From the NCBI GenBank assembly GCA_014762625.1, contig JABURQ010000119.1, forward strand, positions 1 to 64,000: a stretch of DNA of 64,000 bases. The letters run 5' to 3'. A program made the position numbers and the translations under genes. Below are positions 1 through 64,000 of the stretch, piece after piece (within the stretch, counting starts at the first letter, position 1; the number at the start of each line of letters is the position of its first letter). A model generated the notes under the pieces. It was not told the DNA's origin, ran no database searches, and saw only the letters and a list, made by a program, of their open reading frames with translations. The stretch is from Planctomycetaceae bacterium. Its GTDB lineage: Bacteria; Planctomycetota; Planctomycetia; Planctomycetales; Planctomycetaceae.

Positions 1-33
1 GGGTCTTAGAAACTCTTGCGAAGGAACGATTTG

Positions 34-951
34 ATGACAACGCGTGCGGAACAGGTGGAGCCTCTCCGCTGGGAAAAGTTCCCGGTCCTCGATGACGGAT
101 TTGTCTGTCTGGTCGATGTGATGGGAGACGACAGTTCGGTCGTTCAGGCGGCTCGGGTCTCCTACGGCGAAGGGACCAAAAAAGTCTCCGACGATCGGAC
201 CTTGATTCGCTATCTGCTGCGTCATCGGCACACGACGCCGTTCGAGATGGTCGAAATCAAGTTCCTCGTCCGCGTTCCGATGGATTGCTGGCGTCAGTGG
301 ATCCGCCACCGCACGGCCAATGTGAACGAATACAGCACCCGGTATTCGCTGGCCATCGACTCCTCGCAAACCACGCCGACCGACGAGTGGCGGACCCAGG
401 CAGAATCCAATCGCCAGGGATCGGGAGAACCGCTTCCCGATGATCTGGGCGAGAAGCTGACCGCCTCCGAAAAGAAATTTCAGGATCGGGCTCGCGCACT
501 CTATCAGGAGCGAATTGAAGCTGGCGTCGCCCGGGAGCAGGCTCGAAAGGATCTGCCGCTTTGTACCTATACCGAGGCTTACTGGAAGATCGACCTGCAT
601 AATCTGCTGCATTTTCTCGCGTTGCGAATGGATTCTCACGCCCAGCAGGAGATTCGGGATTACGCGACGACCATCGGGGAAAAGATCGTCAAACCGCTGT
701 TCCCGGTCGTTTGGGAAGCGTTTCAGGACTATCGCATGCAGGCGATGTACTTCACGCGTCTGGATGTCGGCGTGCTGCAACGCTTAACGCAAGCCGCTGT
801 CGAGCAAGGTCTTGCCCCTCCCTACTCGGAAGAGTTATTCCTGGCTGCTCAGGATGATACCTGGAAAGAGCTGAAACGGAGCCGGGAACGGGACGAATGC
901 CGGTCAAAACTGGAGCGTTTGGGACTGGTGGAGCCGAAATCGGAGGCATAA
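34..951 (+). CDS. thyX: FAD-dependent thymidylate synthase ThyX
   Basis: ThyX makes dTMP from dUMP in the cytoplasm, using methylene-tetrahydrofolate as carbon donor and reduced FAD as hydride carrier. The family signature RHRTANVNEYSTRYS is present about 100 residues in, and it follows the RTLIRYLLRHRHTTPFEM segment that is typical near the N-terminus. The frame is open from a TTG at 16, but the ATG at 34 is preferred because AAGGA at 21-25 lies 8 bases before it. The product is 305 residues, longer than the usual 220-260, owing to a charged insert after the signature and a C-terminal extension. The next gene, rpsU, is on the same strand about 200 bases on. Confidence 0.95.
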   Translation: MTTRAEQVEPLRWEKFPVLDDGFVCLVDVMGDDSSVVQAARVSYGEGTKKVSDDRTLIRYLLRHRHTTPFEMVEIKFLVRVPMDCWRQWIRHRTANVNEYSTRYSLAIDSSQTTPTDEWRTQAESNRQGSGEPLPDDLGEKLTASEKKFQDRARALYQERIEAGVAREQARKDLPLCTYTEAYWKIDLHNLLHFLALRMDSHAQQEIRDYATTIGEKIVKPLFPVVWEAFQDYRMQAMYFTRLDVGVLQRLTQAAVEQGLAPPYSEELFLAAQDDTWKELKRSRERDECRSKLERLGLVEPKSEA

Positions 952-993
952 CCGGTCCGAGCCGGTCGAATTTGACGGAAGTCCCGGTTAGGT

Positions 994-1021
994 TTGCGTT
1001 TCTGCCGATATCTGTTATCCT
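994..1021 (+). promoter_or_regulatory. possible promoter of rpsU
   Basis: TTGCGT at 994-999 and TATCCT at 1016-1021 are separated by 16 bases and would place the start of transcription about 120 bases before rpsU. The match to the housekeeping consensus is only moderate, so this is a weak suggestion. A long leader before a ribosomal protein gene would leave room for translational control, but no known leader motif was recognised. Confidence 0.25.
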
Positions 1022-1147
1022 TGAGTACTGCGCCGCCGATGAACATTGGTGGCGAACAAAACATTTTCTATCGGCAACGCGAGGTGCGTCTGCCGCTCCG
1101 GCCACGAGGCCGTCGAAGAAAGTCACTCAAATCAGAGGAGGTTGTTT

Positions 1148-1345
1148 GTGGTTAAGTTGCGTCTGCGAGACAACGAAAACATTAATGATGCTGTGAAACG
1201 ATTCCGTAAGCTGGTCGAACATGCCGGTATCAAGAAGGAAATGCGTCGTCGCGAATATTACGAAAAGCCGAGCGATGAAAAGCGTCGCGCTCGTCGTCGT
1301 GCCGAACGCCGGAATCGCCTGCAACGTCTCTCAGGCGGCATCTGA
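1148..1345 (+). CDS. rpsU: 30S ribosomal protein bS21
   Basis: Small, highly basic protein of 65 residues matching bS21, a component of the small ribosomal subunit near the anti-Shine-Dalgarno end of 16S rRNA. It begins [19 protein letters not shown] and ends in an Arg/Lys-rich helix ([17 protein letters not shown]), both characteristic of the family. The GTG at 1148 is chosen over upstream starts because a perfect AGGAGG (1136-1141) lies 6 bases before it. A mobile-looking repeat sits 13 bases after the stop, and a strong intrinsic terminator follows the repeat, so the repeat appears to have entered the 3' untranslated region. Confidence 0.95.
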
Positions 1346-1358
1346 TCGCAGGCGGACT

Positions 1359-1460
1359 AGCAGCCCGTTGAAAAACCTCAATTTTGCTGCGAATGGATTT
1401 TTGAGCTGAATCACATCGTCACAAATTCTCGCTAACAAATCCGTTTCTCAACACGCTGCC
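1359..1460. repeat. Three-copy repeat family, copy 1 (short form)
   Basis: A 102-base element with imperfect terminal inverted repeats: it opens AGCAGCCCGTTGAAAAAC and closes with GTTTCTCAACACGCTGCC, whose reverse complement is nearly the same. Related copies are at 29139-29303 and 43900-44149. This copy lacks the interior of the others; the join is explained by a deletion between two direct ATTCTCG heptamers that are present in the longer copies. It encodes nothing convincing. It lies between the rpsU stop and the rpsU terminator. Confidence 0.85.
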
Positions 1461-1485
1461 AGACCCCGACCTACTTCAAGACACG

Positions 1486-1513
1486 AACCGGAGTTTTTTA
1501 GCTCCGGTTTTTT
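1486..1513 (+). terminator. Rho-independent terminator of rpsU
   Basis: A perfect 8-base stem, AACCGGAG (1486-1493) with CTCCGGTT (1502-1509), has a loop of TTTTTTAG and is followed by a T-run. It ends the rpsU transcript downstream of repeat copy 1. Confidence 0.85.
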
Positions 1514-1587
1514 CATGCGCTGTTTGACAACGAACTGCCGTTAGGTAGAGAGAGAGCTATCTTTGACAATTTGGTTCTTAGATTTTA

Positions 1588-1649
1588 GTGCTTTGTTCTT
1601 TGTGATTGGATTACAAAATTCCAAGTACAAAAAACAAAGAACAAAACAC
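1588..1649. repeat. Long inverted repeat in the rpsU / regulator spacer
   Basis: GTGCTTTGTTCTTTGT (1588-1603) is matched in reverse complement at 15 of 16 positions by ACAAAGAACAAAACAC (1634-1649), with a 30-base loop. A diverged relative is at 28764-28825. The surrounding 1514-1843 stretch is AT-rich and holds no gene that can be supported. Confidence 0.6.
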
Positions 1650-1843
1650 AAACAGTACACAAAAACAAATCCTGCGCAAGATGTGAAAAATCGGGTCAAA
1701 ACTGGCCGTTTTCCACACGTGTTGATGACTTTGTGACTTGATGTCTTTCAAATTGCTCAATACGAAAACCCTCGGGAGTTTTCAACGAAACAGCGGAGTG
1801 TCATCCAAACACGAAAAGCAAGTTTTCAGCGATGGGCACAACG

Positions 1844-3811
1844 TTACTCGTCACCGCCGACTTCTGACATGTCGAGATGTTTCATCTTGCGGTAAAGATT
1901 CGAGCGATGTACGCCCAGTAAGCGGGCCGCTTCGCTCACATTGTCCTGGACCCGTTTGATCGCTCGGCGGATGAATTCCCGTTGGAATTGTTTGGTCGCT
2001 TCATCGAGCGGTAAGTCTTCGGACGGTTCCAGGCCGGTGGCCTGTCGTTCGGGACTCAGGATAAATGCGAGGTCGTCCGCCTGTACTTTATCGCCCACGG
2101 TCAAAAAGGCGACCCGTTCCATGAGGTTCCGCAGTTCGCGCACGTTGCCGGGCCAAGAATTCGATTGCAATCGCCGCCGAGCATCCATCGTGAGAACGAG
2201 GGTCGGTCGATTCGCCTGTCGGCAGAACTGTTTGATGAAATGTTCGGCGAGCGGCAGGATGTCTTCCGGTCGTTCCCGCAGCGGCAGCAGGTCGATCGTC
2301 ACGACGCTGAGTCGATAATACAGATCCTCCCGGAATTTCCCTTCCGAGACTTTTCCGGTCAGGTCGGAGTTGGTGGCGGCGATCACGCGGACGTCGATCG
2401 GGATGGTTTGCGATCCGCCGACCCGCGTGATCACTTTCTGTTCGAGCACTCGCAACAGCTTCGCCTGCCCGCCGGGAGACATGTCGCCGATCTCATCGAG
2501 GAACAGCGTCCCGCCGTCGGCGAGTTCAAATTTTCCTGCGCGGGATTCCTTGGCGTCGGTGAAGGCTCCTTTTTCGTGACCGAACAGTTCGCTCTCCAGC
2601 AGAGTTTCCGCCAGCGCGGCGCAGTTGACGGCAATGAAGGGTTTGTCTTTACGCGGTCCTTTGTAGTGCAGAGACTGGCTGACGACTTCTTTGCCGGTCC
2701 CGCTTTCGCCGAGGATCAGGACCGGGAGGTCGGTCGTCGCCAGACGATTCACGGTATCCTTGAGGGCTTCCATCGAAGAGCTTTCGCCCACGATCTGGAC
2801 CCCTTGGGTGACCTGTTCCGCCAGTTGCTGGTGCGACCGGATCAACTCTTCCCGCTCGCGACTCTGGTTCAGAGCGTTGGCGGCCTGAGTTCCCAACAGC
2901 GAGAGAATCTCTCCGTCTACCTCGTTGAATTCGCCTTCCAGTTTATTGATGACTTCAAAGGCGCCGATCAGTTTCCCGGCTCCGTCCTTCAGCGGACAGC
3001 AGAGCAGGGAATGGGTTTTGTATCCGCTTTCCTGATCGACCTTCTGATTGAATCGTGCGTCGGCGTAAGCGTCGTTGACGATGACGGTGTTTTGAGTCTG
3101 GATTACTTCCCCCACGATCCCGCGGTCGTCGGGAATTCGTAACGATCCCCCTTGGATACCGAGGGCCGGGACCGCGACCACTTCATGCTGGTCCTGATCC
3201 CAGAGAAAGATACTGGCTCGATCGCAACTGAGAACCTGAGTCGCTTTCTCAGCGATCACTTTTAAGAGCGATTCCGTACTGGGGGCGGTCGCAAAGGCGA
3301 CCGACACATTCAGAATGCTCTTCAAGCGAGCGGCAAACACGCGGTCCTCAGCCAGGTGATGACAAAGCTCGACCGCTTCCGCCAGCATTTGAGCCGCTTG
3401 CCAGGCGGCGACGGCGCGTTCGTCGTCGATCGATTTGCCGCCGAGGGCGAGTACCCCGGTAATGCGTCCTCCTCGATGGATCGGGACCACCAGCCAGATC
3501 AGACTCCCGTAAGCGGAACAGACCGCTTCCTCCCGGTCGAGAACATCGTCCCGCCAAGTGAGATCGAACGCATCGTCGGACTGTCGTCCGCTTTGAGCGC
3601 GGAGAACCCACTGTTCGCCGCGCATCCACCACTGACAACTTTGGGCGGAGAATTCGGCAGAAAGTTCGGGAAGCAATTGTTTGAGGAACGCCTCGCAATC
3701 CGGCTCCTCGGCGAGACCTCGCATCAGACGTTCGGACCAGTCGGCAAGAACGGCATCGTCTCCGCTCTGCAACTCGGCTCTCGAAATCCAATGGGGTGAG
3801 GTAACAGACAT
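1844..3811 (-). CDS. Sigma-54-dependent transcriptional activator with GAF sensor domain
   Basis: Bacterial enhancer-binding protein of 655 residues. A GAF-type sensor occupies about 165-315, and a weaker GAF-like segment may lie before it (about 25-155). The AAA+ module follows: Walker A GESGTGKE at 368-375, the sigma-54 contact loop GAFTDA at 415-420, and Walker [12 protein letters not shown] at 434-444. A Fis-type helix-turn-helix is near 624-645 ([15 protein letters not shown]). It would activate sigma-54 promoters in response to a ligand or redox signal bound by the GAF domain; the signal cannot be read from sequence. It has no receiver domain, so it is not a two-component regulator. No clear sigma-54 promoter was found in the adjacent spacers, so its targets are unknown. 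Confidence 0.93.
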
Positions 3812-4046
3812 GAATCAACTTCCGTGAATGATGGTCCTGGAGTTGAGAATCGTTTCGACGACACTCTCTCCGCGAATCTCTCTGTCATATCATCAATTTG
3901 ACACCTTAGACCGGTCGGGAATCAAAAACAAACTGTCGATTTTTGGAATCTTTCGTATGGATGTTTTTTCGGGAAAAAATCCGTATCCTGTCATAAAAGG
4001 TTTGTGTCCGACACATCCAGATATCCCGATTTGTGGAAAGCTCACG

Positions 4047-4334
4047 ATGATCTGTCTCAATGTGATACTCACAGTCAAGAATGAAAGTGACGTTCCCAAA
4101 GTACGCGAGCTGATGGTCAAGCAACGCGAACTGACGTTGCAGGAACCGGGCTGCGTTCGCTTTGAGGTTTATCATTCCGAGTCGGACCCCAAAATCTTTA
4201 TTCTCAACGAACGCTGGGAATCGCAGGACGCTCTCGACGCCCATCGCAATGCGGAAGCATGCACCACCATCTATTTTCCACACGTCGTGCCCTTATGTGA
4301 TCGAGTTCCCCATCCTTCCTCGTTGGTTGAATAA
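4047..4334 (+). CDS. Antibiotic biosynthesis monooxygenase (ABM) fold protein
   Basis: A 95-residue ferredoxin-like alpha/beta protein of the ABM superfamily, whose members include quinol monooxygenases and small heme- or quinone-handling dimers. Typical features are the N-terminal strand MICLNVILTV, the central LQEPGCVRFEVYHSESDP, and the FILNERWESQDALDAHR segment. The frame is open upstream to 3828, but the ATG at 4047 fits the family start and has GGAAAG 6 bases before it. It stands just before ilvD, about 80 bases away. A second ABM protein is at 55417. The substrate cannot be predicted. Confidence 0.85.
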   Translation: MICLNVILTVKNESDVPKVRELMVKQRELTLQEPGCVRFEVYHSESDPKIFILNERWESQDALDAHRNAEACTTIYFPHVVPLCDRVPHPSSLVE

Positions 4335-4415
4335 CAACACAAAACAGCTCCTTTATTGTGTAGCTTTCCCCACTCAATTCCACCCACACTCTTACTGGAA
4401 CGAATCCTGACTGAT

Positions 4416-6098
4416 ATGACCGAACTCAACAAATACTCCAAAAGAATTACGCAACCCGCTTCTCAAGGTGCTTCTCAGGCAATGCTCTACGCCACCGGGA
4501 TGCAACCGGCCGATATGGATAAACCGCAAGTCGGGATCTCCTCCATGTGGTACGAAGGCAATTCGTGCAATATGCATCTCAACGATCTCGCCGCTAAAGT
4601 CGATGAAGGTGTCGAGAAAGCCGGCATGGTTGGAATGCGGTTCAACACGATCGGGGTCAGCGACGGGATTTCGATGGGAACGGAAGGAATGTCCTACTCG
4701 TTACAGTCGCGCGATCTGATCGCTGATTCCATCGAAACCGTAATGTCGGCACAGTGGTACGACGCCAATATCTCCATTCCCGGCTGCGACAAAAATATGC
4801 CGGGCTGCCTGATCGCCATGGCGCGTTTGAATCGTCCGGCGATTATGGTCTATGGAGGAACCATTAAAGCGGGTTGCGGTGATCTGGTGCGGGAAAAACT
4901 AGATATCGTCTCGGCGTTTCAGTCATACGGTCAAAAACTGTCTCACACGATTTCCGAAGAGGAACGGCAGGACATCGTACAGCACAGTTGCCCCGGAGCC
5001 GGTGCCTGCGGCGGAATGTACACTGCCAACACCATGTCTTCGGCCATTGAAACGTTGGGAATGTCCCTTCCATACAGTTCATCCACTCCCGCCGAAGAAC
5101 CCGGCAAGATTGAGGAATGTCTGAAAGCTGGAGAAGCGATCAAAGTTCTTCTGGAAAAAGATATCAAACCTCGCGACATCATGACTCGCGAGGCATTCGA
5201 GAACGCGATGGTGATCATCATGGCTCTGGGCGGGTCGACGAACGCCGTGCTCCACTTGATCGCCATGGCCCGGGCCGCCGATGTGGAATTGACCATCGAC
5301 GATTTTCAGAAGGTCAGCGATCGTATTCCTTACATCGCCGACCTGAAACCGTCCGGCAAATACGTGATGGAAGATCTGCACGCGGTGGGGGGAATTCCCG
5401 CCGTGCAGAAATATCTGCTGGAAAAAGGCTTGCTGAACGGTGACTGCCTCACCTGTACCGGGAAAACATTGGCGGAGAATGTCGCCGATTTGCCGGGGCT
5501 CACCGACGGACAGGATATCATTCATACGGTCGAAGAGCCGATCAAAAAGACGGGGCACTTGCGGATTATGCGTGGCAATTTCTGTCCCGGAGGAGCCGTG
5601 GCTAAGATCACCGGGAAAGAAGGACTTAGTTTCACGGGGACGGCCAACGTCTTTGATTCCGAAGAAGAGATGCTCAAAGGGCTCGAGGACGGAAAAATTC
5701 AGAAAGGGGACGTGATCATTATCCGTTACGAAGGCCCGAAGGGTGGGCCTGGGATGCCGGAAATGCTCACGCCGACTTCAGCAATCATGGGAGCCGGTCT
5801 GGGGAGTGACGTGGCGTTAATGACCGACGGGCGTTTTTCCGGCGGTTCGCACGGCTTCATCGTCGGTCACATTACCCCGGAGGCCCAGGAGGGAGGGCCG
5901 ATTGCTTTGGTGAAGAACGGAGACACCATCACGATTGACGCCGAAAGTAATACGATCACGGTGGAGGTCGATGCGGAGGAACTGAAAGCCCGCCAAGAGA
6001 CGTGGACCGCTCCTCCTTTCAAAGCGACTCGTGGGACGTTGTACAAATACATCAAATGTGTGAAGTCGGCGTCCGAAGGTTGCGTTACGGACGAATAG
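4416..6098 (+). CDS. ilvD: Dihydroxy-acid dehydratase
   Basis: Catalyses the dehydration of dihydroxy-isovalerate and dihydroxy-methylvalerate to the 2-oxo acids, the third shared step of valine and isoleucine synthesis. At 560 residues it is full length. The cysteines expected to hold the Fe-S cluster are visible at about 51 (NSCNMHL), 124 ([10 protein letters not shown]) and 198 ([15 protein letters not shown]), and the C-terminal [15 protein letters not shown] motif is intact. The ATG at 4416 is preferred to the frame opening at 4356 because the family starts close to this point, although no strong ribosome-binding site precedes it. No other ilv gene is adjacent; a LeuA-type synthase is found at 51.6 kb. 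Confidence 0.96.
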
Positions 6099-6152
6099 AG
6101 CGAAAGGAACGAGACGCCAACAGGGAGCTTCCCAACCAGCGACTCAATAATT

Positions 6153-7061
6153 ATGCACGGTCCACCAGGACATCATCACGGCCATGACCACGCGCACGGT
6201 TCGCAGAACCGAAAGCGACTCGGGTGGGCGTTTGCCATGTCGTTTACGTACATGGTGGCGGAATTCGTCGGAGGCTGGCTGACAAATTCGCTGGCCCTGT
6301 TGGCGGACGCCGGGCATATGCTGTCCGATGTGGCGGCGCTGGCGCTCAGTTTTTTTGCCATCTGGATTGCGACGCAACCATCCCCCAAACATCGAACCTA
6401 CGGCTATTATCGCGCCGAGATTCTGGCGGCTCTGATCAATGGCGCGTCGCTTATCGCCATTGCGCTCATGATTTTCTGGGAAGCGATTCAAAGGTTTCGA
6501 TCTCCCGAACAGGTCGCCGGGTCGATGATGATGGGAATAGCGATCGGCGGCTTGGTGATCAATCTCATCTCGATGTCGATTCTCCACGGAGGACGGGATG
6601 CGAACCTGAATCTCCGCGGGGCCTGGTTGCATGTAATGATGGATGCTTTGGGAAGCGTGGGGGCGATTCTCGCCGGGTTGGCCATCTGGTGGTTCAACTG
6701 GGAATGGGTCGATCCGCTGGCGTCGATTCTGATCGGTCTGCTGGTCATCTATTCGTCCTGGAGATTATTGGCAGAGGCGGTCTCAGTGTTGATGGAATCT
6801 GCTCCCGCGAATCTCGATGTCGATGAGGTTCAGGATGCCATGCACGAAACCTGTGGCGTCACGGAAATTCACGATTTGCACGTCTGGACGATTGCCAGTG
6901 GATTGGTTTGTTTATCGGCTCACGCGGTGGTCGAAGAGCAAACTCCCGATGCAGATGTACTCGGCGAATTAAGAGAGATGCTTCACGAGCGGTTCGGGAT
7001 CGACCACATCACGATTCAGATTGAGCCGGAAGGATTTGAGGAGAGAGACATTCCAGTCTGA
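6153..7061 (+). CDS. Cation diffusion facilitator (zinc/cobalt efflux)
   Basis: An inner-membrane metal/proton antiporter of the CDF family, 302 residues with about six membrane segments. The N-terminus is a histidine-rich metal-binding stretch (HHHGHDHAH). The two HxxxD transport-site motifs are at 55/59 (ADAGHMLSD) and 160/164 (LHVMMD). A cytoplasmic C-terminal domain (about 205-300) carries the usual IHDLHVWTIASG segment. The overall pattern is closest to CzcD/ZitB-type zinc exporters. It lies 54 bases after ilvD and converges on the next gene with only 2 bases between the stops. Confidence 0.93.
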   Translation: MHGPPGHHHGHDHAHGSQNRKRLGWAFAMSFTYMVAEFVGGWLTNSLALLADAGHMLSDVAALALSFFAIWIATQPSPKHRTYGYYRAEILAALINGASLIAIALMIFWEAIQRFRSPEQVAGSMMMGIAIGGLVINLISMSILHGGRDANLNLRGAWLHVMMDALGSVGAILAGLAIWWFNWEWVDPLASILIGLLVIYSSWRLLAEAVSVLMESAPANLDVDEVQDAMHETCGVTEIHDLHVWTIASGLVCLSAHAVVEEQTPDADVLGELREMLHERFGIDHITIQIEPEGFEERDIPV

Positions 7062-7063
7062 TC

Positions 7064-8227
7064 TTAGGGTGACCGCACCTGCTTGCGATAGATGCTGGGA
7101 GTCACGCCGGCCTGTTTTCGAAACGAAGTCGTCAGGTACTCGACATGCGTGAATCCTACGCTGGCGGCAATCGCGTCGAGAGTCATATCCGTTTCCCGCA
7201 ACAGTTCTTTGACGCGATCCATTCGCGTGCGGACAATCATCTCGTGCGGCGTACAGCCCAGGACCTTCTGAAAGCGGAATTCGAAAACACGACGAGACAA
7301 GGGGATCTCTTTCAATAAGTCATTGACGTTGATGCCGTCACTCGATCGGGTCCGAATCAGATGTAACGCTTTGACGAGATCGGGATCGTCGATGGCGAGA
7401 ATGTCGGTCGATTGTCTGGCGGCGATTCCCAGTGGTGGAATGAAGCATGCTTCCTCTGTGATCGATTTTTTCTTCAACAACGTGTCCAGAAGTTCGGCGG
7501 CTCGATAGCCCGTCTGGTGACTGTCGGGGATGACACTGGAAAGGGGAGGCGTACACAGATTGCAGAGAAGTTCGTCGTTATCGACACCCAGAACGGCGAT
7601 TTCTTCCGGAACTGATATATTGAGTTCGCGACAGACATCGAGCAGTTGTTGGGCACGAATGTCGTAACAGGCAAAAATGCCGATGGGGCGGGGAAGGTTA
7701 TCTACCCACTTTCGCAGGCGGCGTTGCTCGCGATTCCAGGAATACCCTTTTTCGGTGCGCGAACGGGCGTGAAAAAGTTCACACTTTTGGCCACGGTCGG
7801 CCAGAACGCTCACAAATCCTTCCTCTCGCCAGTTCGACCAGTTGAAGTCAGGCTCGCCACAGAATGCAAAGTGCTGAAAACCTCGTTCCATCAAATGCTC
7901 CGCCGCGAGTCGAGCAATCGCTGTGTCATCTGTTTCGACCCACGGAATTCCGGGAACTCTGCGGGCCGCAGAGACGTCAATCACCGGTAATCCGGTTTGA
8001 CGAATCGCTTTGGCGATCTCCTCCGTTTCGATACGGGCGATGATGCCGTCTCCCTGCCAGTTTCGTAGCCAACCCGGAGGTTTTGCACCACGTTCTTGTT
8101 CGGGCAGATAAATCGACCAGGGCTGATGCTCGCGTTGATAAGACGTGATCCCCTGCAAAACCCCACGGGCATAGGCGTTAGAAGTTTCGATTAATAAGGC
8201 GACCGCTGGTCGAGAAGAATGAGGCAT
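7064..8227 (-). CDS. XylR-like regulator: LacI-type sugar-binding domain with AraC DNA-binding domain
   Basis: 387 residues. The N-terminal two-thirds resembles periplasmic-binding/LacI sensor domains (ALLIETSNAYARGVLQGI near the start; IAVLGVDNDELLCNLCTPPLSSV near 230-250). The C-terminal hundred residues form an AraC-type double helix-turn-helix, ending LDAIAASVGFTHVEYLTTSFRKQAGVTPSIYRK. This order is that of E. coli XylR and of many planctomycete regulators of sugar-catabolic genes. It is divergent from the ThuA/dehydrogenase gene at 8392 across a 164-base spacer, so that gene is its likely target; the sugar ligand is unknown. Confidence 0.9.
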   Translation of the reverse strand: MPHSSRPAVALLIETSNAYARGVLQGITSYQREHQPWSIYLPEQERGAKPPGWLRNWQGDGIIARIETEEIAKAIRQTGLPVIDVSAARRVPGIPWVETDDTAIARLAAEHLMERGFQHFAFCGEPDFNWSNWREEGFVSVLADRGQKCELFHARSRTEKGYSWNREQRRLRKWVDNLPRPIGIFACYDIRAQQLLDVCRELNISVPEEIAVLGVDNDELLCNLCTPPLSSVIPDSHQTGYRAAELLDTLLKKKSITEEACFIPPLGIAARQSTDILAIDDPDLVKALHLIRTRSSDGINVNDLLKEIPLSRRVFEFRFQKVLGCTPHEMIVRTRMDRVKELLRETDMTLDAIAASVGFTHVEYLTTSFRKQAGVTPSIYRKQVRSP

Positions 8228-8347
8228 AGAAACGAGAAGGTCTCATGAAATAGCGACGGAACGTGAAATAGTATAGCAATTATGCGCAATTTCTCATTGC
8301 CGGGCTATTGTTTTCGGTTAGTGTGAATAAAGAAATCAATCTCCTTC

Positions 8348-8370
8348 CACACACACACACACACACACAC
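8348..8370. repeat. (CA)n microsatellite in the 5' leader of the 8392 gene
   Basis: Eleven CA units plus a final C lie immediately before the ribosome-binding site GGAG (8378) of the large dehydrogenase gene. Long dinucleotide tracts are uncommon in bacterial chromosomes and prone to slippage. If translation began at the upstream in-frame TTG (8308), the tract would encode alternating His-Thr. Confidence 0.9.
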
Positions 8371-8391
8371 CTTCTCTGGAGTGAGACCATC

Positions 8392-11300
8392 ATGTTTTCC
8401 TGGCTCTCCCGCTCTCGTTTTATTCTGTTCACGCTCATCTTGGCTTTCTCAGTGTCTGGCACACTCTCCGCGGCAGAGAAAAATCCACTCTCGCTGCTGT
8501 TTCTCGGCGACAACGGGCATCACCAACCGAGACAGCGTTTCGAGCAACTTTCTCCTGTGATGAGAACTCGCGGAATCGATCTGACCTACACCGACGACAT
8601 GCGTGAGATCAATGAGGAATCGCTGTCGAATTATGACGGCTTGGTAATTTATGCCAACACTACGGAGATCTCCCCTGAACAAGAGGCGGCGTTACTGGAT
8701 TTTGTGGCGAGTGGAAAAGGTTTCATTCCTCTGCATTGCGCTTCGTACTGTTTCCTCAACTCTGAGAAATACATCGCGCTCGTCGGTGCCCAGTTTCTCA
8801 AACATGAAACGGGGATCTTCCGCACGAACATCGTTTCTCCCGATCATCCGGTGATGAAAGGTTACCACGGCTTCCGCAGTTGGGATGAAACTTACGTCCA
8901 TCACAAACACAATTCAAAGAATCGGACGGTACTCGAAACCCGGACGCAGGGAGAGTCCGAAGAACCGTGGACCTGGGTAAGGACGCATGGCAAGGGACGC
9001 GTGTTCTATACCGCGTGGGGACACGACGACCGCACTTGGAGTCATCCCGGTTTTCAGAATTTGATCGAGCGTGGCATTCGTTGGGCGTGTGGAAGCGATC
9101 CAGCGGTCGCCGGTCCCTATGCCGACCGGCTGCCGATGACCGAATTGCCGCCGGATATGAAACCGTTCGATTATGTGGACGTCGGTCCGAAAATTCCGAA
9201 CTACACCCCGTCAGAAAAATGGGGGACGCAGGGGAAACCGCTCACCCTGATGCAGAAACCGCTGTCGCCGGAAGAATCGCTCAAACACTACGTGACACCG
9301 GAAGATTTCGAATTGCAGTTGTTTGTTTCCGAGCCGGACTTAAAAGGCAAACCGATTGCGATGAATTGGGATGCGCGCGGGCGACTCTGGGTCTGTGAAA
9401 CGGTCGATTATCCGAACGAGTTGCGTCCGCCGGGTGAAGGGCGGGACAGGATTCGCATTTGTGAAGACACCGACCACGATGGCAGAGCGGACAAATTCAC
9501 TGTGTTCGCCGAGCAGCTCAGCATTCCGACCGCTATCGAATTCTGGCGCGGTGGAGCGATTGTCCAGAACGGCACTGAGACCCTGTATCTCAAGGATACC
9601 GACGGGGATGATGTCGCCGATACGCGGAAAGTATTATTCGGTGGCTGGGAATTAGGAGATACTCATGGCGGCGTAAGCAATTTTCGTTATGGGTTGAACA
9701 ACTGGATCTACGCGATGCAGGGGTATAACAACTCTGCTCCGACCATCAACGGCGAGGAGCAACAGCGGTTTCGAATGGGATTCTTCCGCTTCAAGCCGGA
9801 CGGCTCGGAGATCGAGTTTCTTCGCTCGACGAACAACAATACCTGGGGATTGGGAATCACCGAAGAGGGTTTGATCTTCGGCTCGACCGCCAATCATAAT
9901 CCCAGCGACTTCATGCCGATCCCGAATCGCTATTACGAACGAGTCAAAGGCTGGGCTCCTCAGCGACTGGAAGGAATCGCCGATACTTACAAGTTCGATC
10001 CCATTACCGACAAGATACGGCAAGTCGATCAATTCGGTGGATACACAGCAGGTGCCGGTCATGCGGTCTATACCGCCCGAACCTACCCCGAATACTTCTG
10101 GAACCGGACCGCGTTTGTCTGCGGACCGACGGGCCATCTGGTGGGAACGTTTCTATTGAATCCGGATGGCGCAGGCTTTCATTCCACCAGTCCCATGAAC
10201 TTGATCGCCAGCGACGATGAATGGTCGGCCCCGATTATGGCGGAAGTCGGCCCCGACGGTCATGTGTGGGTGATTGACTGGTACAACTACATCGTGCAGC
10301 ACAATCCAACGCCGCAGGGCTTCGAGACTGGTCAAGGAAACGCTTATATGTCTGACCTGCGCGATAAAAAGCATGGTCGGATCTATCGAGTCGTCTACAA
10401 GAAAGCGGACCAGTACGAACCGGTCGATCTTGTCAACGCTTCGCCTCAAGAGCTGGTTGCTCTGCTCAAACATGACAACATGTTTTGGCGACTGCGGGCT
10501 CAACGGTTGCTGGTGGAGCGGGGTAAGAATGATGTTATGCAGGCGCTGGTCCAACTTCTGATGGATCACTCTGTCGACGAGCTCGGATTGAATGTCGGAG
10601 CCATACACGCACTTTGGACGCTCGATGGACTGGGGCTGGTCCATTCCGAAAATCCGATCGTGTACGAAGCCGTTGTCCGCTCTCTGCTTCATCCATCTAC
10701 AGCAGTCCGCAAGGCGGCCATTCAGACGCTTCCCTACCACGAACAGAATCAGAACATCGGTCATGTTATCGTCTCGCAGCCATTTTCTCAGACTGATGCT
10801 CAACTGCAATTGGCGGCAATTCTAGCGGTTTCAGACACTCCTCAGACAGACGAATATGGTTCCGCGGGCGATCTCGTCGCGAGAATCAGTTGCCAGGATG
10901 AGTTTCTGTCAGATCGATGGCTCAAAGATGCCTTAACGAGTGCGGCGGCGATGCACGATTTGCACTATCTGACGACCTTCTCTCAGCCGGGAGTTGCACC
11001 ACACGCTCAAACACACGAAATCATATCCATTGTCTCAGAACATCTGGCTCGCTCCGAACCAGATTCTAAGAAAATGAATCAGTTACTGGTCGGGCTGAAA
11101 GGGTCGGATTCAGGACTCTTGCTGACGGTCTTGTCCGGATTGAGTGAAGGTTGGCCGAAAGATTACGAGATTCAGATCAATGATCAGGCTCAGGATGCCT
11201 TATTGGGATGGATCGAAAAGCTTCCCCCCGGCGCGAAGGGGCAATTGATTGCTCTCGCCCCCAAATGGGGAACCGATCGTCTGGAAAAATATGCGATCGA

Positions 11301-12768
11301 AATTGTGGACGATTTAATGCAACAGGTGGAGAACGAAGAACGGTCGGCTGAAGACCGAGTGGAATCGGCCCGCAGTCTGGTGACGTTCCGCAGTACTGAC
11401 CTGAAAGTTGCTGAGAGCATTCTGGATCTCATCGGGGCGCAAACGGAACCGGTCCTTGCGGATGGTTTGTTGAACGCCTTGCGACAGTCGCAGGCCGATG
11501 GGGTTGGGGAAGCGATTGTCGACAAACTTCCCGAGATGACTCCTTCCGTGAAAGCGACGGCGTTCCGCGTTCTCTTGTCCAATCCGAAAACAACAACCGC
11601 GCTTCTGTCCGCAGCGGCTGAAGGGGAAGTTTCTTTGTCAGAGCTCTCCCTCGACCAGAAACAGGCGCTGGCCAATCATCCCAACGCCCAAATCCGGGAG
11701 ATGGCCAAACCGTTGCTCGCGATGGGAGGCGGTTTACCGAATCCGGATCGTCAGAAGGTCTTTGATGCTCTGGTCAGTGTGACCGAACGCACCGGGAACC
11801 CCGAACAGGGGAGGGAACTGTTCAAGAAACATTGCGCGAAATGTCATAAGCACGGCGATATGGGAGAAACGATTGGCCCCAATCTGACCGGCATGGCCGT
11901 CCATCCGAAAAAAGAACTTCTGGGACATATCATCGATCCGAGCAAAGATGTCGAAGGCAATTACCGGATCTACACGATCGTGACCGATGAAGGACGCGTG
12001 TTTAACGGCCTTCTGGCCTCGGAGTCGAAAACGACACTCGAATTGATCGACACCGAAGCGAAGAAGCATACGATCTTACGCGAAGAGATCGAGGAACTGA
12101 TCGCGTCCCGAAAATCGCTGATGCCGGAAGGCTTCGAAAAGCAGATGACCGAAACGGAACTCGCCGACCTGCTCGAATTCCTGACGCAAAAAGGGAAGTA
12201 CGTGCCGTTGCCCCTGGCGAAAGCGGCCACAATCGTCTCCACGCAGGGGATGTTCTTCGACAAAGCGGGGCAGGCCGAGCGGATGATCTTTTCGGACTGG
12301 TCTCCCAAAACGTTCAATGAGGTTCCTTTTCAGTTAGTCGATCCGCAAGGAACGAAAGTACGGAATGTCATTCTCCTGCATGGTCCGTATGGCAATTTCG
12401 CTCCCACCATGCCGAAAAGTGTGACTCTTCCCTGTAATGCCCCTGCGAAAGCCATCCATTTTCTCTCGGGAGTCTCCGGCTGGGGATTTCCCGCCACTCC
12501 CAAAGGGTCGGTTTCCATGATCGTGAGGCTGCACTATGCCGATGGCTCTCACGAAGATCACGAGTTAATCAACGGAGTTCACTTCTCTGATTATATTCGT
12601 CGGATTGATGTCCCCGGATCAGAGTTTGCATTCCAGTTGCGGAATCAGCAGTTGCGATATTTTGCGGTGACACCGAAAACTCAAAAGGTGATCGAAAAAG
12701 TGGAACTGCTCTCGGGAGGAGATCCCTCGGCCCCCATTGTTATGGCGGTGACGGTCGAAACACCGTAA
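8392..12768 (+). CDS. Giant secreted redox protein: ThuA + dehydrogenase propeller + HEAT + c-type heme
   Basis: 1458 residues from the ATG at 8392, chosen because GGAGTGAG is 6 bases upstream and a signal peptide (SRFILFTLILAFSVSGTLSAAE) follows at once. Domains in order: ThuA-like fold (about 32-236); the planctomycete/verrucomicrobial membrane-bound-dehydrogenase propeller (about 290-670, with DTDHDGRADKFTVFAEQL and DTDGDDVADTRKVL); HEAT-like helices (about 690-1110); a c-type heme segment with CAKCH at 1148-1152 and a downstream methionine-bearing KKSLMPEG-like stretch; and a C-terminal beta-rich domain. The likely role is periplasmic oxidation of a sugar or similar substrate, with electrons passed to the attached heme; this is inference from the domains. 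The XylR-like gene diverges from it and a Nudix gene follows after 9 bases. Confidence 0.88.
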   Translation: MFSWLSRSRFILFTLILAFSVSGTLSAAEKNPLSLLFLGDNGHHQPRQRFEQLSPVMRTRGIDLTYTDDMREINEESLSNYDGLVIYANTTEISPEQEAALLDFVASGKGFIPLHCASYCFLNSEKYIALVGAQFLKHETGIFRTNIVSPDHPVMKGYHGFRSWDETYVHHKHNSKNRTVLETRTQGESEEPWTWVRTHGKGRVFYTAWGHDDRTWSHPGFQNLIERGIRWACGSDPAVAGPYADRLPMTELPPDMKPFDYVDVGPKIPNYTPSEKWGTQGKPLTLMQKPLSPEESLKHYVTPEDFELQLFVSEPDLKGKPIAMNWDARGRLWVCETVDYPNELRPPGEGRDRIRICEDTDHDGRADKFTVFAEQLSIPTAIEFWRGGAIVQNGTETLYLKDTDGDDVADTRKVLFGGWELGDTHGGVSNFRYGLNNWIYAMQGYNNSAPTINGEEQQRFRMGFFRFKPDGSEIEFLRSTNNNTWGLGITEEGLIFGSTANHNPSDFMPIPNRYYERVKGWAPQRLEGIADTYKFDPITDKIRQVDQFGGYTAGAGHAVYTARTYPEYFWNRTAFVCGPTGHLVGTFLLNPDGAGFHSTSPMNLIASDDEWSAPIMAEVGPDGHVWVIDWYNYIVQHNPTPQGFETGQGNAYMSDLRDKKHGRIYRVVYKKADQYEPVDLVNASPQELVALLKHDNMFWRLRAQRLLVERGKNDVMQALVQLLMDHSVDELGLNVGAIHALWTLDGLGLVHSENPIVYEAVVRSLLHPSTAVRKAAIQTLPYHEQNQNIGHVIVSQPFSQTDAQLQLAAILAVSDTPQTDEYGSAGDLVARISCQDEFLSDRWLKDALTSAAAMHDLHYLTTFSQPGVAPHAQTHEIISIVSEHLARSEPDSKKMNQLLVGLKGSDSGLLLTVLSGLSEGWPKDYEIQINDQAQDALLGWIEKLPPGAKGQLIALAPKWGTDRLEKYAIEIVDDLMQQVENEERSAEDRVESARSLVTFRSTDLKVAESILDLIGAQTEPVLADGLLNALRQSQADGVGEAIVDKLPEMTPSVKATAFRVLLSNPKTTTALLSAAAEGEVSLSELSLDQKQALANHPNAQIREMAKPLLAMGGGLPNPDRQKVFDALVSVTERTGNPEQGRELFKKHCAKCHKHGDMGETIGPNLTGMAVHPKKELLGHIIDPSKDVEGNYRIYTIVTDEGRVFNGLLASESKTTLELIDTEAKKHTILREEIEELIASRKSLMPEGFEKQMTETELADLLEFLTQKGKYVPLPLAKAATIVSTQGMFFDKAGQAERMIFSDWSPKTFNEVPFQLVDPQGTKVRNVILLHGPYGNFAPTMPKSVTLPCNAPAKAIHFLSGVSGWGFPATPKGSVSMIVRLHYADGSHEDHELINGVHFSDYIRRIDVPGSEFAFQLRNQQLRYFAVTPKTQKVIEKVELLSGGDPSAPIVMAVTVETP

Positions 12769-12777
12769 GCTGATTCC

Positions 12778-13281
12778 ATGGCGGAAGAAATCTTTGACAT
12801 TGTCGATGAACGGGATCGGGTGATCGGTCAGATGGCCCGGTCTCAGGTACACGCTGAAAAACGACTGCACCGGGCGGTGCATATCTTTGTTTTCAGGACA
12901 ACAGGAGAGTTATTGATTCACCTTCGCTCGCCCGATAAGGATGAGCAGCCGAATACCTGGACCTCCTCCGCCTCGGGACATCTTTCCGCGGGAGAGGATT
13001 ATACGGAAACTGCCCATCGCGAACTGGAGGAAGAGATTGGCTTATCGGGCCATCTGGAGTTTCTCCACAAGTTTGACGCGTGTCCCGAAACGTCTTACGA
13101 ATTCACGGCGCTGTATCGAATGGTCTCCGATGACGAGCCGACCTTCGATCCGGTCGAAATCACACGCGGCGAATATGTCACACTGGAAGAGCTAAAGAGT
13201 CGAATTGCGATCGACCGAGCGATTTTTTCGACCGCGTTTCTGGTGTTGTTTGAGTGGTATTGTCAATTCCTGGAGTCGTGA
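12778..13281 (+). CDS. Nudix hydrolase (YfcD/IPP-isomerase-like)
   Basis: 167 residues with a complete Nudix box at 67-89: GHLSAGE, seven residues, then RELEEEIGL. The surrounding sequence (FDIVDERDRVIGQM at the start, HIFVFRTTGELLIHLRS before the box) matches the YfcD group, related to isopentenyl-diphosphate isomerase. It should hydrolyse a nucleoside-diphosphate-linked substrate in the cytoplasm; which one is not evident. It begins 9 bases after the giant redox gene and may share its transcript, although a functional link between a cytoplasmic Nudix enzyme and a secreted dehydrogenase is not obvious. Confidence 0.92.
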   Translation: MAEEIFDIVDERDRVIGQMARSQVHAEKRLHRAVHIFVFRTTGELLIHLRSPDKDEQPNTWTSSASGHLSAGEDYTETAHRELEEEIGLSGHLEFLHKFDACPETSYEFTALYRMVSDDEPTFDPVEITRGEYVTLEELKSRIAIDRAIFSTAFLVLFEWYCQFLES

Positions 13282-13295
13282 CGCCGACGAATCGA

Positions 13296-14651
13296 TCAGG
13301 GGCGTTGACGACTTTCTTCCACCGCTAAAGCCCATGTTTCCAACAGGTTCTGCATGCGAGTAACGCGCCCCGGATGCTGGTTTGCCAGATTGTCCTGTTC
13401 GTGCGGGTCACTTTTCAGGTGGAATAACAAAGGAGGCTGATCGGAATCTTGCTTCGGAAGATTTCGAGTCACAAACGGACGAACCAGCTTCCAATCTCCT
13501 TCGCGAATTGCTGCGTTATGCGTATAGCGAGGTACTCCTCGGTTCCATTGCCAATAAAGTGGTCGATTGGTTTTCGTTGTGTCCCCACGCAAGAGAGGTG
13601 CAAAGCTGGCTCCATCCAGCGGCAGCTCGCATGTTCTTTTCAGATGACACAATTCCATCAGAGTCGGCGTGATGTCGGTGAAATGAACCACTTGCTGTCT
13701 GGTTCCAGGATCGAAATGATCCGTCCAACGGATCATCAGTGGGACGCGAATCCCTCCTTCGTGGATCGTATATTTGGTACCGCGAAGTTCGAGATTAAAC
13801 CGCGACTCCACCACGGGGTCGGGGCCGTTGTCGCTGGCAAAGATCACAAGGGTATTTCCAGAGAGATTAAGGCGGTCCAGTTCTGCCATTAATTGGCCGA
13901 TGGTCTCATCCATGATTTCGACCATCGCATAAACGGTGGCAATCTCTTCGGAGAATCCTTTCTTCAGATAAGGGGTAACCCTGTCTTCTGGTGCTTCGAT
14001 GGGCCGATGCGGCGCATAATGAGCCAGGTGAAGAAAGAACGGTTCCTCGCGATGCCTTCTTACAAACTGAATCGCGCGTTCGCCGAGGTCAGTTGTTAAA
14101 TATTTATCCTCAAACAGTTCGATGCGGTCATTCATACGCAACCGGTAACGAAAATAACTCGGAACGTCTTTGTGGTTGATGAATCCTTCAAACTCATCAA
14201 ATCCACGTTGATAAGGGTGGTGCTCTGGATTCAATCCACAATGCCATTTCCCGATCAACCCGGTTTTGTAGCCGTTCTGCTGAAAAATGTTACCCAAGGT
14301 GACTTCATCTTTTTTGAGACTGGTCATATTTGGATAAGTGATCTGGTTCAGAGTCACCACGCCTGTTCGATGAGGATAACGTCCTGTCAATAATGCCGCG
14401 CGAGCCGGTGCACAGACTGCGGACGCAGAATAAGCTTGACTGAACCAGATCGATTCTGATTTCAGTCGATCGATGTGTGGGGTGCGGGTCAAACCTTCAT
14501 TCAGGAATGAAAGATCTCCCAAAGCCAGATCGTCGGCAAGAATCAGAATGACGTTCGGTTTTGGAACAGGTTCTTCGGCCAAGCACGGAATCTGGAGCAA
14601 AAGCAGGAACAGGAATAAATTTCCTGGAGATAAGGTGTTGGCGATTCTCAA
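13296..14651 (-). CDS. Secreted sulfatase (arylsulfatase A type)
   Basis: 451 residues, opening with a signal peptide (NLFLFLLLLQIPCLAEE). The metal-binding NVILILADDLALGD is followed by the formylglycine motif C80-APAR84 inside SAVCAPARAALLTGR, the Cys being converted to formylglycine by the anaerobic or aerobic maturase. Later motifs TGLIGKWHCGL and LVIFASDNGPD are standard. It should remove sulfate from aryl or carbohydrate esters outside the cytoplasm. The start codon is TTG with GGAG 8 bases upstream. It converges on the Nudix gene. A second sulfatase is at 27044. Confidence 0.94.
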   Translation of the reverse strand: MRIANTLSPGNLFLFLLLLQIPCLAEEPVPKPNVILILADDLALGDLSFLNEGLTRTPHIDRLKSESIWFSQAYSASAVCAPARAALLTGRYPHRTGVVTLNQITYPNMTSLKKDEVTLGNIFQQNGYKTGLIGKWHCGLNPEHHPYQRGFDEFEGFINHKDVPSYFRYRLRMNDRIELFEDKYLTTDLGERAIQFVRRHREEPFFLHLAHYAPHRPIEAPEDRVTPYLKKGFSEEIATVYAMVEIMDETIGQLMAELDRLNLSGNTLVIFASDNGPDPVVESRFNLELRGTKYTIHEGGIRVPLMIRWTDHFDPGTRQQVVHFTDITPTLMELCHLKRTCELPLDGASFAPLLRGDTTKTNRPLYWQWNRGVPRYTHNAAIREGDWKLVRPFVTRNLPKQDSDQPPLLFHLKSDPHEQDNLANQHPGRVTRMQNLLETWALAVEESRQRP

Positions 14652-14825
14652 GGTGTGTACTCCAAATGCTTGTTTATTGTTTTGCGAATCGAGTTGGTGC
14701 TTGGGATTGTGAACCGCTCAGCCAGTCTGTTACGCGTTTTGGGGGCGGATCGATTTCATGATACTCCCGAAAATCATCATCTCAAAAATTCTGTGTCGAA
14801 TCGTTTCGGGAATTCCTCTCGTACT

Positions 14826-15881
14826 TTAATCGCGATTCATCGTTTCGTTCAGGACTTGATCGAGGTGATGTTCGCCTTCGATCATCTCCCATTCGATCAA
14901 CAGCGCGGCGAGTGTGAGATCCGGAATCGCCTCCGAAGGAAATTTGACCAGGTCCTTCAGCGTCATGACGAGCGTGGATGTTTCATCCTGTCTCACTGTC
15001 TTCGAGAGCGAATCGAGATCTTCCTCCGTGTAGTGATGATGATCGGGGAATGAGACAAATGATTTCACCTCACAATTGACGGCGGTCAATGTGTTTCGGA
15101 ATCCTTCCGGATTGCCGATGCCGCAGCAGGCGGTAACGGGACGCCGCTGAAATTCTTCCAGCGGCAGTATTCGTCCGTCGAGCGTCAACCATCCGGTGGG
15201 AGCAAATCGGGAGACGATCAAAGGGGGAACCGGAGCAATCGACTTGATCTCGGCTTGAAGGTTTTCCAATTCTGCATTTTCGATCAGGTCGCCGCGGGTA
15301 ATGACAATCAGGTCAGACCGCCGCAGTCCCGTTTTGGATTCTCGTAACAGTCCGCGCGGCAACTGATAGCCGTAGCCCCAGGGGTTGGTCGCGTCAATCA
15401 GTACGATATCGAGATCTCGACGAATACGTCGATGTTGAAAGGCGTCGTCGAGGACGAGCGCCTGGAGGTCGGGTTGCTCCTGTCGTGCTTGCACCGCTCC
15501 CGCCACACGATCGGCGTTTAACCAGTGAGGGACTTCCGGGCAGAGTCGATCGAGGACAAGTTTTTCGTCGTTGTCTCCGCTTTCGAGGGAATGATAACCG
15601 CGGCTTAAGATGCCGGTGCTGACTCCCTGTTGGGTGAGTCGATTGGTAATTTCCGCAACGACGGGGGTTTTCCCCGTCCCCCCGGTCGTGATGTTTCCCA
15701 CCGAGATGATCTTCACCGGAACGAGGTGAGATTGCTTGATACCCTTGTCGAAGAGGAGATTTCGACAGCGGACCGCCGCCGCGTAGCCGCACGAGGCGAG
15801 AAAGAGACCACCTCGCACGCATGAGGCCATCAGCCCACGTCGCCGACCGGAGATTAATGAGAGAAAGGCGTCCTGTGCCAT
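14826..15881 (-). CDS. lpxK: Tetraacyldisaccharide 4'-kinase
   Basis: LpxK phosphorylates the 4'-position of the tetraacyl-disaccharide precursor of lipid A at the inner membrane. The P-loop GNITTGGTGKTP is at 62-73 (from the ATG at 15881), after an N-terminal hydrophobic helix, and VLDDAFQHRRIRRDLDIVLIDA is the family's second hallmark. The frame is also open from a TTG at 15908 inside the upstream esterase; the ATG at 15881, 8 bases after that gene's stop, is preferred. Its presence implies a lipid-A-bearing outer membrane. It probably shares a transcript with the esterase and cupin genes. Confidence 0.93.
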   Translation of the reverse strand: MAQDAFLSLISGRRRGLMASCVRGGLFLASCGYAAAVRCRNLLFDKGIKQSHLVPVKIISVGNITTGGTGKTPVVAEITNRLTQQGVSTGILSRGYHSLESGDNDEKLVLDRLCPEVPHWLNADRVAGAVQARQEQPDLQALVLDDAFQHRRIRRDLDIVLIDATNPWGYGYQLPRGLLRESKTGLRRSDLIVITRGDLIENAELENLQAEIKSIAPVPPLIVSRFAPTGWLTLDGRILPLEEFQRRPVTACCGIGNPEGFRNTLTAVNCEVKSFVSFPDHHHYTEEDLDSLSKTVRQDETSTLVMTLKDLVKFPSEAIPDLTLAALLIEWEMIEGEHHLDQVLNETMNRD

Positions 15882-15888
15882 GCGAGCG

Positions 15889-16767
15889 TTACGAATCCGT
15901 ATCCTCAATTAGAATGGGGGTTAGAAATCGGTCCATCAAATCGATTCGTTGTGAGTCATAGAAAGGAGGGCCGCCGTGGACTCCGTCGTAAATCATATGC
16001 AGATGAACGGGACGTCCTTTCTGCTGATACACGCCGTGAAGTTCCAGTGATTGTGAAATGGGAACCTGCGGATCCTGGACCCCGTGAATTAACAGCAGTG
16101 GGGGATCTTCGCGATCGACGTGAGAAACGGGACTGGCCAGCTTGGCGAGAATCGGATCATCTTCGGGTTGTTTTCTGAGGAGTAGCTGTAACGCGGGGAT
16201 GCGAACGCCCAAACCATGAGGTGTCGATTGTTTGAGAATTGTGAGAAAATTTGTGGGGCCGTAGAGATCGATAATCGCGGCGACCTCGGAGGACTGGTCG
16301 AGATGATCGCCGACGGTCCCTTCCAGTTTGTTGTCGCCGTTGGTCACGCCGACCAATGCGGCGAGATGTCCGCCGGCGGACGAGCCGGCAATCGCGATTT
16401 TCTCCGTTCTTAAATTGTACGTTTTGCTGTTCGCTCTCAGATAGCGAATGGCGGCTTTGATGTCGTGAACTTGAGCCGGGAAGGGGGCGACGGGAGACAA
16501 GCGATAATCGACGCTCGCAATCGCGTATCCTTTGGAAAGCAGATCAGCGAGCGGCATCGAGTCTTTGGAACCAGCACGCCAGGCTCCGCCGTGAACCCAG
16601 ACGATGAGTGGGTACGGCCCATCTTTAGCGGGACGATGCAGATCGAGACGGAGGGAGTGCTCACCGACGTGCGCGTACTCGATGTCTTTCTGGATTTGAA
16701 CTTCGGCCGCGGTGAGCGGAGAAAGAAGCATCAAGCTGCATGCGAACAGCAGAAAGGCAGATTTCAT
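15889..16767 (-). CDS. Secreted alpha/beta hydrolase (carboxylesterase, BD-FAE-like)
   Basis: 292 residues with a signal peptide (FLLFACSLMLLSPLTAAE). The oxyanion-hole motif HGGAW is at 59-63, the nucleophile elbow GSSAGG at 128-133 (Ser130), the acid in GVQDPQVP and the histidine in DGVHGGPP, giving a complete Ser-Asp-His triad of the hormone-sensitive-lipase/feruloyl-esterase type. It may remove ester substituents from polysaccharides, a role inferred from the class and the neighbouring carbohydrate genes. Its start overlaps the cupin stop (TGATG), which indicates translational coupling. Confidence 0.92.
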   Translation of the reverse strand: MKSAFLLFACSLMLLSPLTAAEVQIQKDIEYAHVGEHSLRLDLHRPAKDGPYPLIVWVHGGAWRAGSKDSMPLADLLSKGYAIASVDYRLSPVAPFPAQVHDIKAAIRYLRANSKTYNLRTEKIAIAGSSAGGHLAALVGVTNGDNKLEGTVGDHLDQSSEVAAIIDLYGPTNFLTILKQSTPHGLGVRIPALQLLLRKQPEDDPILAKLASPVSHVDREDPPLLLIHGVQDPQVPISQSLELHGVYQQKGRPVHLHMIYDGVHGGPPFYDSQRIDLMDRFLTPILIEDTDS

Positions 16768-17132
16768 CAGCTCTCGTCCTCGGTGGGAATGTACTTGTTG
16801 ACCATCTCCGCGTAATCCTCGCGCACCGGACTGAAACAGTCAAGCACAACCGCCGGGCCGCCAATCGCTTTCGCCCGGTGGGGAACATTGGGGGGAATCA
16901 GATACATTCCTCCCGGTTCCACGAGCCGCGTCTCTTCTCCAATCTGAAGTTCCATTTTACCCGACACGAGAATTCCTCCCTGCTCGTGAGGATGATTGTG
17001 GAGCGGTATCTCGGCCCCTTCATCGAACTCCAGGTAAGAGAGCATCAGATTTTCGCCGAAGGGAGTCCGCATGCGGCAGCCGGGAATCGGTTCGATGGTC
17101 GGGATGGATTCCAAGTCAATAAAGCCGGACAT
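16767..17132 (-). CDS. Cupin-domain protein
   Basis: A single-cupin protein of 121 residues. The metal-binding set is visible: HNHPHE (H45, H47, H49, E50) in cupin motif 1 and PPNVPHRA (H85) in motif 2. Such small cupins serve as isomerases, dioxygenases or binding proteins, and nothing in the sequence fixes which. There is no signal peptide. It is the first gene of the cupin-esterase-lpxK run and overlaps the esterase start by one base. Confidence 0.9.
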   Translation of the reverse strand: MSGFIDLESIPTIEPIPGCRMRTPFGENLMLSYLEFDEGAEIPLHNHPHEQGGILVSGKMELQIGEETRLVEPGGMYLIPPNVPHRAKAIGGPAVVLDCFSPVREDYAEMVNKYIPTEDES

Positions 17133-17170
17133 GGCGATTCCTTATTCTTTAATGAGCGTGTGAATGCACG

Positions 17171-17218
17171 AAAAAAACCGTGACAGTATCGGGGAGCGCT
17201 CCCAGAACCATCACGGTT
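17171..17218 (-). terminator. Terminator of the isocitrate dehydrogenase gene
   Basis: Read on the minus strand, AACCGTGA (17218-17211) pairs with TCACGGTT (17183-17176) and is followed by a run of T. Inside the loop is a second perfect palindrome, GGGAGCGCTCCC (17192-17203), so the structure is a nested two-part hairpin. It ends the transcript of the gene at 17255 and isolates the cupin gene. Confidence 0.85.
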
Positions 17219-17254
17219 TCCAATTGTATCAGAATTCAAAAATCAATGGGTGAT

Positions 17255-18436
17255 TCAGCCAAGTTCTCCCATCTTCTTGCAGATCGCTTCCGCCATTTCC
17301 TGAGTCCCGACGGCGGTCGGGTCGTTGCGGTCTTCTTTCATATCGTAGGTGACATCTTTGCCCTCTTCGATAATGGCGGCCACAGCCCGTTCCAGCTTAT
17401 TCGCGGCTTCATGCTCACCGAGATGTTCGAGCATCAGTTTGCCGGAGAGAATGAGCGCGGTCGGGTTCACCTTGTTTTGCCCCTTGTACTTCGGTGCCGA
17501 GCCGTGAGTCGCCTCGAAGACGGCCCCTTCGTGACCGATGTTGGCCCCCGGTGCGACACCCAGTCCACCGACAAGTCCGGCACACAGGTCACTGAGAATG
17601 TCGCCGTACAGATTCTGGGTGACAATCACGTCGTACAATTCCGGTTTTTGAACGAGTTGCATGCACATGTTGTCGATGAGTCGCTCGTTGTATTCGATTT
17701 CGCCGTTGGTATTTTCGACCTTGCCATCGAGAACCGGATCGGGAGAAACACCTTCCGCGAGATCGGGCCATTCAAACTTGGCACCGTAAGCGAGAGCGGT
17801 CGCACGTGTTTCGTCGTACCAGAGTCCGTCCGTGTACTTCATGATGTTGGCTTTGCAAACCGACGTGACCGTCTGGCGTTTGCGGGTGACGGCATAATCG
17901 AACGCATATTTGGCGATATCGCGTGTGCCTTCGTAGGAAATCGGCTTGATGCTGACTCCCGTGGTGTCGGTACCGGTATTGATTTTCTTGCCGGTGGCGA
18001 ACTCATTGATTTTGCCGAGGAGTTCGGCAGTCGTCGGCTCGCCTGCCTGGAATTCGACCCCCGCGTAAAGGTCTTCGGTATTTTCACGAATCAGCACCAG
18101 ATCGACATTAGTGCCGGAGAAGAAGGTTCGCACTCCCTTATAGAGCTTGCAGGGACGCACGCAGGCGTAAAGACCCAGTTCCTGGCGAAGATAAACGTTG
18201 ACACTGCGGAAGCCCTTACCGATCGGCGTCGTGATAGGAGCTTTGATCGCACAGTCGTTGGCTTTGATCGAATCGAGAACGCGCTGAGGAACGCCTCCCT
18301 CGGCTTCGATCACTTCGATGCCACACTCCTGAATATCCCAATCGAGATCGACGCCAGTGGCATCAAGACATTTTTTGGTGGCTTCGGCGATTTCGGGACC
18401 AACGCCATCCCCCGGGATTAACGTGATTTTGTACAT
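17255..18436 (-). CDS. NAD-dependent isocitrate dehydrogenase (isocitrate/isopropylmalate dehydrogenase family)
   Basis: 393 residues of the beta-decarboxylating dehydrogenase family. It starts [15 protein letters not shown]; the substrate segment [21 protein letters not shown] and [13 protein letters not shown] are of the isocitrate type rather than isopropylmalate type. The metal site is in [20 protein letters not shown], and [19 protein letters not shown] provides the cofactor-binding region. It would convert isocitrate to 2-oxoglutarate in the TCA cycle. Cofactor preference for NAD over NADP is inferred from family resemblance only. Leucine-pathway IPMDH is the main alternative but fits the substrate motif less well. 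It is monocistronic with its own terminator. Confidence 0.88.
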
Positions 18437-18639
18437 TTTTTCTCACTTGGATATCAGGGTTGAGAGGTATTGTCAGAAGGGTGAGAGTAGCAGCTAAAAA
18501 AACGGTTTTCAAGCATCCGGAGACTGGGGTCTCTTTACCGGGGATTCATCAGGATATCACGCCTCACGCTTTGACTCTCATCCAAATTCTCGCCATGCTG
18601 TAAGTTCACTTAACTGTCTAAGATCAGGAGAGAAGTTCC

Positions 18640-19116
18640 GTGAATGATGCTGCCCCATCGGACCAACAACCTGCCGGAGAATACGATCTCTTTCGCGAGC
18701 ATCCCGCCATGTTCAAAAATCATCCCTTGGGATTTATCCTCAACATCGTGTTGTTGATTACCGGGTTTGCGTTGATCAAGGTCGGTGGCCCGTTCACGAT
18801 GATCGCGTCGGGCGTGTCGCTGATTATCTTCGCCCAGTGGTGGGTGAAATGCATCGGCACGACATTGATCGTCACCAACGAGGGAACCACGGTCGAACGC
18901 GGCATCCTCTCCAAATCGACCAACGAACTGTGGCATTCCGACGTTCGTAACGTTCAGATTCAGCAAACCTTCTTCCAACGGATCATGAACGTCGGCACCG
19001 TAAATGTCTCCAGCGGCGGTCAGGCGGACATTGAAATTATTGTGCACGGGATTCCCAACCCGCATCAGGTCCATCGAATAATCGAAGATGAGCGTCGTAA
19101 ACAAAACAGTCTCTGA
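18640..19116 (+). CDS. Membrane protein with bacterial PH domain (DUF304/YdbS-like)
   Basis: 158 residues starting at GTG 18640, with AGGAGA 8 bases upstream. After a charged N-terminus come two adjacent membrane helices (about 30-66), then a bacterial PH-like domain (TLIVTNEGTTVERGILSKSTNELWHSDVRNVQIQQ). The family is of unknown function and is thought to act at the membrane. A paralogue at 35327 shares the HSDVRN-type core (there HDDVRNIQVEQ) and the overall layout but has an extra zinc ribbon. The gene converges on the DUF1080 gene across a shared terminator. Confidence 0.88.
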   Translation: MNDAAPSDQQPAGEYDLFREHPAMFKNHPLGFILNIVLLITGFALIKVGGPFTMIASGVSLIIFAQWWVKCIGTTLIVTNEGTTVERGILSKSTNELWHSDVRNVQIQQTFFQRIMNVGTVNVSSGGQADIEIIVHGIPNPHQVHRIIEDERRKQNSL

Positions 19117-19142
19117 CTTCAGGTCGTCACATCTGTTGAGAC

Positions 19143-19184
19143 ACAAAAAAACAGGGAACCGATCGCTCTCGGCTCCCCGTTCAT
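19143..19184. terminator. Bidirectional terminator between convergent genes
   Basis: GGGAACCGA and TCGGCTCCC form an imperfect stem around GCGAT-type loop bases, with an A-run on the left that gives a T-tract on the minus strand. It lies between the convergent PH and DUF1080 genes and probably serves the minus-strand gene's opposite neighbour as well. Confidence 0.65.
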
Positions 19185-19205
19185 ATTTCGAAACAGTTTC
19201 AATGC

Positions 19206-19892
19206 TTACAGCTCGCGGAGTTTGATGTTCCGCCATTTAACCCAGTAAGGTCCGGTTCCTTTTTTGATGCCGTGCACCTGTAAACCGATAAATCCTTCTT
19301 TATACTTCTCGACGAACTCTTCGCCGTCCAGTTTGGGATTCTTCTTGAGGTCTTCGATCAGGTTGAGGTCTTCAATCTGGCGACCGTTAATCCAGGTTTG
19401 AATCTGCGGTCCGACGGCTTTGATGCGGAAGTGATTCCACTCGCCGTTTTTCATGGCATCTGTCGGCTTGAGGCGATCTTCGGGAGTCAACCAGCCGCCG
19501 CCGGTCGCTTCGCCGTAGACGTAGCCGGCTTCGGCCGGGCCTGACTCGATTTCAACCTGTGGTCCGTTCACGCGATTTTTCGGGTCGTCATTGTCGGTTT
19601 GCGAACGAATCTGGCAGCCGGAATTCAGGCTGTCGTGAACCATGACATCAAACTGCAGCTCGAAATCACCGTATTTTTTGTCGGTACAGAGAAAGGAATT
19701 CGGGCTCCCTTCCGAGGTGGTCCCGAGAATGGCTCCATTTTCGACCACGTAATTAGCGGTTCCGTTACGCTGTGTCCAGCCGTCGAGATTTTTACCGTTG
19801 AATAGATTCACCCAGCAGTATTGGGCTTCGACTGTAGTCGCGGTGAGAGAGAGTGAGGCCGCAAGGCCCAGGCAGATCATCAGATGCTTCAT
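19206..19892 (-). CDS. Secreted DUF1080 protein (3-keto-disaccharide hydrolase type, LamG-like fold)
   Basis: 228 residues with an N-terminal signal peptide (LMICLGLAASLSLTATTVEAQ). The family core is evident: NLFNGKNLDGWTQRNGTANYVVENGAILGT near the start, SGCQIRSQ in the middle, and GFIGLQVHG near the end. DUF1080 proteins adopt a concanavalin-like fold and some cleave 3-keto-glycosides; planctomycetes encode many. GAGGAG precedes the ATG by about 10 bases. Activity here is inferred only from family membership. Confidence 0.93.
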   Translation of the reverse strand: MKHLMICLGLAASLSLTATTVEAQYCWVNLFNGKNLDGWTQRNGTANYVVENGAILGTTSEGSPNSFLCTDKKYGDFELQFDVMVHDSLNSGCQIRSQTDNDDPKNRVNGPQVEIESGPAEAGYVYGEATGGGWLTPEDRLKPTDAMKNGEWNHFRIKAVGPQIQTWINGRQIEDLNLIEDLKKNPKLDGEEFVEKYKEGFIGLQVHGIKKGTGPYWVKWRNIKLREL

Positions 19893-20037
19893 CTTGGAAG
19901 GCTCCTCTAGAGGTGTGTGTTCGTAAGGCAGGTTTGCGTGGAACCCCTAATTTACCAGACAGACCCAGAGAAAACGAGCCGCGATTTTGTTCCAGAAGCG
20001 ATTTTCAGGGAAGCGAGGGCTGTGGAGACCGATCGCA

Positions 20038-21927
20038 TCAGGTACTCTCGGCGTCCAATCTTTTGGCGAGCGCCTCTTTCCGGTCCTGTTGTCTTTTCCG
20101 GATGTTTTCAATGGAGTCCTTGGGAATCGACTCGATCAGTTTTTCCGTGTACTTATTCTGCGGAGAGCGATAAATCTCTTCGGAGGGACCGAACTCAACG
20201 ATCTTTCCCGCCTGCATGACCGCCATCATATCCGACATGAATTTTACGACGCTCAGGTCGTGACTGATGAAGATATAGGTCAAGCCGCGATCTTCCTGCA
20301 AATCTTTCAGTAGATTCAAGACCTGGGCCTGCACTGAAACATCCAAAGCGGAAACCGATTCGTCGCAAATAATGAATTCCGGTTCAACGGCTAAGGCACG
20401 TGCGATACAGAGCCGTTGTCGCTGTCCTCCCGAGAATTCATGCGGATATCTGAGAAGGTGTTCTCCCAGCAATCCCACCTCCTCCAGCAGCGAGGCGGCA
20501 CGATCGCGTCGGTCGGGATTGTTATCCCCCAGTCGATGAACTTTCATCGCCTCCATGAGCATCGTTTCGACGGTCATACGAGGATTCAGCGAATTGAACG
20601 GATCCTGAAAAATGATCTGCATTTTGCGACGGAAGGGAAGGAATTCCTGACGCCCCATCGGCGTGATATCCTGCCCTTCGTAGGTGACTGTTCCTCCGGT
20701 GATTGGAATCAGTTTCAGGATAGCCCGACCTGCCGTGGTCTTACCGCAGCCTGATTCTCCCACCAATCCGAGCGTTTGCCCTTTATGAACGTGAAAATTG
20801 ATCCCATCGACCGCGCGCACGTAATCGGTGGTCTTGCGGAAGAATCCGGTTTTAATCGGGTAGTAGACCTGGAAGTCTTCCACCGTCAATAAAGGTGCTT
20901 CTCCCTCCGCAACGAAAGTGTCGTCCTTTTGCAGTGTCAGGTTAGCCGGATTGTAGCCGAGTGACTCGATTTCGGATTTTGTGTGCAGCAGTCGTCCGCG
21001 ACCCCGATTCATTAATTCCGACAGCCGCTCGTTCGACATCGGCTTTTCGATGATTTCAAAACTGCCGTCCGGCTGTTCGCGGGCATCCATGAAATCGGTG
21101 ACCGTCGGCAGGCGTTTCATTTCGGTGTCGAGCTTGGGGCGGCAGGCGAGAAGCCCCTTGGTGTAGGGATGCTGCGGATTGGTAAATATTTCTTCGATCG
21201 TGTTCTGTTCCACCAGCTTTCCGCGGAACATGACCGCCACTTCGTCGGCAATTTCCGCGATGACACCCAGATCGTGCGTGATGAACAGAATCGACATCCC
21301 CCGTTCGTCACGCAATTTGCGGATCAGATCCAGAATCTGCATCTGAATCGTGACGTCGAGGGCCGTCGTCGGCTCGTCGGCAATGAGAAGTTTCGGATTG
21401 CAGCTAAGCGCCATGGCGATCATGACCCGCTGTTTTTGTCCTCCTGACATCTCGTGCGGATAACTGTCGATCCGTCGTTCCGGTTCGGGGATGCCGACTT
21501 CATCAAACAGTTCGATCGCTCGTTGGCGGGCGTCTTCCTTCGAATAGCCTTGATGGAGAATCATCGGCTCCATCACCTGTTTACCGACTTTGAAGACGGG
21601 ATTGAGGGAAGTGCCCGGTTCCTGAAATATCATGCTGATCGATTTGCCCCGCACGTCGCGCATCTCGGGCATCGGTAACTGCACCAGATCTTGTCCGAAC
21701 AGCGAGATTTCTCCTGCATCGATCTTGCCGGAAGATGCCGGCAGCAGACGCATAATGCTGTAGGACGTGACCGATTTGCCGGAACCCGATTCCCCAACAA
21801 GTCCCAGCGTTTGACCTTCTCGAATGGAAAGGCTGAGATCGTCAACCGCGGTCACAGTCTCGTCGTCGGTCCGAAAGCGGGTGGTTAAGCCTTTGATTTC
21901 AAGCAGAGGTGTCGCAGTCTCAGTCAT
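20038..21927 (-). CDS. Fused double ATPase of a peptide/oligopeptide ABC transporter (DppD-DppF type)
   Basis: 629 residues holding two complete ABC modules in one chain. First: Walker A GESGSGKS at 45-52, signature MSGGQKQR at 160-167, Walker B LLIADEP at 180-186. Second: GESGCGKT at 390-397, FSGGQRQR at 498-505, FIICDES at 518-524. Each module has the oligopeptide C-terminal extension ([26 protein letters not shown]). It would power uptake of peptides or similar solutes at the inner membrane. No permease lies beside it; matching permeases and a binding-protein end are at 61-64 kb and could be its partners. Confidence 0.94.
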
Positions 21928-22059
21928 AGCGGTCCTTCGCGGGCGGCAGTCATCAACATCGGGACGGTCTGATCCCTTCGTGAGTTATAACTTCCGTGTT
22001 TTTCCGCGGTGTGTCAATCACAAGCTGGCGGATCCGGCTCGAATTGTCCGCTCAAACAC

Positions 22060-22530
22060 TCAAATCGCGGTTTTGCGGGACCGTTTCGGATTGTCGAGCA
22101 GATGCAGTTGATCGGCCGAGACGACCCAACCGCGACACTTCTTCGACCCGCAACCACAGGGAATCGCGGCATCAGCCGGCCATCCGTAATCGATGGTCAA
22201 TTGCTCTCCGATGGTGATTTCACGAATCGCTTCGACCGAGACTCGAGGAATCAACAGAGGACCAAGTTCTTCGGTCTCTTCGATCAGATACAATTCGCAG
22301 TTGGGTTCACAGGAATGATTGAGATACCGAAATGTTCCATCCGGCTCCAAGCAATAGTCGTCTCCCAGATCGACCGCGTAATCCGAGGAATACTGCGAAT
22401 CGCGAAGCAGGAAACCTTCCATCCAGCCCACCTGTTCGCCCATCGATAAGTTTCGGGCTGCAAAAAGTCCCAGGCCGTATTGGGCCGGAGCAATCGTCAC
22501 GTCAGTCATAGTCGTCTTTAGCGGGGGCAT
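22060..22530 (-). CDS. SET-domain protein (putative protein-lysine methyltransferase)
   Basis: 156 residues from the ATG at 22530 (frame open to 22683; the chosen start is where family similarity begins). The SET core is complete: GLGLFAARNLSMGEQ near the N-terminus, NHSCEPNC at 71-78 and GEQLTIDYGW ending at Y115. It is followed by a post-SET-like cysteine cluster CGCGSKKCRGW (C125, C127, C132) which, with C78 or C74, could hold zinc. Such proteins transfer methyl groups from SAM to lysines. A eukaryote-like small SET protein in a bacterium is notable, although planctomycetes and others have them. It is divergent from the DUF1294 gene. Confidence 0.9.
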   Translation of the reverse strand: MPPLKTTMTDVTIAPAQYGLGLFAARNLSMGEQVGWMEGFLLRDSQYSSDYAVDLGDDYCLEPDGTFRYLNHSCEPNCELYLIEETEELGPLLIPRVSVEAIREITIGEQLTIDYGWPADAAIPCGCGSKKCRGWVVSADQLHLLDNPKRSRKTAI

Positions 22531-22708
22531 GGGTATCTCGCTCTCATCGAACCGCGTAGAATGGAGCGAGCGCTTTCGTCGGCAGAAAATGTTACAGTCG
22601 CGGAAGCAGTTCGCCAAGATGAAAAAGCGAACTATTTTCTCAGGTTCGGGTAACTTCTCGTTCCCAAGTACAAGTAAAATCATCGGACAGTTCCGGCGGT
22701 ATCATTGA

Positions 22709-23131
22709 ATGTCTCCCAGGTTTGTTGATTTGTGGCGTGAAAAAATACGCCGTTGGCTCTGGTTATTCTCCATCCTGTGGTTGGGAGTCGCGGCCTTCGT
22801 CGTCGTCTACGATCTATGGAGCGACTCCGATTGGCCGAGATGGCTGATGAGAATCTATTTCTGGCTGACCATCATGCTGAGCGCCGTCGCTTTTGCCTGC
22901 TATGGTTGGGATAAACGACAGGCTCGCCTCGGTTATCGTCGAATCTCCGAACGGACGCTGCATCGTTTGTCGATCTTCGGCGGATGGCCGGGAGCCGTGT
23001 TGGGGCAGCAGACTTTTCGACACAAAACCGCCAAAACAAGTTTTCGGTTGAAACATTCATTGATTCTCGCAGCCCATCTGTTTGTGATACTATGGGGACT
23101 GAAGAATTTTCTCGTCTCGTTTCTGGTCTGA
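22709..23131 (+). CDS. DUF1294 membrane protein
   Basis: 140 residues with two N-terminal membrane helices (WLWLFSILWLGVAAFVVVY; IYFWLTIMLSAVAFACY) and a third near the C-terminus. Between them is the DUF1294 signature, YGWDKRQARLGYRRISERTL, then IFGGWPGAVLGQQTFRHKT and KTSFR. The function of the family is unknown. It starts 25 bases after the frame opening of the divergent SET gene and precedes the TIM-barrel gene by 36 bases. Confidence 0.9.
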   Translation: MSPRFVDLWREKIRRWLWLFSILWLGVAAFVVVYDLWSDSDWPRWLMRIYFWLTIMLSAVAFACYGWDKRQARLGYRRISERTLHRLSIFGGWPGAVLGQQTFRHKTAKTSFRLKHSLILAAHLFVILWGLKNFLVSFLV

Positions 23132-23167
23132 ATCTTTAAGAATCCAATTTCTCTTCGGAGTTTCATC

Positions 23168-24073
23168 ATGAATCCGCTCGACTCTTCCTACTCACGTCGC
23201 GATCTCTTACGTTCCACGGTGGCTGCCTCGGCAGCCGGTCTGACTGGACTTTCCGCCGGCGACGCGTTTGCGGCGGACGATCTGCAACAGCGGGCGCTCA
23301 AAGGTCGGCTCAAACAATCGATCGTCCACTGGTGCTACAAGGAGACCTTCACCGTCCCGCAACTGGCCGAATACGCCAAAACGCTCGGTTGCCGGAGTGT
23401 CGAACTGGTTCCCGTCGAACATTGGCCGATGCTCAAGAAACTGGGACTCGAATGTGCCATTGCCAGTTCACACGGATTCAAAGTTGGACCAAACCACAAG
23501 AAGAACTGGGCGCAATGCGAAGCAGTGCTCACCGAGCGGATCAATCAATGTGCCGACTTCGGTTTCAAAAGCGTCATTACTTTTACCGGCATGACGGAAG
23601 GGATCGACCCGGAAGAAGGAGCGAAAAACTGCGTCGAATTCTTCAAGAAGATCGCTCCGCTGGCGGAGAAGAAGAAAATCAATGTCTGTCTGGAAATGCT
23701 GAATACTCGTGATGATTCGCATCCAATGAAAGGGCACCCCGGTTATCAGGGGGATGATACCGAATACTGCATCGATATTCTCAACCGGGTCGGATCCCCA
23801 CGGATGAAGTTGCTGTTTGACATTTATCACGTTCAGATCATGAACGGCGACGTCATCCGACGACTGCATCTGCATAAGGATTACATCGGCCACATCCACA
23901 CGGCGGGGAATCCCGGACGAGGGGAACTCGACCAGACGCAGGAGATTCAGTACGCGGCGGTCCTCAATGCTCTGGCGGATCTTGATTACGACGGATTCGT
24001 CGGTCACGAATTCATTCCGACTCGCGATGCCCATCAGGGACTCCGCGAAGCAGTCGAATTAACCATTGTGTGA
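23168..24073 (+). CDS. Tat-exported TIM-barrel protein (hydroxypyruvate isomerase-like)
   Basis: 301 residues. The N-terminus has a twin-arginine signal (SYSRRDLLRSTVAASAAGLTGL). The remainder is an AP-endonuclease-2-type TIM barrel resembling hydroxypyruvate isomerase: VCLEMLNTR, MKLLFDIYHVQIMNGD and GHIHTAGNPGRGELD carry the acidic and histidine metal ligands. Planctomycetes often have exported versions with uncertain sugar substrates. CGGAG lies 8 bases before the ATG. It may be cotranscribed with the DUF1294 gene. Confidence 0.92.
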   Translation: MNPLDSSYSRRDLLRSTVAASAAGLTGLSAGDAFAADDLQQRALKGRLKQSIVHWCYKETFTVPQLAEYAKTLGCRSVELVPVEHWPMLKKLGLECAIASSHGFKVGPNHKKNWAQCEAVLTERINQCADFGFKSVITFTGMTEGIDPEEGAKNCVEFFKKIAPLAEKKKINVCLEMLNTRDDSHPMKGHPGYQGDDTEYCIDILNRVGSPRMKLLFDIYHVQIMNGDVIRRLHLHKDYIGHIHTAGNPGRGELDQTQEIQYAAVLNALADLDYDGFVGHEFIPTRDAHQGLREAVELTIV

Positions 24074-24085
24074 CATCTTCGCGCC

Positions 24086-24121
24086 GAAAAACAGCCGACG
24101 GAGTCACAACTCCGCCGGCTG
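24086..24121 (-). terminator. Terminator between the TIM-barrel and HNH genes
   Basis: A 13-base stem with one mismatch, 24092-24104 against 24109-24121, has a CACA loop. On the minus strand it is followed by TTTTT, so it is an efficient terminator for the HNH gene; on the plus strand the hairpin may also halt the TIM-barrel transcript. Confidence 0.85.
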
Positions 24122-24146
24122 AGAGCTTTCAAATTACAGAAGAACT

Positions 24147-24740
24147 CTATTCTTCCAGTTCCACGTTCCACCAGGCTTCGCTGAGGAATCGCGTCCAACT
24201 ATCGATCCGAACACCGCGAGCGGCAAACATCGGCTGCCATGCCGGACGGTAAGGTTCCTTGGCGAGCGGCATATTGGCCTCAGCGGGAGTCCGATTCGCC
24301 TTACGCGAGTTACACTTCACGCAAGCCAACACACAGTTCTCCCAGGAAGAAACCCCGCCTTGCGAGCGAGGTAAGACATGGTCGATGGTCAGTTCCTCGC
24401 TGCCGGGCCGTCTGCCGCAATACTGGCAGGTGTAGCCGTCCCGCTTGAACAGGTTGCGTCGGCTGAAAGTGACCACATAACTCGGCACCTTGTCGTACCG
24501 GGTCATGATGACCACTTCCGGAACCCGCAATTGCAACCTTTGCGTGCGGATCACCTGTTCCCCTTCATCGGGAGCGAGAGCGGTCCAATCATCCCAGGAG
24601 TAGGTTTGATAGTCCGCCGGATCCACGATCACCGCATGATCGTTCCAGACCTTGACCAGTGTCCGGGCCACCGAGGCCACACCGACAGGTTGCCAGTTCC
24701 GGTTCAGAACCAGTGTGGGTCGTTCTAAGACTGCCGTCAT
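24147..24740 (-). CDS. HNH endonuclease
   Basis: 197 residues. The C-terminal half is a canonical HNH nuclease with a zinc ribbon: FKRDGYTCQYCG (C105, C108), the catalytic DH pair at 120-121 (LTIDHVLPRSQGG), N135, and ACVKCNSRKANRT (C140, C143). The N-terminal part (VLNRNWQPVGVASVARTLVKVW) is the usual lead-in of stand-alone bacterial HNH proteins of this type. These proteins are widely distributed with unknown cellular role; no methyltransferase or phage gene accompanies it. AGGAGAGG precedes the ATG. Confidence 0.93.
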   Translation of the reverse strand: MTAVLERPTLVLNRNWQPVGVASVARTLVKVWNDHAVIVDPADYQTYSWDDWTALAPDEGEQVIRTQRLQLRVPEVVIMTRYDKVPSYVVTFSRRNLFKRDGYTCQYCGRRPGSEELTIDHVLPRSQGGVSSWENCVLACVKCNSRKANRTPAEANMPLAKEPYRPAWQPMFAARGVRIDSWTRFLSEAWWNVELEE

Positions 24741-25270
24741 CGTCGTCCTCTCCTTTGGAACTGTCTCTCGTCCATGAGCCGCGATGGTTGATGTATTGTA
24801 ACCATCTGGCTCATTAGTGGGAGATCAGTTTCCTCAAAGGGGTTCGCCTACTAGATGTTGTGTCGGATAATATTACGGGGTTTCGTGAGCAGTCTGATGA
24901 TGAATTCTTCTTCATCTTTCCAAACTGGTCCGTTTCACGCCTGTTTCACGTCTGAATCACTTTTTCACGTGCCTCTCTGGAAGAAAAACACTTGAAGATT
25001 CATAAGGTTCTTCCAATCCGTCGGGCCTGATTCGAACCTGAGCAACATTCATACATTCAATTCACCAAAACTTGTGGCGAATAAGCCGGAGCGTCGTCGA
25101 TCTTCATCGACGAACTCATCGTTCGTCTGCTTCGATCTCCTTGCTCTGACTCATCCTCACTGCGTTTTGCTTGAATTTCCCGAATGAAACTCACTCCGCA
25201 AGGTTTTTCAACCGCGAGGTGACAGCTCGTTGCGGTCTCCGATCCGCCGACGGTTCCTGTTGTCTAAAAG
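24741..25270. other. Gene-free spacer between HNH gene and tRNA cluster
   Basis: About 530 bases with no supported reading frame. It holds the promoter and ribosome-binding region of the HNH gene on the right side of 24740 and the downstream region of the tRNA cluster. A GATTCGAACC string near 25030 resembles a T-loop but no tRNA folds around it. Confidence 0.5.
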
Positions 25271-25343
25271 TGGCCCCGGTCGGGATCGAACCGACGCGCA
25301 TCTGTTTAAGAGACAGAAGCTCTACCTGCTGAGCTACGAGACC
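25271..25343 (-). tRNA. tRNA-Lys (anticodon CTT)
   Basis: A 73-base cloverleaf on the minus strand. Acceptor GGTCTCG pairs with CGGGGCC (two G-U pairs), the D stem GCTC/GAGC is perfect, the anticodon stem TCTGT/ACAGA encloses CTCTTAA (anticodon CTT), and the T stem GTCGG/CCGAC encloses TTCGATC. The discriminator is A and CCA is not encoded. It is fully canonical and is the last of three tRNA-like genes on this strand. Confidence 0.95.
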
Positions 25344-25413
25344 AGGTTATTTTGTTTTCCTTTTTCGCCTGTAGGTTAGAAAAGAGATTGAATGATGTCT
25401 TACTTATTCCAAG

Positions 25414-25487
25414 TGGCTTGAGTGGGATTCGAACCCACAGCATCTCCGGGTCTGAGCCGAAGTGGTCTGCCAGTTGCCTACCAAGCC
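25414..25487 (-). tRNA. tRNA-like gene with anticodon CAG (Leu) and short variable loop
   Basis: A 74-base minus-strand cloverleaf. Acceptor GGCTTGG/TCAAGCC and T stem GTGGG/CCCAC are intact, and the anticodon stem TTCGG/CCGGA encloses CTCAGAC, giving anticodon CAG. The D loop AACTGGCAGA is of leucine type, but the D stem has only two good pairs and the variable region is about six bases, whereas bacterial leucine tRNAs carry a long variable arm. It could be a functional oddity, a degenerate tRNA-Leu, or a tRNA of other identity. CCA is not encoded. Confidence 0.7.
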
Positions 25488-25555
25488 GATTGAAGTGTTC
25501 TTGCCGAAGGCCCGTTCGACATTCAGTTTTTTAGGGATCTCCGTAAACTGAAAAG

Positions 25556-25627
25556 TACCGGAAGGGGGAATCGAACCCGCCATCTCCTGCTTGAAGGCAA
25601 GTATCCTCACCATTAGACGACACCGGC
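25556..25627 (-). tRNA. Degenerate tRNA-Glu-like gene with a six-base anticodon loop
   Basis: A 72-base minus-strand tRNA-like sequence. The D arm (TCGTCTAATGGTGAGGA) is of glutamate type. The anticodon stem CTTGC/GCAGG encloses only six bases, CTTCAA. If one base was lost from CTTTCAA the ancestor had anticodon TTC (Glu); read strictly after U33 it would be TCA. The T stem has a C-C mismatch and the acceptor a U-U mismatch with two G-U pairs. It is probably a decayed or specialised tRNA. CCA is not encoded. Confidence 0.65.
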
Positions 25628-25657
25628 GTGTGTTCAAGATGTCAAAATTCAGGTACG

Positions 25658-25691
25658 AAAAAACCCGACGTCACGGGATGCGACGCCGGGT
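25658..25691 (-). terminator. Minus-strand terminator upstream of the tRNA cluster
   Basis: ACCCGGCGTC (25691-25682) pairs with GACGTCGGGT (25672-25663) with one G-U pair, followed by TTTTTT on the minus strand. It must end something transcribed leftward from beyond 25691; the only candidate is a 36-residue frame ending at 25721. Confidence 0.75.
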
Positions 25692-25720
25692 GTGGTAAAC
25701 ACCGTTCTCAAACGTCACAT

Positions 25721-25831
25721 TCAATTCGAATCCTCCGCGCAATAACTCTCGATCAACGTGTCGCACGTTGTCGCTAAGCGTTGGATCGCGGATAGTCGGC
25801 TCGGTTTGGAATGTGATGGTGTCAACAACAT
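25721..25831 (-). CDS. Possible small protein (36 residues)
   Basis: A short frame from the ATG at 25831, with a predicted helical stretch (LSAIQRLATTCDTLIESYCAE) containing two cysteines, ends 30 bases before a strong minus-strand terminator. The terminator needs an upstream transcript and this is the only candidate frame. There is no clear ribosome-binding site and no recognised family. The frame is open without a stop up to 26062, so a longer product is also possible. Evidence is thin. Confidence 0.25.
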   Translation of the reverse strand: MLLTPSHSKPSRLSAIQRLATTCDTLIESYCAEDSN

Positions 25832-26042
25832 GGTCGCGTGAATTCGTTGATTATTTGTTTTCAAAGAAAAACATTCTCTTCTCGCCCGTAAGACGCACGA
25901 CGAGAGAGTTCGGTTCACGAGTTTTTGTAGAATTGATCCAGATTTCACAAAAAACGGCTTTGGCATTCCGAACCCGATTCGGTGATGATCAAACTTCGCG
26001 CTATGGTTAACAACATCTCTCGAATCTACATACCGTTCCGCT

Positions 26043-27047
26043 ATGACACTCAAAATTGCCAACTACCAAGATGTCCTGGAGGCCGAGCCGCTCGTGCGGC
26101 CGCACGTCTCTCCCACTCCCGTCATACGCTCCTATGAACTGGAAAAGGAACTCGATCTGTCTGCATCACGTCAGGTGTGGATCAAGGATTACGGCTGGTC
26201 ACCCGTCGGCTCGTTCAAATTATTGGGAGCCCTCAACTGGATGGCCCATCATGCGGACGAGATCGGGGATCGACCGGTGGCGGCTCACTCGTCGGGGAAC
26301 TTTGCCTCGGGGATTTCGTACGCCGGGATGTGTTTCGGGAAACGGGTCATCATTGTCATGCCGGAGACCGCTCCGCAGATCAAGTTCGAGCGAACCCGCT
26401 CTTTCGGCGCCGAGATTCGCACTTACGATATCAGTACCGATCACGAAACCGGCTTGCGCGATCGATTAACAAAACAAATTGCCGAAGAGGAACAAGGGGT
26501 CCAGGCCTCTCCCTATAACGATCCGCATGTAATAGCCGGTAACGGCGTCGGGGCTCTGGAAGTCGTCCGCGACCTGGAGGCACAAGCTCGGACAATTTCG
26601 CATTACTTTTGCCAGGTGAGCGGCGGCGGCTTGATGGCGGGGCAGGCACTTGTGATCAGCGAACACTTTCCGGACGCCCACATCATCGGTGTGGAACCGG
26701 ATCAGGCCAACGACTTTCAACAGTCTCTTGCTGCTGGTGAGCGCGTTCGCGTCGATCATCCACAGAGTATCTGCGATGGCCTCCTCTCTTACGATGTCGG
26801 CGAATATAACTGGCCGATTCTGAAAGAGAAGGTCGAATCGAGTCTCACCGTGCCCGATCTGGAGACCCGACGTGCGATGAAATGGCTCTACGATCATCAC
26901 GGTTTACGAACCGAACCCTCGGGAGCCATTGCAACCGCCGCGTTACTGAACGGCGAAGCCGATCTCTCCGGTGACGGCGACATCGTGGTCGTCGTCAGCG
27001 GTCGAAACGTCGATGAACCGGCGTTTCGAGAGTGGATAGAGGTTTAA
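26043..27047 (+). CDS. PLP-dependent threonine/serine dehydratase family enzyme
   Basis: 334 residues, fold type II PLP enzyme. The Schiff-base lysine is K59 in VGSFKLLGAL, the cofactor-binding SSGNFASG is at 83-90, and the phosphate-holding glycine loop VSGGGLMAG is near 196-204. GLRTEPSGAIATAALL near the C-terminus is the conserved dehydratase segment. It lacks the C-terminal ACT-like regulatory domain of biosynthetic IlvA, so it is of catabolic threonine/serine-dehydratase or racemase type. Its stop overlaps the stop of the convergent sulfatase by four bases. Confidence 0.92.
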   Translation: MTLKIANYQDVLEAEPLVRPHVSPTPVIRSYELEKELDLSASRQVWIKDYGWSPVGSFKLLGALNWMAHHADEIGDRPVAAHSSGNFASGISYAGMCFGKRVIIVMPETAPQIKFERTRSFGAEIRTYDISTDHETGLRDRLTKQIAEEEQGVQASPYNDPHVIAGNGVGALEVVRDLEAQARTISHYFCQVSGGGLMAGQALVISEHFPDAHIIGVEPDQANDFQQSLAAGERVRVDHPQSICDGLLSYDVGEYNWPILKEKVESSLTVPDLETRRAMKWLYDHHGLRTEPSGAIATAALLNGEADLSGDGDIVVVVSGRNVDEPAFREWIEV

Positions 27048-28498
27048 TTGTCCTGGTAAACCGATGAGTACTCGTCAAACATGGGCCGTAACTCTTTCAC
27101 GATCTCCGGATGTTGCTCGGCGACGTTGGTCGTTTCCAACGGATCGGTCTGATGGTCGAACAGCTCCACGAACTCCGGTTTCTTCTTGTCCGGGGGATAG
27201 ATCGTGAGACGATACCGATCGGTGCGCATCGTCGTTCCGCCTCGAAATTTGCTGAACGCCGCCGTCTTGCCCGGATGTTGAGGATCGTTCAGGACAGGTC
27301 TCAGTGAGAGACCGTCCAGCGTGAGTCCTTCCGTTGGTAAATCACAATAATCGGTCAAAGTGGGATAGAGATCGACCGTTTCGACGATCGCATCCGTCGA
27401 ACCGGGCGAAATGCCGGGAACGCGCACGATCAACGTACTCCGAACCGCTCGCTCGAAATTCGTATGCTTGCCCCAGATATTCTGATCGCCCAGGTGCCAG
27501 CCGTGATCGCCCCAGACAACGACAATCGTGTCCTGTTCCAATTCAAGTTCTTTCAACTCATCGAGCACCTTGCCGACTTGAGCATCGACATAACTGACGC
27601 AGGCATAATACGCATGTCGCAGGTGGCGATGGTGTTCAGGATCGTTCCGACTGCCGTCGGGATGTTTGTAGTTCCCGAACATTTCGCCGCTGCCGTGCCA
27701 CGATTGGGGCGCGATGCCTTCCGGTTTCTCGGGATTGGGAGACAGCTCGATGTCGGCGGGGTCGTAGAGATCGTAATATTTCTTCGGCGCACAGAACGGA
27801 AGATGTGGCTTGAAAAAACCGACCGCCAGTAGAAACGGCTGATCGTAGTTCTTCATTCGTCGTAAGGTTTCGACCGCCGATTTGGCGATCAAACCGTCCG
27901 GGTAACCTTCATCGTCCACATCGGCAGATTCAAACGGTGGTGATTGTCCCCGCGTTCGACCTTCGCCGCTCGCATAACCGAAGAACGAGGGCCAGCCGTG
28001 TTTCCATTTGCCATAGGGAAGACCGACTTCGTCCCAACTGAACGGCATCTCCAATCGTCCATCCCCTTCCAGTCCATAGGAGTAAACTCTCCCATCCGGT
28101 TGATGGCTGATTTTTCCAATGCAAACAGTGTGGTAGCCGTTGTCGCGGAAGAGTTGCGGGAACGAAGTCGCCCGGTCTTCCACGCCCGCCGCCAGCAGTG
28201 ACTGGATCGCACCGTTGGACTCGTGAATTCGCTTGGTCGGGCGATGTCCCGTGAGGAGCGCGTATCGCGAGGCACCACAGGTCGGCACTTGCACGTAATG
28301 GCGATTGAAGAGATGAGCCGTTGACGCAAACCGATCCAGATGCGGCGATTTGATGTGTGTTTCGTCGTAACATCCCAGTTCGGGTCGCAAATCGTCAACG
28401 GCGATGAACAGGACATTGGGTCGTTCGGCAGCATGCAACTCGGGGCAGATCATCACAGTGATGAGTGCAGCGATGATATGAATTCTCTGACAGCGCAT
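27044..28498 (-). CDS. Secreted sulfatase (iduronate-2-sulfatase-like)
   Basis: 484 residues from the ATG at 28498, which has AGGAG 5 bases upstream; an earlier ATG at 28516 lacks one. A signal peptide (IHIIAALITVMICPELHAAE) leads into PNVLFIAVDDLRPELGCY. The formylglycine motif is C74-GASR78 in VPTCGASRYALLTG, the CxAxR variant. VGFFKPHLPFCAP and VVWGDHGWHLGDQNIWGK are typical of the iduronate-2-sulfatase branch. It should desulfate carbohydrate polymers outside the cytoplasm. It overlaps the convergent dehydratase gene by four bases. Confidence 0.94.
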   Translation of the reverse strand: MRCQRIHIIAALITVMICPELHAAERPNVLFIAVDDLRPELGCYDETHIKSPHLDRFASTAHLFNRHYVQVPTCGASRYALLTGHRPTKRIHESNGAIQSLLAAGVEDRATSFPQLFRDNGYHTVCIGKISHQPDGRVYSYGLEGDGRLEMPFSWDEVGLPYGKWKHGWPSFFGYASGEGRTRGQSPPFESADVDDEGYPDGLIAKSAVETLRRMKNYDQPFLLAVGFFKPHLPFCAPKKYYDLYDPADIELSPNPEKPEGIAPQSWHGSGEMFGNYKHPDGSRNDPEHHRHLRHAYYACVSYVDAQVGKVLDELKELELEQDTIVVVWGDHGWHLGDQNIWGKHTNFERAVRSTLIVRVPGISPGSTDAIVETVDLYPTLTDYCDLPTEGLTLDGLSLRPVLNDPQHPGKTAAFSKFRGGTTMRTDRYRLTIYPPDKKKPEFVELFDHQTDPLETTNVAEQHPEIVKELRPMFDEYSSVYQDN

Positions 28499-28642
28499 CG
28501 GAACTCCTGCAGTCATATAAAAAAATGATTCTCAATGATGGTAACGCTCACTGTTTTGCATCTCATGTGCTGGTCTCAAAAAATGTGCTTTTGCTGTTTC
28601 TCAATGGGACGATTTCACAAGTCGTAAGTCCTTAAAGTTTCG

Positions 28643-28670
28643 AAGATGACAAATCGTAAGTTGTCATCTT
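28643..28670. repeat. Perfect 9-base palindrome with extra copies of its arm
   Basis: AAGATGACA (28643-28651) and TGTCATCTT (28662-28670) form a 9-base stem with a 10-base loop. The arm TGTCATCTT occurs again 8 bases further on (28679-28687). It could be an operator or a small structured RNA; it has no T-tract for termination. Confidence 0.6.
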
Positions 28671-28763
28671 GTCAGATTGTCATCTTGGGACGAAACCCGA
28701 TGGTTTTGCCCGGTTTTGAATCCCTCTAGGCGCGAAATGTGTTTTCGGAAGTGTTTGGGAATC

Positions 28764-28825
28764 GTGCTTTGATTTTGGTGCTTGGTCTTTCGTATGCAAC
28801 GCACAAAGAACAAACATCAAAACAC
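28764..28825. repeat. Diverged relative of the 1588-1649 inverted repeat
   Basis: The right arm (ACAAAGAACAAACATC then AAAACAC, 28803-28825) shares the ACAAAGAACAAA core with the element at 1634, and the left arm starting GTGCTTTGATTTT at 28764 is its imperfect complement. Both sites are in long gene-free spacers. Confidence 0.45.
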
Positions 28826-29138
28826 TCTCTCTAAAAAATATCAAATCGCCAAAGATCACGGCACACTCAAAACTTCAAACTTCACACTCTCTGTAACTCT
28901 GGTACGCGCGATTCTTCAAGACCAATTTGAGCCGCGAGCGCCAGCTCGTCGGTCGAATCTCGTTAACAGCTGCGATTATCACTCACGCATCGACGGATGC
29001 ATGAACTTGGAGAGATCCAGCTTGGTACAAAACGCATAACTCGGTTCAGATCCACGTGCTCGCGCACGAGGCTCTCATCAAATCTTTTGTCGCTAGCAAC
29101 TCGCTAAGCGAGTTTGCTCGCACGCAGGCTATGGCGTT

Positions 29139-29303
29139 TAGCAGCCCGTTGAAAAACTCAATTTTGCTGCGAATGGTTTTTTGAGCTGAATCACGTCGTC
29201 ACAAATTCTCGATGAATCATGGGATTCACCTGCGAATTTCTTCCTTGTGTACATCTCAAAACTCTCATTCTCGCGGACAAATCCGTTTATCAACACGCTG
29301 CTA
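29139..29303. repeat. Three-copy repeat family, copy 2 (medium form)
   Basis: A 165-base copy bounded by TAGCAGC and GCTGCTA, with the same terminal inverted repeats as copies 1 and 3. It keeps interior sequence missing from copy 1 (29202-29268) and lacks the 93-base segment found only in copy 3, having CATGGG at that point. It lies 4 bases after the stop codon of the lactonase gene (minus strand), with the right-hand end toward the gene. Confidence 0.85.
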
Positions 29304-29307
29304 GGGG

Positions 29308-30465
29308 CTACGACCGTTCCAGAAACCTCACGCAGACACATGCGGGCACAGTAATTTCCTGTCCGGTCGGTTCGGGAAGTCCCGTGTCCTGATTCACCTT
29401 GAAGACGACGATGTTGTCGCTGTTCTGGTGAGCGGCCAGTAGCCAGTTGCCGTCCGGCGTCAGGTTGAAGTTACGGGGAATCTTGCCGCCGCTGGAGACG
29501 ATTCCCGCTTTTTCCAACAGGCCCGTGTTTTGATCGACTTTGAAGACGGCGATCGAGTTCGGCCCGCGATTTGAGACGTAGACGAACTTGCCATTCGGAT
29601 GGACGCGTACTTCGGCGGTCGAATTTCCTTCCAGTGGTGTGCCGTCGGGCACGGTTGAGATTGTTTGCAGGGGATTCAGAATCCCTCGTTCAGCGTCGAA
29701 TTCATACGCTGTCACCGACAACAGGATTTCATTATTGCTGTAGGCGAACTTGTTCGACGGATGAAAGGCGAAATGACGCGGTCCGCCGCCGAGCGGTGTT
29801 TTGACGAACGGGCTTTCGTTTGGTTTGAGAGATCCGGTGTTCGGGTCGAAGCGGTAGATCAGGATCTTATCGAGTCCGAGATCGGCGGCGACGGCGAAGT
29901 TGTTTTCCAGATCGGTGTTGATGGAGTGAGCATGCGGTCCCTGCTGACGACGGGGATTGACGCTCGATCCCTCGTGTTGAATGAACGAACTCGCTTCTAC
30001 CAGAGAACCATCCTTTTTCAACGGCAAGCAGACGACACTGCCGCCACCGTAATTCGCCGCGAGAACATTTTTGCCGCTCGGATCGACAATCAGATGGCAC
30101 GGTCCCGCACCGCCGCTCGACTGACTGTTGATTTTGGTCAGTTCTCCCGTTTTCGGATCGAGACTGTAACCCACCACGCCGCCGACCGGTTTACCGTCGG
30201 AGTCGCTCACTTCGCTGACGGCGTAGAGGTGTTTGCCGTCCGGATGAATGGCGAGGAAGGAAGGGTTTTTGGTTTCCGCAGCGAGCTCAGCTTCGGACAG
30301 CTTTCCTGTCGCGGTATCAAATTCAGAGCGATAAATGCCTTTGCTGTCTCCTCGGGTGTAGGTTCCGAAGTAGACCCAGAGTTTCTCTCCGGCGGCGGCG
30401 GTCGAAGCGACAGTCATCAGGCAAATCCCGGTCAGAATCGATAAGAATGTCTTGTGGTTCATCAT
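29308..30465 (-). CDS. Secreted lactonase-family beta-propeller (6-phosphogluconolactonase type)
   Basis: 385 residues with a signal peptide (FLSILTGICLMTVASTAAAGE). The rest is a seven-bladed propeller of the lactonase family: LWVYFGTYTRGDSKGIYRSEFD, repeated FLAIHPDGKHLYAVSE, ISTVPDGT and FNLTPDGNWLLAAHQ blades. Cytoplasmic homologues open 6-phosphogluconolactone; exported ones in planctomycetes probably act on other lactones or glycans. AGGAGA precedes the ATG. Repeat copy 2 begins directly after its stop. Confidence 0.92.
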   Translation of the reverse strand: MMNHKTFLSILTGICLMTVASTAAAGEKLWVYFGTYTRGDSKGIYRSEFDTATGKLSEAELAAETKNPSFLAIHPDGKHLYAVSEVSDSDGKPVGGVVGYSLDPKTGELTKINSQSSGGAGPCHLIVDPSGKNVLAANYGGGSVVCLPLKKDGSLVEASSFIQHEGSSVNPRRQQGPHAHSINTDLENNFAVAADLGLDKILIYRFDPNTGSLKPNESPFVKTPLGGGPRHFAFHPSNKFAYSNNEILLSVTAYEFDAERGILNPLQTISTVPDGTPLEGNSTAEVRVHPNGKFVYVSNRGPNSIAVFKVDQNTGLLEKAGIVSSGGKIPRNFNLTPDGNWLLAAHQNSDNIVVFKVNQDTGLPEPTGQEITVPACVCVRFLERS

Positions 30466-30649
30466 AGAAGTTCTCCTAAAGTGGTTCCCATCATTTAACA
30501 GACGATGAGCGGATGACTCAAGCGGCGATTCTTAAAATGCCGGGAACCGGTTCTCGACATCCGAAATCTGCTTGATTCAAGCGGTCTCTCCCATCACTAT
30601 CAAGGAACTGAAAGAAGACTGGATTCCGCACACGCAATTGAGAGTAGCT

Positions 30650-31768
30650 ATGACCGACACCACCGTTTCCGAGACGCAAAATCACTCCGACAACAGTTTC
30701 AACCGCCGTGCCTTCCTGACCGCCGCTCTGACTGGAGTCGCGGGAACGGCTCTGGCTCGCGATTATGGTCCGGGAGCGGCTCCGGTCAGATATCCCGATC
30801 CCGATATCGTGACGCTCGATGATCGATTCAAAAAGTACGCACTCGGCAACACACCCATTCAACGAATCCACACCGGAACGCTCTGGGCCGAAGGGCCCGC
30901 CTGGAACGGCGTCGGTCGCTATCTTCTCTGGAGCGACATTCCCAATAACCGCCAGCTCCGTTATCTCGAAGAAGACAATCACGTCACCGAACAGTTTCGC
31001 TTTCCCTCGGGTAACAGCAACGGCAATACGTTCGATTATCAGGGCCGGCAGATTTCCTGTCAGCACGGCCCCCGTCGCGTGGTCCGTTACGAATACGACG
31101 GCACCGTCACAGTCTTGGCAGACAAATTCGAGGGGAAAGAGTTCAACGCCCCCAACGACGCCGTTGTCCATCCCGAAGACGGGGCAATCTGGTTCACGGA
31201 TCCCGGTTACGGTGGATTGATGAACTACGAAGGGAACCGACTCGAGACCGGTTCGGTGCAACCGAACCAGAAAGAAGCCGTGTACCGGATCGACGCCCAG
31301 ACCGGCAAGATCACCAAGCTGACCGACGAGATTTTCAAACCGAACGGTCTCTGCTTCTCCAATGACTACAAAAAACTGTACGTCGCCGACACCGGGTCCT
31401 CGCACTACAAAGAAGCCGATAAGGAGATCAAAGTCTGGGACATTGTGGACGGCAAGACCGTCAAAAACGGACGCACATTCGCTTCCATGAAAATGGAACT
31501 TAACGGCGAAATCGTCGCCGGAATGGCGGACGGCATCCGTTGCGATACCGATGGAAATATCTGGTCGTCCGCCGGCTGGGTGGGCGACGGTTACGACGGC
31601 GTGCATATTTTCGCGGCCGAGGACGGTGCCCGGATCGGGCAAATTCGTCTGCCGGAGATCTGCTCGAACGTCTGTTTCGGCGGTACAAAGCGAAATCGCT
31701 TGTTTATGACAGCCAGCCAATCGGTCTATAGCGTTTATACGGAAACCAAGGGCGCGCATATCAGCTGA
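30650..31768 (+). CDS. Tat-exported SMP-30/gluconolactonase-type protein
   Basis: 372 residues from the ATG at 30650 (frame open to 30572). A twin-arginine signal (FNRRAFLTAALTGVAGTALA) is followed by an SMP-30 six-bladed propeller: GPAWNGVGRYLLWSDIPNN with the metal-binding glutamate just before it, FNAPNDAVVHPEDGAIWFTDP, PNGLCFSNDYKKLYVADTG and DGIRCDTDGNIWSS. The last three supply the Asn/Asp ligands. It would hydrolyse sugar lactones such as gluconolactone in the periplasm, complementing the sugar dehydrogenases in the window. It diverges from the other lactonase gene. Confidence 0.93.
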   Translation: MTDTTVSETQNHSDNSFNRRAFLTAALTGVAGTALARDYGPGAAPVRYPDPDIVTLDDRFKKYALGNTPIQRIHTGTLWAEGPAWNGVGRYLLWSDIPNNRQLRYLEEDNHVTEQFRFPSGNSNGNTFDYQGRQISCQHGPRRVVRYEYDGTVTVLADKFEGKEFNAPNDAVVHPEDGAIWFTDPGYGGLMNYEGNRLETGSVQPNQKEAVYRIDAQTGKITKLTDEIFKPNGLCFSNDYKKLYVADTGSSHYKEADKEIKVWDIVDGKTVKNGRTFASMKMELNGEIVAGMADGIRCDTDGNIWSSAGWVGDGYDGVHIFAAEDGARIGQIRLPEICSNVCFGGTKRNRLFMTASQSVYSVYTETKGAHIS

Positions 31769-31797
31769 GTCGCGATATTGACAACTGGAAAATTGCC

Positions 31798-31913
31798 TTG
31801 CGTCCTATCCACGTCAGTAATGAGGGAGTGAATGTCTTTCAGGCCGGTGGAACCGGCCCTACACCCCAAATGAATAAGACTTCAAAATCGGATTGCGTCC
31901 TATCCACGCCAGT
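31798..31913. repeat. Pair of direct repeats upstream of the DUF1501 gene
   Basis: TTGCGTCCTATCCACGTCAGT (31798-31818) recurs as TTGCGTCCTATCCACGCCAGT (31893-31913) with a single difference, 95 bases apart. Between them is a short perfect hairpin, GGCCGGT/ACCGGCC at 31841-31857. The second repeat ends 14 bases before the ATG of the DUF1501 gene. Confidence 0.8.
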
Positions 31914-31927
31914 TGATATGATGAGGC

Positions 31928-33310
31928 ATGCTCACTTTTCACGATCAAACTCGACGCGAATTCCTGCGCCTCGGCTCTCTCGCCATGGGGGGAGCCGCGG
32001 TTGCGCCGTTGCTTTCGCTCGAGGCACAAGCGGCGGTCAAATCGGCCGTCCTTACCGGGAAGTCGGTGATTTTCCTCTTCATGCACGGCGGACCGTCTCA
32101 GATCGAGACCTTCGATCCGAAAATGGAGATGCCGGCGGAAATCCGTTCCGCAACCGGTGAAGTTTCGACCAGAATACCCGGCGTCACCTTCGGAGGAACG
32201 TTCCCGAAACTCGCTCAACTGGCGGATAAGATCTCTATTGTCCGATCCTTCACTACCGGAAACGGCAATCACGATATCAAGCCGATCGTCGGCAAGGATA
32301 CCTTCGGAGCCAATCTCGGTTCTCTCTACGCTCGCGTCGCGGGGACGAATCACCCCACCACGGGACTCCCCAATAACGTGGCGCTCTTTCCGCGAGCCGT
32401 GGATCCCGAACGGATGGAACGGATCAAAAACTTCGGACGCTTCGATGCGACGGGCGAAATCGGTGCCGCTTATGCCCCGTTTATTCCCGGAGCGGGGGGC
32501 GACTTACAGGAGAATATGAAGCTCAAGCTGCCGCTGGACAGAATCGGCGATCGGCAAACGCTGCTCTCTTCGCTCGACGTCGCCCGCTGGGTGCTCGACA
32601 ATTCGTCCAACGCCGGAAAAATTGACTCCTTGCGAACACAGGCCTTCGATACCATTCTCGGTGGTGCTGCCGATGCGTTCGATCTTTCCAAAGAAGATGC
32701 GAAAACGGTGGAACGCTACGACACCGCCCCCCTCGTCAAGCCGGACGACATCAGCAAGAGGTGGAACAATTACGAACGCTACGTCGATAATGCCATGACG
32801 CTTGGCAAGCTGCTGCTGATGGCGCGTCGCTTGTGTGAACGAGGCGTCGGTTTCGTCACCGTCACCACGAACTTCGTCTGGGATATGCACGCCGACAACA
32901 ACAACGCCGGCGTCGACGAAGGAATGCGGTACATGGGACTGCCGTTCGATCATGCGGTCTCCGCCCTGATCGAAGACATCCACCAGCGCGGCCTGGAAAA
33001 TGACATTCTCCTCGTCTGTTGCGGAGAAATGGGCCGCAACCCGCGGATTAACGCCCGCGGCGGTCGCGATCACTGGGGCGCGTTGGCCCCGCTGATGCTG
33101 TCAGGCGGTGGACTTGCGATGGGGCAGGTGATCGGCCAATCGAAGCGGGACGCCTCCCAACCACTCACCTCGCCGCAAACCATTCAGAACCTGCTCGCCA
33201 CGGTTCTGCATACCCAGTTCCACGTCGGCGAACTCCGTCTGCAACAGGAACTGCCTGGCGACCTGACCCGGACGATGGCAAGCTGGGACCCGATTCCGGG
33301 ACTGGTGTGA
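31928..33310 (+). CDS. Tat-exported DUF1501 protein
   Basis: 460 residues. A twin-arginine signal (QTRREFLRLGSLAMGGAAVAP) is followed by the DUF1501 alkaline-phosphatase-like fold: VIFLFMHGGPSQIETFDPK, IVRSFTTGNGNHDI and, near the C-terminus, VCCGEMGRNPRINARGGRDHW, which carry putative metal ligands. The family is abundant in planctomycetes and usually paired with a DUF1553/1549 cytochrome gene, which is absent here. Function is unknown. The only upstream purine run, GAGG, is very close to the ATG. Confidence 0.92.
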   Translation: MLTFHDQTRREFLRLGSLAMGGAAVAPLLSLEAQAAVKSAVLTGKSVIFLFMHGGPSQIETFDPKMEMPAEIRSATGEVSTRIPGVTFGGTFPKLAQLADKISIVRSFTTGNGNHDIKPIVGKDTFGANLGSLYARVAGTNHPTTGLPNNVALFPRAVDPERMERIKNFGRFDATGEIGAAYAPFIPGAGGDLQENMKLKLPLDRIGDRQTLLSSLDVARWVLDNSSNAGKIDSLRTQAFDTILGGAADAFDLSKEDAKTVERYDTAPLVKPDDISKRWNNYERYVDNAMTLGKLLLMARRLCERGVGFVTVTTNFVWDMHADNNNAGVDEGMRYMGLPFDHAVSALIEDIHQRGLENDILLVCCGEMGRNPRINARGGRDHWGALAPLMLSGGGLAMGQVIGQSKRDASQPLTSPQTIQNLLATVLHTQFHVGELRLQQELPGDLTRTMASWDPIPGLV

Positions 33311-33376
33311 TTCGAGTAAGTTTTCTGTTCGAGAATAACCGGTTCTTTGTCGCACCACTCTTTATTCTCGCTTCCA

Positions 33377-34795
33377 TCACTCCCTATTTTCGGATGAACT
33401 GACAGGAACGGTGACCGGTTTGCTCTTCACCGGTGCTTTGTTGTTCGCCGACATCCAGCGATAAAGTCCGATGGGGTAGCGCAGCACGCGCAAGGGAGTA
33501 ACGCCGATCAGGACGGTCACCACCTGTGAAGTGTCGTGGACGTCGGGCTCGTGAATCCGCTGGACGACGCCGACTGCGACGAATCGCAGGATCATGCTCC
33601 CGAAGAACAGGACGTGGAAGCCGTTGATGACGATTCCACCCAGCGAAGCAGACCAGCCTTCCATCCCGCTCAATAATGCACCGCTCACGACCGCCGTCAG
33701 TCCCCCACACAGCCCGGCGATGGCCGTTCCGGCGGCGATAAACATCGTCCGGTTGGCGGCGGGAGAGTTTTTAAGGAGAAATCCGTTGTTGGCGATGGCG
33801 AAACCGGTGTTGAGTGCCATATCGAACATAAACACGGGAACCAGGAAAATGAACGCAGTCGTGGGATCGCGCGGCGTGAGGAGCAGAGCGATCATATTGA
33901 TCGACTTCAGAGCCGTGCAGATGACGAGAATCGGACGATTTCCGAAGTCCTCCGCCATTCTCCCGAACCAGCGAGAGCTGAACGCTCCGCCGATCCAGCC
34001 CAATGTCCACAACAGGAGAACCTGCGGCAGGCTCATCCCGATTTCGCTGAGGAGATACAGGCTGATGAAGGGAGCTCCCACCATCGCGGCGATGTGCCAG
34101 AAAGACATAAACCCGATGAACGACCGGAATCCCCGATGACGAATGGGACCGCTCAGTATCTCTCCCAGCGTTGCTTGCGGAAGGTGGGTCACCTCTGGTT
34201 CGTCCACTCGGTAAAAGAGACAGACATCGGCTACCCCCAAGACACCTCCCACCGCCACTATCAGCGCGAAAGCGGCAATAATATCCAGACTCGACTGCGT
34301 CAGGATCAGAGCAATTCCTCCGAGAGAGAGGGCGGCTGCGGCCTGCATCCAGAGGTGACGAATTCCCCAATAGCGATTGAGCCCCTGATGAGGTAGATAA
34401 TCTCCCATCCAGGATAGCCACAGAGGCGTGCAGAAGTGGAGCGCTCCTTGATTGACGGCGGAAACGACCAAAAACGACCACAACCAGAACACGTCCGAAA
34501 TCTCGGGGAAGAGCCAGGGACCGGCGGCGACCGGGATACAAATCGATCGCTGCACGATCGACAGACTCATCCACAAGCGGCGTCGATAGGTCATCCGATT
34601 GACGAGATACGCCGAGAGGAACTGCATAAACAGCATCCCGGTCGGCAGAGCCCCCAGGATGCCGATATGCAGACCCGTACCACCCAACTCCCGGGCAAAC
34701 TCAATCGAGGCCACTGAAGTCGTGGATTGCGTGTAGATCATGCCGAAGCAGCCGGCAATGATAATCACGATCTTTGCGGTCTGAAGGGACCACAT
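33377..34795 (-). CDS. Major facilitator superfamily transporter
   Basis: 472 residues from the ATG at 34795, where AGGAAC lies upstream (the frame is open from a TTG at 34855). About twelve membrane segments are visible, with the charged loops of MFS proteins such as NRMTYRRRLW and SSRWFGRMAEDFGNR between helices. It has a long cytoplasmic C-terminus. No substrate can be inferred. It is convergent with the DUF1501 gene and stands alone. Confidence 0.85.
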   Translation of the reverse strand: MWSLQTAKIVIIIAGCFGMIYTQSTTSVASIEFARELGGTGLHIGILGALPTGMLFMQFLSAYLVNRMTYRRRLWMSLSIVQRSICIPVAAGPWLFPEISDVFWLWSFLVVSAVNQGALHFCTPLWLSWMGDYLPHQGLNRYWGIRHLWMQAAAALSLGGIALILTQSSLDIIAAFALIVAVGGVLGVADVCLFYRVDEPEVTHLPQATLGEILSGPIRHRGFRSFIGFMSFWHIAAMVGAPFISLYLLSEIGMSLPQVLLLWTLGWIGGAFSSRWFGRMAEDFGNRPILVICTALKSINMIALLLTPRDPTTAFIFLVPVFMFDMALNTGFAIANNGFLLKNSPAANRTMFIAAGTAIAGLCGGLTAVVSGALLSGMEGWSASLGGIVINGFHVLFFGSMILRFVAVGVVQRIHEPDVHDTSQVVTVLIGVTPLRVLRYPIGLYRWMSANNKAPVKSKPVTVPVSSSENRE

Positions 34796-35326
34796 ACGGG
34801 AGGTTCCTGAAAGGCGGGAGAGACCAAATGTCTCAGTTATCAATAATTTGGTCAAGCGATCATGGTCAACGGGCCGCTTTGCGATTCTGATTCGGAACGC
34901 TCATCCGCAAATTGAAATCGTATCTTATCCATTTGGCAATTTACCGGGAAGTCAGAATAGTCCGTTCTGCTTCAACTTTGCCTCAGGAAAACATTGACGG
35001 CAGGTAATTTGTTCTTCATCGCTTCGATAAAGTCTCGCTTTCAATTTCGGAGTTGAGCCTTCCTGCGAATGCTTTGACTGATGAAATTGCAAATCGCCAT
35101 TTTCGAGTTGAGTCCCGATCCCTCAGGTTGTCAGTTCAGCCCTCAAAGCATCATGGGTTCTGGAGTGAGTGTCTTTGAATGATGAATTCATCGTGTCTGT
35201 AAGTTCGACTGTGAACCGAACTTATCCCATTCGGAGGCCGGGAATCCGTAAATCGGCATGACGCATGCAGTTCATTGGTGTTACCGAGACATCACCTAAC
35301 CTCATTGCACTGAGAGGAGTTAATCC
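34796..35326. other. Gene-free divergent spacer
   Basis: About 530 bases with no supported reading frame. It must contain the promoters of the divergent MFS and PH/zinc-ribbon genes. No repeat of the three-copy family and no clear operator palindrome was seen. The AGGAG at 35313 belongs to the gene at 35327. Confidence 0.5.
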
Positions 35327-35983
35327 ATGTCGACTGCCGTTGAACAAATTGCCTACGAGTGTCCCCACTGTCAAACCGCGATGCATATCGATGAAGATAT
35401 CGTGGGGGAAGTCATGGATTGCCCCAATTGTGACAAGCCGTTCCGCGTCAAAGTTCCGGAAGCCACTCCCGTGAGCGACGATCAGCTTCCGGAAGATGCC
35501 CCGGATGTTGCTTCCGCAGAACGTGACGAAAAAGACCTGGTATCAGTGCACCCCTCCATGTTTCGAGCGCATCCGATACGTTTCCTCGGAGAGTCGGCAA
35601 TGATGCTGGTGGGATTCGTCTTACTGGGAATGGCGGCCTCGGGACAGTTACTGATGTCTGCCTGGTTGCAATACACCCTGGGAGGGCTGCTGGCTGTGGC
35701 CGGTGCGGGACTGATGACCTACTGGTGGCTGACAATCATCTATACGACTCTATCGGTGACCAATAACAGATCGCTACTGCGACACGGGATCTTCGCCCGC
35801 TATACGACTGAAGTGCGACATGATGATGTCCGGAACATTCAGGTCGAACAGAATATCTATCAACGCGTTGTGGGAATCGGCGACATCGCCATTTCAAGTG
35901 CCGGTCAGGACGATCTGGAGGTCGATGCGAACGGGATTCCTCGACCGAAGGAAATTGCCGAGACGGTGCGCGAGCTTCAATAG
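35327..35983 (+). CDS. Zinc-ribbon + bacterial PH-domain membrane protein
   Basis: 218 residues. A four-cysteine zinc ribbon occupies the N-terminus (ECPHC, C12/C15; DCPNC, C32/C35). Two membrane helices (about 85-135) follow, then a DUF304-type PH-like domain with the HDDVRNIQVEQNIYQRVVGIGDIAI segment. It is a paralogue of the 158-residue protein at 18640, which lacks the zinc ribbon. Function is unknown, probably at the membrane. AGGAG precedes the ATG by 9 bases, and a strong terminator follows. Confidence 0.9.
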   Translation: MSTAVEQIAYECPHCQTAMHIDEDIVGEVMDCPNCDKPFRVKVPEATPVSDDQLPEDAPDVASAERDEKDLVSVHPSMFRAHPIRFLGESAMMLVGFVLLGMAASGQLLMSAWLQYTLGGLLAVAGAGLMTYWWLTIIYTTLSVTNNRSLLRHGIFARYTTEVRHDDVRNIQVEQNIYQRVVGIGDIAISSAGQDDLEVDANGIPRPKEIAETVRELQ

Positions 35984-36009
35984 AGAATCGAGAATTGAAA
36001 AATCACGAG

Positions 36010-36037
36010 CGCGGAAGAAACGTCCTTCCGCGTTTTT
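36010..36037 (+). terminator. Terminator of the zinc-ribbon/PH gene
   Basis: A perfect 8-base stem CGCGGAAG (36010-36017) with CTTCCGCG (36025-36032), a 7-base loop and TTTTT after it. It lies between convergent genes and may also act on the opposite strand. Confidence 0.9.
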
Positions 36038-36045
36038 CTTTGCGC

Positions 36046-37443
36046 TTATCCCAAATTGAGCCGACTATCTCCTTTCGGCAAATCGAAACAGAGTAGACGT
36101 TTTTCTTTCACATCGCAGAAGGTTCCCGGTTTCAGATCCAGCGGTCGCTTCACCGCCGTCAGCTTCTGGAGACCTTGGTCAGACTGGATGCGCGGCTGAT
36201 GGAAGTCGGTCGATTTTGCCGTTTCCAGAGTGAAGTTCGGCGAGGCGAACGGGGCTTTCAGTATCGTCGTTTCACCCTTTGTCTCGATCGTGGTCAATTC
36301 TTTGGCCGCCCAGTATCGGGCGATTTCACTCAGCTTCATCCAGATCACGTTTTCGTTGCGAGCGTGGACCCGTTTGACGGCTTCCTTAAAGATGTTGAAA
36401 CCGAGTTCGTCGCCGTTGTAATAGATTCCCGGCCAGTGACAGACCATGATCGCCGGCTCGCCTCGATCGATCACTTCGGGCAGGCGGCCACCCTGGAGGT
36501 CTTCGGTGATCAGTTTGTCGACAGAACCGGGAGTCAAGCCGTCCCACCCACCGAACCAGTCTCCCGTACAACCGATAATCGAAACGACGCACTGAGGATC
36601 GTCTGTCTGTAAACCTTTCGCGTTTTCGACGCGAGGAGCGACGCTGCGATCATCGGTATAAAGATGCCGGAAATAATGTGGGATTTCAGTGCCGTATACA
36701 TCCCGACAGGCTTGCAACGTGCTGAGCGATAATGCTTCCCGGGATCGATTGCCGTACCCGCCGGGAGTCGTGACTCCCTCGCAATAGAGCCCCGCGTTTT
36801 TGAGAATTCGGAGAGCGTAAGCGGCATAGTCAGCGAGTTCGTCGGCGGATTTATTGACGCTCCAGCCCCAGTTCTCCATATAATTTTCGTTACGCTCGGG
36901 ATAGGGACGTCCTGTTTTGGTATTAATGGCCCAGGTGTGAGTGACCATCTCCGGGTGAATGTCCCAGTCCTCCTGCATGAACTCACGGACCAGCTTGAGA
37001 CTCTCCTGTAGTTCCCGTTTCGTCCAGCCCGGCATCTCTCGATCGACCCACCCGACCATCGCGGGGTAGGGGACGATGCTGTATTTCCCTTTCACGCCCT
37101 GTTCCCGACACCACTCGCCGAATTTGCGGACGAAGGCATCGGGAATCTCACGCGGCAAGGATCGCCAATCCTGCTTGTATCTGTCGGGGAAGACTTCTGC
37201 GAACTGTGGGATGCAAAAATGGGCGAGATTCACCAGCGCACAGGAATCGTCGATGATAAAACTGAGCGGGACGCGATTGCGGGGATTCAGAACTTTCACG
37301 GAATCAGTTTGTTTCGGACGTTCTCCCGGTTCCTGGGCGAATGCCGGGAGTGTCCGACTGAGCCAGCCGATCGCAGGCATACTCGCCAGCGACGTGAGGG
37401 CTGTTTTCGAGAGAAATTCGCGACGGGACTGCTGATCCAACAT
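36046..37443 (-). CDS. Tat-exported polysaccharide-deacetylase-like protein
   Basis: 465 residues with a twin-arginine signal (QSRREFLSKTALTSLASMP). VPLSFIIDDSCALVN near 58-72 resembles the metal-binding DD motif of NodB-type deacetylases, and HPEMVTHTW supplies possible histidine ligands; TTPGGYGNRS is consistent with the later motif. The match is partial, so catalysis is uncertain. It is the last gene of a minus-strand run (giant redox protein, acyltransferase, this gene) with spacings of 39 and 12 bases, suggesting joint action on a substituted glycan. Confidence 0.7.
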   Translation of the reverse strand: MLDQQSRREFLSKTALTSLASMPAIGWLSRTLPAFAQEPGERPKQTDSVKVLNPRNRVPLSFIIDDSCALVNLAHFCIPQFAEVFPDRYKQDWRSLPREIPDAFVRKFGEWCREQGVKGKYSIVPYPAMVGWVDREMPGWTKRELQESLKLVREFMQEDWDIHPEMVTHTWAINTKTGRPYPERNENYMENWGWSVNKSADELADYAAYALRILKNAGLYCEGVTTPGGYGNRSREALSLSTLQACRDVYGTEIPHYFRHLYTDDRSVAPRVENAKGLQTDDPQCVVSIIGCTGDWFGGWDGLTPGSVDKLITEDLQGGRLPEVIDRGEPAIMVCHWPGIYYNGDELGFNIFKEAVKRVHARNENVIWMKLSEIARYWAAKELTTIETKGETTILKAPFASPNFTLETAKSTDFHQPRIQSDQGLQKLTAVKRPLDLKPGTFCDVKEKRLLCFDLPKGDSRLNLG

Positions 37444-37455
37444 GGACGACCTCTT

Positions 37456-38814
37456 TCACACGCGGATAAAGAATTTGTGACGATACATCCAGAGCGCAAT
37501 CAACCACATCGTAAACAGGACCAGTATCGATTCGTTGATCGGCGCGTATACGTTCTTTTCACTGAAAAAGATCGGGATGAGCGAAGTCTGAAAGACCTTG
37601 TCGATGGTAGTCATGTGCGTTTCCAGATTGCGGGCGATGAAGCCATGCATCAGCGATGCCATCAGGTAAAACGCGATCGAGTTCATCCCGACCACAACCA
37701 GAGGAAACCCGAGCCGTTTCACATTCAGAATGTCGAAAATCAGAAAGAAAACCGCCATCATCAGAAAAACCCAGCCAGCACTGAAAATCGCCCAGGTGGG
37801 AGTCCAGATGCGTTTCACGATCGGGCAGACGGTCCACCCCCAATCGCCGGTATCCATCGGCCAGATATGAGTATCCATCAGGAAACCCGCAACCAGTAAC
37901 AGAAAACCCCAACCGAACAGCATCCGGCACTTGCGTCGTTTGGTTTCTGTCCCGATCAGTAACTGTCCCGCGATCAAGCCGAAGATCATCGTCGCGATCG
38001 ACGGGATAAAGTTCAGAGTCGTGTAGCCTCCAGTATTCACCCAGAATTTCTTGCCCCGGAACTCTTCCTCGAAGCGCGGCGGTTTGTTGAGCCATTTTCG
38101 ATCGAAGCCGGCCGCGGCGTTGGTATGTTTGTTCCAATGCGCGGAATACTCATCGTCGAAGATTTCGACTTCTTCTTCGGGATCGTATCCCTCTTCTTCG
38201 AGATACGCATACAGGTCGATCCGTTCCGGTTCGGGAATCGTGTAATTGTAGAACCAGTAACCGTAACCTCCCAGAATGAACAGGATCGCTATCACCTGAA
38301 CGACCTGGCCTCGTCCCACCAGCAGATACACAAACAGGTAGCCGAGTCCGATTTGAGTAAGCACATTCACCAACTTGAAGTGCGTCATCGGATCGCCCAC
38401 CGAATACAGAAACACTCCCAGCAGAATCAAAACGAGGGAGCGGATCACCGCATGCAGAAACCGTCCGAACCAATGCTGACCCTGGCGGGCGCGTTTGGCA
38501 TACGAAAACGGCATCGAAACGCCCACCATGAACATGAACGCCGGCTGGATCAAATCCCATAACGCGCAACCGACCCAGGGGACGTGTGAGAGTTGGTAAG
38601 CCAACGTTTCCCAGAGCATCTGGCTCTGACCCGAGGAGACAATCTCCGACTGGTGTCTGTTCCAGACACGGGCCAGATGAAATCCTTCGGAAGCCATTAG
38701 CAGCATCACGAAGCCACGAAACGCATCGAGGGAGGTCAGTCTCGCGGTCGGTTTCTCTGTCTCGACCGGTAGTTTCTGTGGCGGTTCGGGCTGTTTGCCG
38801 ATGGAGTATGTCAT
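37456..38814 (-). CDS. Membrane acyltransferase, heparan-alpha-glucosaminide N-acetyltransferase-like (DUF5009 type)
   Basis: 452 residues with about ten membrane segments. The family signature RLTSLDAFRGFVMLLMASEG is at about 25-44, and the conserved WDLIQPAFMFMVGVSMPFSY follows near 97-116. This matches the HGSNAT/DUF5009 group, which in animals acetylates glucosamine of heparan sulfate across the lysosomal membrane. Here it could move acetyl groups to a periplasmic sugar. A hydrophilic loop (about 205-260) rich in acidic residues is inserted in the middle. It is the middle gene of the 36-42.7 kb operon. Confidence 0.85.
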   Translation of the reverse strand: MTYSIGKQPEPPQKLPVETEKPTARLTSLDAFRGFVMLLMASEGFHLARVWNRHQSEIVSSGQSQMLWETLAYQLSHVPWVGCALWDLIQPAFMFMVGVSMPFSYAKRARQGQHWFGRFLHAVIRSLVLILLGVFLYSVGDPMTHFKLVNVLTQIGLGYLFVYLLVGRGQVVQVIAILFILGGYGYWFYNYTIPEPERIDLYAYLEEEGYDPEEEVEIFDDEYSAHWNKHTNAAAGFDRKWLNKPPRFEEEFRGKKFWVNTGGYTTLNFIPSIATMIFGLIAGQLLIGTETKRRKCRMLFGWGFLLLVAGFLMDTHIWPMDTGDWGWTVCPIVKRIWTPTWAIFSAGWVFLMMAVFFLIFDILNVKRLGFPLVVVGMNSIAFYLMASLMHGFIARNLETHMTTIDKVFQTSLIPIFFSEKNVYAPINESILVLFTMWLIALWMYRHKFFIRV

Positions 38815-38853
38815 GCTCTGGTTCGATTCGTTGTCTTATTGAGAATGCTGAGC

Positions 38854-41800
38854 TTATTCGGGTCCGTGACTGTGCCCTGGTTTGAATCCGTGTCCGGCCT
38901 TGTCCTTGAGGTGCTCGGGGAGTTGATAGCCCCCCGCTTCCAGAAACGACAGCAGGTCGAGGATTTCGTCTTTCTGCAACACGTCGGCCAAACCTTGCGG
39001 CATGGGAGAAATCTTCGAGGGAAAGCGTTCGTCAATCTGCTTCTTCTGTATCACGGTGACCTGCGTCGGTAACAGCATATTCTGAATCAGATGGAGTTCC
39101 GATTCAGTTTCTTCGGCGATTACACCGGTAAACACTTTGCCGTTCTCCAGAATCAGTTGGTGCGGCTGGAACTTCTTATTGATCTCGCTGGAGGGTTCGA
39201 GAATCTGTTTCAGCAGTTTCTCGCCGCGATAATCTTCCGCGACTTTCGTCAGGTCGGGACCAATTTTCACGCCGTGTCCGCCGACCTGATGGCATTGGTG
39301 GCATTTGGCTTTGAGGAATGACTGCATGCCCCGCATCACGCGATCTTCCGACTGTTTGACTTTCAGACCGGCGAAATCGGCCAGCGTCCATTTCCTGACG
39401 ATTTGGGGTTTGGCGGAGGCGAGAAGTTGTTCGGCTTCTTCCAGACTGGTCCCGACGGCGATGGAACCGTTCATGATGACCCAGTGCCCCGGAAACGTGC
39501 AGACGAACGGATAGATCCCCGGTTCTTTCGGCGCGACAAATCGCAACACGTGGACCTGATTCTTGCGCGTCGGACCGATCATGGGCGAGAATTCCAGAAT
39601 CGAATCCATTTTCTCTTTCGGGATGAAATCGGAATTGGCGAACTTGGGATCTTTCGCCATTTCATTCGCCGCCATCCCGACCTCTTCCAGTTTTCCCGGC
39701 TTCACGATCACCAGGTTGTGATCCGTGGCGTCGGGATTAGAGAAGACGATTTTTACCGGCTGGCCCGCAGTGACGGCAATTTCATCGACGGTATATCGCA
39801 TTCGTTCCGGCTGACATCCGATCCGCACGGTTTTGAGATTCTTCTGACTGTCGAATTGAGCTTCTTGTGCGGTGGCGGCAGGTTCTTTGAGTTCGCTGCT
39901 CCGTTCCAGCTTTTTCATCAGCCGCGCGAGATTGTAGCTCGGGTCGTTCTCCCAATGCGGTCGGAGCGTGTGAGAACCGAGCGAACAGCGAATCGCGTAC
40001 GCCAGATGGCCGTCCGCAGGATGATTGAGAACATCGAGCATCGCATCGAGTGCCGGTTTCGTCCCGATGTAGCTCGCCGCGATCGCCGCTTCCATCCGCA
40101 CCAGACCGTTGGAGTCATTCGCCGATTTTCGCAACAGCGAGATAGCGTCCGGCATTTCGTCGTGCCAGTAGCGGAGTTGCTGAGTGGCGGCGGCGCGGGC
40201 GTGATGATCGTCCGAAGAGAGGATGTCCCGCAGCAGATCGGTATCGACCGCTTCGATCCAGCGAAGCGTCCAGACCGCTTCGATCTGGTGGTGGCGATAA
40301 CGGGGATCCTGCGGATCGAGATTGGCGACCCACGCTTTGACCGCCTGCTCGGCTCGATCGTGATCCCGTTCGCGAAGTTCCCGTTTCGCCCAATAGCGGT
40401 AGCGGTATTCGGGACGAGACAGCATCGAGACGAGTTCCGGGATCGACATTTCCGCGAAGTTGGGAGTCTCCTGCAGGTCGTGTCCTTTCGCGGTAATTCG
40501 CCAGATTCGACCCGAATGACGATCGCGTCGTTCGTCGCGAAGTGAATACTGCATGTGGCCTTTGACCGGGTTGTACCAGTCGCAGACATACATCGCTCCC
40601 CGCGGACCGTAACGCAGATCGACCGGAATAAAACTGAGGTTCGTCGAGAAAATCAAATCGCTAACGTATTCTTCGTCGTAGCCGAATTCTCCTTCGACCC
40701 ACTTGTGAATCTCGATCCGGTTGGTCGGTTTGTAGCGGGCTTTGATGAATCCTCCCTGAAGCTCTTCCGGAAAGGTCGCGAAATCGACGAACTCATGACC
40801 GCAGGTCCCCGAATACGCCCGCAAGCCGGCAGGTTTGGGATGCTGTTCGGGATAGGGGGGATCGAGCGAATGAAACGCGGCGGCGAAGATCGGGTGACTG
40901 GCAACGTGATTCCCCCAGTCGTCAAACGTCACACCCCACGGATTCGTGCTGTGATATGTGCCGAAACTGGTCAGTCGATGATGGGCCGGCTCGAATCGGA
41001 ACCAGCCGCTGTTTTGCTGACGAACCGGGCCGTACGGCGTTTCGACCTGCGAATGATGAAAGATCGATTCCCGAAACAGCAGATCGCCGTCCGGTGTCCA
41101 GGTAAAGTCGTGTAACGCATGATGCGAATCTTCCGTACCGAAACCGGTGAGTATTAGCTTTCTTTCGTCTGCTTTGTCGTCGCCGTCCGTGTCTTTCAGG
41201 AAAGTGAGGTGCGGCATTTCGGAAACGTAGATTCCCCCGTCGCCGAATTCAAACGAGAGAGGAATATGGAGATCGTCGGCGAATACGGTCGATTTGTCGG
41301 CTTTGCCGTCCTGGTCGGTGTCTTCCAGAATGACGATCTTGTCGTTCGGTTCGTTCATCGGATAGACGTGCGGATAAGTCGTCGAACAACTGACCCACAA
41401 CCGCCCGCGATTGTCCCACCGCATCTGAATCGGGGCTCCGATATCGGGAAATTCTTCTTCGCCCGCAAACAGGTTCACTTCAAACCGGGGATCGATCTTG
41501 AACGCTTTCAGTTCTTCTCCCGCCGTCATCCATTCGTTCGCTCCCCGGCTTTGGGCTGTGGGCGGCATTTCAGGGAGATTGGAATCGTCGATCCGTTCCG
41601 GAAGGGCTTTCCCCTGGGCCAACGCCCACAATCGATTGTCCCGATTGCGAACCATCAGGTCGAAGTTTTTCATGGCGGGGAGAAAGTCGAGATAGCCGTA
41701 CGTCTTGTTCCGCCCTCCGGTGTAATAGAAGGTGTTGAGGGGACGATAACGTCTGAAGAACTGTCGGTTTTTATCGACGACCAGGTCGCGGATATCTTCA

Positions 41801-42684
41801 TTGACGACGGAGGCGTCTTCGTGAAACGTTCCCCGGAACAAAGCCCGTGAGAAAATCTCGTAGCCGTCTTCATTCAAATGCACACCATTCAACGTTAGCG
41901 GGGAATCGCTTTCCGCCATCGCCTGGGAAGTCGCCTGATAGACGTCCACAAATCCGACCTGCTCGGCTTTCGCCACTTTCTCGACCACGTCCGCGTAGAG
42001 CTTGAGATTCGCATTATTGTTGGTTCCAGCGGGAACTCCTTTAATGTTCTCGTTGGCGATGGGAGAAACGAGAATCACCTGCGGTGCTGATTGGCCGTTG
42101 AAGGCGCGCGATTTCAACATCCGCACATGCTCGGTCAACGCGGTCTCGAAGTCGGCGAGCCCCGCTTTTCCGGTAAACGATTCATTGAATCCATAAGAGG
42201 CGAAGATCACGTCGATCTTCTCGTGGGTCAGATGCTGATTGAGATCGGCGAAGTTGTCGGGACGCGGTTGCAGGTCGGGGGTATCAGCGGACCAGCAGAA
42301 GTTGCGGAAGGTCAACTGGTGATGCGGATATTTCTGATGCAGGAACGTCTCGAAGTAGCCGTGAAATTGCGACTGTTCCAGAAGACCGTTCCCAACGAGC
42401 GCGATACGCGCTTCGTTTTTGAGGGTGAGAGGTAGCCTGGTCTCGGCTGGAGCCACGGTTTCCGCCCGCGGAGCAGTGTTTTCAAAAATGGCGTATTTGG
42501 CGTATTCGGGATCTCTTTCCGGTGCCGGCTCTCCGGTTTTGCGATTCTTGGCATCTTCGACCTTTGGAGGATTGGCTTTTCCGTTCTGCTTTTGTTTTTG
42601 AGCGTCCAGATCGGAAGACCACAACAGACAACAGCACAGAACGAACGCAACGGTGGAGAGAATAAATCGAATCGAGCGAGACAT
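38854..42684 (-). CDS. Giant secreted redox protein: GDSL-like + dehydrogenase propeller + HEAT + azurin-like + c-type heme
   Basis: 1276 residues with a signal peptide. In order: a GDSL/SGNH-like domain (about 90-290; block V is NGVHLNEDGY); the dehydrogenase propeller (about 370-700, with LEDTDQDGKADKSTVFADDL); HEAT-like helices (about 720-920); an azurin/plastocyanin-like copper domain (about 948-1083, ligands in DHNLVIV and FVCTFPGHWVIMNG); and a heme segment with C1128-HQCH1132. The GDSL serine is replaced in VGNGLLEQ, so that domain may be binding only. The design suggests electrons from substrate oxidation leave through copper and heme within the same chain. It heads an operon with the acyltransferase and deacetylase-like genes. 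Confidence 0.88.
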   Translation of the reverse strand: MSRSIRFILSTVAFVLCCCLLWSSDLDAQKQKQNGKANPPKVEDAKNRKTGEPAPERDPEYAKYAIFENTAPRAETVAPAETRLPLTLKNEARIALVGNGLLEQSQFHGYFETFLHQKYPHHQLTFRNFCWSADTPDLQPRPDNFADLNQHLTHEKIDVIFASYGFNESFTGKAGLADFETALTEHVRMLKSRAFNGQSAPQVILVSPIANENIKGVPAGTNNNANLKLYADVVEKVAKAEQVGFVDVYQATSQAMAESDSPLTLNGVHLNEDGYEIFSRALFRGTFHEDASVVNEDIRDLVVDKNRQFFRRYRPLNTFYYTGGRNKTYGYLDFLPAMKNFDLMVRNRDNRLWALAQGKALPERIDDSNLPEMPPTAQSRGANEWMTAGEELKAFKIDPRFEVNLFAGEEEFPDIGAPIQMRWDNRGRLWVSCSTTYPHVYPMNEPNDKIVILEDTDQDGKADKSTVFADDLHIPLSFEFGDGGIYVSEMPHLTFLKDTDGDDKADERKLILTGFGTEDSHHALHDFTWTPDGDLLFRESIFHHSQVETPYGPVRQQNSGWFRFEPAHHRLTSFGTYHSTNPWGVTFDDWGNHVASHPIFAAAFHSLDPPYPEQHPKPAGLRAYSGTCGHEFVDFATFPEELQGGFIKARYKPTNRIEIHKWVEGEFGYDEEYVSDLIFSTNLSFIPVDLRYGPRGAMYVCDWYNPVKGHMQYSLRDERRDRHSGRIWRITAKGHDLQETPNFAEMSIPELVSMLSRPEYRYRYWAKRELRERDHDRAEQAVKAWVANLDPQDPRYRHHQIEAVWTLRWIEAVDTDLLRDILSSDDHHARAAATQQLRYWHDEMPDAISLLRKSANDSNGLVRMEAAIAASYIGTKPALDAMLDVLNHPADGHLAYAIRCSLGSHTLRPHWENDPSYNLARLMKKLERSSELKEPAATAQEAQFDSQKNLKTVRIGCQPERMRYTVDEIAVTAGQPVKIVFSNPDATDHNLVIVKPGKLEEVGMAANEMAKDPKFANSDFIPKEKMDSILEFSPMIGPTRKNQVHVLRFVAPKEPGIYPFVCTFPGHWVIMNGSIAVGTSLEEAEQLLASAKPQIVRKWTLADFAGLKVKQSEDRVMRGMQSFLKAKCHQCHQVGGHGVKIGPDLTKVAEDYRGEKLLKQILEPSSEINKKFQPHQLILENGKVFTGVIAEETESELHLIQNMLLPTQVTVIQKKQIDERFPSKISPMPQGLADVLQKDEILDLLSFLEAGGYQLPEHLKDKAGHGFKPGHSHGPE

Positions 42685-42813
42685 CGAGGATCCTTCAGGT
42701 CGGTAAGAGTCTTGTCGTAGTCAAAAACATTCTAGCGACAGTCCGACCCGGAATCACGATGTATCAGAAGAGAAAGCGATCTTCTGTGAGCCTCTTTGAG
42801 AGTGATCGAATTT

Positions 42814-43797
42814 TTAAAAGTCGTACCACAAGCCCCAGCCGAGCTGTCGTTCGAACCGGTCATAAAAAGAAAGCTGGCTGCTTTTACCATTGTACAGATA
42901 CAGTCCGGTTCGTAGCAGTCCGGTCGATGGAGCATCGGCTCGCCACGACCAACCCATCTGTGCTGAGACAGCTCCTCCGAAATCGACTTCCTCACGTAAG
43001 TCGCCGTTAATCGCGAAGAAAGGAGCCCCACGGCGCCCCGTGGGGACGGCGGGCGCATATTCCGCTCCGAAAGCAAACCGCCATTTTTCGGCGACAATAT
43101 TGATGAATGCATACGAAGCTTCCGCATACAAGCGAACGTCTGGAGTGGAATAATAAGAATAGCCGAAGGTGAGATTGTCGCGCACGTAATTGAGTCGATC
43201 GTATCCGGGATTGCTGATCAGAAATTCGTCTCCGAGATGCGAACTGAGGTGCGTGTAACCGAATTTGAAACGATGAGGTCCTGTCCCCCAGGTGAGTGGT
43301 AAAGCCATACGGAAATCCATCGCGTCAACATCCGTATTCTCTCGGGGGTCGATTCGAACTGAAACTCCTCCCATGAAATCAAGTTGTACCCCCTCGTTAC
43401 GATCCGTGGCACCCCAGCGAACAATTCCCAGACGCCCTCCGAGAGAGGATTCCCACAGTAACCCGTCGTCGTGATCAGATACCCATTGAGTCCCCAGGCG
43501 AGGTTCGTGGGGATGGCTGAGGTAAGTCGGATAGATGAAACCTTGCGGCAATAACTTCCATCCATATCCGTCTGCTGCGGCAGATAGTCGCTCATCGAAT
43601 CTCGTCGATGAAAATCCAGATTCTCCATCATCCCAGGAAGTATGAATGCTTGCCCGACCTGTATCGACGGACCCCACGTCTTCAAGTCCGACCCACGGTT
43701 GACCGCGCAAAGAACCACACACCGTCAAAGCGAATAACAAGGCGCAGAGAACGGATCGATGGATTGTGGTATTGAACAGTCGGAAGGAAACCATCAT
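42814..43797 (-). CDS. DUF1207 outer-membrane-like beta-barrel protein
   Basis: About 327 residues from the ATG at 43797 (frame open to 43884; GAGG lies just upstream). A signal peptide (SVLCALLFALTVCGSL) is followed by alternating beta strands ending in an aromatic residue (GWGLWYDF), as in outer-membrane barrels. Hallmarks of DUF1207 are TYLSHPHEPRLGTQ, LGGRLGIVRWG, HRFKFGYTHLSSHLGDEFL, LNYVRDNLTFGYSYY and APFFAINGDLREEVDFGG. Function is unknown. It is on the same strand as, and 129 bases before, the giant redox gene at 42684, and has a terminator just upstream of it. Confidence 0.88.
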   Translation of the reverse strand: MMVSFRLFNTTIHRSVLCALLFALTVCGSLRGQPWVGLEDVGSVDTGRASIHTSWDDGESGFSSTRFDERLSAAADGYGWKLLPQGFIYPTYLSHPHEPRLGTQWVSDHDDGLLWESSLGGRLGIVRWGATDRNEGVQLDFMGGVSVRIDPRENTDVDAMDFRMALPLTWGTGPHRFKFGYTHLSSHLGDEFLISNPGYDRLNYVRDNLTFGYSYYSTPDVRLYAEASYAFINIVAEKWRFAFGAEYAPAVPTGRRGAPFFAINGDLREEVDFGGAVSAQMGWSWRADAPSTGLLRTGLYLYNGKSSQLSFYDRFERQLGWGLWYDF

Positions 43798-43840
43798 CTG
43801 CCTCGAAAGGAAAGCTGTTGAGGCGAGTAAACATAGAATC

Positions 43841-43875
43841 AAAAAAGGGACTGGAGTTATAGATCTCCAGTCCCT
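43841..43875 (-). terminator. Terminator of the 44174 gene
   Basis: A perfect 11-base stem (43846-43856 with 43865-43875) and 8-base loop, followed on the minus strand by TTTTTT (43846-43841). It ends the transcript of the large gene at 44174. Repeat copy 3 lies between the gene's stop and this terminator. Confidence 0.92.
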
Positions 43876-43899
43876 AAGGGTCAAGATAAAGTAGGTGCT

Positions 43900-44149
43900 A
43901 ACAGCCCGTTGAAAAACTCGATTTTGCTGCGAATGGATTTTTGATCTGAATCACATCGTCACAAATTCTCGATGAATCCCAGCATGGCTGGCTTGTTGAT
44001 TCGAGACCGCACCACCAATGTCGGCGAACAGTTTGAAGCTGACATGACTTTGATCGGCGGAACCGGAAAGATTCACCTGCGAATTCCTTCCTTGTGCTCC
44101 TTTCAAAATTCTCATTCTCGCCAATAAATCCGTTTCTCGACACGCTGCT
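43900..44149. repeat. Three-copy repeat family, copy 3 (long form)
   Basis: A 250-base copy with the family's terminal inverted repeats (AACAGCCCGTTGAAAAAC at the left; GTTTCTCGACACGCTGCT at the right). It contains, at 43978-44070, a 93-base segment absent from the other copies, which have 6 bases (copy 2) or nothing there. It lies 24 bases past the stop of the giant gene at 44174 and before its terminator. No transposase is present. Confidence 0.85.
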
Positions 44150-44173
44150 TATGAATCCGACGGAAATCTTTCA

Positions 44174-47100
44174 TTAGCGATAAACCGCCGCGTCGGGATC
44201 TCCGGCTGACTCGATGTAGAGGAGTAGGTCGAAGATTTCCTGTTTGGTCAGGGTGTTGAGCAACCCTTCGGGCATCAAAGAGACCTTGGAATCGACCCGT
44301 TCCTCAATCGTTTCCTTGGAGATCTCGATCGCTTCGGCGTCTTTTTCCAGTGGATTCGCCATCAGTCGAACGATCTTGTCGTCTTCATAAACGACCACGC
44401 CGCTGTACGGTTTGCCGTCTTCGTTGATAATGATCTGCGACCGGAATTTCTCATCGATCACTTTGGACGGTTCGATCATTTCGGTCAGAATGCGGACCCG
44501 GTCGAGCTTGCCCTCCTGGATCTTTTGTTTGACGAGTGTCAGATCGGGACCGATTTTCGCTCCCTCTCCTCGCATCTGGTGACACTGGACGCAGGCGATC
44601 GATTTGAACAGCATCCGACCGTTTTCGAATGAGCGGTTTTCATCCGCGCTCGGCAGCGACGCCAGCAAGTCTTCCACCTGCCACTTACGAACGAAACGTC
44701 GTTGGTACATCGGACCGTCGGAATGGTCGTGTTCGTCGGCGGGTTCATCCAGTTGTTCGAGCGGGATTTCCGAAATATCGTTGACCACATGGATGGTTCC
44801 ATACATCGTTCTCCAGTGACCGGGGAACGTGCAGACGTACGGATAGTCTCCCAGTTCCTGCGGGGCGGTCAGTTTCAGCCGCTCCTGCAAACCGGGTTGC
44901 AGGAGGTTGGTATAAGCCAGTACCTTGTCCGTATCCGGGATAAACTGCTTCTGCATTGCAGCCGGAGAGGAACCGAGTTTCTCAGCCAGAATGCCGACTT
45001 CCGCGCGAGCTCCTTGTGCGGTCAAGACGAGGTTGTGAGGCATGATGTCGGTGTTCTCAAAGACGATCTCAAACGGCTTGCCCCCTTCGACGTATAGATT
45101 CGTGCGGTCGTACTGCATTTTGTGCGGTACGGGACGAATAAAGAAAACATCGACGCCGAGCTGGCGGAACTGCGTGATCAACGATCGGGCCTCGTCTTCC
45201 GGTAGAATGACGGCGAGACGTTTGCCGAGCTGAATCGCTTCCATGATGTCATCGCGGGTCCGTTCCTTGATCGGCACCTGTTCGATGATACCGAGCAGCG
45301 TATCGATCAGCGGCCTCACTTCCGTTTTGGGAAGTTTCGTCCGATTGAGACGGCCGAGAGCCGAAACCGCTGCCGCCCGCGACTTGTTTGTTTTGACGAA
45401 TTGGGACAGCGTCTTGAAGGTGTCTGCCTCATGTCCCGGCACGGAGACGATCGAACGGATTGCTTCTTCGCGGATCACCTGTTGCGGGTTACCTTTGATG
45501 GCAAATTCCGTCTTTGGTTGGGGAGCGGCGTTGTTGCCGCGAGCGTAGACGGCTTGTCGCGAAGAGTCGAGAATCTCGACTTTGAATTTGTCGAGTCGCT
45601 TGCCGAGATCGCCGTCCGTCCGGTTCCAGACCACAATCTTTTCGATCGGGAAATCGGATTTCAGATCCACTTCCCACCACGGGTTATTTTCCCCACTCGT
45701 GTGAGTCGAAGACCCTTCGTTGTAGACGCCGCTGGTATTTCCATCGATGGCTCGTTGCGGTGCACCGCTGGAGGCGACGGAAGACTGTCTGGCTCTTCCC
45801 TGAGTGGCGATATTTTCGCCTCCGCTGAAGACCTGCACCTCGGCCAGTGTGAGTGTGCGGTTCCCCTGTCCGGGAATACTGACTCGAACATAGCGACCGA
45901 GTCTTCCTTCCTGTTTACCGATGGAAGTGGCGAGCGGTTCGGGGAGTCCGTGCAACAGCGGTTCCAGTCGCGAATACGTTTTCTCACGCAGTTCGGGAGA
46001 TTGAATCAGCGGAATCGCAGCGACCAGGTCACGCAAAGCTCCCAGAGACTGGATTCCTTTCTCCCACGCCGCCTCCATCGACTGATCGGCGGTGATTAAA
46101 GCAGCGAAAGCGACGCGTCGCGTGATCGGCTTCGTCGCCCATTGCGTCAGTTCCTCAATTTGAGCGCGGTGTTTGGCGATCTCCTGTCCCGGTTGACGAC
46201 TGAGCAGAATTCCCAGGTCGATCAGCACGTGTTCGCCGTGTTCGCTGTCGCGGGTGTCGAGATGTGAGATAGTTTCCAGTAACTCATCCATCGGAGTCGT
46301 GTTGTGAAGTCGAGCCAGACCTTCGATCGCTTCCTGACGATGCTGGAAGACGACACCATGCCGATTTAACATTTCGTCAAAGACGATTTCGCTACGCGCC
46401 ATGTTGATCAGGTCGGGCGTTTTGATCTGCGAAATGATGAACTCAATCCCGGCAGTATTATCCTTCGCGAACGGTTGTCCGGCGGCAACTGCCGGAAGCC
46501 AATACGGCTGAAGCGCCTGCATTGTTTGTTTGAGCGTATAGTCGAGATAGTAATCCATTTCGTGATTGAGCGCCATCAGGGCGATTTCACCCGCTTCCGG
46601 CGTCTCAAAGAAACTCGCCGCGCGTACCGCTTCGAGTCGAACCCGCGGATGCTCGTCGTTCACCATCTCCTGCAACAACGGCAGAGCTTCCGAAACGTCG
46701 TCCCGCCAATATCCAAGTACGCGCGTGGCGGCGGCACGGGCGTGGTAATCGGGGGAGTGTAAGACGCGACGGAGATGACTGGTATCGACGGCGTTATGAT
46801 GCTGACGCACCCACAACGTCTCCAGCAACAGATGCTCGTAGTTGTCGGCGTTCTTGTTGAGACCGGCGATAAACTGCTCGATCCCGGCGACAACTTCCGC
46901 GGTCGGGTGTTCTCGCAATTCCTCGCGAACGCGGTAACGGGTCCGGTCTTCCGGTTCGTTCAGCAGGCTGAGCAGTTCTTCGACGGAGGCTCCGTCGATG
47001 TTCGGTTTTTTGACCAGTGGACGCGAAGGATACGTGATCCGCCAGATGCGACCGTGCGTGTGATCGCGATTCGGGTCGCGGATCGAATGTTGCAGGTGAC

Positions 47101-49111
47101 CGATCAACGGATTGAACCAGTCCACAATGTACAACGCCCCATCCGGTCCGAACTGGATATCGGTCGGTCGAAAGTTTCGGTCGGACGAATAGAGCAATGG
47201 CTCGATCTCTTTGCCTTCAAATCCGGAATCGACCTCTTTCACCGTATGTTGCAAAATGCCCTGAAAGCCGATGACGTTATTCAGCAGGTAATTTCCTTGC
47301 GCTTCCGGTGGGAAATGCCGACTGGAGACCAGTTCGCACCCCGCGGTCGGACGTACTCGTTTCGGGAAGAACTGTTTCATCTGCGGAGCGTAGACGAACT
47401 TGAACGGTCCGAAGTCATCCTGTCCGGTGAATTGCGGCGCTTTCCCCGAGAATGCGGTGCCGTAGTAATTCGCTCCTCCCGACGCATCGGCCACGAAGTT
47501 CTGTCCCCATTTGTCGAACACGTGACCCCACGGGTTAGCGAAGTTGTAATGAACGAAGGTCTCGAACTTCTCTTTGGTCGGATCGTATCGATAGATTCCG
47601 CCGTGAGCGTTGCGAACCGGTCCATACGGAGTTTCGACCATCGAGTGATGAAACGTCCCTTCGTGCATATAGAGGCCGCCTCCCGGTCCCCAGGTGAACG
47701 CGCCGATCGCGTGGTGAGTATCGCCCGAATCGAAACCGTGCAGGACGAGTCGCGAGAAATCGGCCTTGCCGTCACCGTCCGTATCCTTGAGAAACATCAG
47801 ATTCGGTTGTTGAGCGACGTACACCCCTCCGTCCCCCAGCTCAAAGCCGGTCGGGACGTGCAGGTTTTCCGCGAAAACTGTCTGCTTGTCCGCTTTGCCG
47901 TCACCATCCGTGTCTTCCAGAATCAGTAACTTGTCGTGCGGTTTATGAGGCGGTTTGTAGCCGGGATAGGAGGGCATGGTCGCCACCCACAAGCGACCTT
48001 TGGTGTCGAACGTGATCTGAACCGGGTTTTCGATATCCGGAAAGTCCACCTCACTGGCAAACAGATTAACTTCGTACCCCTCCGCCACATGAAACTGCTT
48101 GATCGCTTCTTCCGGCGGGAGAATTTCAATCGGCTCCGTAAAGTTCGTTTCCACGGGAACGTAACCGCGTGTGTTCGAGTAATCGGGAGTCGTCGAGATC
48201 GGCTCCCCGGATAACAGTTTCCAGATACGCTGATCGACCACAGCGCACATCTCGTCGAGCTTGGCTCGCTCGTTCTCCATCACCTCTTCGTTGTTCCAGA
48301 CTTTATTCCGGGCACCGTAAATGTAATAGCCGTTCACCGCACGATAACGATGGAACCACTGATAGTCCTTTTCCTGAACCTCGGCGAGCAGTTGCGCTGA
48401 GGCTTCTCGCGCGGGCTCCTCCCCGATTAACGCCTCGTAGAAAACCGGAGCGAGTTCCCGGTATCCGGAATCAGTCAGATGAATGCCGTTGAAGGTGAAA
48501 TGTTCTGATTCCTGCAACATCTTTTTCTGGGTGGGAGTAAACAGGTCGACAAAACCGACCGCCTCTTCCTCCGCCACTTTTTTCATGATCTGCGAATACA
48601 TGGCGATGTTGGCATTGTTCGCCGAGCCGTCCGGCAAATTCGGATTCTTGAGATCCTCGTGCGGAATCGGGGTAAAGAGAACCAGCCGCGGTGCCGATTC
48701 GCCGTTATATTTTTGTTTCAGGGTATGTTTGACGAAGGCTCGCAGGTCGTTCTCAAATTTTTCGAGTCCTTCCTCCCCTTTGAAGGATTCGTTGAATCCG
48801 AAAAAAGCAAAGACGACGTCGGTATCGGAATGAGTCAGGTGTTGATCGGGATCCCCGAAGTTCAGGGAGCGTGGACGAAAAGCGACTTCATCCGCCGAGA
48901 ACGCCAGGTTGCGAAACGATAATTGCAGATCCGGGTGATTCGCGTGCAGCAACGCCTCCAGGTAACCGAAGTACTGCATCCGTTCGGCGAGCGTCGCGCC
49001 AATCAGACTGACGTTGTCTCCCTGTTTGAATTCAAAGGGAGGAGATGCCGCTTTCACGACGGGAGCCAATAATCCAAGAACGGCGATTGCCGCCAGCAGG
49101 CAACGTTTCAT
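44174..49111 (-). CDS. Giant secreted redox protein: GDSL-like + dehydrogenase propeller + HEAT + discoidin + azurin-like + c-type heme
   Basis: 1645 residues from the ATG at 49111, which has GAGG 6 bases upstream; an ATG at 49123 is possible. Numbers below count from 49123. A signal peptide is followed by a GDSL-like domain (about 30-230; block V is NGIHLTDSGY), the propeller (about 335-690, with LEDTDGDGKADKQTVFAENL), HEAT-like helices (about 700-1060), an F5/8 type C (discoidin) domain (about 1072-1206, with ATQGRARQSS and NPWWEVDL), an azurin-like copper domain (about 1326-1446, with PHNLVLT and YVCTFPGHW) and heme site C1511-VQCH. The discoidin module, absent from the sister at 38854, suggests carbohydrate or surface binding. 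Confidence 0.88.
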   Translation of the reverse strand: MKRCLLAAIAVLGLLAPVVKAASPPFEFKQGDNVSLIGATLAERMQYFGYLEALLHANHPDLQLSFRNLAFSADEVAFRPRSLNFGDPDQHLTHSDTDVVFAFFGFNESFKGEEGLEKFENDLRAFVKHTLKQKYNGESAPRLVLFTPIPHEDLKNPNLPDGSANNANIAMYSQIMKKVAEEEAVGFVDLFTPTQKKMLQESEHFTFNGIHLTDSGYRELAPVFYEALIGEEPAREASAQLLAEVQEKDYQWFHRYRAVNGYYIYGARNKVWNNEEVMENERAKLDEMCAVVDQRIWKLLSGEPISTTPDYSNTRGYVPVETNFTEPIEILPPEEAIKQFHVAEGYEVNLFASEVDFPDIENPVQITFDTKGRLWVATMPSYPGYKPPHKPHDKLLILEDTDGDGKADKQTVFAENLHVPTGFELGDGGVYVAQQPNLMFLKDTDGDGKADFSRLVLHGFDSGDTHHAIGAFTWGPGGGLYMHEGTFHHSMVETPYGPVRNAHGGIYRYDPTKEKFETFVHYNFANPWGHVFDKWGQNFVADASGGANYYGTAFSGKAPQFTGQDDFGPFKFVYAPQMKQFFPKRVRPTAGCELVSSRHFPPEAQGNYLLNNVIGFQGILQHTVKEVDSGFEGKEIEPLLYSSDRNFRPTDIQFGPDGALYIVDWFNPLIGHLQHSIRDPNRDHTHGRIWRITYPSRPLVKKPNIDGASVEELLSLLNEPEDRTRYRVREELREHPTAEVVAGIEQFIAGLNKNADNYEHLLLETLWVRQHHNAVDTSHLRRVLHSPDYHARAAATRVLGYWRDDVSEALPLLQEMVNDEHPRVRLEAVRAASFFETPEAGEIALMALNHEMDYYLDYTLKQTMQALQPYWLPAVAAGQPFAKDNTAGIEFIISQIKTPDLINMARSEIVFDEMLNRHGVVFQHRQEAIEGLARLHNTTPMDELLETISHLDTRDSEHGEHVLIDLGILLSRQPGQEIAKHRAQIEELTQWATKPITRRVAFAALITADQSMEAAWEKGIQSLGALRDLVAAIPLIQSPELREKTYSRLEPLLHGLPEPLATSIGKQEGRLGRYVRVSIPGQGNRTLTLAEVQVFSGGENIATQGRARQSSVASSGAPQRAIDGNTSGVYNEGSSTHTSGENNPWWEVDLKSDFPIEKIVVWNRTDGDLGKRLDKFKVEILDSSRQAVYARGNNAAPQPKTEFAIKGNPQQVIREEAIRSIVSVPGHEADTFKTLSQFVKTNKSRAAAVSALGRLNRTKLPKTEVRPLIDTLLGIIEQVPIKERTRDDIMEAIQLGKRLAVILPEDEARSLITQFRQLGVDVFFIRPVPHKMQYDRTNLYVEGGKPFEIVFENTDIMPHNLVLTAQGARAEVGILAEKLGSSPAAMQKQFIPDTDKVLAYTNLLQPGLQERLKLTAPQELGDYPYVCTFPGHWRTMYGTIHVVNDISEIPLEQLDEPADEHDHSDGPMYQRRFVRKWQVEDLLASLPSADENRSFENGRMLFKSIACVQCHQMRGEGAKIGPDLTLVKQKIQEGKLDRVRILTEMIEPSKVIDEKFRSQIIINEDGKPYSGVVVYEDDKIVRLMANPLEKDAEAIEISKETIEERVDSKVSLMPEGLLNTLTKQEIFDLLLYIESAGDPDAAVYR

Positions 49112-49423
49112 CGAGAGCCTCATTCAGTGATCTCAGCAGGATTGTGTGTGGGAAGGGAGTCGTCCAGAAGACGATTCCCGATCGGGTGGGAAGCGATTTA
49201 TGATTACCATCGCCTGTCTTTCCATTATCAGCACTCTGACAGGACAAGCAAGGGTTTGTTCCACGTGACTGATCGCTTCCAGGCAACAAACTCTCTACAA
49301 AATCCCAGAATCGCAGAGATTTTCGGGAATTTTCCCACCCCGTTCGGTCTCCTACTGAGTGAGCTGGTCAGCCATCCTCAGCGTTGCCATTCCATCATAC
49401 ACCTCACATCGAGGAGAAATCCC

Positions 49424-50392
49424 ATGTTGAATCTTCCGCGCTTCCTGTGCGCGCATCCGATGCCGTCAATTGTTTACGGAATCTGCCTGCTACTGACTGT
49501 TTCAACAGTTGGATGCGGAGCCTCTGATAGTCACTACGGCGAATACTCCACCTCCTATCAGGCCGAGTCACCTCAAAGCGGAGACGTTTACTCCAGCGAC
49601 GAATCTTCAAACAACATTTCAGAGCAGCCGGTGGCCGAACTCGTCGAAGAATCTGCCAAGCCGGCCAACGAACATCTGCAAAAGAAACTGGCACAACGCA
49701 AGGTCGTCTATACCTCCGACATGCATCTGGAGGTGAAAGAATTTGAAACCGCGGTCGACGAACTGCGGGAACTGATCGACGAGCATCAGGGGTTCGTCGC
49801 GTCACACAACATCGATGGCGGAGCCGGAAGTCGTCGCAGCGGTCATTGGAAGATCCGCGTTCCCAGTCTCTCTTTCGACAGCTTCCACGCCGGGCTCAAA
49901 CAGCTCGGCTATCCCCTCCAGGACAAACTCGATTCCAAGGAAGTGACCGAGGAATACGTCGATGTCGAGCATCGCATCGAAAATCTGAAACGGATGGAAG
50001 AACGTTTGACCGATCTATTGCAAAAAGAAACCAAAAGCCTGCGGGATATCTTTGAAGTCGAAAAAGAGCTCGCCCGCGTCAACGGCGAGATCGAACGGAT
50101 GCAGGGACGCCTCGAATTACTGAAGGACATGACCTCACTCGCCACGATCAATCTCGATATCAGTGAGGAAGACGTCTACGAGCCGCCGGTCGTGGTGGCT
50201 GAAGTCCCTCCCACGTTCAAGGAACGAGTGACTGAAACCTTCGGCACGTCGGCGGGAACACTGGTCGAGATGCTCCAGGAAATCGCGATCTTCGTAGTGG
50301 CGCTGACACCCTGGCTGCCGTTCCTGGTGATCTTCATCCTGTTGGCCCGTTACCTGATCCGAAAAAGCGTTCCGACGTCGGTAGAGGCATGA
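49424..50392 (+). CDS. DUF4349 membrane-anchored lipoprotein
   Basis: 322 residues from the ATG at 49424, with GAGGAG 7 bases upstream (the frame is open to 49127). A signal peptide ends in a plausible lipobox (TVGC). DUF4349 follows: RKVVYTSDMHLEVKEFETAVDEL, GHWKIRVPSLSFDSF, then a coiled coil (about 185-250, with IENLKRMEERLTDLL and EVEKELARVNGEIERMQ). A single membrane helix near the C-terminus (about 290-312) precedes a basic tail. The family's function is unknown. It is divergent from the giant gene, across about 300 bases in which no other gene is seen. Confidence 0.9.
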   Translation: MLNLPRFLCAHPMPSIVYGICLLLTVSTVGCGASDSHYGEYSTSYQAESPQSGDVYSSDESSNNISEQPVAELVEESAKPANEHLQKKLAQRKVVYTSDMHLEVKEFETAVDELRELIDEHQGFVASHNIDGGAGSRRSGHWKIRVPSLSFDSFHAGLKQLGYPLQDKLDSKEVTEEYVDVEHRIENLKRMEERLTDLLQKETKSLRDIFEVEKELARVNGEIERMQGRLELLKDMTSLATINLDISEEDVYEPPVVVAEVPPTFKERVTETFGTSAGTLVEMLQEIAIFVVALTPWLPFLVIFILLARYLIRKSVPTSVEA

Positions 50393-50451
50393 TGGGTGGG
50401 TGAATAGAGATGACTCGGAATTGCCCGACCTATTCATCAAGTTGCATCGAT

Positions 50452-51597
50452 TCACTGATAGAGACTGAGATGCCCGGGGGATTGTTCCTTCAACTGTTTA
50501 GCCATGTCGCTGCTGACGGCTGTGCCTCTCAACTCAAGCACTAGCAAATTCGCATGACCGAGAAGATGTTTCATCCCCTCATCAGTGACGCCGGTATTGT
50601 CGAGACTTAATTCTGACAATTCCGGAAGCTGGGAGATGGTGGCGATGGATTCGTTCGTGACAGCAGTATTGTTGAGATCAAGAAACTCTAATTTCTGAAG
50701 CGCCCCGATCAACTTGATGGGATCATCGGTAATTTCTGATCCTCCGAGCGAGAGTGCTCTCGTCTTTCGATGCGATTGTAGATATCTCTTTAGGCTGTCA
50801 TCGGTGATCGGGCAGTGTTTCATGGACAGCATCATGCCTTGTGTATCGGGAAGGTCGCTCAAGCCCTGGCCGGTGATGTTTGTGGAATCGAGGCATAAGA
50901 CATCGATGGTTTCGAGATTTGCTAACAGAGACACTCCCGTATCGGAAATCCGCGTCCCAGTCAGGACTAAAACCCTCAGGTTTTGAAAGCCAAGAAGTTC
51001 GCGAACACCGGTATCCGTCAGCTGTGTGTCTTCCAGATAAAGTTCCCGCAGTTGCGTCATCTTGCCGACCGCTTCCATCGACGCGTTGGTGACATTCGGA
51101 GCGTGATGAAGAAGCAAACTCACTAATCGTGAAAGCGAGGCTAATTGTTCAATACCCCGGTCAGAAATGACTTCGCTGTCGATAGACACTTCGGTGAGAT
51201 TCGGAGCCCGCTTGACGATTTCAGCAATGCCGTTGTCGTTTACCTGGGTATGCCATAAGCTCAGCGATCTCCAGCGAGAACTAGCTTTGGACACAACCCT
51301 CGCGTTATCGACTTTTCGTCCACCATATTCCGGCACCTGATGCTCCTTGTATTTCGTAGTAATCGCGGAGTAGCCTAAGCGTGTTGCACCTTTGGAGAGG
51401 TGGAGGTGTTGACCGCTCCTCCGTGCTCCTGGTACTGCGTGATGAGTTGTCCGAAGTCGTTGTATTCGTTCTGGAATTCGTTGACGATGTTGCCGAGGTC
51501 GGCGGTTGCGTTGTCGTGACTGGTGATCTTCGTTCGGAAAATCAGACAGATCAATGTCGGACGTTGAGTTAGAGAACACAACGCGAATTAAAATCAT
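50452..51597 (-). CDS. Leucine-rich-repeat protein, frame apparently disturbed at the N-terminus
   Basis: The frame runs 381 residues from an ATG that overlaps the LeuA-type stop (ATGA). From about residue 100 it is a convincing run of LRRs of the F-box/GALA type, repeating units like [19 protein letters not shown] and [19 protein letters not shown]. Residues about 30-70, however, look like the wrong frame (very Arg/His/Gln-rich), while the overlapping frame (51375-51505) reads naturally as [16 protein letters not shown] and has the codon bias of neighbouring genes. Two compensating frameshifts, or a join of two gene remnants, would explain this. LRR proteins mediate protein binding; no partner is evident. 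Confidence 0.65.
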
Positions 51598-52811
51598 CCG
51601 GCGGTTAAAAACGAACGTAGCCGTTCATCATCGATGACCTCGCCCTTCGGTAAATCCTTGATGCCGTTGAGAACGGCGGTCACTTCCGCATCGTTGCCTT
51701 CGAATCCGATCTCCTGAAGACGATGGGCGACGGCCCGTTTTCCCGAGTGCCGTCCGAGGACCAGCTTGATCCCCGATTCGCCGACCGTCTCCGGGCGGAA
51801 CGGCAGATAGGTATCCGGGTTTTTCAACAGGCCGTCCTGATGGATGCCGGCTTCGGTCGCGAAGATGTTGGAGCCGCCGATCGGCTTTTGCGGCGAGAGA
51901 CGAATGCCGGTCAGCTCGGCGACCAGATGGCAGAGGGGGGCGAGTTTGGTGGTGTCGATTTTGTGCGAGCGTCCGAACTGGTCCTGATGCAATGTCAGCG
52001 CCATGACCACTTCTTCGAGAGAGGCGTTGCCGGAACGTTCGCCGATGCCGTTGACCGTGCATTGCACGACGTTCGCTCCCTCTTCGATGCAGGCGAGTGT
52101 ATTGGCGACGGCGAGACCAAGGTCGTTATGGAAATGGACCGCCAGAAGTGCCTTGTCGAGATTGGGAACGTTGTCCTGAATCTGCTTGATAAAAGTGCGG
52201 GCCTTTTCGGGAGTCAGAATCCCGACCGTGTCAGGAAAGCCGATGGTCGTCGCGCCCGCCTCGATGGCCTTCGTATAGCATTCGCAAAGGTAATCGACTT
52301 CCGTGCGGCTGGCGTCTTCGGGGCTGAAGGCGACCACGGGGAATTTATCCGCCGCATAGCCGACCGTATCGACGATCAGCTCCAGAATTTCTGCTTTTGA
52401 CTTTTGCAGCTTGTCTCTGCGGTGCAGGGGGCTCGTCCCGCAGAAGAGGCTCACGCCGCGCTTGTGTCCGGGTTGTCCGGCCAGTGCGCGGTCGGCGGCG
52501 TCAATGTCTCCTCGCAGGGTCCGACAAAGGGAAGTCAGGACCGGACCTTTGACCTTACCGATCATCATTTGCATCGCTTCGATGTCGCGTTCCGACGAGG
52601 CGGCAAACCCCGCGTCGATGGAGTGAATCCCCGCCGCTTCGAGGGCGAGTGCGATTTGCAGTTTTTCTTCCGGTTCGAGGGTCGCGCCGGGCATCTGTTC
52701 GCCGTCGCGCAACGTCGTATCACTGAAGAGAACTGCTCCCGAGCGTTTGTGATGAGAAATCACGAGAGGCTTGACCAGCCTTTCCAGCCATTTTTGGACG
52801 ATATTCGACAA
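51594..52811 (-). CDS. 2-isopropylmalate synthase-type enzyme lacking the LeuA dimer domain
   Basis: 405 residues of the HMGL-like/DRE-TIM family. [14 protein letters not shown] carries the DTTLRDGEQ catalytic motif, [12 protein letters not shown] the metal-binding histidines, and [16 protein letters not shown] is typical of isopropylmalate and homocitrate synthases. The C-terminal leucine-feedback domain of full LeuA (500+ residues) is missing, so the enzyme could be a feedback-insensitive isopropylmalate synthase, a homocitrate synthase or a citramalate synthase. The start is probably TTG at 52811. The LRR frame overlaps its stop. Confidence 0.87.
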
Positions 52812-52955
52812 CTATACGGACTCTCTGTAGCGCGATCGGTCTGTAGAACGCAGGCGAAAAATCGGACGAAACGAATCAGCTCCCTTTATAACGCTGAAGT
52901 GAGGGCGGAGCAATTCCGGCAACGCGGAAACAGCTCTTCCGTAGGGAGACGCAGA

Positions 52956-54869
52956 CTATTTCAGCAGTGCGGGAACTTTCTCTTTCAACATTTCGATCGT
53001 CGCCTGAGTGGAGATCACTTTTCCCTGCTGGTCGATGAGAATCATCACCGGAGGCATCAGGATTCCCAGTTTGACGGCAGGGGGACTGTCGAGTCCGCCT
53101 TCTTCGTGGATAGACGGAAAGTTGATTCCCTGTTCTTTGGTGAACTTGGACAAACCATCCGAGACAAGATCGACGTTCACGCCGACAATCTCGAATCCCT
53201 TCGACCGATATTCCTTCGAGAGGGCCTGGAGCTGCGGGAGATCTTCGAGGAAGGGACGACTCCAGGTCGCCCAGTAAGTGAGCACCACGACCCGCCCGCG
53301 ATAACGGGACAGATCGAGCGTCTGACCGGTCAGGGTTTTCCCAGAAAACTCCAGCACCTCTCCTTCGAGTCCCATGCGCCGTAAGGCCCCGCGCGCTTTT
53401 TGTCCGTGAATGGTTTTGCCGTAGGAAGAGACAATTCGCTGATACCAGGTTCTGGCGTCGTCTTCGCGCCCGCTGATTTCGTATGAAGAAGCGATTTGAA
53501 ACGCCGCATCGGCGGCTTCTTCCGATTTGGGATATTTCTCAACGAACTCTTCGAGCGACGTCAGCCACCATTTCTGAAGTTCCTCCTGCTCTTCGGGGGC
53601 GGTGGATGTCGCTCTTGTGCTGTATTCAGAAGTCAGGCGACGATAGGTTACGTACGGGACCAGATCGCTTTCCGGACTCCGCGATTTGAGCGAGTCTTCA
53701 AAACTCTTCAGGCGTTGCACACCTTCCTTGTAAGCTCCCACTTGAACGGCGGCCGTGATACCGTCCACCAATTGTTTCAGCCAGAGTTCCCGTTCTTCGG
53801 GAGTTTCGGAAATCGAAACCAGCTTCTGCAGGATGTCGGCTCGTTTCTTGTTGTAAGCTCCCAGCGCTTCCACGCCGTCTTCCAGACGAGGGCTGTTTTC
53901 ATCCAGCTCCTGGAGTTCGTCGAGCAGAGCCCGCGCTTCCTCAGAATTGGCCGTCGGAGCCATCACCTCTCCGGAACTCGCGGTTTGAGACGGACGCAGC
54001 AGAATGCCGCCGAACTCGATCGGCCCTGAATCCTGATTGATGGGGCGGGGGAACGAAGCCAGTTTCCACGTCTTGCCGACGAGGACCAGTTCCCCAATCT
54101 GCAACAAATCGACCTTCCCGTCATTCTCCATCAACGCCCGCGTATTTTCGTAGACCTGCAACTCCTGTTTGGCTTTTTCGTCATCGACGGGGATGACTCC
54201 CGGCAGTCCCGCGTCGTAGCGGAGCCACTCCGTGGACGAAGTGATCTGACCGCCGGAGGTGACCTGTCTGATTTTGGAGTCCAGTTCTCCCGTTTCGGAG
54301 AGAATCTCCCGTACGAGATCGGGACGGACTCCCAGATTCTTCAAGTCGGTACTCGAGACCATCAGTGATTGCAGGAGCTTGGTGTCTTTAGTTTTGAGCG
54401 CGTAGAACGTCAGTTCGCAAAGTTCCTCGACCGACATTTGACGCCAGCCGTCGATGGTGCCGTCTTCGTCCTGATCGATTCCCCAGCGAGTGCCTCCGGT
54501 GTTAAGCCATCGTGACTGATCGACCTTTTTGTTGTCGTTTGTATCCTGATCGCGATACACCTCGATCCCGCCGCGGAAATAGCTCCAGCGGTCGACAGTG
54601 TTGTCGCGGTCCGTATCCATGAATTTTCGGAGGATTTCCCCCTGCGGCCCTCGGACGACCCAGCCCGATCCTGTCTTTTCCTGAACGACTTTTACTTCAC
54701 ATTGTGAAAATTCACTTTGTGAAGGCGTGTCGTATTCGACGTATTTCTGGACGGGCTTGTATTTTAAGGCAACTTCGGCAGTGACCCCTTGGGCGAAAGA
54801 GGTTGAGTTTGCCGCCAACATCGAGAAGACCAGCGGCAGTAGAATGATTGTACGAAAAGAGGCAGTCAT
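52956..54869 (-). CDS. Secreted TlpA/redoxin-type protein with Cys-less active site
   Basis: 637 residues from the ATG at 54869 (GGGAG 8 bases upstream; an in-frame GTG at 54878 is less likely). After a signal peptide come calcium-loop-like repeats (DTDRDNTVDRW, DQDTNDNKKVDQSRW, DQDEDGTIDGW; about 80-145), a central region with helical TPR-like segments (about 300-490), and a C-terminal thioredoxin fold of the AhpC/TlpA kind (about 505-637). The usual WCxxC is replaced by W536-SRPF, so no redox cysteines remain. The domain may bind rather than reduce proteins. There is a 145-base gap before the LeuA-type gene. Confidence 0.88.
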   Translation of the reverse strand: MTASFRTIILLPLVFSMLAANSTSFAQGVTAEVALKYKPVQKYVEYDTPSQSEFSQCEVKVVQEKTGSGWVVRGPQGEILRKFMDTDRDNTVDRWSYFRGGIEVYRDQDTNDNKKVDQSRWLNTGGTRWGIDQDEDGTIDGWRQMSVEELCELTFYALKTKDTKLLQSLMVSSTDLKNLGVRPDLVREILSETGELDSKIRQVTSGGQITSSTEWLRYDAGLPGVIPVDDEKAKQELQVYENTRALMENDGKVDLLQIGELVLVGKTWKLASFPRPINQDSGPIEFGGILLRPSQTASSGEVMAPTANSEEARALLDELQELDENSPRLEDGVEALGAYNKKRADILQKLVSISETPEERELWLKQLVDGITAAVQVGAYKEGVQRLKSFEDSLKSRSPESDLVPYVTYRRLTSEYSTRATSTAPEEQEELQKWWLTSLEEFVEKYPKSEEAADAAFQIASSYEISGREDDARTWYQRIVSSYGKTIHGQKARGALRRMGLEGEVLEFSGKTLTGQTLDLSRYRGRVVVLTYWATWSRPFLEDLPQLQALSKEYRSKGFEIVGVNVDLVSDGLSKFTKEQGINFPSIHEEGGLDSPPAVKLGILMPPVMILIDQQGKVISTQATIEMLKEKVPALLK

Positions 54870-55015
54870 CCGATTCACTCCCTTGCGTCGGGACAGTTTC
54901 CATGAAAAATGGATTTTTCAGTAGTATTTGATACCCGATTCTAGTACAGATCTGACATAAAAGTCAGCCTCAGTTTGGCCGGTATCGCTTTCGAAGACCG
55001 AAATTCAGGACGAAT

Positions 55016-55420
55016 ATGAAAGTCTCTCCCAAAACTGGCAGCATGAGGGAACACGAATTCTTCGTGTCCCAGGAACATTGCATCGATTTCGACGGGATTT
55101 CCATTCTGGCCACCCCGCATTTGCTGTGGGAAATGGAGCATTGTGCTCTCGACCTTTTGCAGGAATCCCTGGAAGATGACGAAATCTCGCTCGGGGTTCA
55201 GATCGATCTCGAACACCGCAGTATGGCGGTGGAACTCGATCATGTCATCTGCACCGCCAAGGTGGTGCATCGGGAAGGGACGTTAGTCACGTTCCATCTG
55301 ACGGCGGAAGCGAACGGCAAATGTCTGGCGCAAGGCCTGCACAAACGGCGCGTCGTCGATCGGGCCAGCATCAAAAACCGTCTCGAATCCCTCCGTATGA
55401 GTTCCCTGAATCACCCATGA
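55016..55420 (+). CDS. Hot-dog thioesterase (fluoroacetyl-CoA thioesterase FlK-like)
   Basis: 134 residues matching the FlK-type hot-dog fold: ILATPHLLWEMEHCALDLLQ supplies the first helix, SLGVQIDLEHRSMAVELDHVICTAKVV the strands and His, then LTAEANGKCLAQGLHKRRVVD. It should hydrolyse an acyl-CoA in the cytoplasm. AGGA lies 5 bases before the ATG. Its stop overlaps the next gene's ATG (ATGA), so the two are translationally coupled. Substrate unknown. Confidence 0.87.
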   Translation: MKVSPKTGSMREHEFFVSQEHCIDFDGISILATPHLLWEMEHCALDLLQESLEDDEISLGVQIDLEHRSMAVELDHVICTAKVVHREGTLVTFHLTAEANGKCLAQGLHKRRVVDRASIKNRLESLRMSSLNHP

Positions 55421-55722
55421 TCCACGTTGTCGCCCAAATTTCATTGAAGCCGGGGTGTCGTTCCCGCTTTCTGGAAGAATTTCACAAACTGGTCCCTCTG
55501 GTTCACGCGGAGGAGGGATGTCTCGAGTACGGCCCTGCGATTGACGCCGAGACTCCCATCACGGCTCAAAAAACCGATCCCGATCTGGTTGTGGTGATCG
55601 AGAAATGGGAATCGGTTCCGCATTTGGAAGCCCATCTCGTCGCCGATCACATGAACGCCTATCGCGAGACGGTCAAAGATCTGGTCGCGGGGACGAGCCT
55701 TCAGATTCTCTCGCCCGCCTGA
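55417..55722 (+). CDS. Antibiotic biosynthesis monooxygenase (ABM) domain protein
   Basis: 101 residues, ABM ferredoxin-like fold: VVAQISLKPGCRSRFLEEFH, EEGCLEYGPAID and VVIEKWESVPHLEAHLVADHM. Related proteins are quinol or aldehyde monooxygenases or small-molecule binders. It overlaps the thioesterase stop by four bases and precedes a methyltransferase by 24 bases, so the three may process one substrate. A distinct ABM protein is at 4047. Confidence 0.9.
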   Translation: MIHVVAQISLKPGCRSRFLEEFHKLVPLVHAEEGCLEYGPAIDAETPITAQKTDPDLVVVIEKWESVPHLEAHLVADHMNAYRETVKDLVAGTSLQILSPA

Positions 55723-55746
55723 CCCCGATCTTCGCGAAGGAGTGTT

Positions 55747-56391
55747 GTGGGAAATCTTTCGACTTTTTATTCCGAGTTTCGGAATCGCTATCACACCACC
55801 GGTTCGATTGTCCCCAGTAGTGGATACCTGGCGTCCGCCATCACCGGTCCTCTCTCTCGGCGGGAAGGTCCGAAACGGGTGTTGGAAATTGGTCCGGGAA
55901 CAGGCGCCTTCACGCAGAAAATCGTCAAATACCTTTCACCCGACGATCGCTTTGATATCGTCGAAATCAATCCGGTCTTCGCTCAGGTGATTCGAGACAA
56001 GTTCGAACAGAATCCCGACTACCGGGCGGTCAACGCCATCTCAACGCTCCACGAAACTCCGCTCCAGGAATTCGAATACGACTCTCCCTACGATATCGTG
56101 ATCTCCGGATTACCGACGACGAACTTTGATGTCCCGCTTGTCAAAGAGATCTTCGAAACGTTCGTCGAATTGCTCGCTCCGGGAGGAGAACTCTCCTATT
56201 TTGAGTACATGTATCTCAGACAGATTCGCAAATTTCTCGATAAAAAATCGAATCGCGATCGGTTGCGGGAAATGGATCGGGCCATCAAACCTTATCACGA
56301 TCAGTATCGGACTCACCGGAGTTGGGTTTGGTTGAATGTTTCACCGGCATGGGTACATCATTTACGCAAACCGCTTCCCGAAACCTCGTGA
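55747..56391 (+). CDS. Class I SAM-dependent methyltransferase (phospholipid N-methyltransferase/KsgA-like)
   Basis: 214 residues from a GTG start with AAGGAG upstream. SAM-binding motif I is VLEIGPGTGAF (about 44-54), with the acidic residue in VEINPVFA; motif IV is replaced by the variant SGLPTTNF. The overall form, with a long C-terminal helix region, is that of PmtA-like phospholipid methyltransferases. It is probably cotranscribed with the thioesterase and ABM genes, giving a possible lipid-processing unit. Confidence 0.88.
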   Translation: MGNLSTFYSEFRNRYHTTGSIVPSSGYLASAITGPLSRREGPKRVLEIGPGTGAFTQKIVKYLSPDDRFDIVEINPVFAQVIRDKFEQNPDYRAVNAISTLHETPLQEFEYDSPYDIVISGLPTTNFDVPLVKEIFETFVELLAPGGELSYFEYMYLRQIRKFLDKKSNRDRLREMDRAIKPYHDQYRTHRSWVWLNVSPAWVHHLRKPLPETS

Positions 56392-56426
56392 AACCGATTG
56401 CCTCTTCCTCTGCTGGATGTGATGCC

Positions 56427-56969
56427 ATGTCTGATGAGTCGCCTCTTCCCGACAGTTTCAGCGAGCATCCCGCCCGTCTCTCTGCTGAGGAACTGACCAA
56501 GCAGTGTCAGCTCACTTTCGGACGCGCCGGAGGACCGGGAGGTCAACACAGGAACAAAGTGGAAACCGCGGTGACGATTTTGCACGAGCCGAGCGGCTTA
56601 ACCGCGTCCGCCGTGGAGAAAAGAAGCCAGCAGCAGAATCGAAAAGAGGCTCTCTTTCGTTTGCGAATCATTCTCGCGGCAGAACTGGAAGTGCTCCCCG
56701 CAGCGGGGGAAGTCCCTACCGAATTATGGCGCAGCCGATGCCGGGGGGGAAAAATTCTCTGTAATGAACATCACGACGATGCTCCGGCGATGTTGGCTGA
56801 AGCCATGGCGGCCTGTCGTCTCCACGGCTACCAGCATTCCGAAGCCGCCCAACAACTCGGATGCTCGGGAACCCAACTACTGAAGTTTCTGGCCAAGTTT
56901 CCCGCCGCTCGTCGGAAATTCGAAAATTCGCGGGAAGAGCGGGGATTACCGCGTTTGAAGTTCCGATGA
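56427..56969 (+). CDS. Peptide chain release factor-like protein (GGQ domain only)
   Basis: 180 residues from the ATG at 56427 (frame open to 56322, which overlaps the methyltransferase). It contains only the catalytic release-factor domain: FGRAGGPGGQHRNKVETAV, with GGQ at 38-40. The codon-recognition domains of RF1/RF2 are absent. It continues into a helical C-terminus (HGYQHSEAAQQLGCSGTQLLKFLAKFPAARRKF) unlike the basic tail of ArfB. It may release peptides from stalled ribosomes or non-ribosomal complexes; the exact role is unknown. Confidence 0.87.
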   Translation: MSDESPLPDSFSEHPARLSAEELTKQCQLTFGRAGGPGGQHRNKVETAVTILHEPSGLTASAVEKRSQQQNRKEALFRLRIILAAELEVLPAAGEVPTELWRSRCRGGKILCNEHHDDAPAMLAEAMAACRLHGYQHSEAAQQLGCSGTQLLKFLAKFPAARRKFENSREERGLPRLKFR

Positions 56970-57013
56970 ATCCTCCGAATTCGTCGAAAATTGCGAAACA
57001 GGAGGTGACGATC

Positions 57014-57106
57014 ATGAACCACGTTGAAATAATGAATCGAAGCGAATTCCATCCCGGTGGGTGGATGACGGAACGGCAATCTTTCGCAATGGTCGATCAT
57101 GGCTGA
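57014..57106 (+). CDS. Short upstream reading frame coupled to the DUF58 gene (30 residues)
   Basis: A 30-codon frame starts at ATG 57014, 7 bases after a near-perfect AGGAGGT (57000-57006), the strongest ribosome-binding site in this part of the window. It ends TGA at 57104-57106, overlapping the DUF58 ATG at 57099. The DUF58 start itself has no good binding site, so translation of this leader may deliver ribosomes to it. No family resemblance was seen. Confidence 0.55.
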   Translation: MNHVEIMNRSEFHPGGWMTERQSFAMVDHG

Positions 57107-58613
57107 ATCATCCCGGCAAGCGGCATCTCGCAGTTTCTCTCTTCCGGGATTGTTGTCTCTTCTGGCGGGATGCGGACAATTATTCGCGACCTGGAAGTTT
57201 CGCTTTTACACCGATCAATGGGACGACGGGTTACGGATCGGAAATTACGCGGTCGCTTTTTGCCTGACGCTTTGGGGAGTGAAACAGATTGTTGCGGAAT
57301 GGCAGGCTCGCCCGTCGCACGTCAAACAGTCCCGCAATCGCAAACAATATCGCGTCAATATTCCCGTTGAGGGAATCGTGTATCTGGTGATTATGTCGGT
57401 GATGTTCATCGGTGCGATGTTGGGACGACAAAATATGCTGTTGCTCGTCTTTTCGCTCATGGCGGGGGCTTTCGTCGCCAACGGATTCATCTCCTTCAAT
57501 CTACTACGTAAGCTGAACGTCAACCGGCAATTGCCCGATTTGATCATGGCAGGTGAACCGACCAATATTTACATCGAAGTTCACAACCGGAAACTGATGA
57601 CCGTCTGGGTGCTGACGGTCACCGATATCATCGTCAACGAAAATGAAAGTCTGCAGGCAGCCGTCGTCTTCACCCGCATCCCCGGATATGGCCGAAAAAT
57701 CGGGCAATATCGCGTTCAGTTAATGCAGCGGGGACGATATCAAATCGGTCCCGTCCAGTTTTCGACGCGATTTCCACTGGGAATCGTCGAGCGATCGGCG
57801 GTCGTTCAAAACAAACAGGAAGTGATCGTCTGTCCGCGCCCGGGACGTTTACTCGTCAATCGTCATGCGTTGCGATCGCAGGATCAGCTGGTCATGCGGA
57901 ACGTATCCCACGTCGGGGCGTACGATGATGAGTTTCACCGGATACGTGAGTATCGGAACGGCGATAATCCGAGAGCGATTCACTGGCGATCGACAGCCCG
58001 CCGCAACGAATTGATGGTCAAAGAGTTTCACGAAAGCCGCGATGAAAATCTGATGGTTCTGCTCGATCTCTGGAAACCTCGTTATCCGGAAATCAAACAA
58101 CTGGAATGTGTGGAGACGGCGATCAGCTTCGCCACCACCTTAATCAAGGATCATTTGACCAACGTTCGGGATTCGGAAATCCAGATCGCATCTTTGGGAC
58201 GCGAGTTTTCCAAGTGGGCGGAAATCGGCGGCCCTCGACGTTGGGATTCGATCCTGAAATATCTGGCACTGATTGAGTCCGGGTTGACCAATAATCTGAC
58301 TCCGTTACACGATTTCTGGAAAGTTCAGCGCAAAGCCGATACGCGATGTTTGCTGATCACAACCCGTACGCTGGCGGAGCTTTCGGAAACCTTCGGAAAA
58401 GGGGAAACCGCCAACGGAGAGAAGGGATTGTCTTTCGAGATGGACCTGCTCATCTATTCCGCAGCCGCGGGGGGATTGAATGGAATCTTCGAAGCCCCGG
58501 AAAATCTGATTGCTTATGAAAACGTTTCCGCCGATCCAAAGCAGCGCTCGATTTCGATGAGCGGAAAGAGTTGGTATCGAATGAATCAGTCCCAGCAGGA
58601 AGGAGCTTCCTGA
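57099..58613 (+). CDS. DUF58 membrane protein (partner of transglutaminase TgpA)
   Basis: 504 residues. Two or more N-terminal membrane segments (about 45-65, 95-140) precede a soluble region with the DUF58 signature, DDEFHRIREYRNGDNPRAIHWRSTARRNELMVKEF, near 272-306, and a vWA-like fold (NLMVLLDLWKP). DUF58 genes usually follow a MoxR ATPase and precede TgpA; here no MoxR gene is adjacent. The stop is one base from the TgpA ATG. Confidence 0.9.
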   Translation: MAESSRQAASRSFSLPGLLSLLAGCGQLFATWKFRFYTDQWDDGLRIGNYAVAFCLTLWGVKQIVAEWQARPSHVKQSRNRKQYRVNIPVEGIVYLVIMSVMFIGAMLGRQNMLLLVFSLMAGAFVANGFISFNLLRKLNVNRQLPDLIMAGEPTNIYIEVHNRKLMTVWVLTVTDIIVNENESLQAAVVFTRIPGYGRKIGQYRVQLMQRGRYQIGPVQFSTRFPLGIVERSAVVQNKQEVIVCPRPGRLLVNRHALRSQDQLVMRNVSHVGAYDDEFHRIREYRNGDNPRAIHWRSTARRNELMVKEFHESRDENLMVLLDLWKPRYPEIKQLECVETAISFATTLIKDHLTNVRDSEIQIASLGREFSKWAEIGGPRRWDSILKYLALIESGLTNNLTPLHDFWKVQRKADTRCLLITTRTLAELSETFGKGETANGEKGLSFEMDLLIYSAAAGGLNGIFEAPENLIAYENVSADPKQRSISMSGKSWYRMNQSQQEGAS

Positions 58614-58614
58614 A

Positions 58615-60999
58615 ATGGCGTTGGCGACTCTCTTTCCCATGAGCGTCTACCTGATGCTCGCCCTCTCTTCGTTTGTGTTGATGTATGCGGAGGGAGCGGC
58701 TTTTCCTTCTGTGATGACGCTGCCGCTCGCCCTGATTGCTTATCTCTACAGCGAACGAAAATCGGTGATCGTTCTCTCCGGCTGGATGGCCAATCTGATG
58801 GGCATTATGGCTCTCGGATTCGCGGCGCAAGAATTCTTTTCGGAGAATATTGAAGGTCGTCTCTTATCCGGAGCGCATCTTCTCGTCTATCTCTCCTGGC
58901 TCGTAATCTTCCTGACCAAAACCCGACAGCACTATTGGTGGGCGATTGCGCTGAGTCTGCTGCAGGTGGCCGTCAGCTCGGTCCTCATGAATGATGCAGA
59001 ATATGGGCTGTTTCTAGTCTTCTTCATGATGATGTCGGTCTGGACCGTTTCACTGTTCACACTCTTCCTGGCCTACCGCGATGAAATTGAAGATGAGGAA
59101 ATCGAATTGACGGATGTGGAAGCGGGAATGTCCCAACGACTCAGCCCCCATCATGTGGAATCCTCTGAAGGACAGATCCTGTTCGGAATGCCGAGTCGAT
59201 CGATTGGCGGTGTCGAGTATGACGCCCATGCAAAGTGGATCGGTGTGCGATTCGCGCTGCGGGCGATCGGGATGACCGTGGCGTGTCTGATGATCGGTGT
59301 GGTCTTTTTTATGTGCGTGCCGCGATTGTGGGCAGATCTCAATCCGTTTGAGAATGAATCGCTCGATGGTGTGCAGGTGAAGTTCGACCAGAAGGTCCGT
59401 CTCGGAGATATGGGGGATATTCTGGAAAGTCGACAGCTGGCGTTGACCGTGCAAATTTTCGAAGGAGAGTCGAAGGTTCCCGTCCCGATGGAAAATTTTC
59501 TGTCGCGTCACGACTGGGACGAACCTTACTTTCGCGGGACGGCGATGGATTACTACGCGGACGATTACACCTGGAGTGCTTCGCGGAAAACCACGTTTCC
59601 CGTCACGCCGGCAATCTCGGGGTACCGAAACAGCTATCGCCAACACATCGAACTGGAGGCGGTCGGGACGCCGTTTCTATTTGTGATGCATCCGGTGGAA
59701 ACGGTGAAGATCAAATCTCCCAAAAAAGAACGCTACTTTTTTGACGGTGTCTATTCGACATTAATGCGACAAAGTAATCGTAATCTTTCGAATCGGATTA
59801 TCTACGACGCTTTTTCTCCCAAGTATCCTGTGACGAATCAATTTCTGGTTGAGGATATCCTCGATCACCCCAGAGCCAGTGATTTAAACAAGCTGTTTCT
59901 GCAGTTCCCGGAGAAAAGTCTGCCCAACGTGCGAGCGCTGTCGATGAAAGTCGCGGGTTTGACCGAGAAGGAGATACCCGTTCCAGCCGGCCGACAACAA
60001 GCCCAGGTAGCCGGGAGAATTGTGTCTCACCTCCGTGATTCCGGAACCTATAAGTACTCACTGAAGAGTGAGATCCTCGATCCGGATATCGATCCGGTGG
60101 AAGATTTTCTGTTCAACCGGAAAGAAGGACATTGCGAATATTTTGCCTCCGCTCTGGCGTTGATGCTGCGGTCGGTGGGAATCCCCACTCGCATGGTCAA
60201 TGGTTACAAAGGCGGGGCGCTCAATAGTAATTCCGGTATCTGGACCGTGCAGCAGCGACACGCCCACGCCTGGGTTGAAGCCTATTACAACGGCGTTTGG
60301 AATTCGCTCGATGCCACCCCCGCGGCGGAACGAGATGAAGTGGTCGAGGCGGTCGGTAACGAACGGATGAGTTGGATGGAAATCAAACAATACCTGAACT
60401 CGATGTGGGTTCGATACTTCGTCAGCATGAACTTGAATTTTCAGCGACAAAATGTCTATCGCATGACAGTCGATGAATTCAAGGCGATCGGCGTCTCTAT
60501 CTGGGACTCGATACGTGCTGGCGTAAGGCAGATCATCGAGTTTCTCAAGCATCCCGAAAAATGGTTCAGTCTGCGAGGCGGGTTGATCGCCTTTGTCCTG
60601 TTGAGTCTGCTGACGGGGATTGTCTTTCTGGCGAAATGGACCCTGGCGAAAATTCGCCGCTGGTTGGGAACCCGCCAAAAGTCATCCCGCCGACGGCGAC
60701 AGGTCGAATTCTACGAACGTTTTCTCCGTCTCTGCGAACGGCAGAGTCTGGTGAAGTCCTCCACGCAGACCCCGCGAGAATTTGCCCGTCGCGTCGCCGA
60801 CCTCTGGAGTCCCATTCTCTCCGAGAACGGCCTGGGCGCTCTGCCGAGTTCTCTCGTGGAGAAGTTCTATGCGATTCGATACGGCGAAGAATTGTTGCCG
60901 AGTTCCGAGGAAGAGGAACTTCTCTCCACGTTACAGAAACTGGAAAAAGCGTTTCAGCAGCCTCAGAATGGTAAACCGGCTCCCACCACAGCCGGTTGA
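58615..60999 (+). CDS. TgpA-like transglutaminase (DUF3488 membrane region + transglutaminase core)
   Basis: 794 residues. Five or so membrane helices in the first 230 residues (DUF3488 type) are followed by a periplasmic transglutaminase domain with triad C507 (EGHCEYFASAL), H551 (RHAHAWVEAYY) and D566 (NSLDATP). A further membrane helix (about 660-685) and a cytoplasmic DUF4129-like tail complete the family layout. In other bacteria TgpA is essential or linked to envelope functions, acting on unknown amide substrates. It is translationally linked to DUF58 upstream and converges on the permease genes. Confidence 0.93.
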   Translation: MALATLFPMSVYLMLALSSFVLMYAEGAAFPSVMTLPLALIAYLYSERKSVIVLSGWMANLMGIMALGFAAQEFFSENIEGRLLSGAHLLVYLSWLVIFLTKTRQHYWWAIALSLLQVAVSSVLMNDAEYGLFLVFFMMMSVWTVSLFTLFLAYRDEIEDEEIELTDVEAGMSQRLSPHHVESSEGQILFGMPSRSIGGVEYDAHAKWIGVRFALRAIGMTVACLMIGVVFFMCVPRLWADLNPFENESLDGVQVKFDQKVRLGDMGDILESRQLALTVQIFEGESKVPVPMENFLSRHDWDEPYFRGTAMDYYADDYTWSASRKTTFPVTPAISGYRNSYRQHIELEAVGTPFLFVMHPVETVKIKSPKKERYFFDGVYSTLMRQSNRNLSNRIIYDAFSPKYPVTNQFLVEDILDHPRASDLNKLFLQFPEKSLPNVRALSMKVAGLTEKEIPVPAGRQQAQVAGRIVSHLRDSGTYKYSLKSEILDPDIDPVEDFLFNRKEGHCEYFASALALMLRSVGIPTRMVNGYKGGALNSNSGIWTVQQRHAHAWVEAYYNGVWNSLDATPAAERDEVVEAVGNERMSWMEIKQYLNSMWVRYFVSMNLNFQRQNVYRMTVDEFKAIGVSIWDSIRAGVRQIIEFLKHPEKWFSLRGGLIAFVLLSLLTGIVFLAKWTLAKIRRWLGTRQKSSRRRRQVEFYERFLRLCERQSLVKSSTQTPREFARRVADLWSPILSENGLGALPSSLVEKFYAIRYGEELLPSSEEEELLSTLQKLEKAFQQPQNGKPAPTTAG

Positions 61000-61026
61000 A
61001 ATGATGGCGACTCCCTCGACTTCGAC

Positions 61027-62733
61027 TCAGTGCTTGCCGCGAAGTCTCGGGTCGGCGGCATCCCGGAACGCTTCCGCCACCAGATTGTACGACGTAATCG
61101 TGATAAAGATCGCCATCCCCGGATAAAAGATGATCCACGGTGCGTCGATGATATAGTTTCTGCCGGTCGAGAGAATTCCTCCCCAGGAGGGAGTGGGGAC
61201 GCTGATGCCGAGCCCCAGAAACGAAAGTGCCGACTCCGTCAGGATCGCCCCCGCGACTCCGAAGGTCGCCGAGACCAATACGGGAGCCATCGCGTTCGGC
61301 AGGATGTGACGAAAAATAATCCGCCAGGGAGAGTAACCGAGCGATTGACCCGCCAGAACGAATTCCTGGTTCGACAGACGTAGAAACTCGCCGCGTACCA
61401 GACGCGCGATACCCGTCCAACTGGTCAATCCGATCACCATCATGATCTTGAAAATACCGGGACCGAGGAACGCGACAATCGCCAGGATCAAAAAGAAACT
61501 GGGGAAACAGATCACGATTTCGATCACGCGGGAAATCAGCATATCCACGCTTCCCCGGAAATAGCCGGCGATCGATCCCACAATCACGCCAATCGTCAAC
61601 GCTATCGAAACTGAAACGATCCCGACTGAAAGGCTGACGCGACCGCCCCAGATCATTCGCGTGAGTAGATCGCGACCGCTGTCGTCAGTTCCCATGATGT
61701 GGGGCCGGGACCAGGGGACCGACGTGTGTAGCGGGTTCTCTTCCGCTTCCAGTTCCTGAACCAGTTGTTTGTTGTTGGCCACTTTGGCCTGCTTGAGTTT
61801 TTTCTGCCGCGTTTCTTCTTCGTCCTCCAGTTGATTCAATTTCTGAGGTGTTAACACCGATGAGGTAACCCCCTTCAGGTACTTCGGTTCCGCGAAGAGT
61901 TTGTCGAGATTGCTCTCGTCAAGCGCGAAAGGAATCGGCGGCCAGACGACCGACTCGTAAATCACATCCGCGTCCGCGGCGTTGTCCGCATCGGCCATGG
62001 TCCCCTGGCGATAGGGGGTAATATCGACACGCTCCGGGACGGTCAGCTTCCAGATCAACGCCCCGATGAGCGGAACCGCCAGGTACACGATCGGGACCAG
62101 TTTCTTCTTTCCAGACGGGTCGAAGCGCTCCACAAGCGGTTTCCAGAATCGTCCGAAAATCAGAATGATGAGAAACAGCATAAAGGCGATTTCAGACCAC
62201 ACCAGAGACTCGAAGACGGGCCAATAGGTTTTCGTGGGGAGATTATCGGAGACATCCCGAAAGGCAGAACGAAACTCGGAACGCATGGACTTCAACTCAC
62301 CCCGGACCTCCGGGTTCTCGACGGCATCGGCGGACAGCTCCGCCAGTTGAGTCGCTTGCTCCTTGAATTCACCCCGCATCTCCGACGGCAAGCGTCCCGC
62401 GATAAATTGACCGGTCTCGCGGATGACGCGGGCTTCCCGCCGGGCGTTGGTCAGTTCTTCAGCAGTCGGCTCGTCCGACAGTCGGCTGATCTTGAGCGAG
62501 AGCGTCGTCATCGTGCGAATCGATTCATCGATCTCGTTCCGATTGACGCCGCGATACCAGAGCGGTTTGTTGTTCGCGATGAACGGAGCGAAGACGCTGA
62601 CGGCGACCAGGAAAATGATCACCCAACCGGAAAAGACCGCCAGCTTCCGTTTGCGGAATTCCCGCATCACGAGCGACCACTGACTTTGTTGTTTGATGTG
62701 TGCTTCCGCCGGAGCGGCCTGCTGACGACTCAA
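61027..62733 (-). CDS. Peptide ABC transporter permease (OppC/DppC type) with large insertion
   Basis: 568 residues against about 300 for ordinary OppC. The first membrane helix (about 31-52) and the C-terminal permease domain (about 340-560, with MGTDDSGRDLLTRMIWG and the EAA-like region RHILPNAMAPVLV) are normal. Between them lie about 285 extra residues: a charged helical stretch (65-165), two additional membrane helices (about 180-197 and 213-231) and a Glu/Lys-rich coiled-coil segment (300-330). OppC imports di- and oligopeptides with OppB and the ATPases. It lies 20 bases after OppB. Confidence 0.93.
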   Translation of the reverse strand: MSRQQAAPAEAHIKQQSQWSLVMREFRKRKLAVFSGWVIIFLVAVSVFAPFIANNKPLWYRGVNRNEIDESIRTMTTLSLKISRLSDEPTAEELTNARREARVIRETGQFIAGRLPSEMRGEFKEQATQLAELSADAVENPEVRGELKSMRSEFRSAFRDVSDNLPTKTYWPVFESLVWSEIAFMLFLIILIFGRFWKPLVERFDPSGKKKLVPIVYLAVPLIGALIWKLTVPERVDITPYRQGTMADADNAADADVIYESVVWPPIPFALDESNLDKLFAEPKYLKGVTSSVLTPQKLNQLEDEEETRQKKLKQAKVANNKQLVQELEAEENPLHTSVPWSRPHIMGTDDSGRDLLTRMIWGGRVSLSVGIVSVSIALTIGVIVGSIAGYFRGSVDMLISRVIEIVICFPSFFLILAIVAFLGPGIFKIMMVIGLTSWTGIARLVRGEFLRLSNQEFVLAGQSLGYSPWRIIFRHILPNAMAPVLVSATFGVAGAILTESALSFLGLGISVPTPSWGGILSTGRNYIIDAPWIIFYPGMAIFITITSYNLVAEAFRDAADPRLRGKH

Positions 62734-62753
62734 TGTTCTCTCCGGGATCTCAT

Positions 62754-63761
62754 CTAGCGGTTATCGAAAGTCACTTGCGGGTTGACGAGCACATACAAAA
62801 TGTCGGAAATCAGAATTCCGATCAGCGTCATCACGGCGGACAGAATCAGCGTTGCCATCACGATGTCGTATTCTCTCAGAAAAATGGCGTTGATCGTGTA
62901 ATAGCCCATGCCGTCGATCTGGAAGACGGTCTCGATAATCACGCTCCCTCCGATCAGAAACGGCAGCAGCGAAGCGAACAACGTAATCACCGGAAACAAA
63001 CCGTTGCGTAAGGCGTGGACCAGAATCAGACGGCTTTTGCTGACTCCCTTCGCTTCGGCGGTTCGGATGTAATCCTGGTGAATCACTTCCAGCATGCCGG
63101 CGCGCATCTGACGGCTGAGATAAGCGAGTCCGCCGTACGTCAGACAGACCACCGGGAGGAAAATATGATGTAGGTAATCGAGATATTTTCCCATCGTGGT
63201 CAGTTCGTCGTAGTTGTCGGAATGGAGCCCCAGAATCGGGAACCAGATTGTCTGGCTGCGGTCGGAAAAGTTCATCCGTAACAACTCGGCGATCCAGAAT
63301 GAGGGAAGCGAATACAGAATGAACAGCGCGACGGTGGAGATGATATCGGCTTTGGAACGCGGAAACGCCGCACTCATAATCCCCAGCGGAATCGCGATCA
63401 GATAGATTAATAAGAATACGATGCTGTTGAGCTGAATGGTGATCAGCAAACTCTCTTTAAGGTCGGGCCAGATCGGACGGTTGCGGAGAATCTCCCGCAG
63501 GTCGAACGTCGCCAGACGTTTCAGAAAGTAGTAAAACTGAACGGGGACCGGTTTGTCGAAATGCCACCGTTCGCGGAAGCGCTTCATCGCGTCCTGCGTA
63601 CTTTTCTGGGCATCCCCTTGTGAACCTTGACCCGCGCCCGCACCGAACTTCATCGCGGTCGGATCGCCGGGAGCCAGTTTAATCACGAAAAAAGAGAGCA
63701 CCATGATCCCGATCAACGTCGGGATCATCAGCAGCAATCGTTTGAGGATATAACGAAACAC
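62754..63761 (-). CDS. Peptide ABC transporter permease (OppB/DppB type)
   Basis: 335 residues with six membrane segments. The N-terminus MFRYILKRLLLMIPTLIGIMVLSFF and the segment KLAPGDPTAMKF are typical of OppB, as is the conserved ALRNGLFPVITLFASLLPFLIGGSVIIETVFQIDGMG coupling region. It forms the translocation pore with the enlarged OppC. It sits between the OppC gene and the end of a binding-protein gene in one minus-strand operon. The ATPase subunit may be the fused protein at 20038. Confidence 0.94.
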   Translation of the reverse strand: MFRYILKRLLLMIPTLIGIMVLSFFVIKLAPGDPTAMKFGAGAGQGSQGDAQKSTQDAMKRFRERWHFDKPVPVQFYYFLKRLATFDLREILRNRPIWPDLKESLLITIQLNSIVFLLIYLIAIPLGIMSAAFPRSKADIISTVALFILYSLPSFWIAELLRMNFSDRSQTIWFPILGLHSDNYDELTTMGKYLDYLHHIFLPVVCLTYGGLAYLSRQMRAGMLEVIHQDYIRTAEAKGVSKSRLILVHALRNGLFPVITLFASLLPFLIGGSVIIETVFQIDGMGYYTINAIFLREYDIVMATLILSAVMTLIGILISDILYVLVNPQVTFDNR

Positions 63762-63799
63762 TCAGCCTCCTCCCTGAATCCGGTTCGACCGACGGTCCA

Positions 63800-64000
63800 T
63801 CAGTTCTGTTGCAATTCTTTGGGAACCCACCATTCGGTCAGGTCGAAGCCTGGACGGATACGATACCATTTCACGCCGCGAAACCGCTTGTTGTAAGCGC
63901 CGTGGGCTTTTCCGGTATAGAGAAAACGGTAAGGCTGTTCCTTGTCGAGGATGCGGTGTAGCGAATGGAAGATCGCCGAGCGTTTGTCCTTATCGAGTGT
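63800..64000 (-). CDS. C-terminal end of a peptide-binding protein (family 5 SBP), truncated by the window edge
   Basis: 66 codons plus a TGA read continuously on the minus strand from the right edge: TLDKDKRSAIFHSLHRILDK at the start, and FDLTEWWVPKEL near the end. This is the C-terminus of solute-binding proteins of peptide ABC transporters, in which a helix followed by VKWYRIRPG-type strands is usual. Its position directly upstream of OppB supports that reading. The beginning of the gene is outside the window. Confidence 0.85.
   Translation of the reverse strand, partial: TLDKDKRSAIFHSLHRILDKEQPYRFLYTGKAHGAYNKRFRGVKWYRIRPGFDLTEWWVPKELQQN

Follow-up and report, generated by a model that had tools for sequence, protein, structure and literature searches.

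Do two large proteins encoded close together on a contig of a Planctomycetaceae bacterium each carry their own electron relay, so that a single chain could oxidize a substrate and pass the electrons from copper to heme? The question arises from an original prediction made for the window, by which we mean the whole stretch of 64,000 nucleotides analysed (contig JABURQ010000119.1, positions 1 to 64,000). It described two chains, here called A and B, each joining a dehydrogenase propeller to an azurin-like copper domain and a CxxCH heme domain after an N-terminal GDSL-like domain.

Domain architecture of proteins A and B

This arrangement was recovered in both chains by Pfam and NCBIfam matches above the respective cut-offs. 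PF13472 (SGNH), PF23500 (DUF7133), PF13646 (HEAT_2), PF00127 (Copper-bind) and PF00034 (Cytochrom_C) exceeded their Pfam cut-offs in A and B, and among the NCBIfam models TIGR02604 scored 246 (A) and 215 bits (B) against a cut-off of 122.2, and TIGR02603 scored 82 and 94 bits against 68.15. The features of the locus are as follows, with B residues numbered in the 1276-aa frame (the frame of B used in the alignment is 12 residues longer).

44174-49123, minus: protein A, 1649 aa (ORF and domain scan; signal-like N-terminus judged by eye)
48458..48973, minus: A, SGNH/GDSL domain, residues 51-222 (Pfam)
47030..48115, minus: A, DUF7133/TIGR02604 propeller, residues 337-698 (fold taken from homologue B)
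46550..46777, minus: A, HEAT repeats, best stretch residues 783-858
45497..45754, minus: A, F5/8 type C (discoidin) domain PF22633, residues 1124-1209, not in B
44786..45121, minus: A, type-1 copper domain, residues 1335-1446 (H1363, C1431, H1436, M1440)
44207..44626, minus: A, TIGR02603 c-type heme domain, residues 1500-1639 (C1511, C1514, H1515, distal M1617)
42814..43884, minus: DUF1207 (PF06727) protein, between A and B
38854-42684, minus: protein B, 1276 aa (ORF and domain scan; signal-like N-terminus judged by eye)
41854..42372, minus: B, SGNH/GDSL domain, residues 105-277 (GNG, without Ser)
40483..41517, minus: B, propeller, residues 390-734 (best solved match 3a9g)
39994..40239, minus: B, HEAT repeats, best stretch residues 816-897
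39454..39828, minus: B, type-1 copper domain, residues 953-1077 (H989, C1062, H1067, M1071)
38938..39336, minus: B, TIGR02603 c-type heme domain, residues 1117-1249 (C1128, C1131, H1132, distal M1228)
37456..38814, minus: NagX-like membrane protein, next gene after B (103 bits against an equivalog cut-off of 480)

Domain order in both chains was SGNH, TIGR02604/DUF7133 propeller, HEAT repeats, copper domain and TIGR02603 c-type heme domain, with the discoidin domain inserted before the copper domain in A; B is a short form that lacks this domain along with the extended region that surrounds it. The original description had left out the HEAT repeats of both chains, the discoidin domain of A, the missing serine of the SGNH domain and the DUF1207 gene in between, and its end at 49111 missed the start codon of A by 12 bases. 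The fused architecture is real and is widespread in Planctomycetota. The sequences suggest that A and B are exported to the periplasm.

The two same-genus genomes examined both carried a DUF1207 gene between A and B (as two frames in one of them) and a NagX-like gene after B; outside the genus, DUF1207 was not found among the top neighbour clusters listed. The idea that A and B are sister tandem duplicates found no support in a tree of 81 rows, built by a quick method from the SGNH-to-HEAT part, in which they fell into separate well-supported groups, with B on a long branch.

The SGNH domain lacks its catalytic serine

PF13472 scored 51.7 bits in A and 46.8 in B (cut-off 32.9), and the B model resembled Axe2 with a TM-score of about 0.73 by target length, consistent with an SGNH fold. 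Block I of A, located just before the Pfam span, reads GAT in place of GDS, and its block V acid is Asn. In the 67-row alignment (A, B and 65 further sequences), with the register set by eye on G-x-x-L, the catalytic Ser was present in 0 of the 65 rows with a residue at that position (two had gaps), and the block V position was occupied by Asn in 59 rows and by Asp in 8. One B orthologue outside these rows (L105) does have Ser there. As the catalytic serine is absent, esterase activity of A and B appears unlikely from their sequences.

Copper and heme sites are invariant

The copper ligands (His, Cys, His, Met) and heme cysteines claimed in the original prediction were all located in both chains, and copper and heme ligands were kept in 67/67 aligned rows, and in 8/8 rows of a B-type set (B itself among them); the patterns used to search for the rows contained the copper Cys-His-Met stretch, the first copper His and the heme motif lying outside them. 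The ordered pattern His...CxxxxHxxxM...CxxCH...SxMP, with spacings set at wide margins around the A and B values, never occurred when each protein was shuffled 20000 times. PF00127 scores of 36.9 (A) and 27.9 bits (B) against a cut-off of 21.2 identify a type-1 copper domain, and the scores for azurin proper (TIGR02695; 38.3 and 28.9 bits) lay under the equivalog cut-off of 105.1. Its closest solved relatives were the auracyanins A/B (2aan, 6kol, 1qhq; Z 18.7 to 17.0) followed by azurins (Z 16.7 to 15.9), which are small separate proteins, whereas the copper domain of A and B is fused. The azurin-type motif was found in 3 of the 27 CxxCH ORFs from the window and 20 loci of its own genome.

The potential of type-1 copper is perhaps near +200 to +300 mV. 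For the heme domain, the closest solved relative was Kustd1711 (7zs0), with an alignment that runs across the beta insert as far as the distal Met. Kustd1711 is described as a diheme cytochrome c and putative electron carrier of anammox bacteria, without a propeller fusion in the excerpted text, and its hemes lie at about +350 mV with Ca2+ (PMC11791136). If the copper potential is in the range given above, electron transfer from copper to a heme of this kind would be downhill. The predicted model of the copper-heme pair reached a pTM of 0.68, with residues 146-154 of the linker at pLDDT below 50, and that of full-length B a pTM of 0.73. Among the structural matches listed for the pair, none spanned both domains, which excludes nothing.

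In two genomes (L124, L126) the architecture is divided over two genes of one strand, first an SGNH-propeller-HEAT gene and then a copper-heme gene in which every ligand is present, and this persistence of split genes as neighbours ties the propeller and copper-heme halves together. Four other loci (L041, L048, L068, L095) encode the copper-heme part alone as a whole ORF. Four further split loci (L118, L119, L121, L122) keep the heme gene without a copper motif, so copper seems dispensable in some relatives.

A sugar-dehydrogenase-like propeller without the PQQ-site arginine

The predicted propeller of B superimposed best on the PQQ-dependent sugar dehydrogenase 3a9g (Z 24.3, rmsd 3.1, 280 residues aligned), followed by the AA12 structure 6i1q (Z 24.1) and E. 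coli Asd, 2g8s (Z 23.0). The model thus has the six-bladed sugar-dehydrogenase fold, also found in propellers without redox function, namely HHIP (Z 22.2) and DFPase (Z 20.7). PF07995 (GSDH) gave no match in A or B in a scan to E 1. A profile of the azurin-type propellers produced 9 matches to PDB sequences at E up to 10, none of them a sugar dehydrogenase, so that the link to these enzymes comes from structure comparison, and the label "dehydrogenase" rests on the predicted fold.

TIGR02604 matches occur in 31 reading frames of the own genome, 21 of them above the family cut-off. The analysis covered 20 stretches of that genome. Two own-genome TIGR02604 paralogues (L003, L013) scored above the cut-off of PF07995. 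An own-genome GSDH (L132) continues into a CxxCH heme domain of the A/B kind, as read by eye.

Twelve propeller residues (D468, H470, H471, N530, D668, W669, H676, Q678, R682, D683, R686 and R692 in A) were identical in 67/67 rows. According to a weak profile alignment to sGDH (E 3.4e-4, probability 38%), H471 pairs with the catalytic His and N530 with the Asn of the Arg228/Asn229 pair that contacts the PQQ ketones in sGDH and is also found in AA12. The Arg of this pair was present in 0/67 rows (Ala 44, Pro 22, Thr 1). The Arg/Asn pairing is supported too by RN in the same column in 4 of 17 TIGR02604 rows. In the B type the Arg of FRP is also lost, with Ile in 8/8 rows.

These residues bear on whether the propeller is a true PQQ-dependent sugar dehydrogenase supplied with PQQ from the environment. 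In its favour, PQQ enzymes rank first among the structural matches, His and Asn are retained at the paired positions, and the PQQ-binding residues of AA12 are reported to differ in part from the sGDH set (PMC6881789, in part). However, the Arg absent from all 67 rows is about 94% conserved in AA12 according to the excerpts of PMC6881810, and no PqqD match was found in the own genome, which makes this reading very unlikely in our view. A search for PqqC gave no signal in any control and carries no weight here.

The propeller could also be a non-catalytic scaffold that senses or binds sugar, with the copper-heme tail as a mere electron-carrier or metal-storage module. HHIP uses the same fold in this way, the PQQ-site Arg is gone, and the SGNH domain without its Ser sets a precedent for a dead enzyme fold in the same chain. 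We consider this rather unlikely, as the twelve invariant residues from D468 to R692 seem to go beyond the needs of a plain scaffold and, where the genes are split, the copper-heme portion stays next to the propeller.

Carbohydrate-related context

ThuA is fused ahead of SGNH in two B orthologues, and a ThuA-propeller fusion ORF lies inside the window itself, one of 8 such cases among the 30 ThuA loci examined. PF06439 (3-keto-disaccharide hydrolase) shares one frame with GSDH (C126) and another with ThuA (C46). The ThuA fusions hint at 3-keto-sugar chemistry.

A link to sulfated sugars, which the original prediction proposed for growth tests, is weakly indicated. Sulfatase-like genes were located within 6 kb of 13/82 loci (25/552 neighbouring ORFs), perhaps a mild excess; the cluster presumably consists of sulfatases, named from one representative by its sulfatase motif. 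Against this, scoring 150 of 202 candidates in the own genome gave at least 128 PF00884 matches, fragments counted, and the sulfatase nearest to B on the contig is about 10 kb off.

The recurrence of ThuA and PF06439 in these fusions also fits a propeller acting as a glycoside hydrolase or lyase, by a 3-keto oxidation-elimination cycle or by plain hydrolysis, with the copper-heme tail in another role, for example to reset a redox step within the enzyme. Hydrolysis of lactose with a Km of 1.8 mM was reported for Lac161_ORF7 (AGW45552), a verrucomicrobial protein described, in keeping with A and B, as combining TIGR02604, HEAT_2 and cytochrome c, but with no SGNH or copper domain named in that description (PMC5342196). 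On the other hand, the same excerpts give the host as IPTG-induced E. coli BL21(DE3)pLysS, whose listed genotype is without a lac deletion, the authors remark that the Km is near that of E. coli LacZ, and the passages describe no purified vector-only control. We regard a hydrolase or lyase as improbable.

Discussion

The reading we favour, with a probability of about one half, is that A and B are periplasmic oxidoreductases acting on a carbohydrate or other organic substrate, in which a propeller, a tethered copper and a c-heme form a relay. The domains, the intact metal ligands, the predicted fold and the adjacent split halves were computed directly; we infer the redox chemistry of the propeller, its cofactor, its substrate and the order from propeller to copper to heme. 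The propeller would bind and oxidize the substrate near the conserved D-x-H-H site, and electrons would pass into the tethered auracyanin-like copper domain, then to the Kustd1711-like c-heme, which is probably of high potential and would hand them on to a soluble respiratory-chain acceptor. The Ser-less SGNH domain, together with discoidin in A, may serve as a sugar-binding or structural part, and the HEAT repeats as a scaffold. Of the original prediction, the self-contained oxidation and relay is favoured by the PQQ-sugar-dehydrogenase fold, the invariant metal sites and the split copper-heme gene beside its propeller gene, while the identity of the propeller as a dehydrogenase is called into doubt by the lost Arg, the lack of a PqqD match in the genome and a relative reported as a beta-galactosidase.

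Tethered copper/heme nitrite reductases likewise have a catalytic domain with a built-in electron-transfer domain, but differ in their copper catalytic centre, which reduces nitrite, and in an unrelated catalytic fold. CcPDH, a fungal AA12-AA8 quinohemoprotein pyranose dehydrogenase, also joins a six-bladed sugar-dehydrogenase-fold propeller and a heme domain in one chain, but as described in the excerpts of PMC6881789 it has heme b, no copper domain and an intact Arg430/Asn431 PQQ site. The models TIGR02604 and TIGR02603 ("PVC-type heme-binding CxxCH protein") and DUF7133 (PF23500) cover the propeller and C-terminal heme of A and B and leave the SGNH and copper domains uncovered. The open-licence PMC literature held no paper on the "PVC-type heme-binding" protein and only PMC5342196 on TIGR02604, TIGR02603 or DUF7133; among the matches listed there, no title fitted azurin in Planctomycetes or a propeller/cupredoxin combination.

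A bolder and distinctly speculative extension, which we hold to be unlikely, is a phylum-wide class of self-wired glycoside oxidases that abandoned canonical PQQ binding for another cofactor or none. Such enzymes would oxidize the glycans they bind, perhaps at C3 and so supplying ThuA and 3-keto-disaccharide hydrolases, with the electrons leaving through their own copper and heme and a dead esterase as sugar-binding domain.

The sole tested function found for the TIGR02604 family in the open-licence PMC literature is one disputed-looking report of a beta-galactosidase. As copper and heme show the arrival of electrons in a simple spectrum, the redox question is directly testable. Should the propeller prove to be a PQQ-independent oxidase, glycan breakdown would gain a periplasmic oxidative route, and a well-studied fold would pose a fresh cofactor question.

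Domain make-up of two copper-heme fusion proteins

Two large copper-heme fusion proteins, A and B, are encoded in the window:
44174-49123, minus strand, A, ORF of 1649 aa
38854-42684, minus strand, B, ORF of 1276 aa

The original prediction, that each chain carries a propeller, a copper domain and a CxxCH heme domain after a GDSL-like domain, was borne out by profile searches. In both proteins, hmmscan found PF13472 (SGNH), PF23500 (DUF7133), PF13646 (HEAT_2), PF00127 (Copper-bind) and PF00034 (Cytochrom_C), over cut-offs and in this order, and the NCBIfam propeller family TIGR02604 and c-heme domain TIGR02603 were likewise over their cut-offs. The HEAT repeats, which the original prediction does not name, sit between propeller and copper domain, together in A alone with a discoidin domain (PF22633, F5/8 type C; hmmscan), likewise unnamed there. 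Both proteins begin with hydrophobic signal-like stretches (judged by eye), as would suit carriers of copper and c-type heme. Each sequence was shuffled 20000 times, and the ligands of the two cofactors never recurred in their order at spacings chosen around the A and B values (0 shuffles for either protein), so the arrangement exceeds chance.

Distribution and architecture of relatives

In the organism's own genome, TIGR02604 gives 39 match pieces distributed over 31 frames, of which 21 exceed the cut-off. An azurin-type motif, searched for in 27 CxxCH ORFs of the window and 20 loci fetched from that genome, was present in three proteins, namely A, B and a 1643-aa protein encoded elsewhere in the genome (L015, at C208). 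When 84,980 species genomes were scanned with the copper-heme module, at least 584 relatives were confirmed among 590 stretches; of the best 80, which were taken for analysis, 78 are titled Planctomycetota or a subgroup and the other two only "bacterium". In at least 34 of 294 sampled Planctomycetota genomes, own genome included, a match with E no higher than 1e-40 spanned the copper as well as the heme part, a lower bound with no more than seven candidates scored in each. Profiles built from A, B and L015 were applied to 83 copper-domain ORFs from the window, L015 and the 80 loci. The order SGNH-propeller-HEAT-discoidin-copper-heme was found in 37 whole ORFs, and the same order without detected discoidin in 27, B included; one whole ORF had no heme match, one had no SGNH match, four were copper-heme only and 13 ORFs were cut by a contig end. 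The architecture of A and B is widespread and all its parts are known families; no paper on the copper-heme form was found in the open-licence PMC literature.

Copper and heme sites

Conservation was assessed in 67 aligned rows (A, B, L015 and 64 relatives matching the SGNH, propeller, copper and heme profiles; three touch a contig end), with residues numbered as in A. The predicted copper set (H1363, C1431, H1436, M1440) and heme ligands (C1511, C1514, H1515, M1617) were each intact in 67/67 rows, and also in 8/8 rows of the B type (B and its orthologues); conservation of the last three copper ligands is biased because the search patterns included the Cys-His-Met stretch, a bias from which the first copper His and all heme ligands are free. 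Against solved structures, the copper domain of A gave Z scores of 18.7 to 17.0 with auracyanins and 16.7 to 15.9 with azurins. The best solved relative of the heme domain by profile was Kustd1711 (E 4e-25). According to the sections of the source covered, its hemes are ligated by His/Met, with calcium at 6.9 Å from the iron, and their potential is near +350 mV (PMC11791136). As that calcium is bound through main-chain groups, the sequence of A or B cannot reveal its presence. Modelled alone, the copper-heme module of A reached pLDDT 88.8 but pTM 0.68, with pLDDT under 50 at linker residues 146-154, which agrees with a pair of rigid domains joined by a short, flexible linker.

The propeller and SGNH domains

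An AlphaFold2 model of B residues 80-1260 (61 rows) had a mean pLDDT of 85.4 and a pTM of 0.73. Foldseek placed auracyanin A first (E 2.8e-9, TM 0.87 by target), followed by azurin, SGNH enzymes such as Axe2 and the Kustd1711 cytochrome. With VIA-align, the modelled propeller matched the PQQ-dependent sugar dehydrogenase 3a9g at Z 24.3 (280 aligned at rmsd 3.1), fungal AA12 at Z 24.1 and E. coli Asd at Z 23.0; HHIP and DFPase were matched too, at Z 22.2 and 20.7. Within the limits of a model, the propeller fold is established; the fold does not settle function.

The propeller had been predicted to be a dehydrogenase, which agrees with its best modelled fold matches but not with all the residues expected of a PQQ enzyme. 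In its favour, paralogues L003 and L013 match PF07995 (GSDH) over cut-off, and another GSDH of the own genome (L132) runs on, by eye, into a CxxCH domain of the A/B kind. Arg228/Asn229 of sGDH pair with A529/N530 in a profile alignment that is itself weak (E 3.4e-4, probability 38%). N530 is invariant (67/67), but the Arg position holds Ala 44, Pro 22 and Thr 1, which counts against a dehydrogenase. An alignment of paralogues with the same placing had RN in that column in 4/17 rows (L003, L013, L017, L018), Arg being missing in most other TIGR02604 paralogues too. For AA12, the portions of the source covered give about 94% conservation for each residue of the pair and a catalytic His that is not strictly kept (PMC6881810). 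R652 is also lost in the B type (Ile in 8/8 rows), and PqqD had no match in the own genome (99.99% complete), the same search being positive in 3/14 control genomes. Canonical PQQ use is thus doubtful. Twelve propeller residues kept in 67/67 rows (D468, H470, H471, N530, D668, W669, H676, Q678, R682, D683, R686, R692) could form a candidate active site.

The GDSL-like domain stood as a family assignment (PF13472 over cut-off), but the block I Ser is absent from the aligned rows, a loss that the original prediction does not mention. With the register set by eye, its position holds Thr 46, Gly 8, Asn 6, Ala 3, Val 2 and gaps 2; the block V acid is Asn 59 or Asp 8, and the His is kept in 66/67 rows. 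A Ser occurs there in one B orthologue outside the 67 rows (L105). As the nucleophile is missing, esterase activity is unlikely.

Split relatives and gene neighbourhood

In L124 and L126 (genomes G027 and G011), which form one clade with support 100, the chain is split into an SGNH-propeller-HEAT frame (922 and 921 aa) and a second frame next on the same strand (650 and 648 aa) that holds the copper domain and the heme domain with every ligand in place; ahead of its copper domain, this second frame has HEAT matches below cut-off only. L118, L119, L121 and L122 have a later same-strand gene with heme and without the copper motif (about 1.6 kb away in L122), so not every relative requires a copper domain. 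These four share a clade with L120, L123 and L128, in whose loci no partner gene was detected; L125 stops at its contig end. The second gene of the four keeps the heme but ends in about 150 residues at a place that might have held a copper domain; in L118 and L119, the two scanned, these residues match nothing in Pfam. The propeller and copper-heme halves are probably functionally linked.

One gene, which the original prediction does not mention, separates A from B:
42814-43884, minus strand, DUF1207 gene

Its product has a weak porin match, below cut-off. The two genomes of the same genus that were examined (L113, L114) both keep the order A-DUF1207-B-NagX, with DUF1207 broken into two frames in L114 (G002), and B occurred without A in stretches from G010, G011 and G037 (L115-L117). 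After NagX, 36046-37443 (minus) encodes a 465-aa protein whose leader looks twin-arginine-like by eye and which matches no Pfam family at cut-off; an 84% identical copy likewise follows NagX in L114, and none was seen in L113.

Possible substrates and proposed electron path

ThuA domains are tied to 3-keto-sugar metabolism through work on trehalose utilisation. Two further features lie in the window:
8308-12768, plus strand, third TIGR02604 protein, 1486 aa, N-terminal ThuA fused to propeller, C-terminal heme domain
19206-19892, minus strand, PF06439 (3-keto-disaccharide hydrolase), one of 40 own-genome domain matches

In the B orthologues L105 and L106, ThuA is fused to the N-terminal side of SGNH, and two of nine own-genome ThuA domains (8308-12768 and L018, where it is fused to the propeller) share a frame with TIGR02604; a third (C74) adjoins a TIGR02604 gene. 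Among 30 ThuA loci drawn, best scores first, from 25 genomes, eight, including 8308-12768, have a TIGR02604-type propeller in the ThuA frame (by position). ThuA frames similar in length to 8308-12768 recur in relatives. PF06439 lies in one frame with GSDH at C126, and in one with ThuA at C46; most of its 40 matches are not beside TIGR02604 genes. The C126 frame (L131, 706 aa) has HHIP as its best sequence match among solved structures. Other paralogue add-ons are a ceramidase-like domain (L007) and NPCBM (L003). Together, the fusions and added domains point to carbohydrates as substrate, with no specific one indicated. At C131, a 1509-aa frame (L020:4128-8654) combines a sulfatase and a c-type heme domain, with no Pfam DUF7133 match and a TIGR02604 match below cut-off only.

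A live rival is hydrolysis of glycosides, as reported for Lac161_ORF7, the one tested relative found, a protein made in E. coli under IPTG induction; IPTG also induces chromosomal lacZ. Lac161_ORF7 (TIGR02604, HEAT_2 and cytochrome c by description) was reported to hydrolyse lactose with a Km of 1.8 mM, but this value is near that of E. coli LacZ, per the authors, the host, BL21(DE3)pLysS, has a listed genotype without a lac deletion, and the parts of the paper covered describe no vector-only purified control (PMC5342196). The most likely reading, to which we give a probability of roughly one half, is that A and B are periplasmic carbohydrate oxidoreductases in which electrons would pass from propeller to copper, on to heme and finally to a soluble acceptor.
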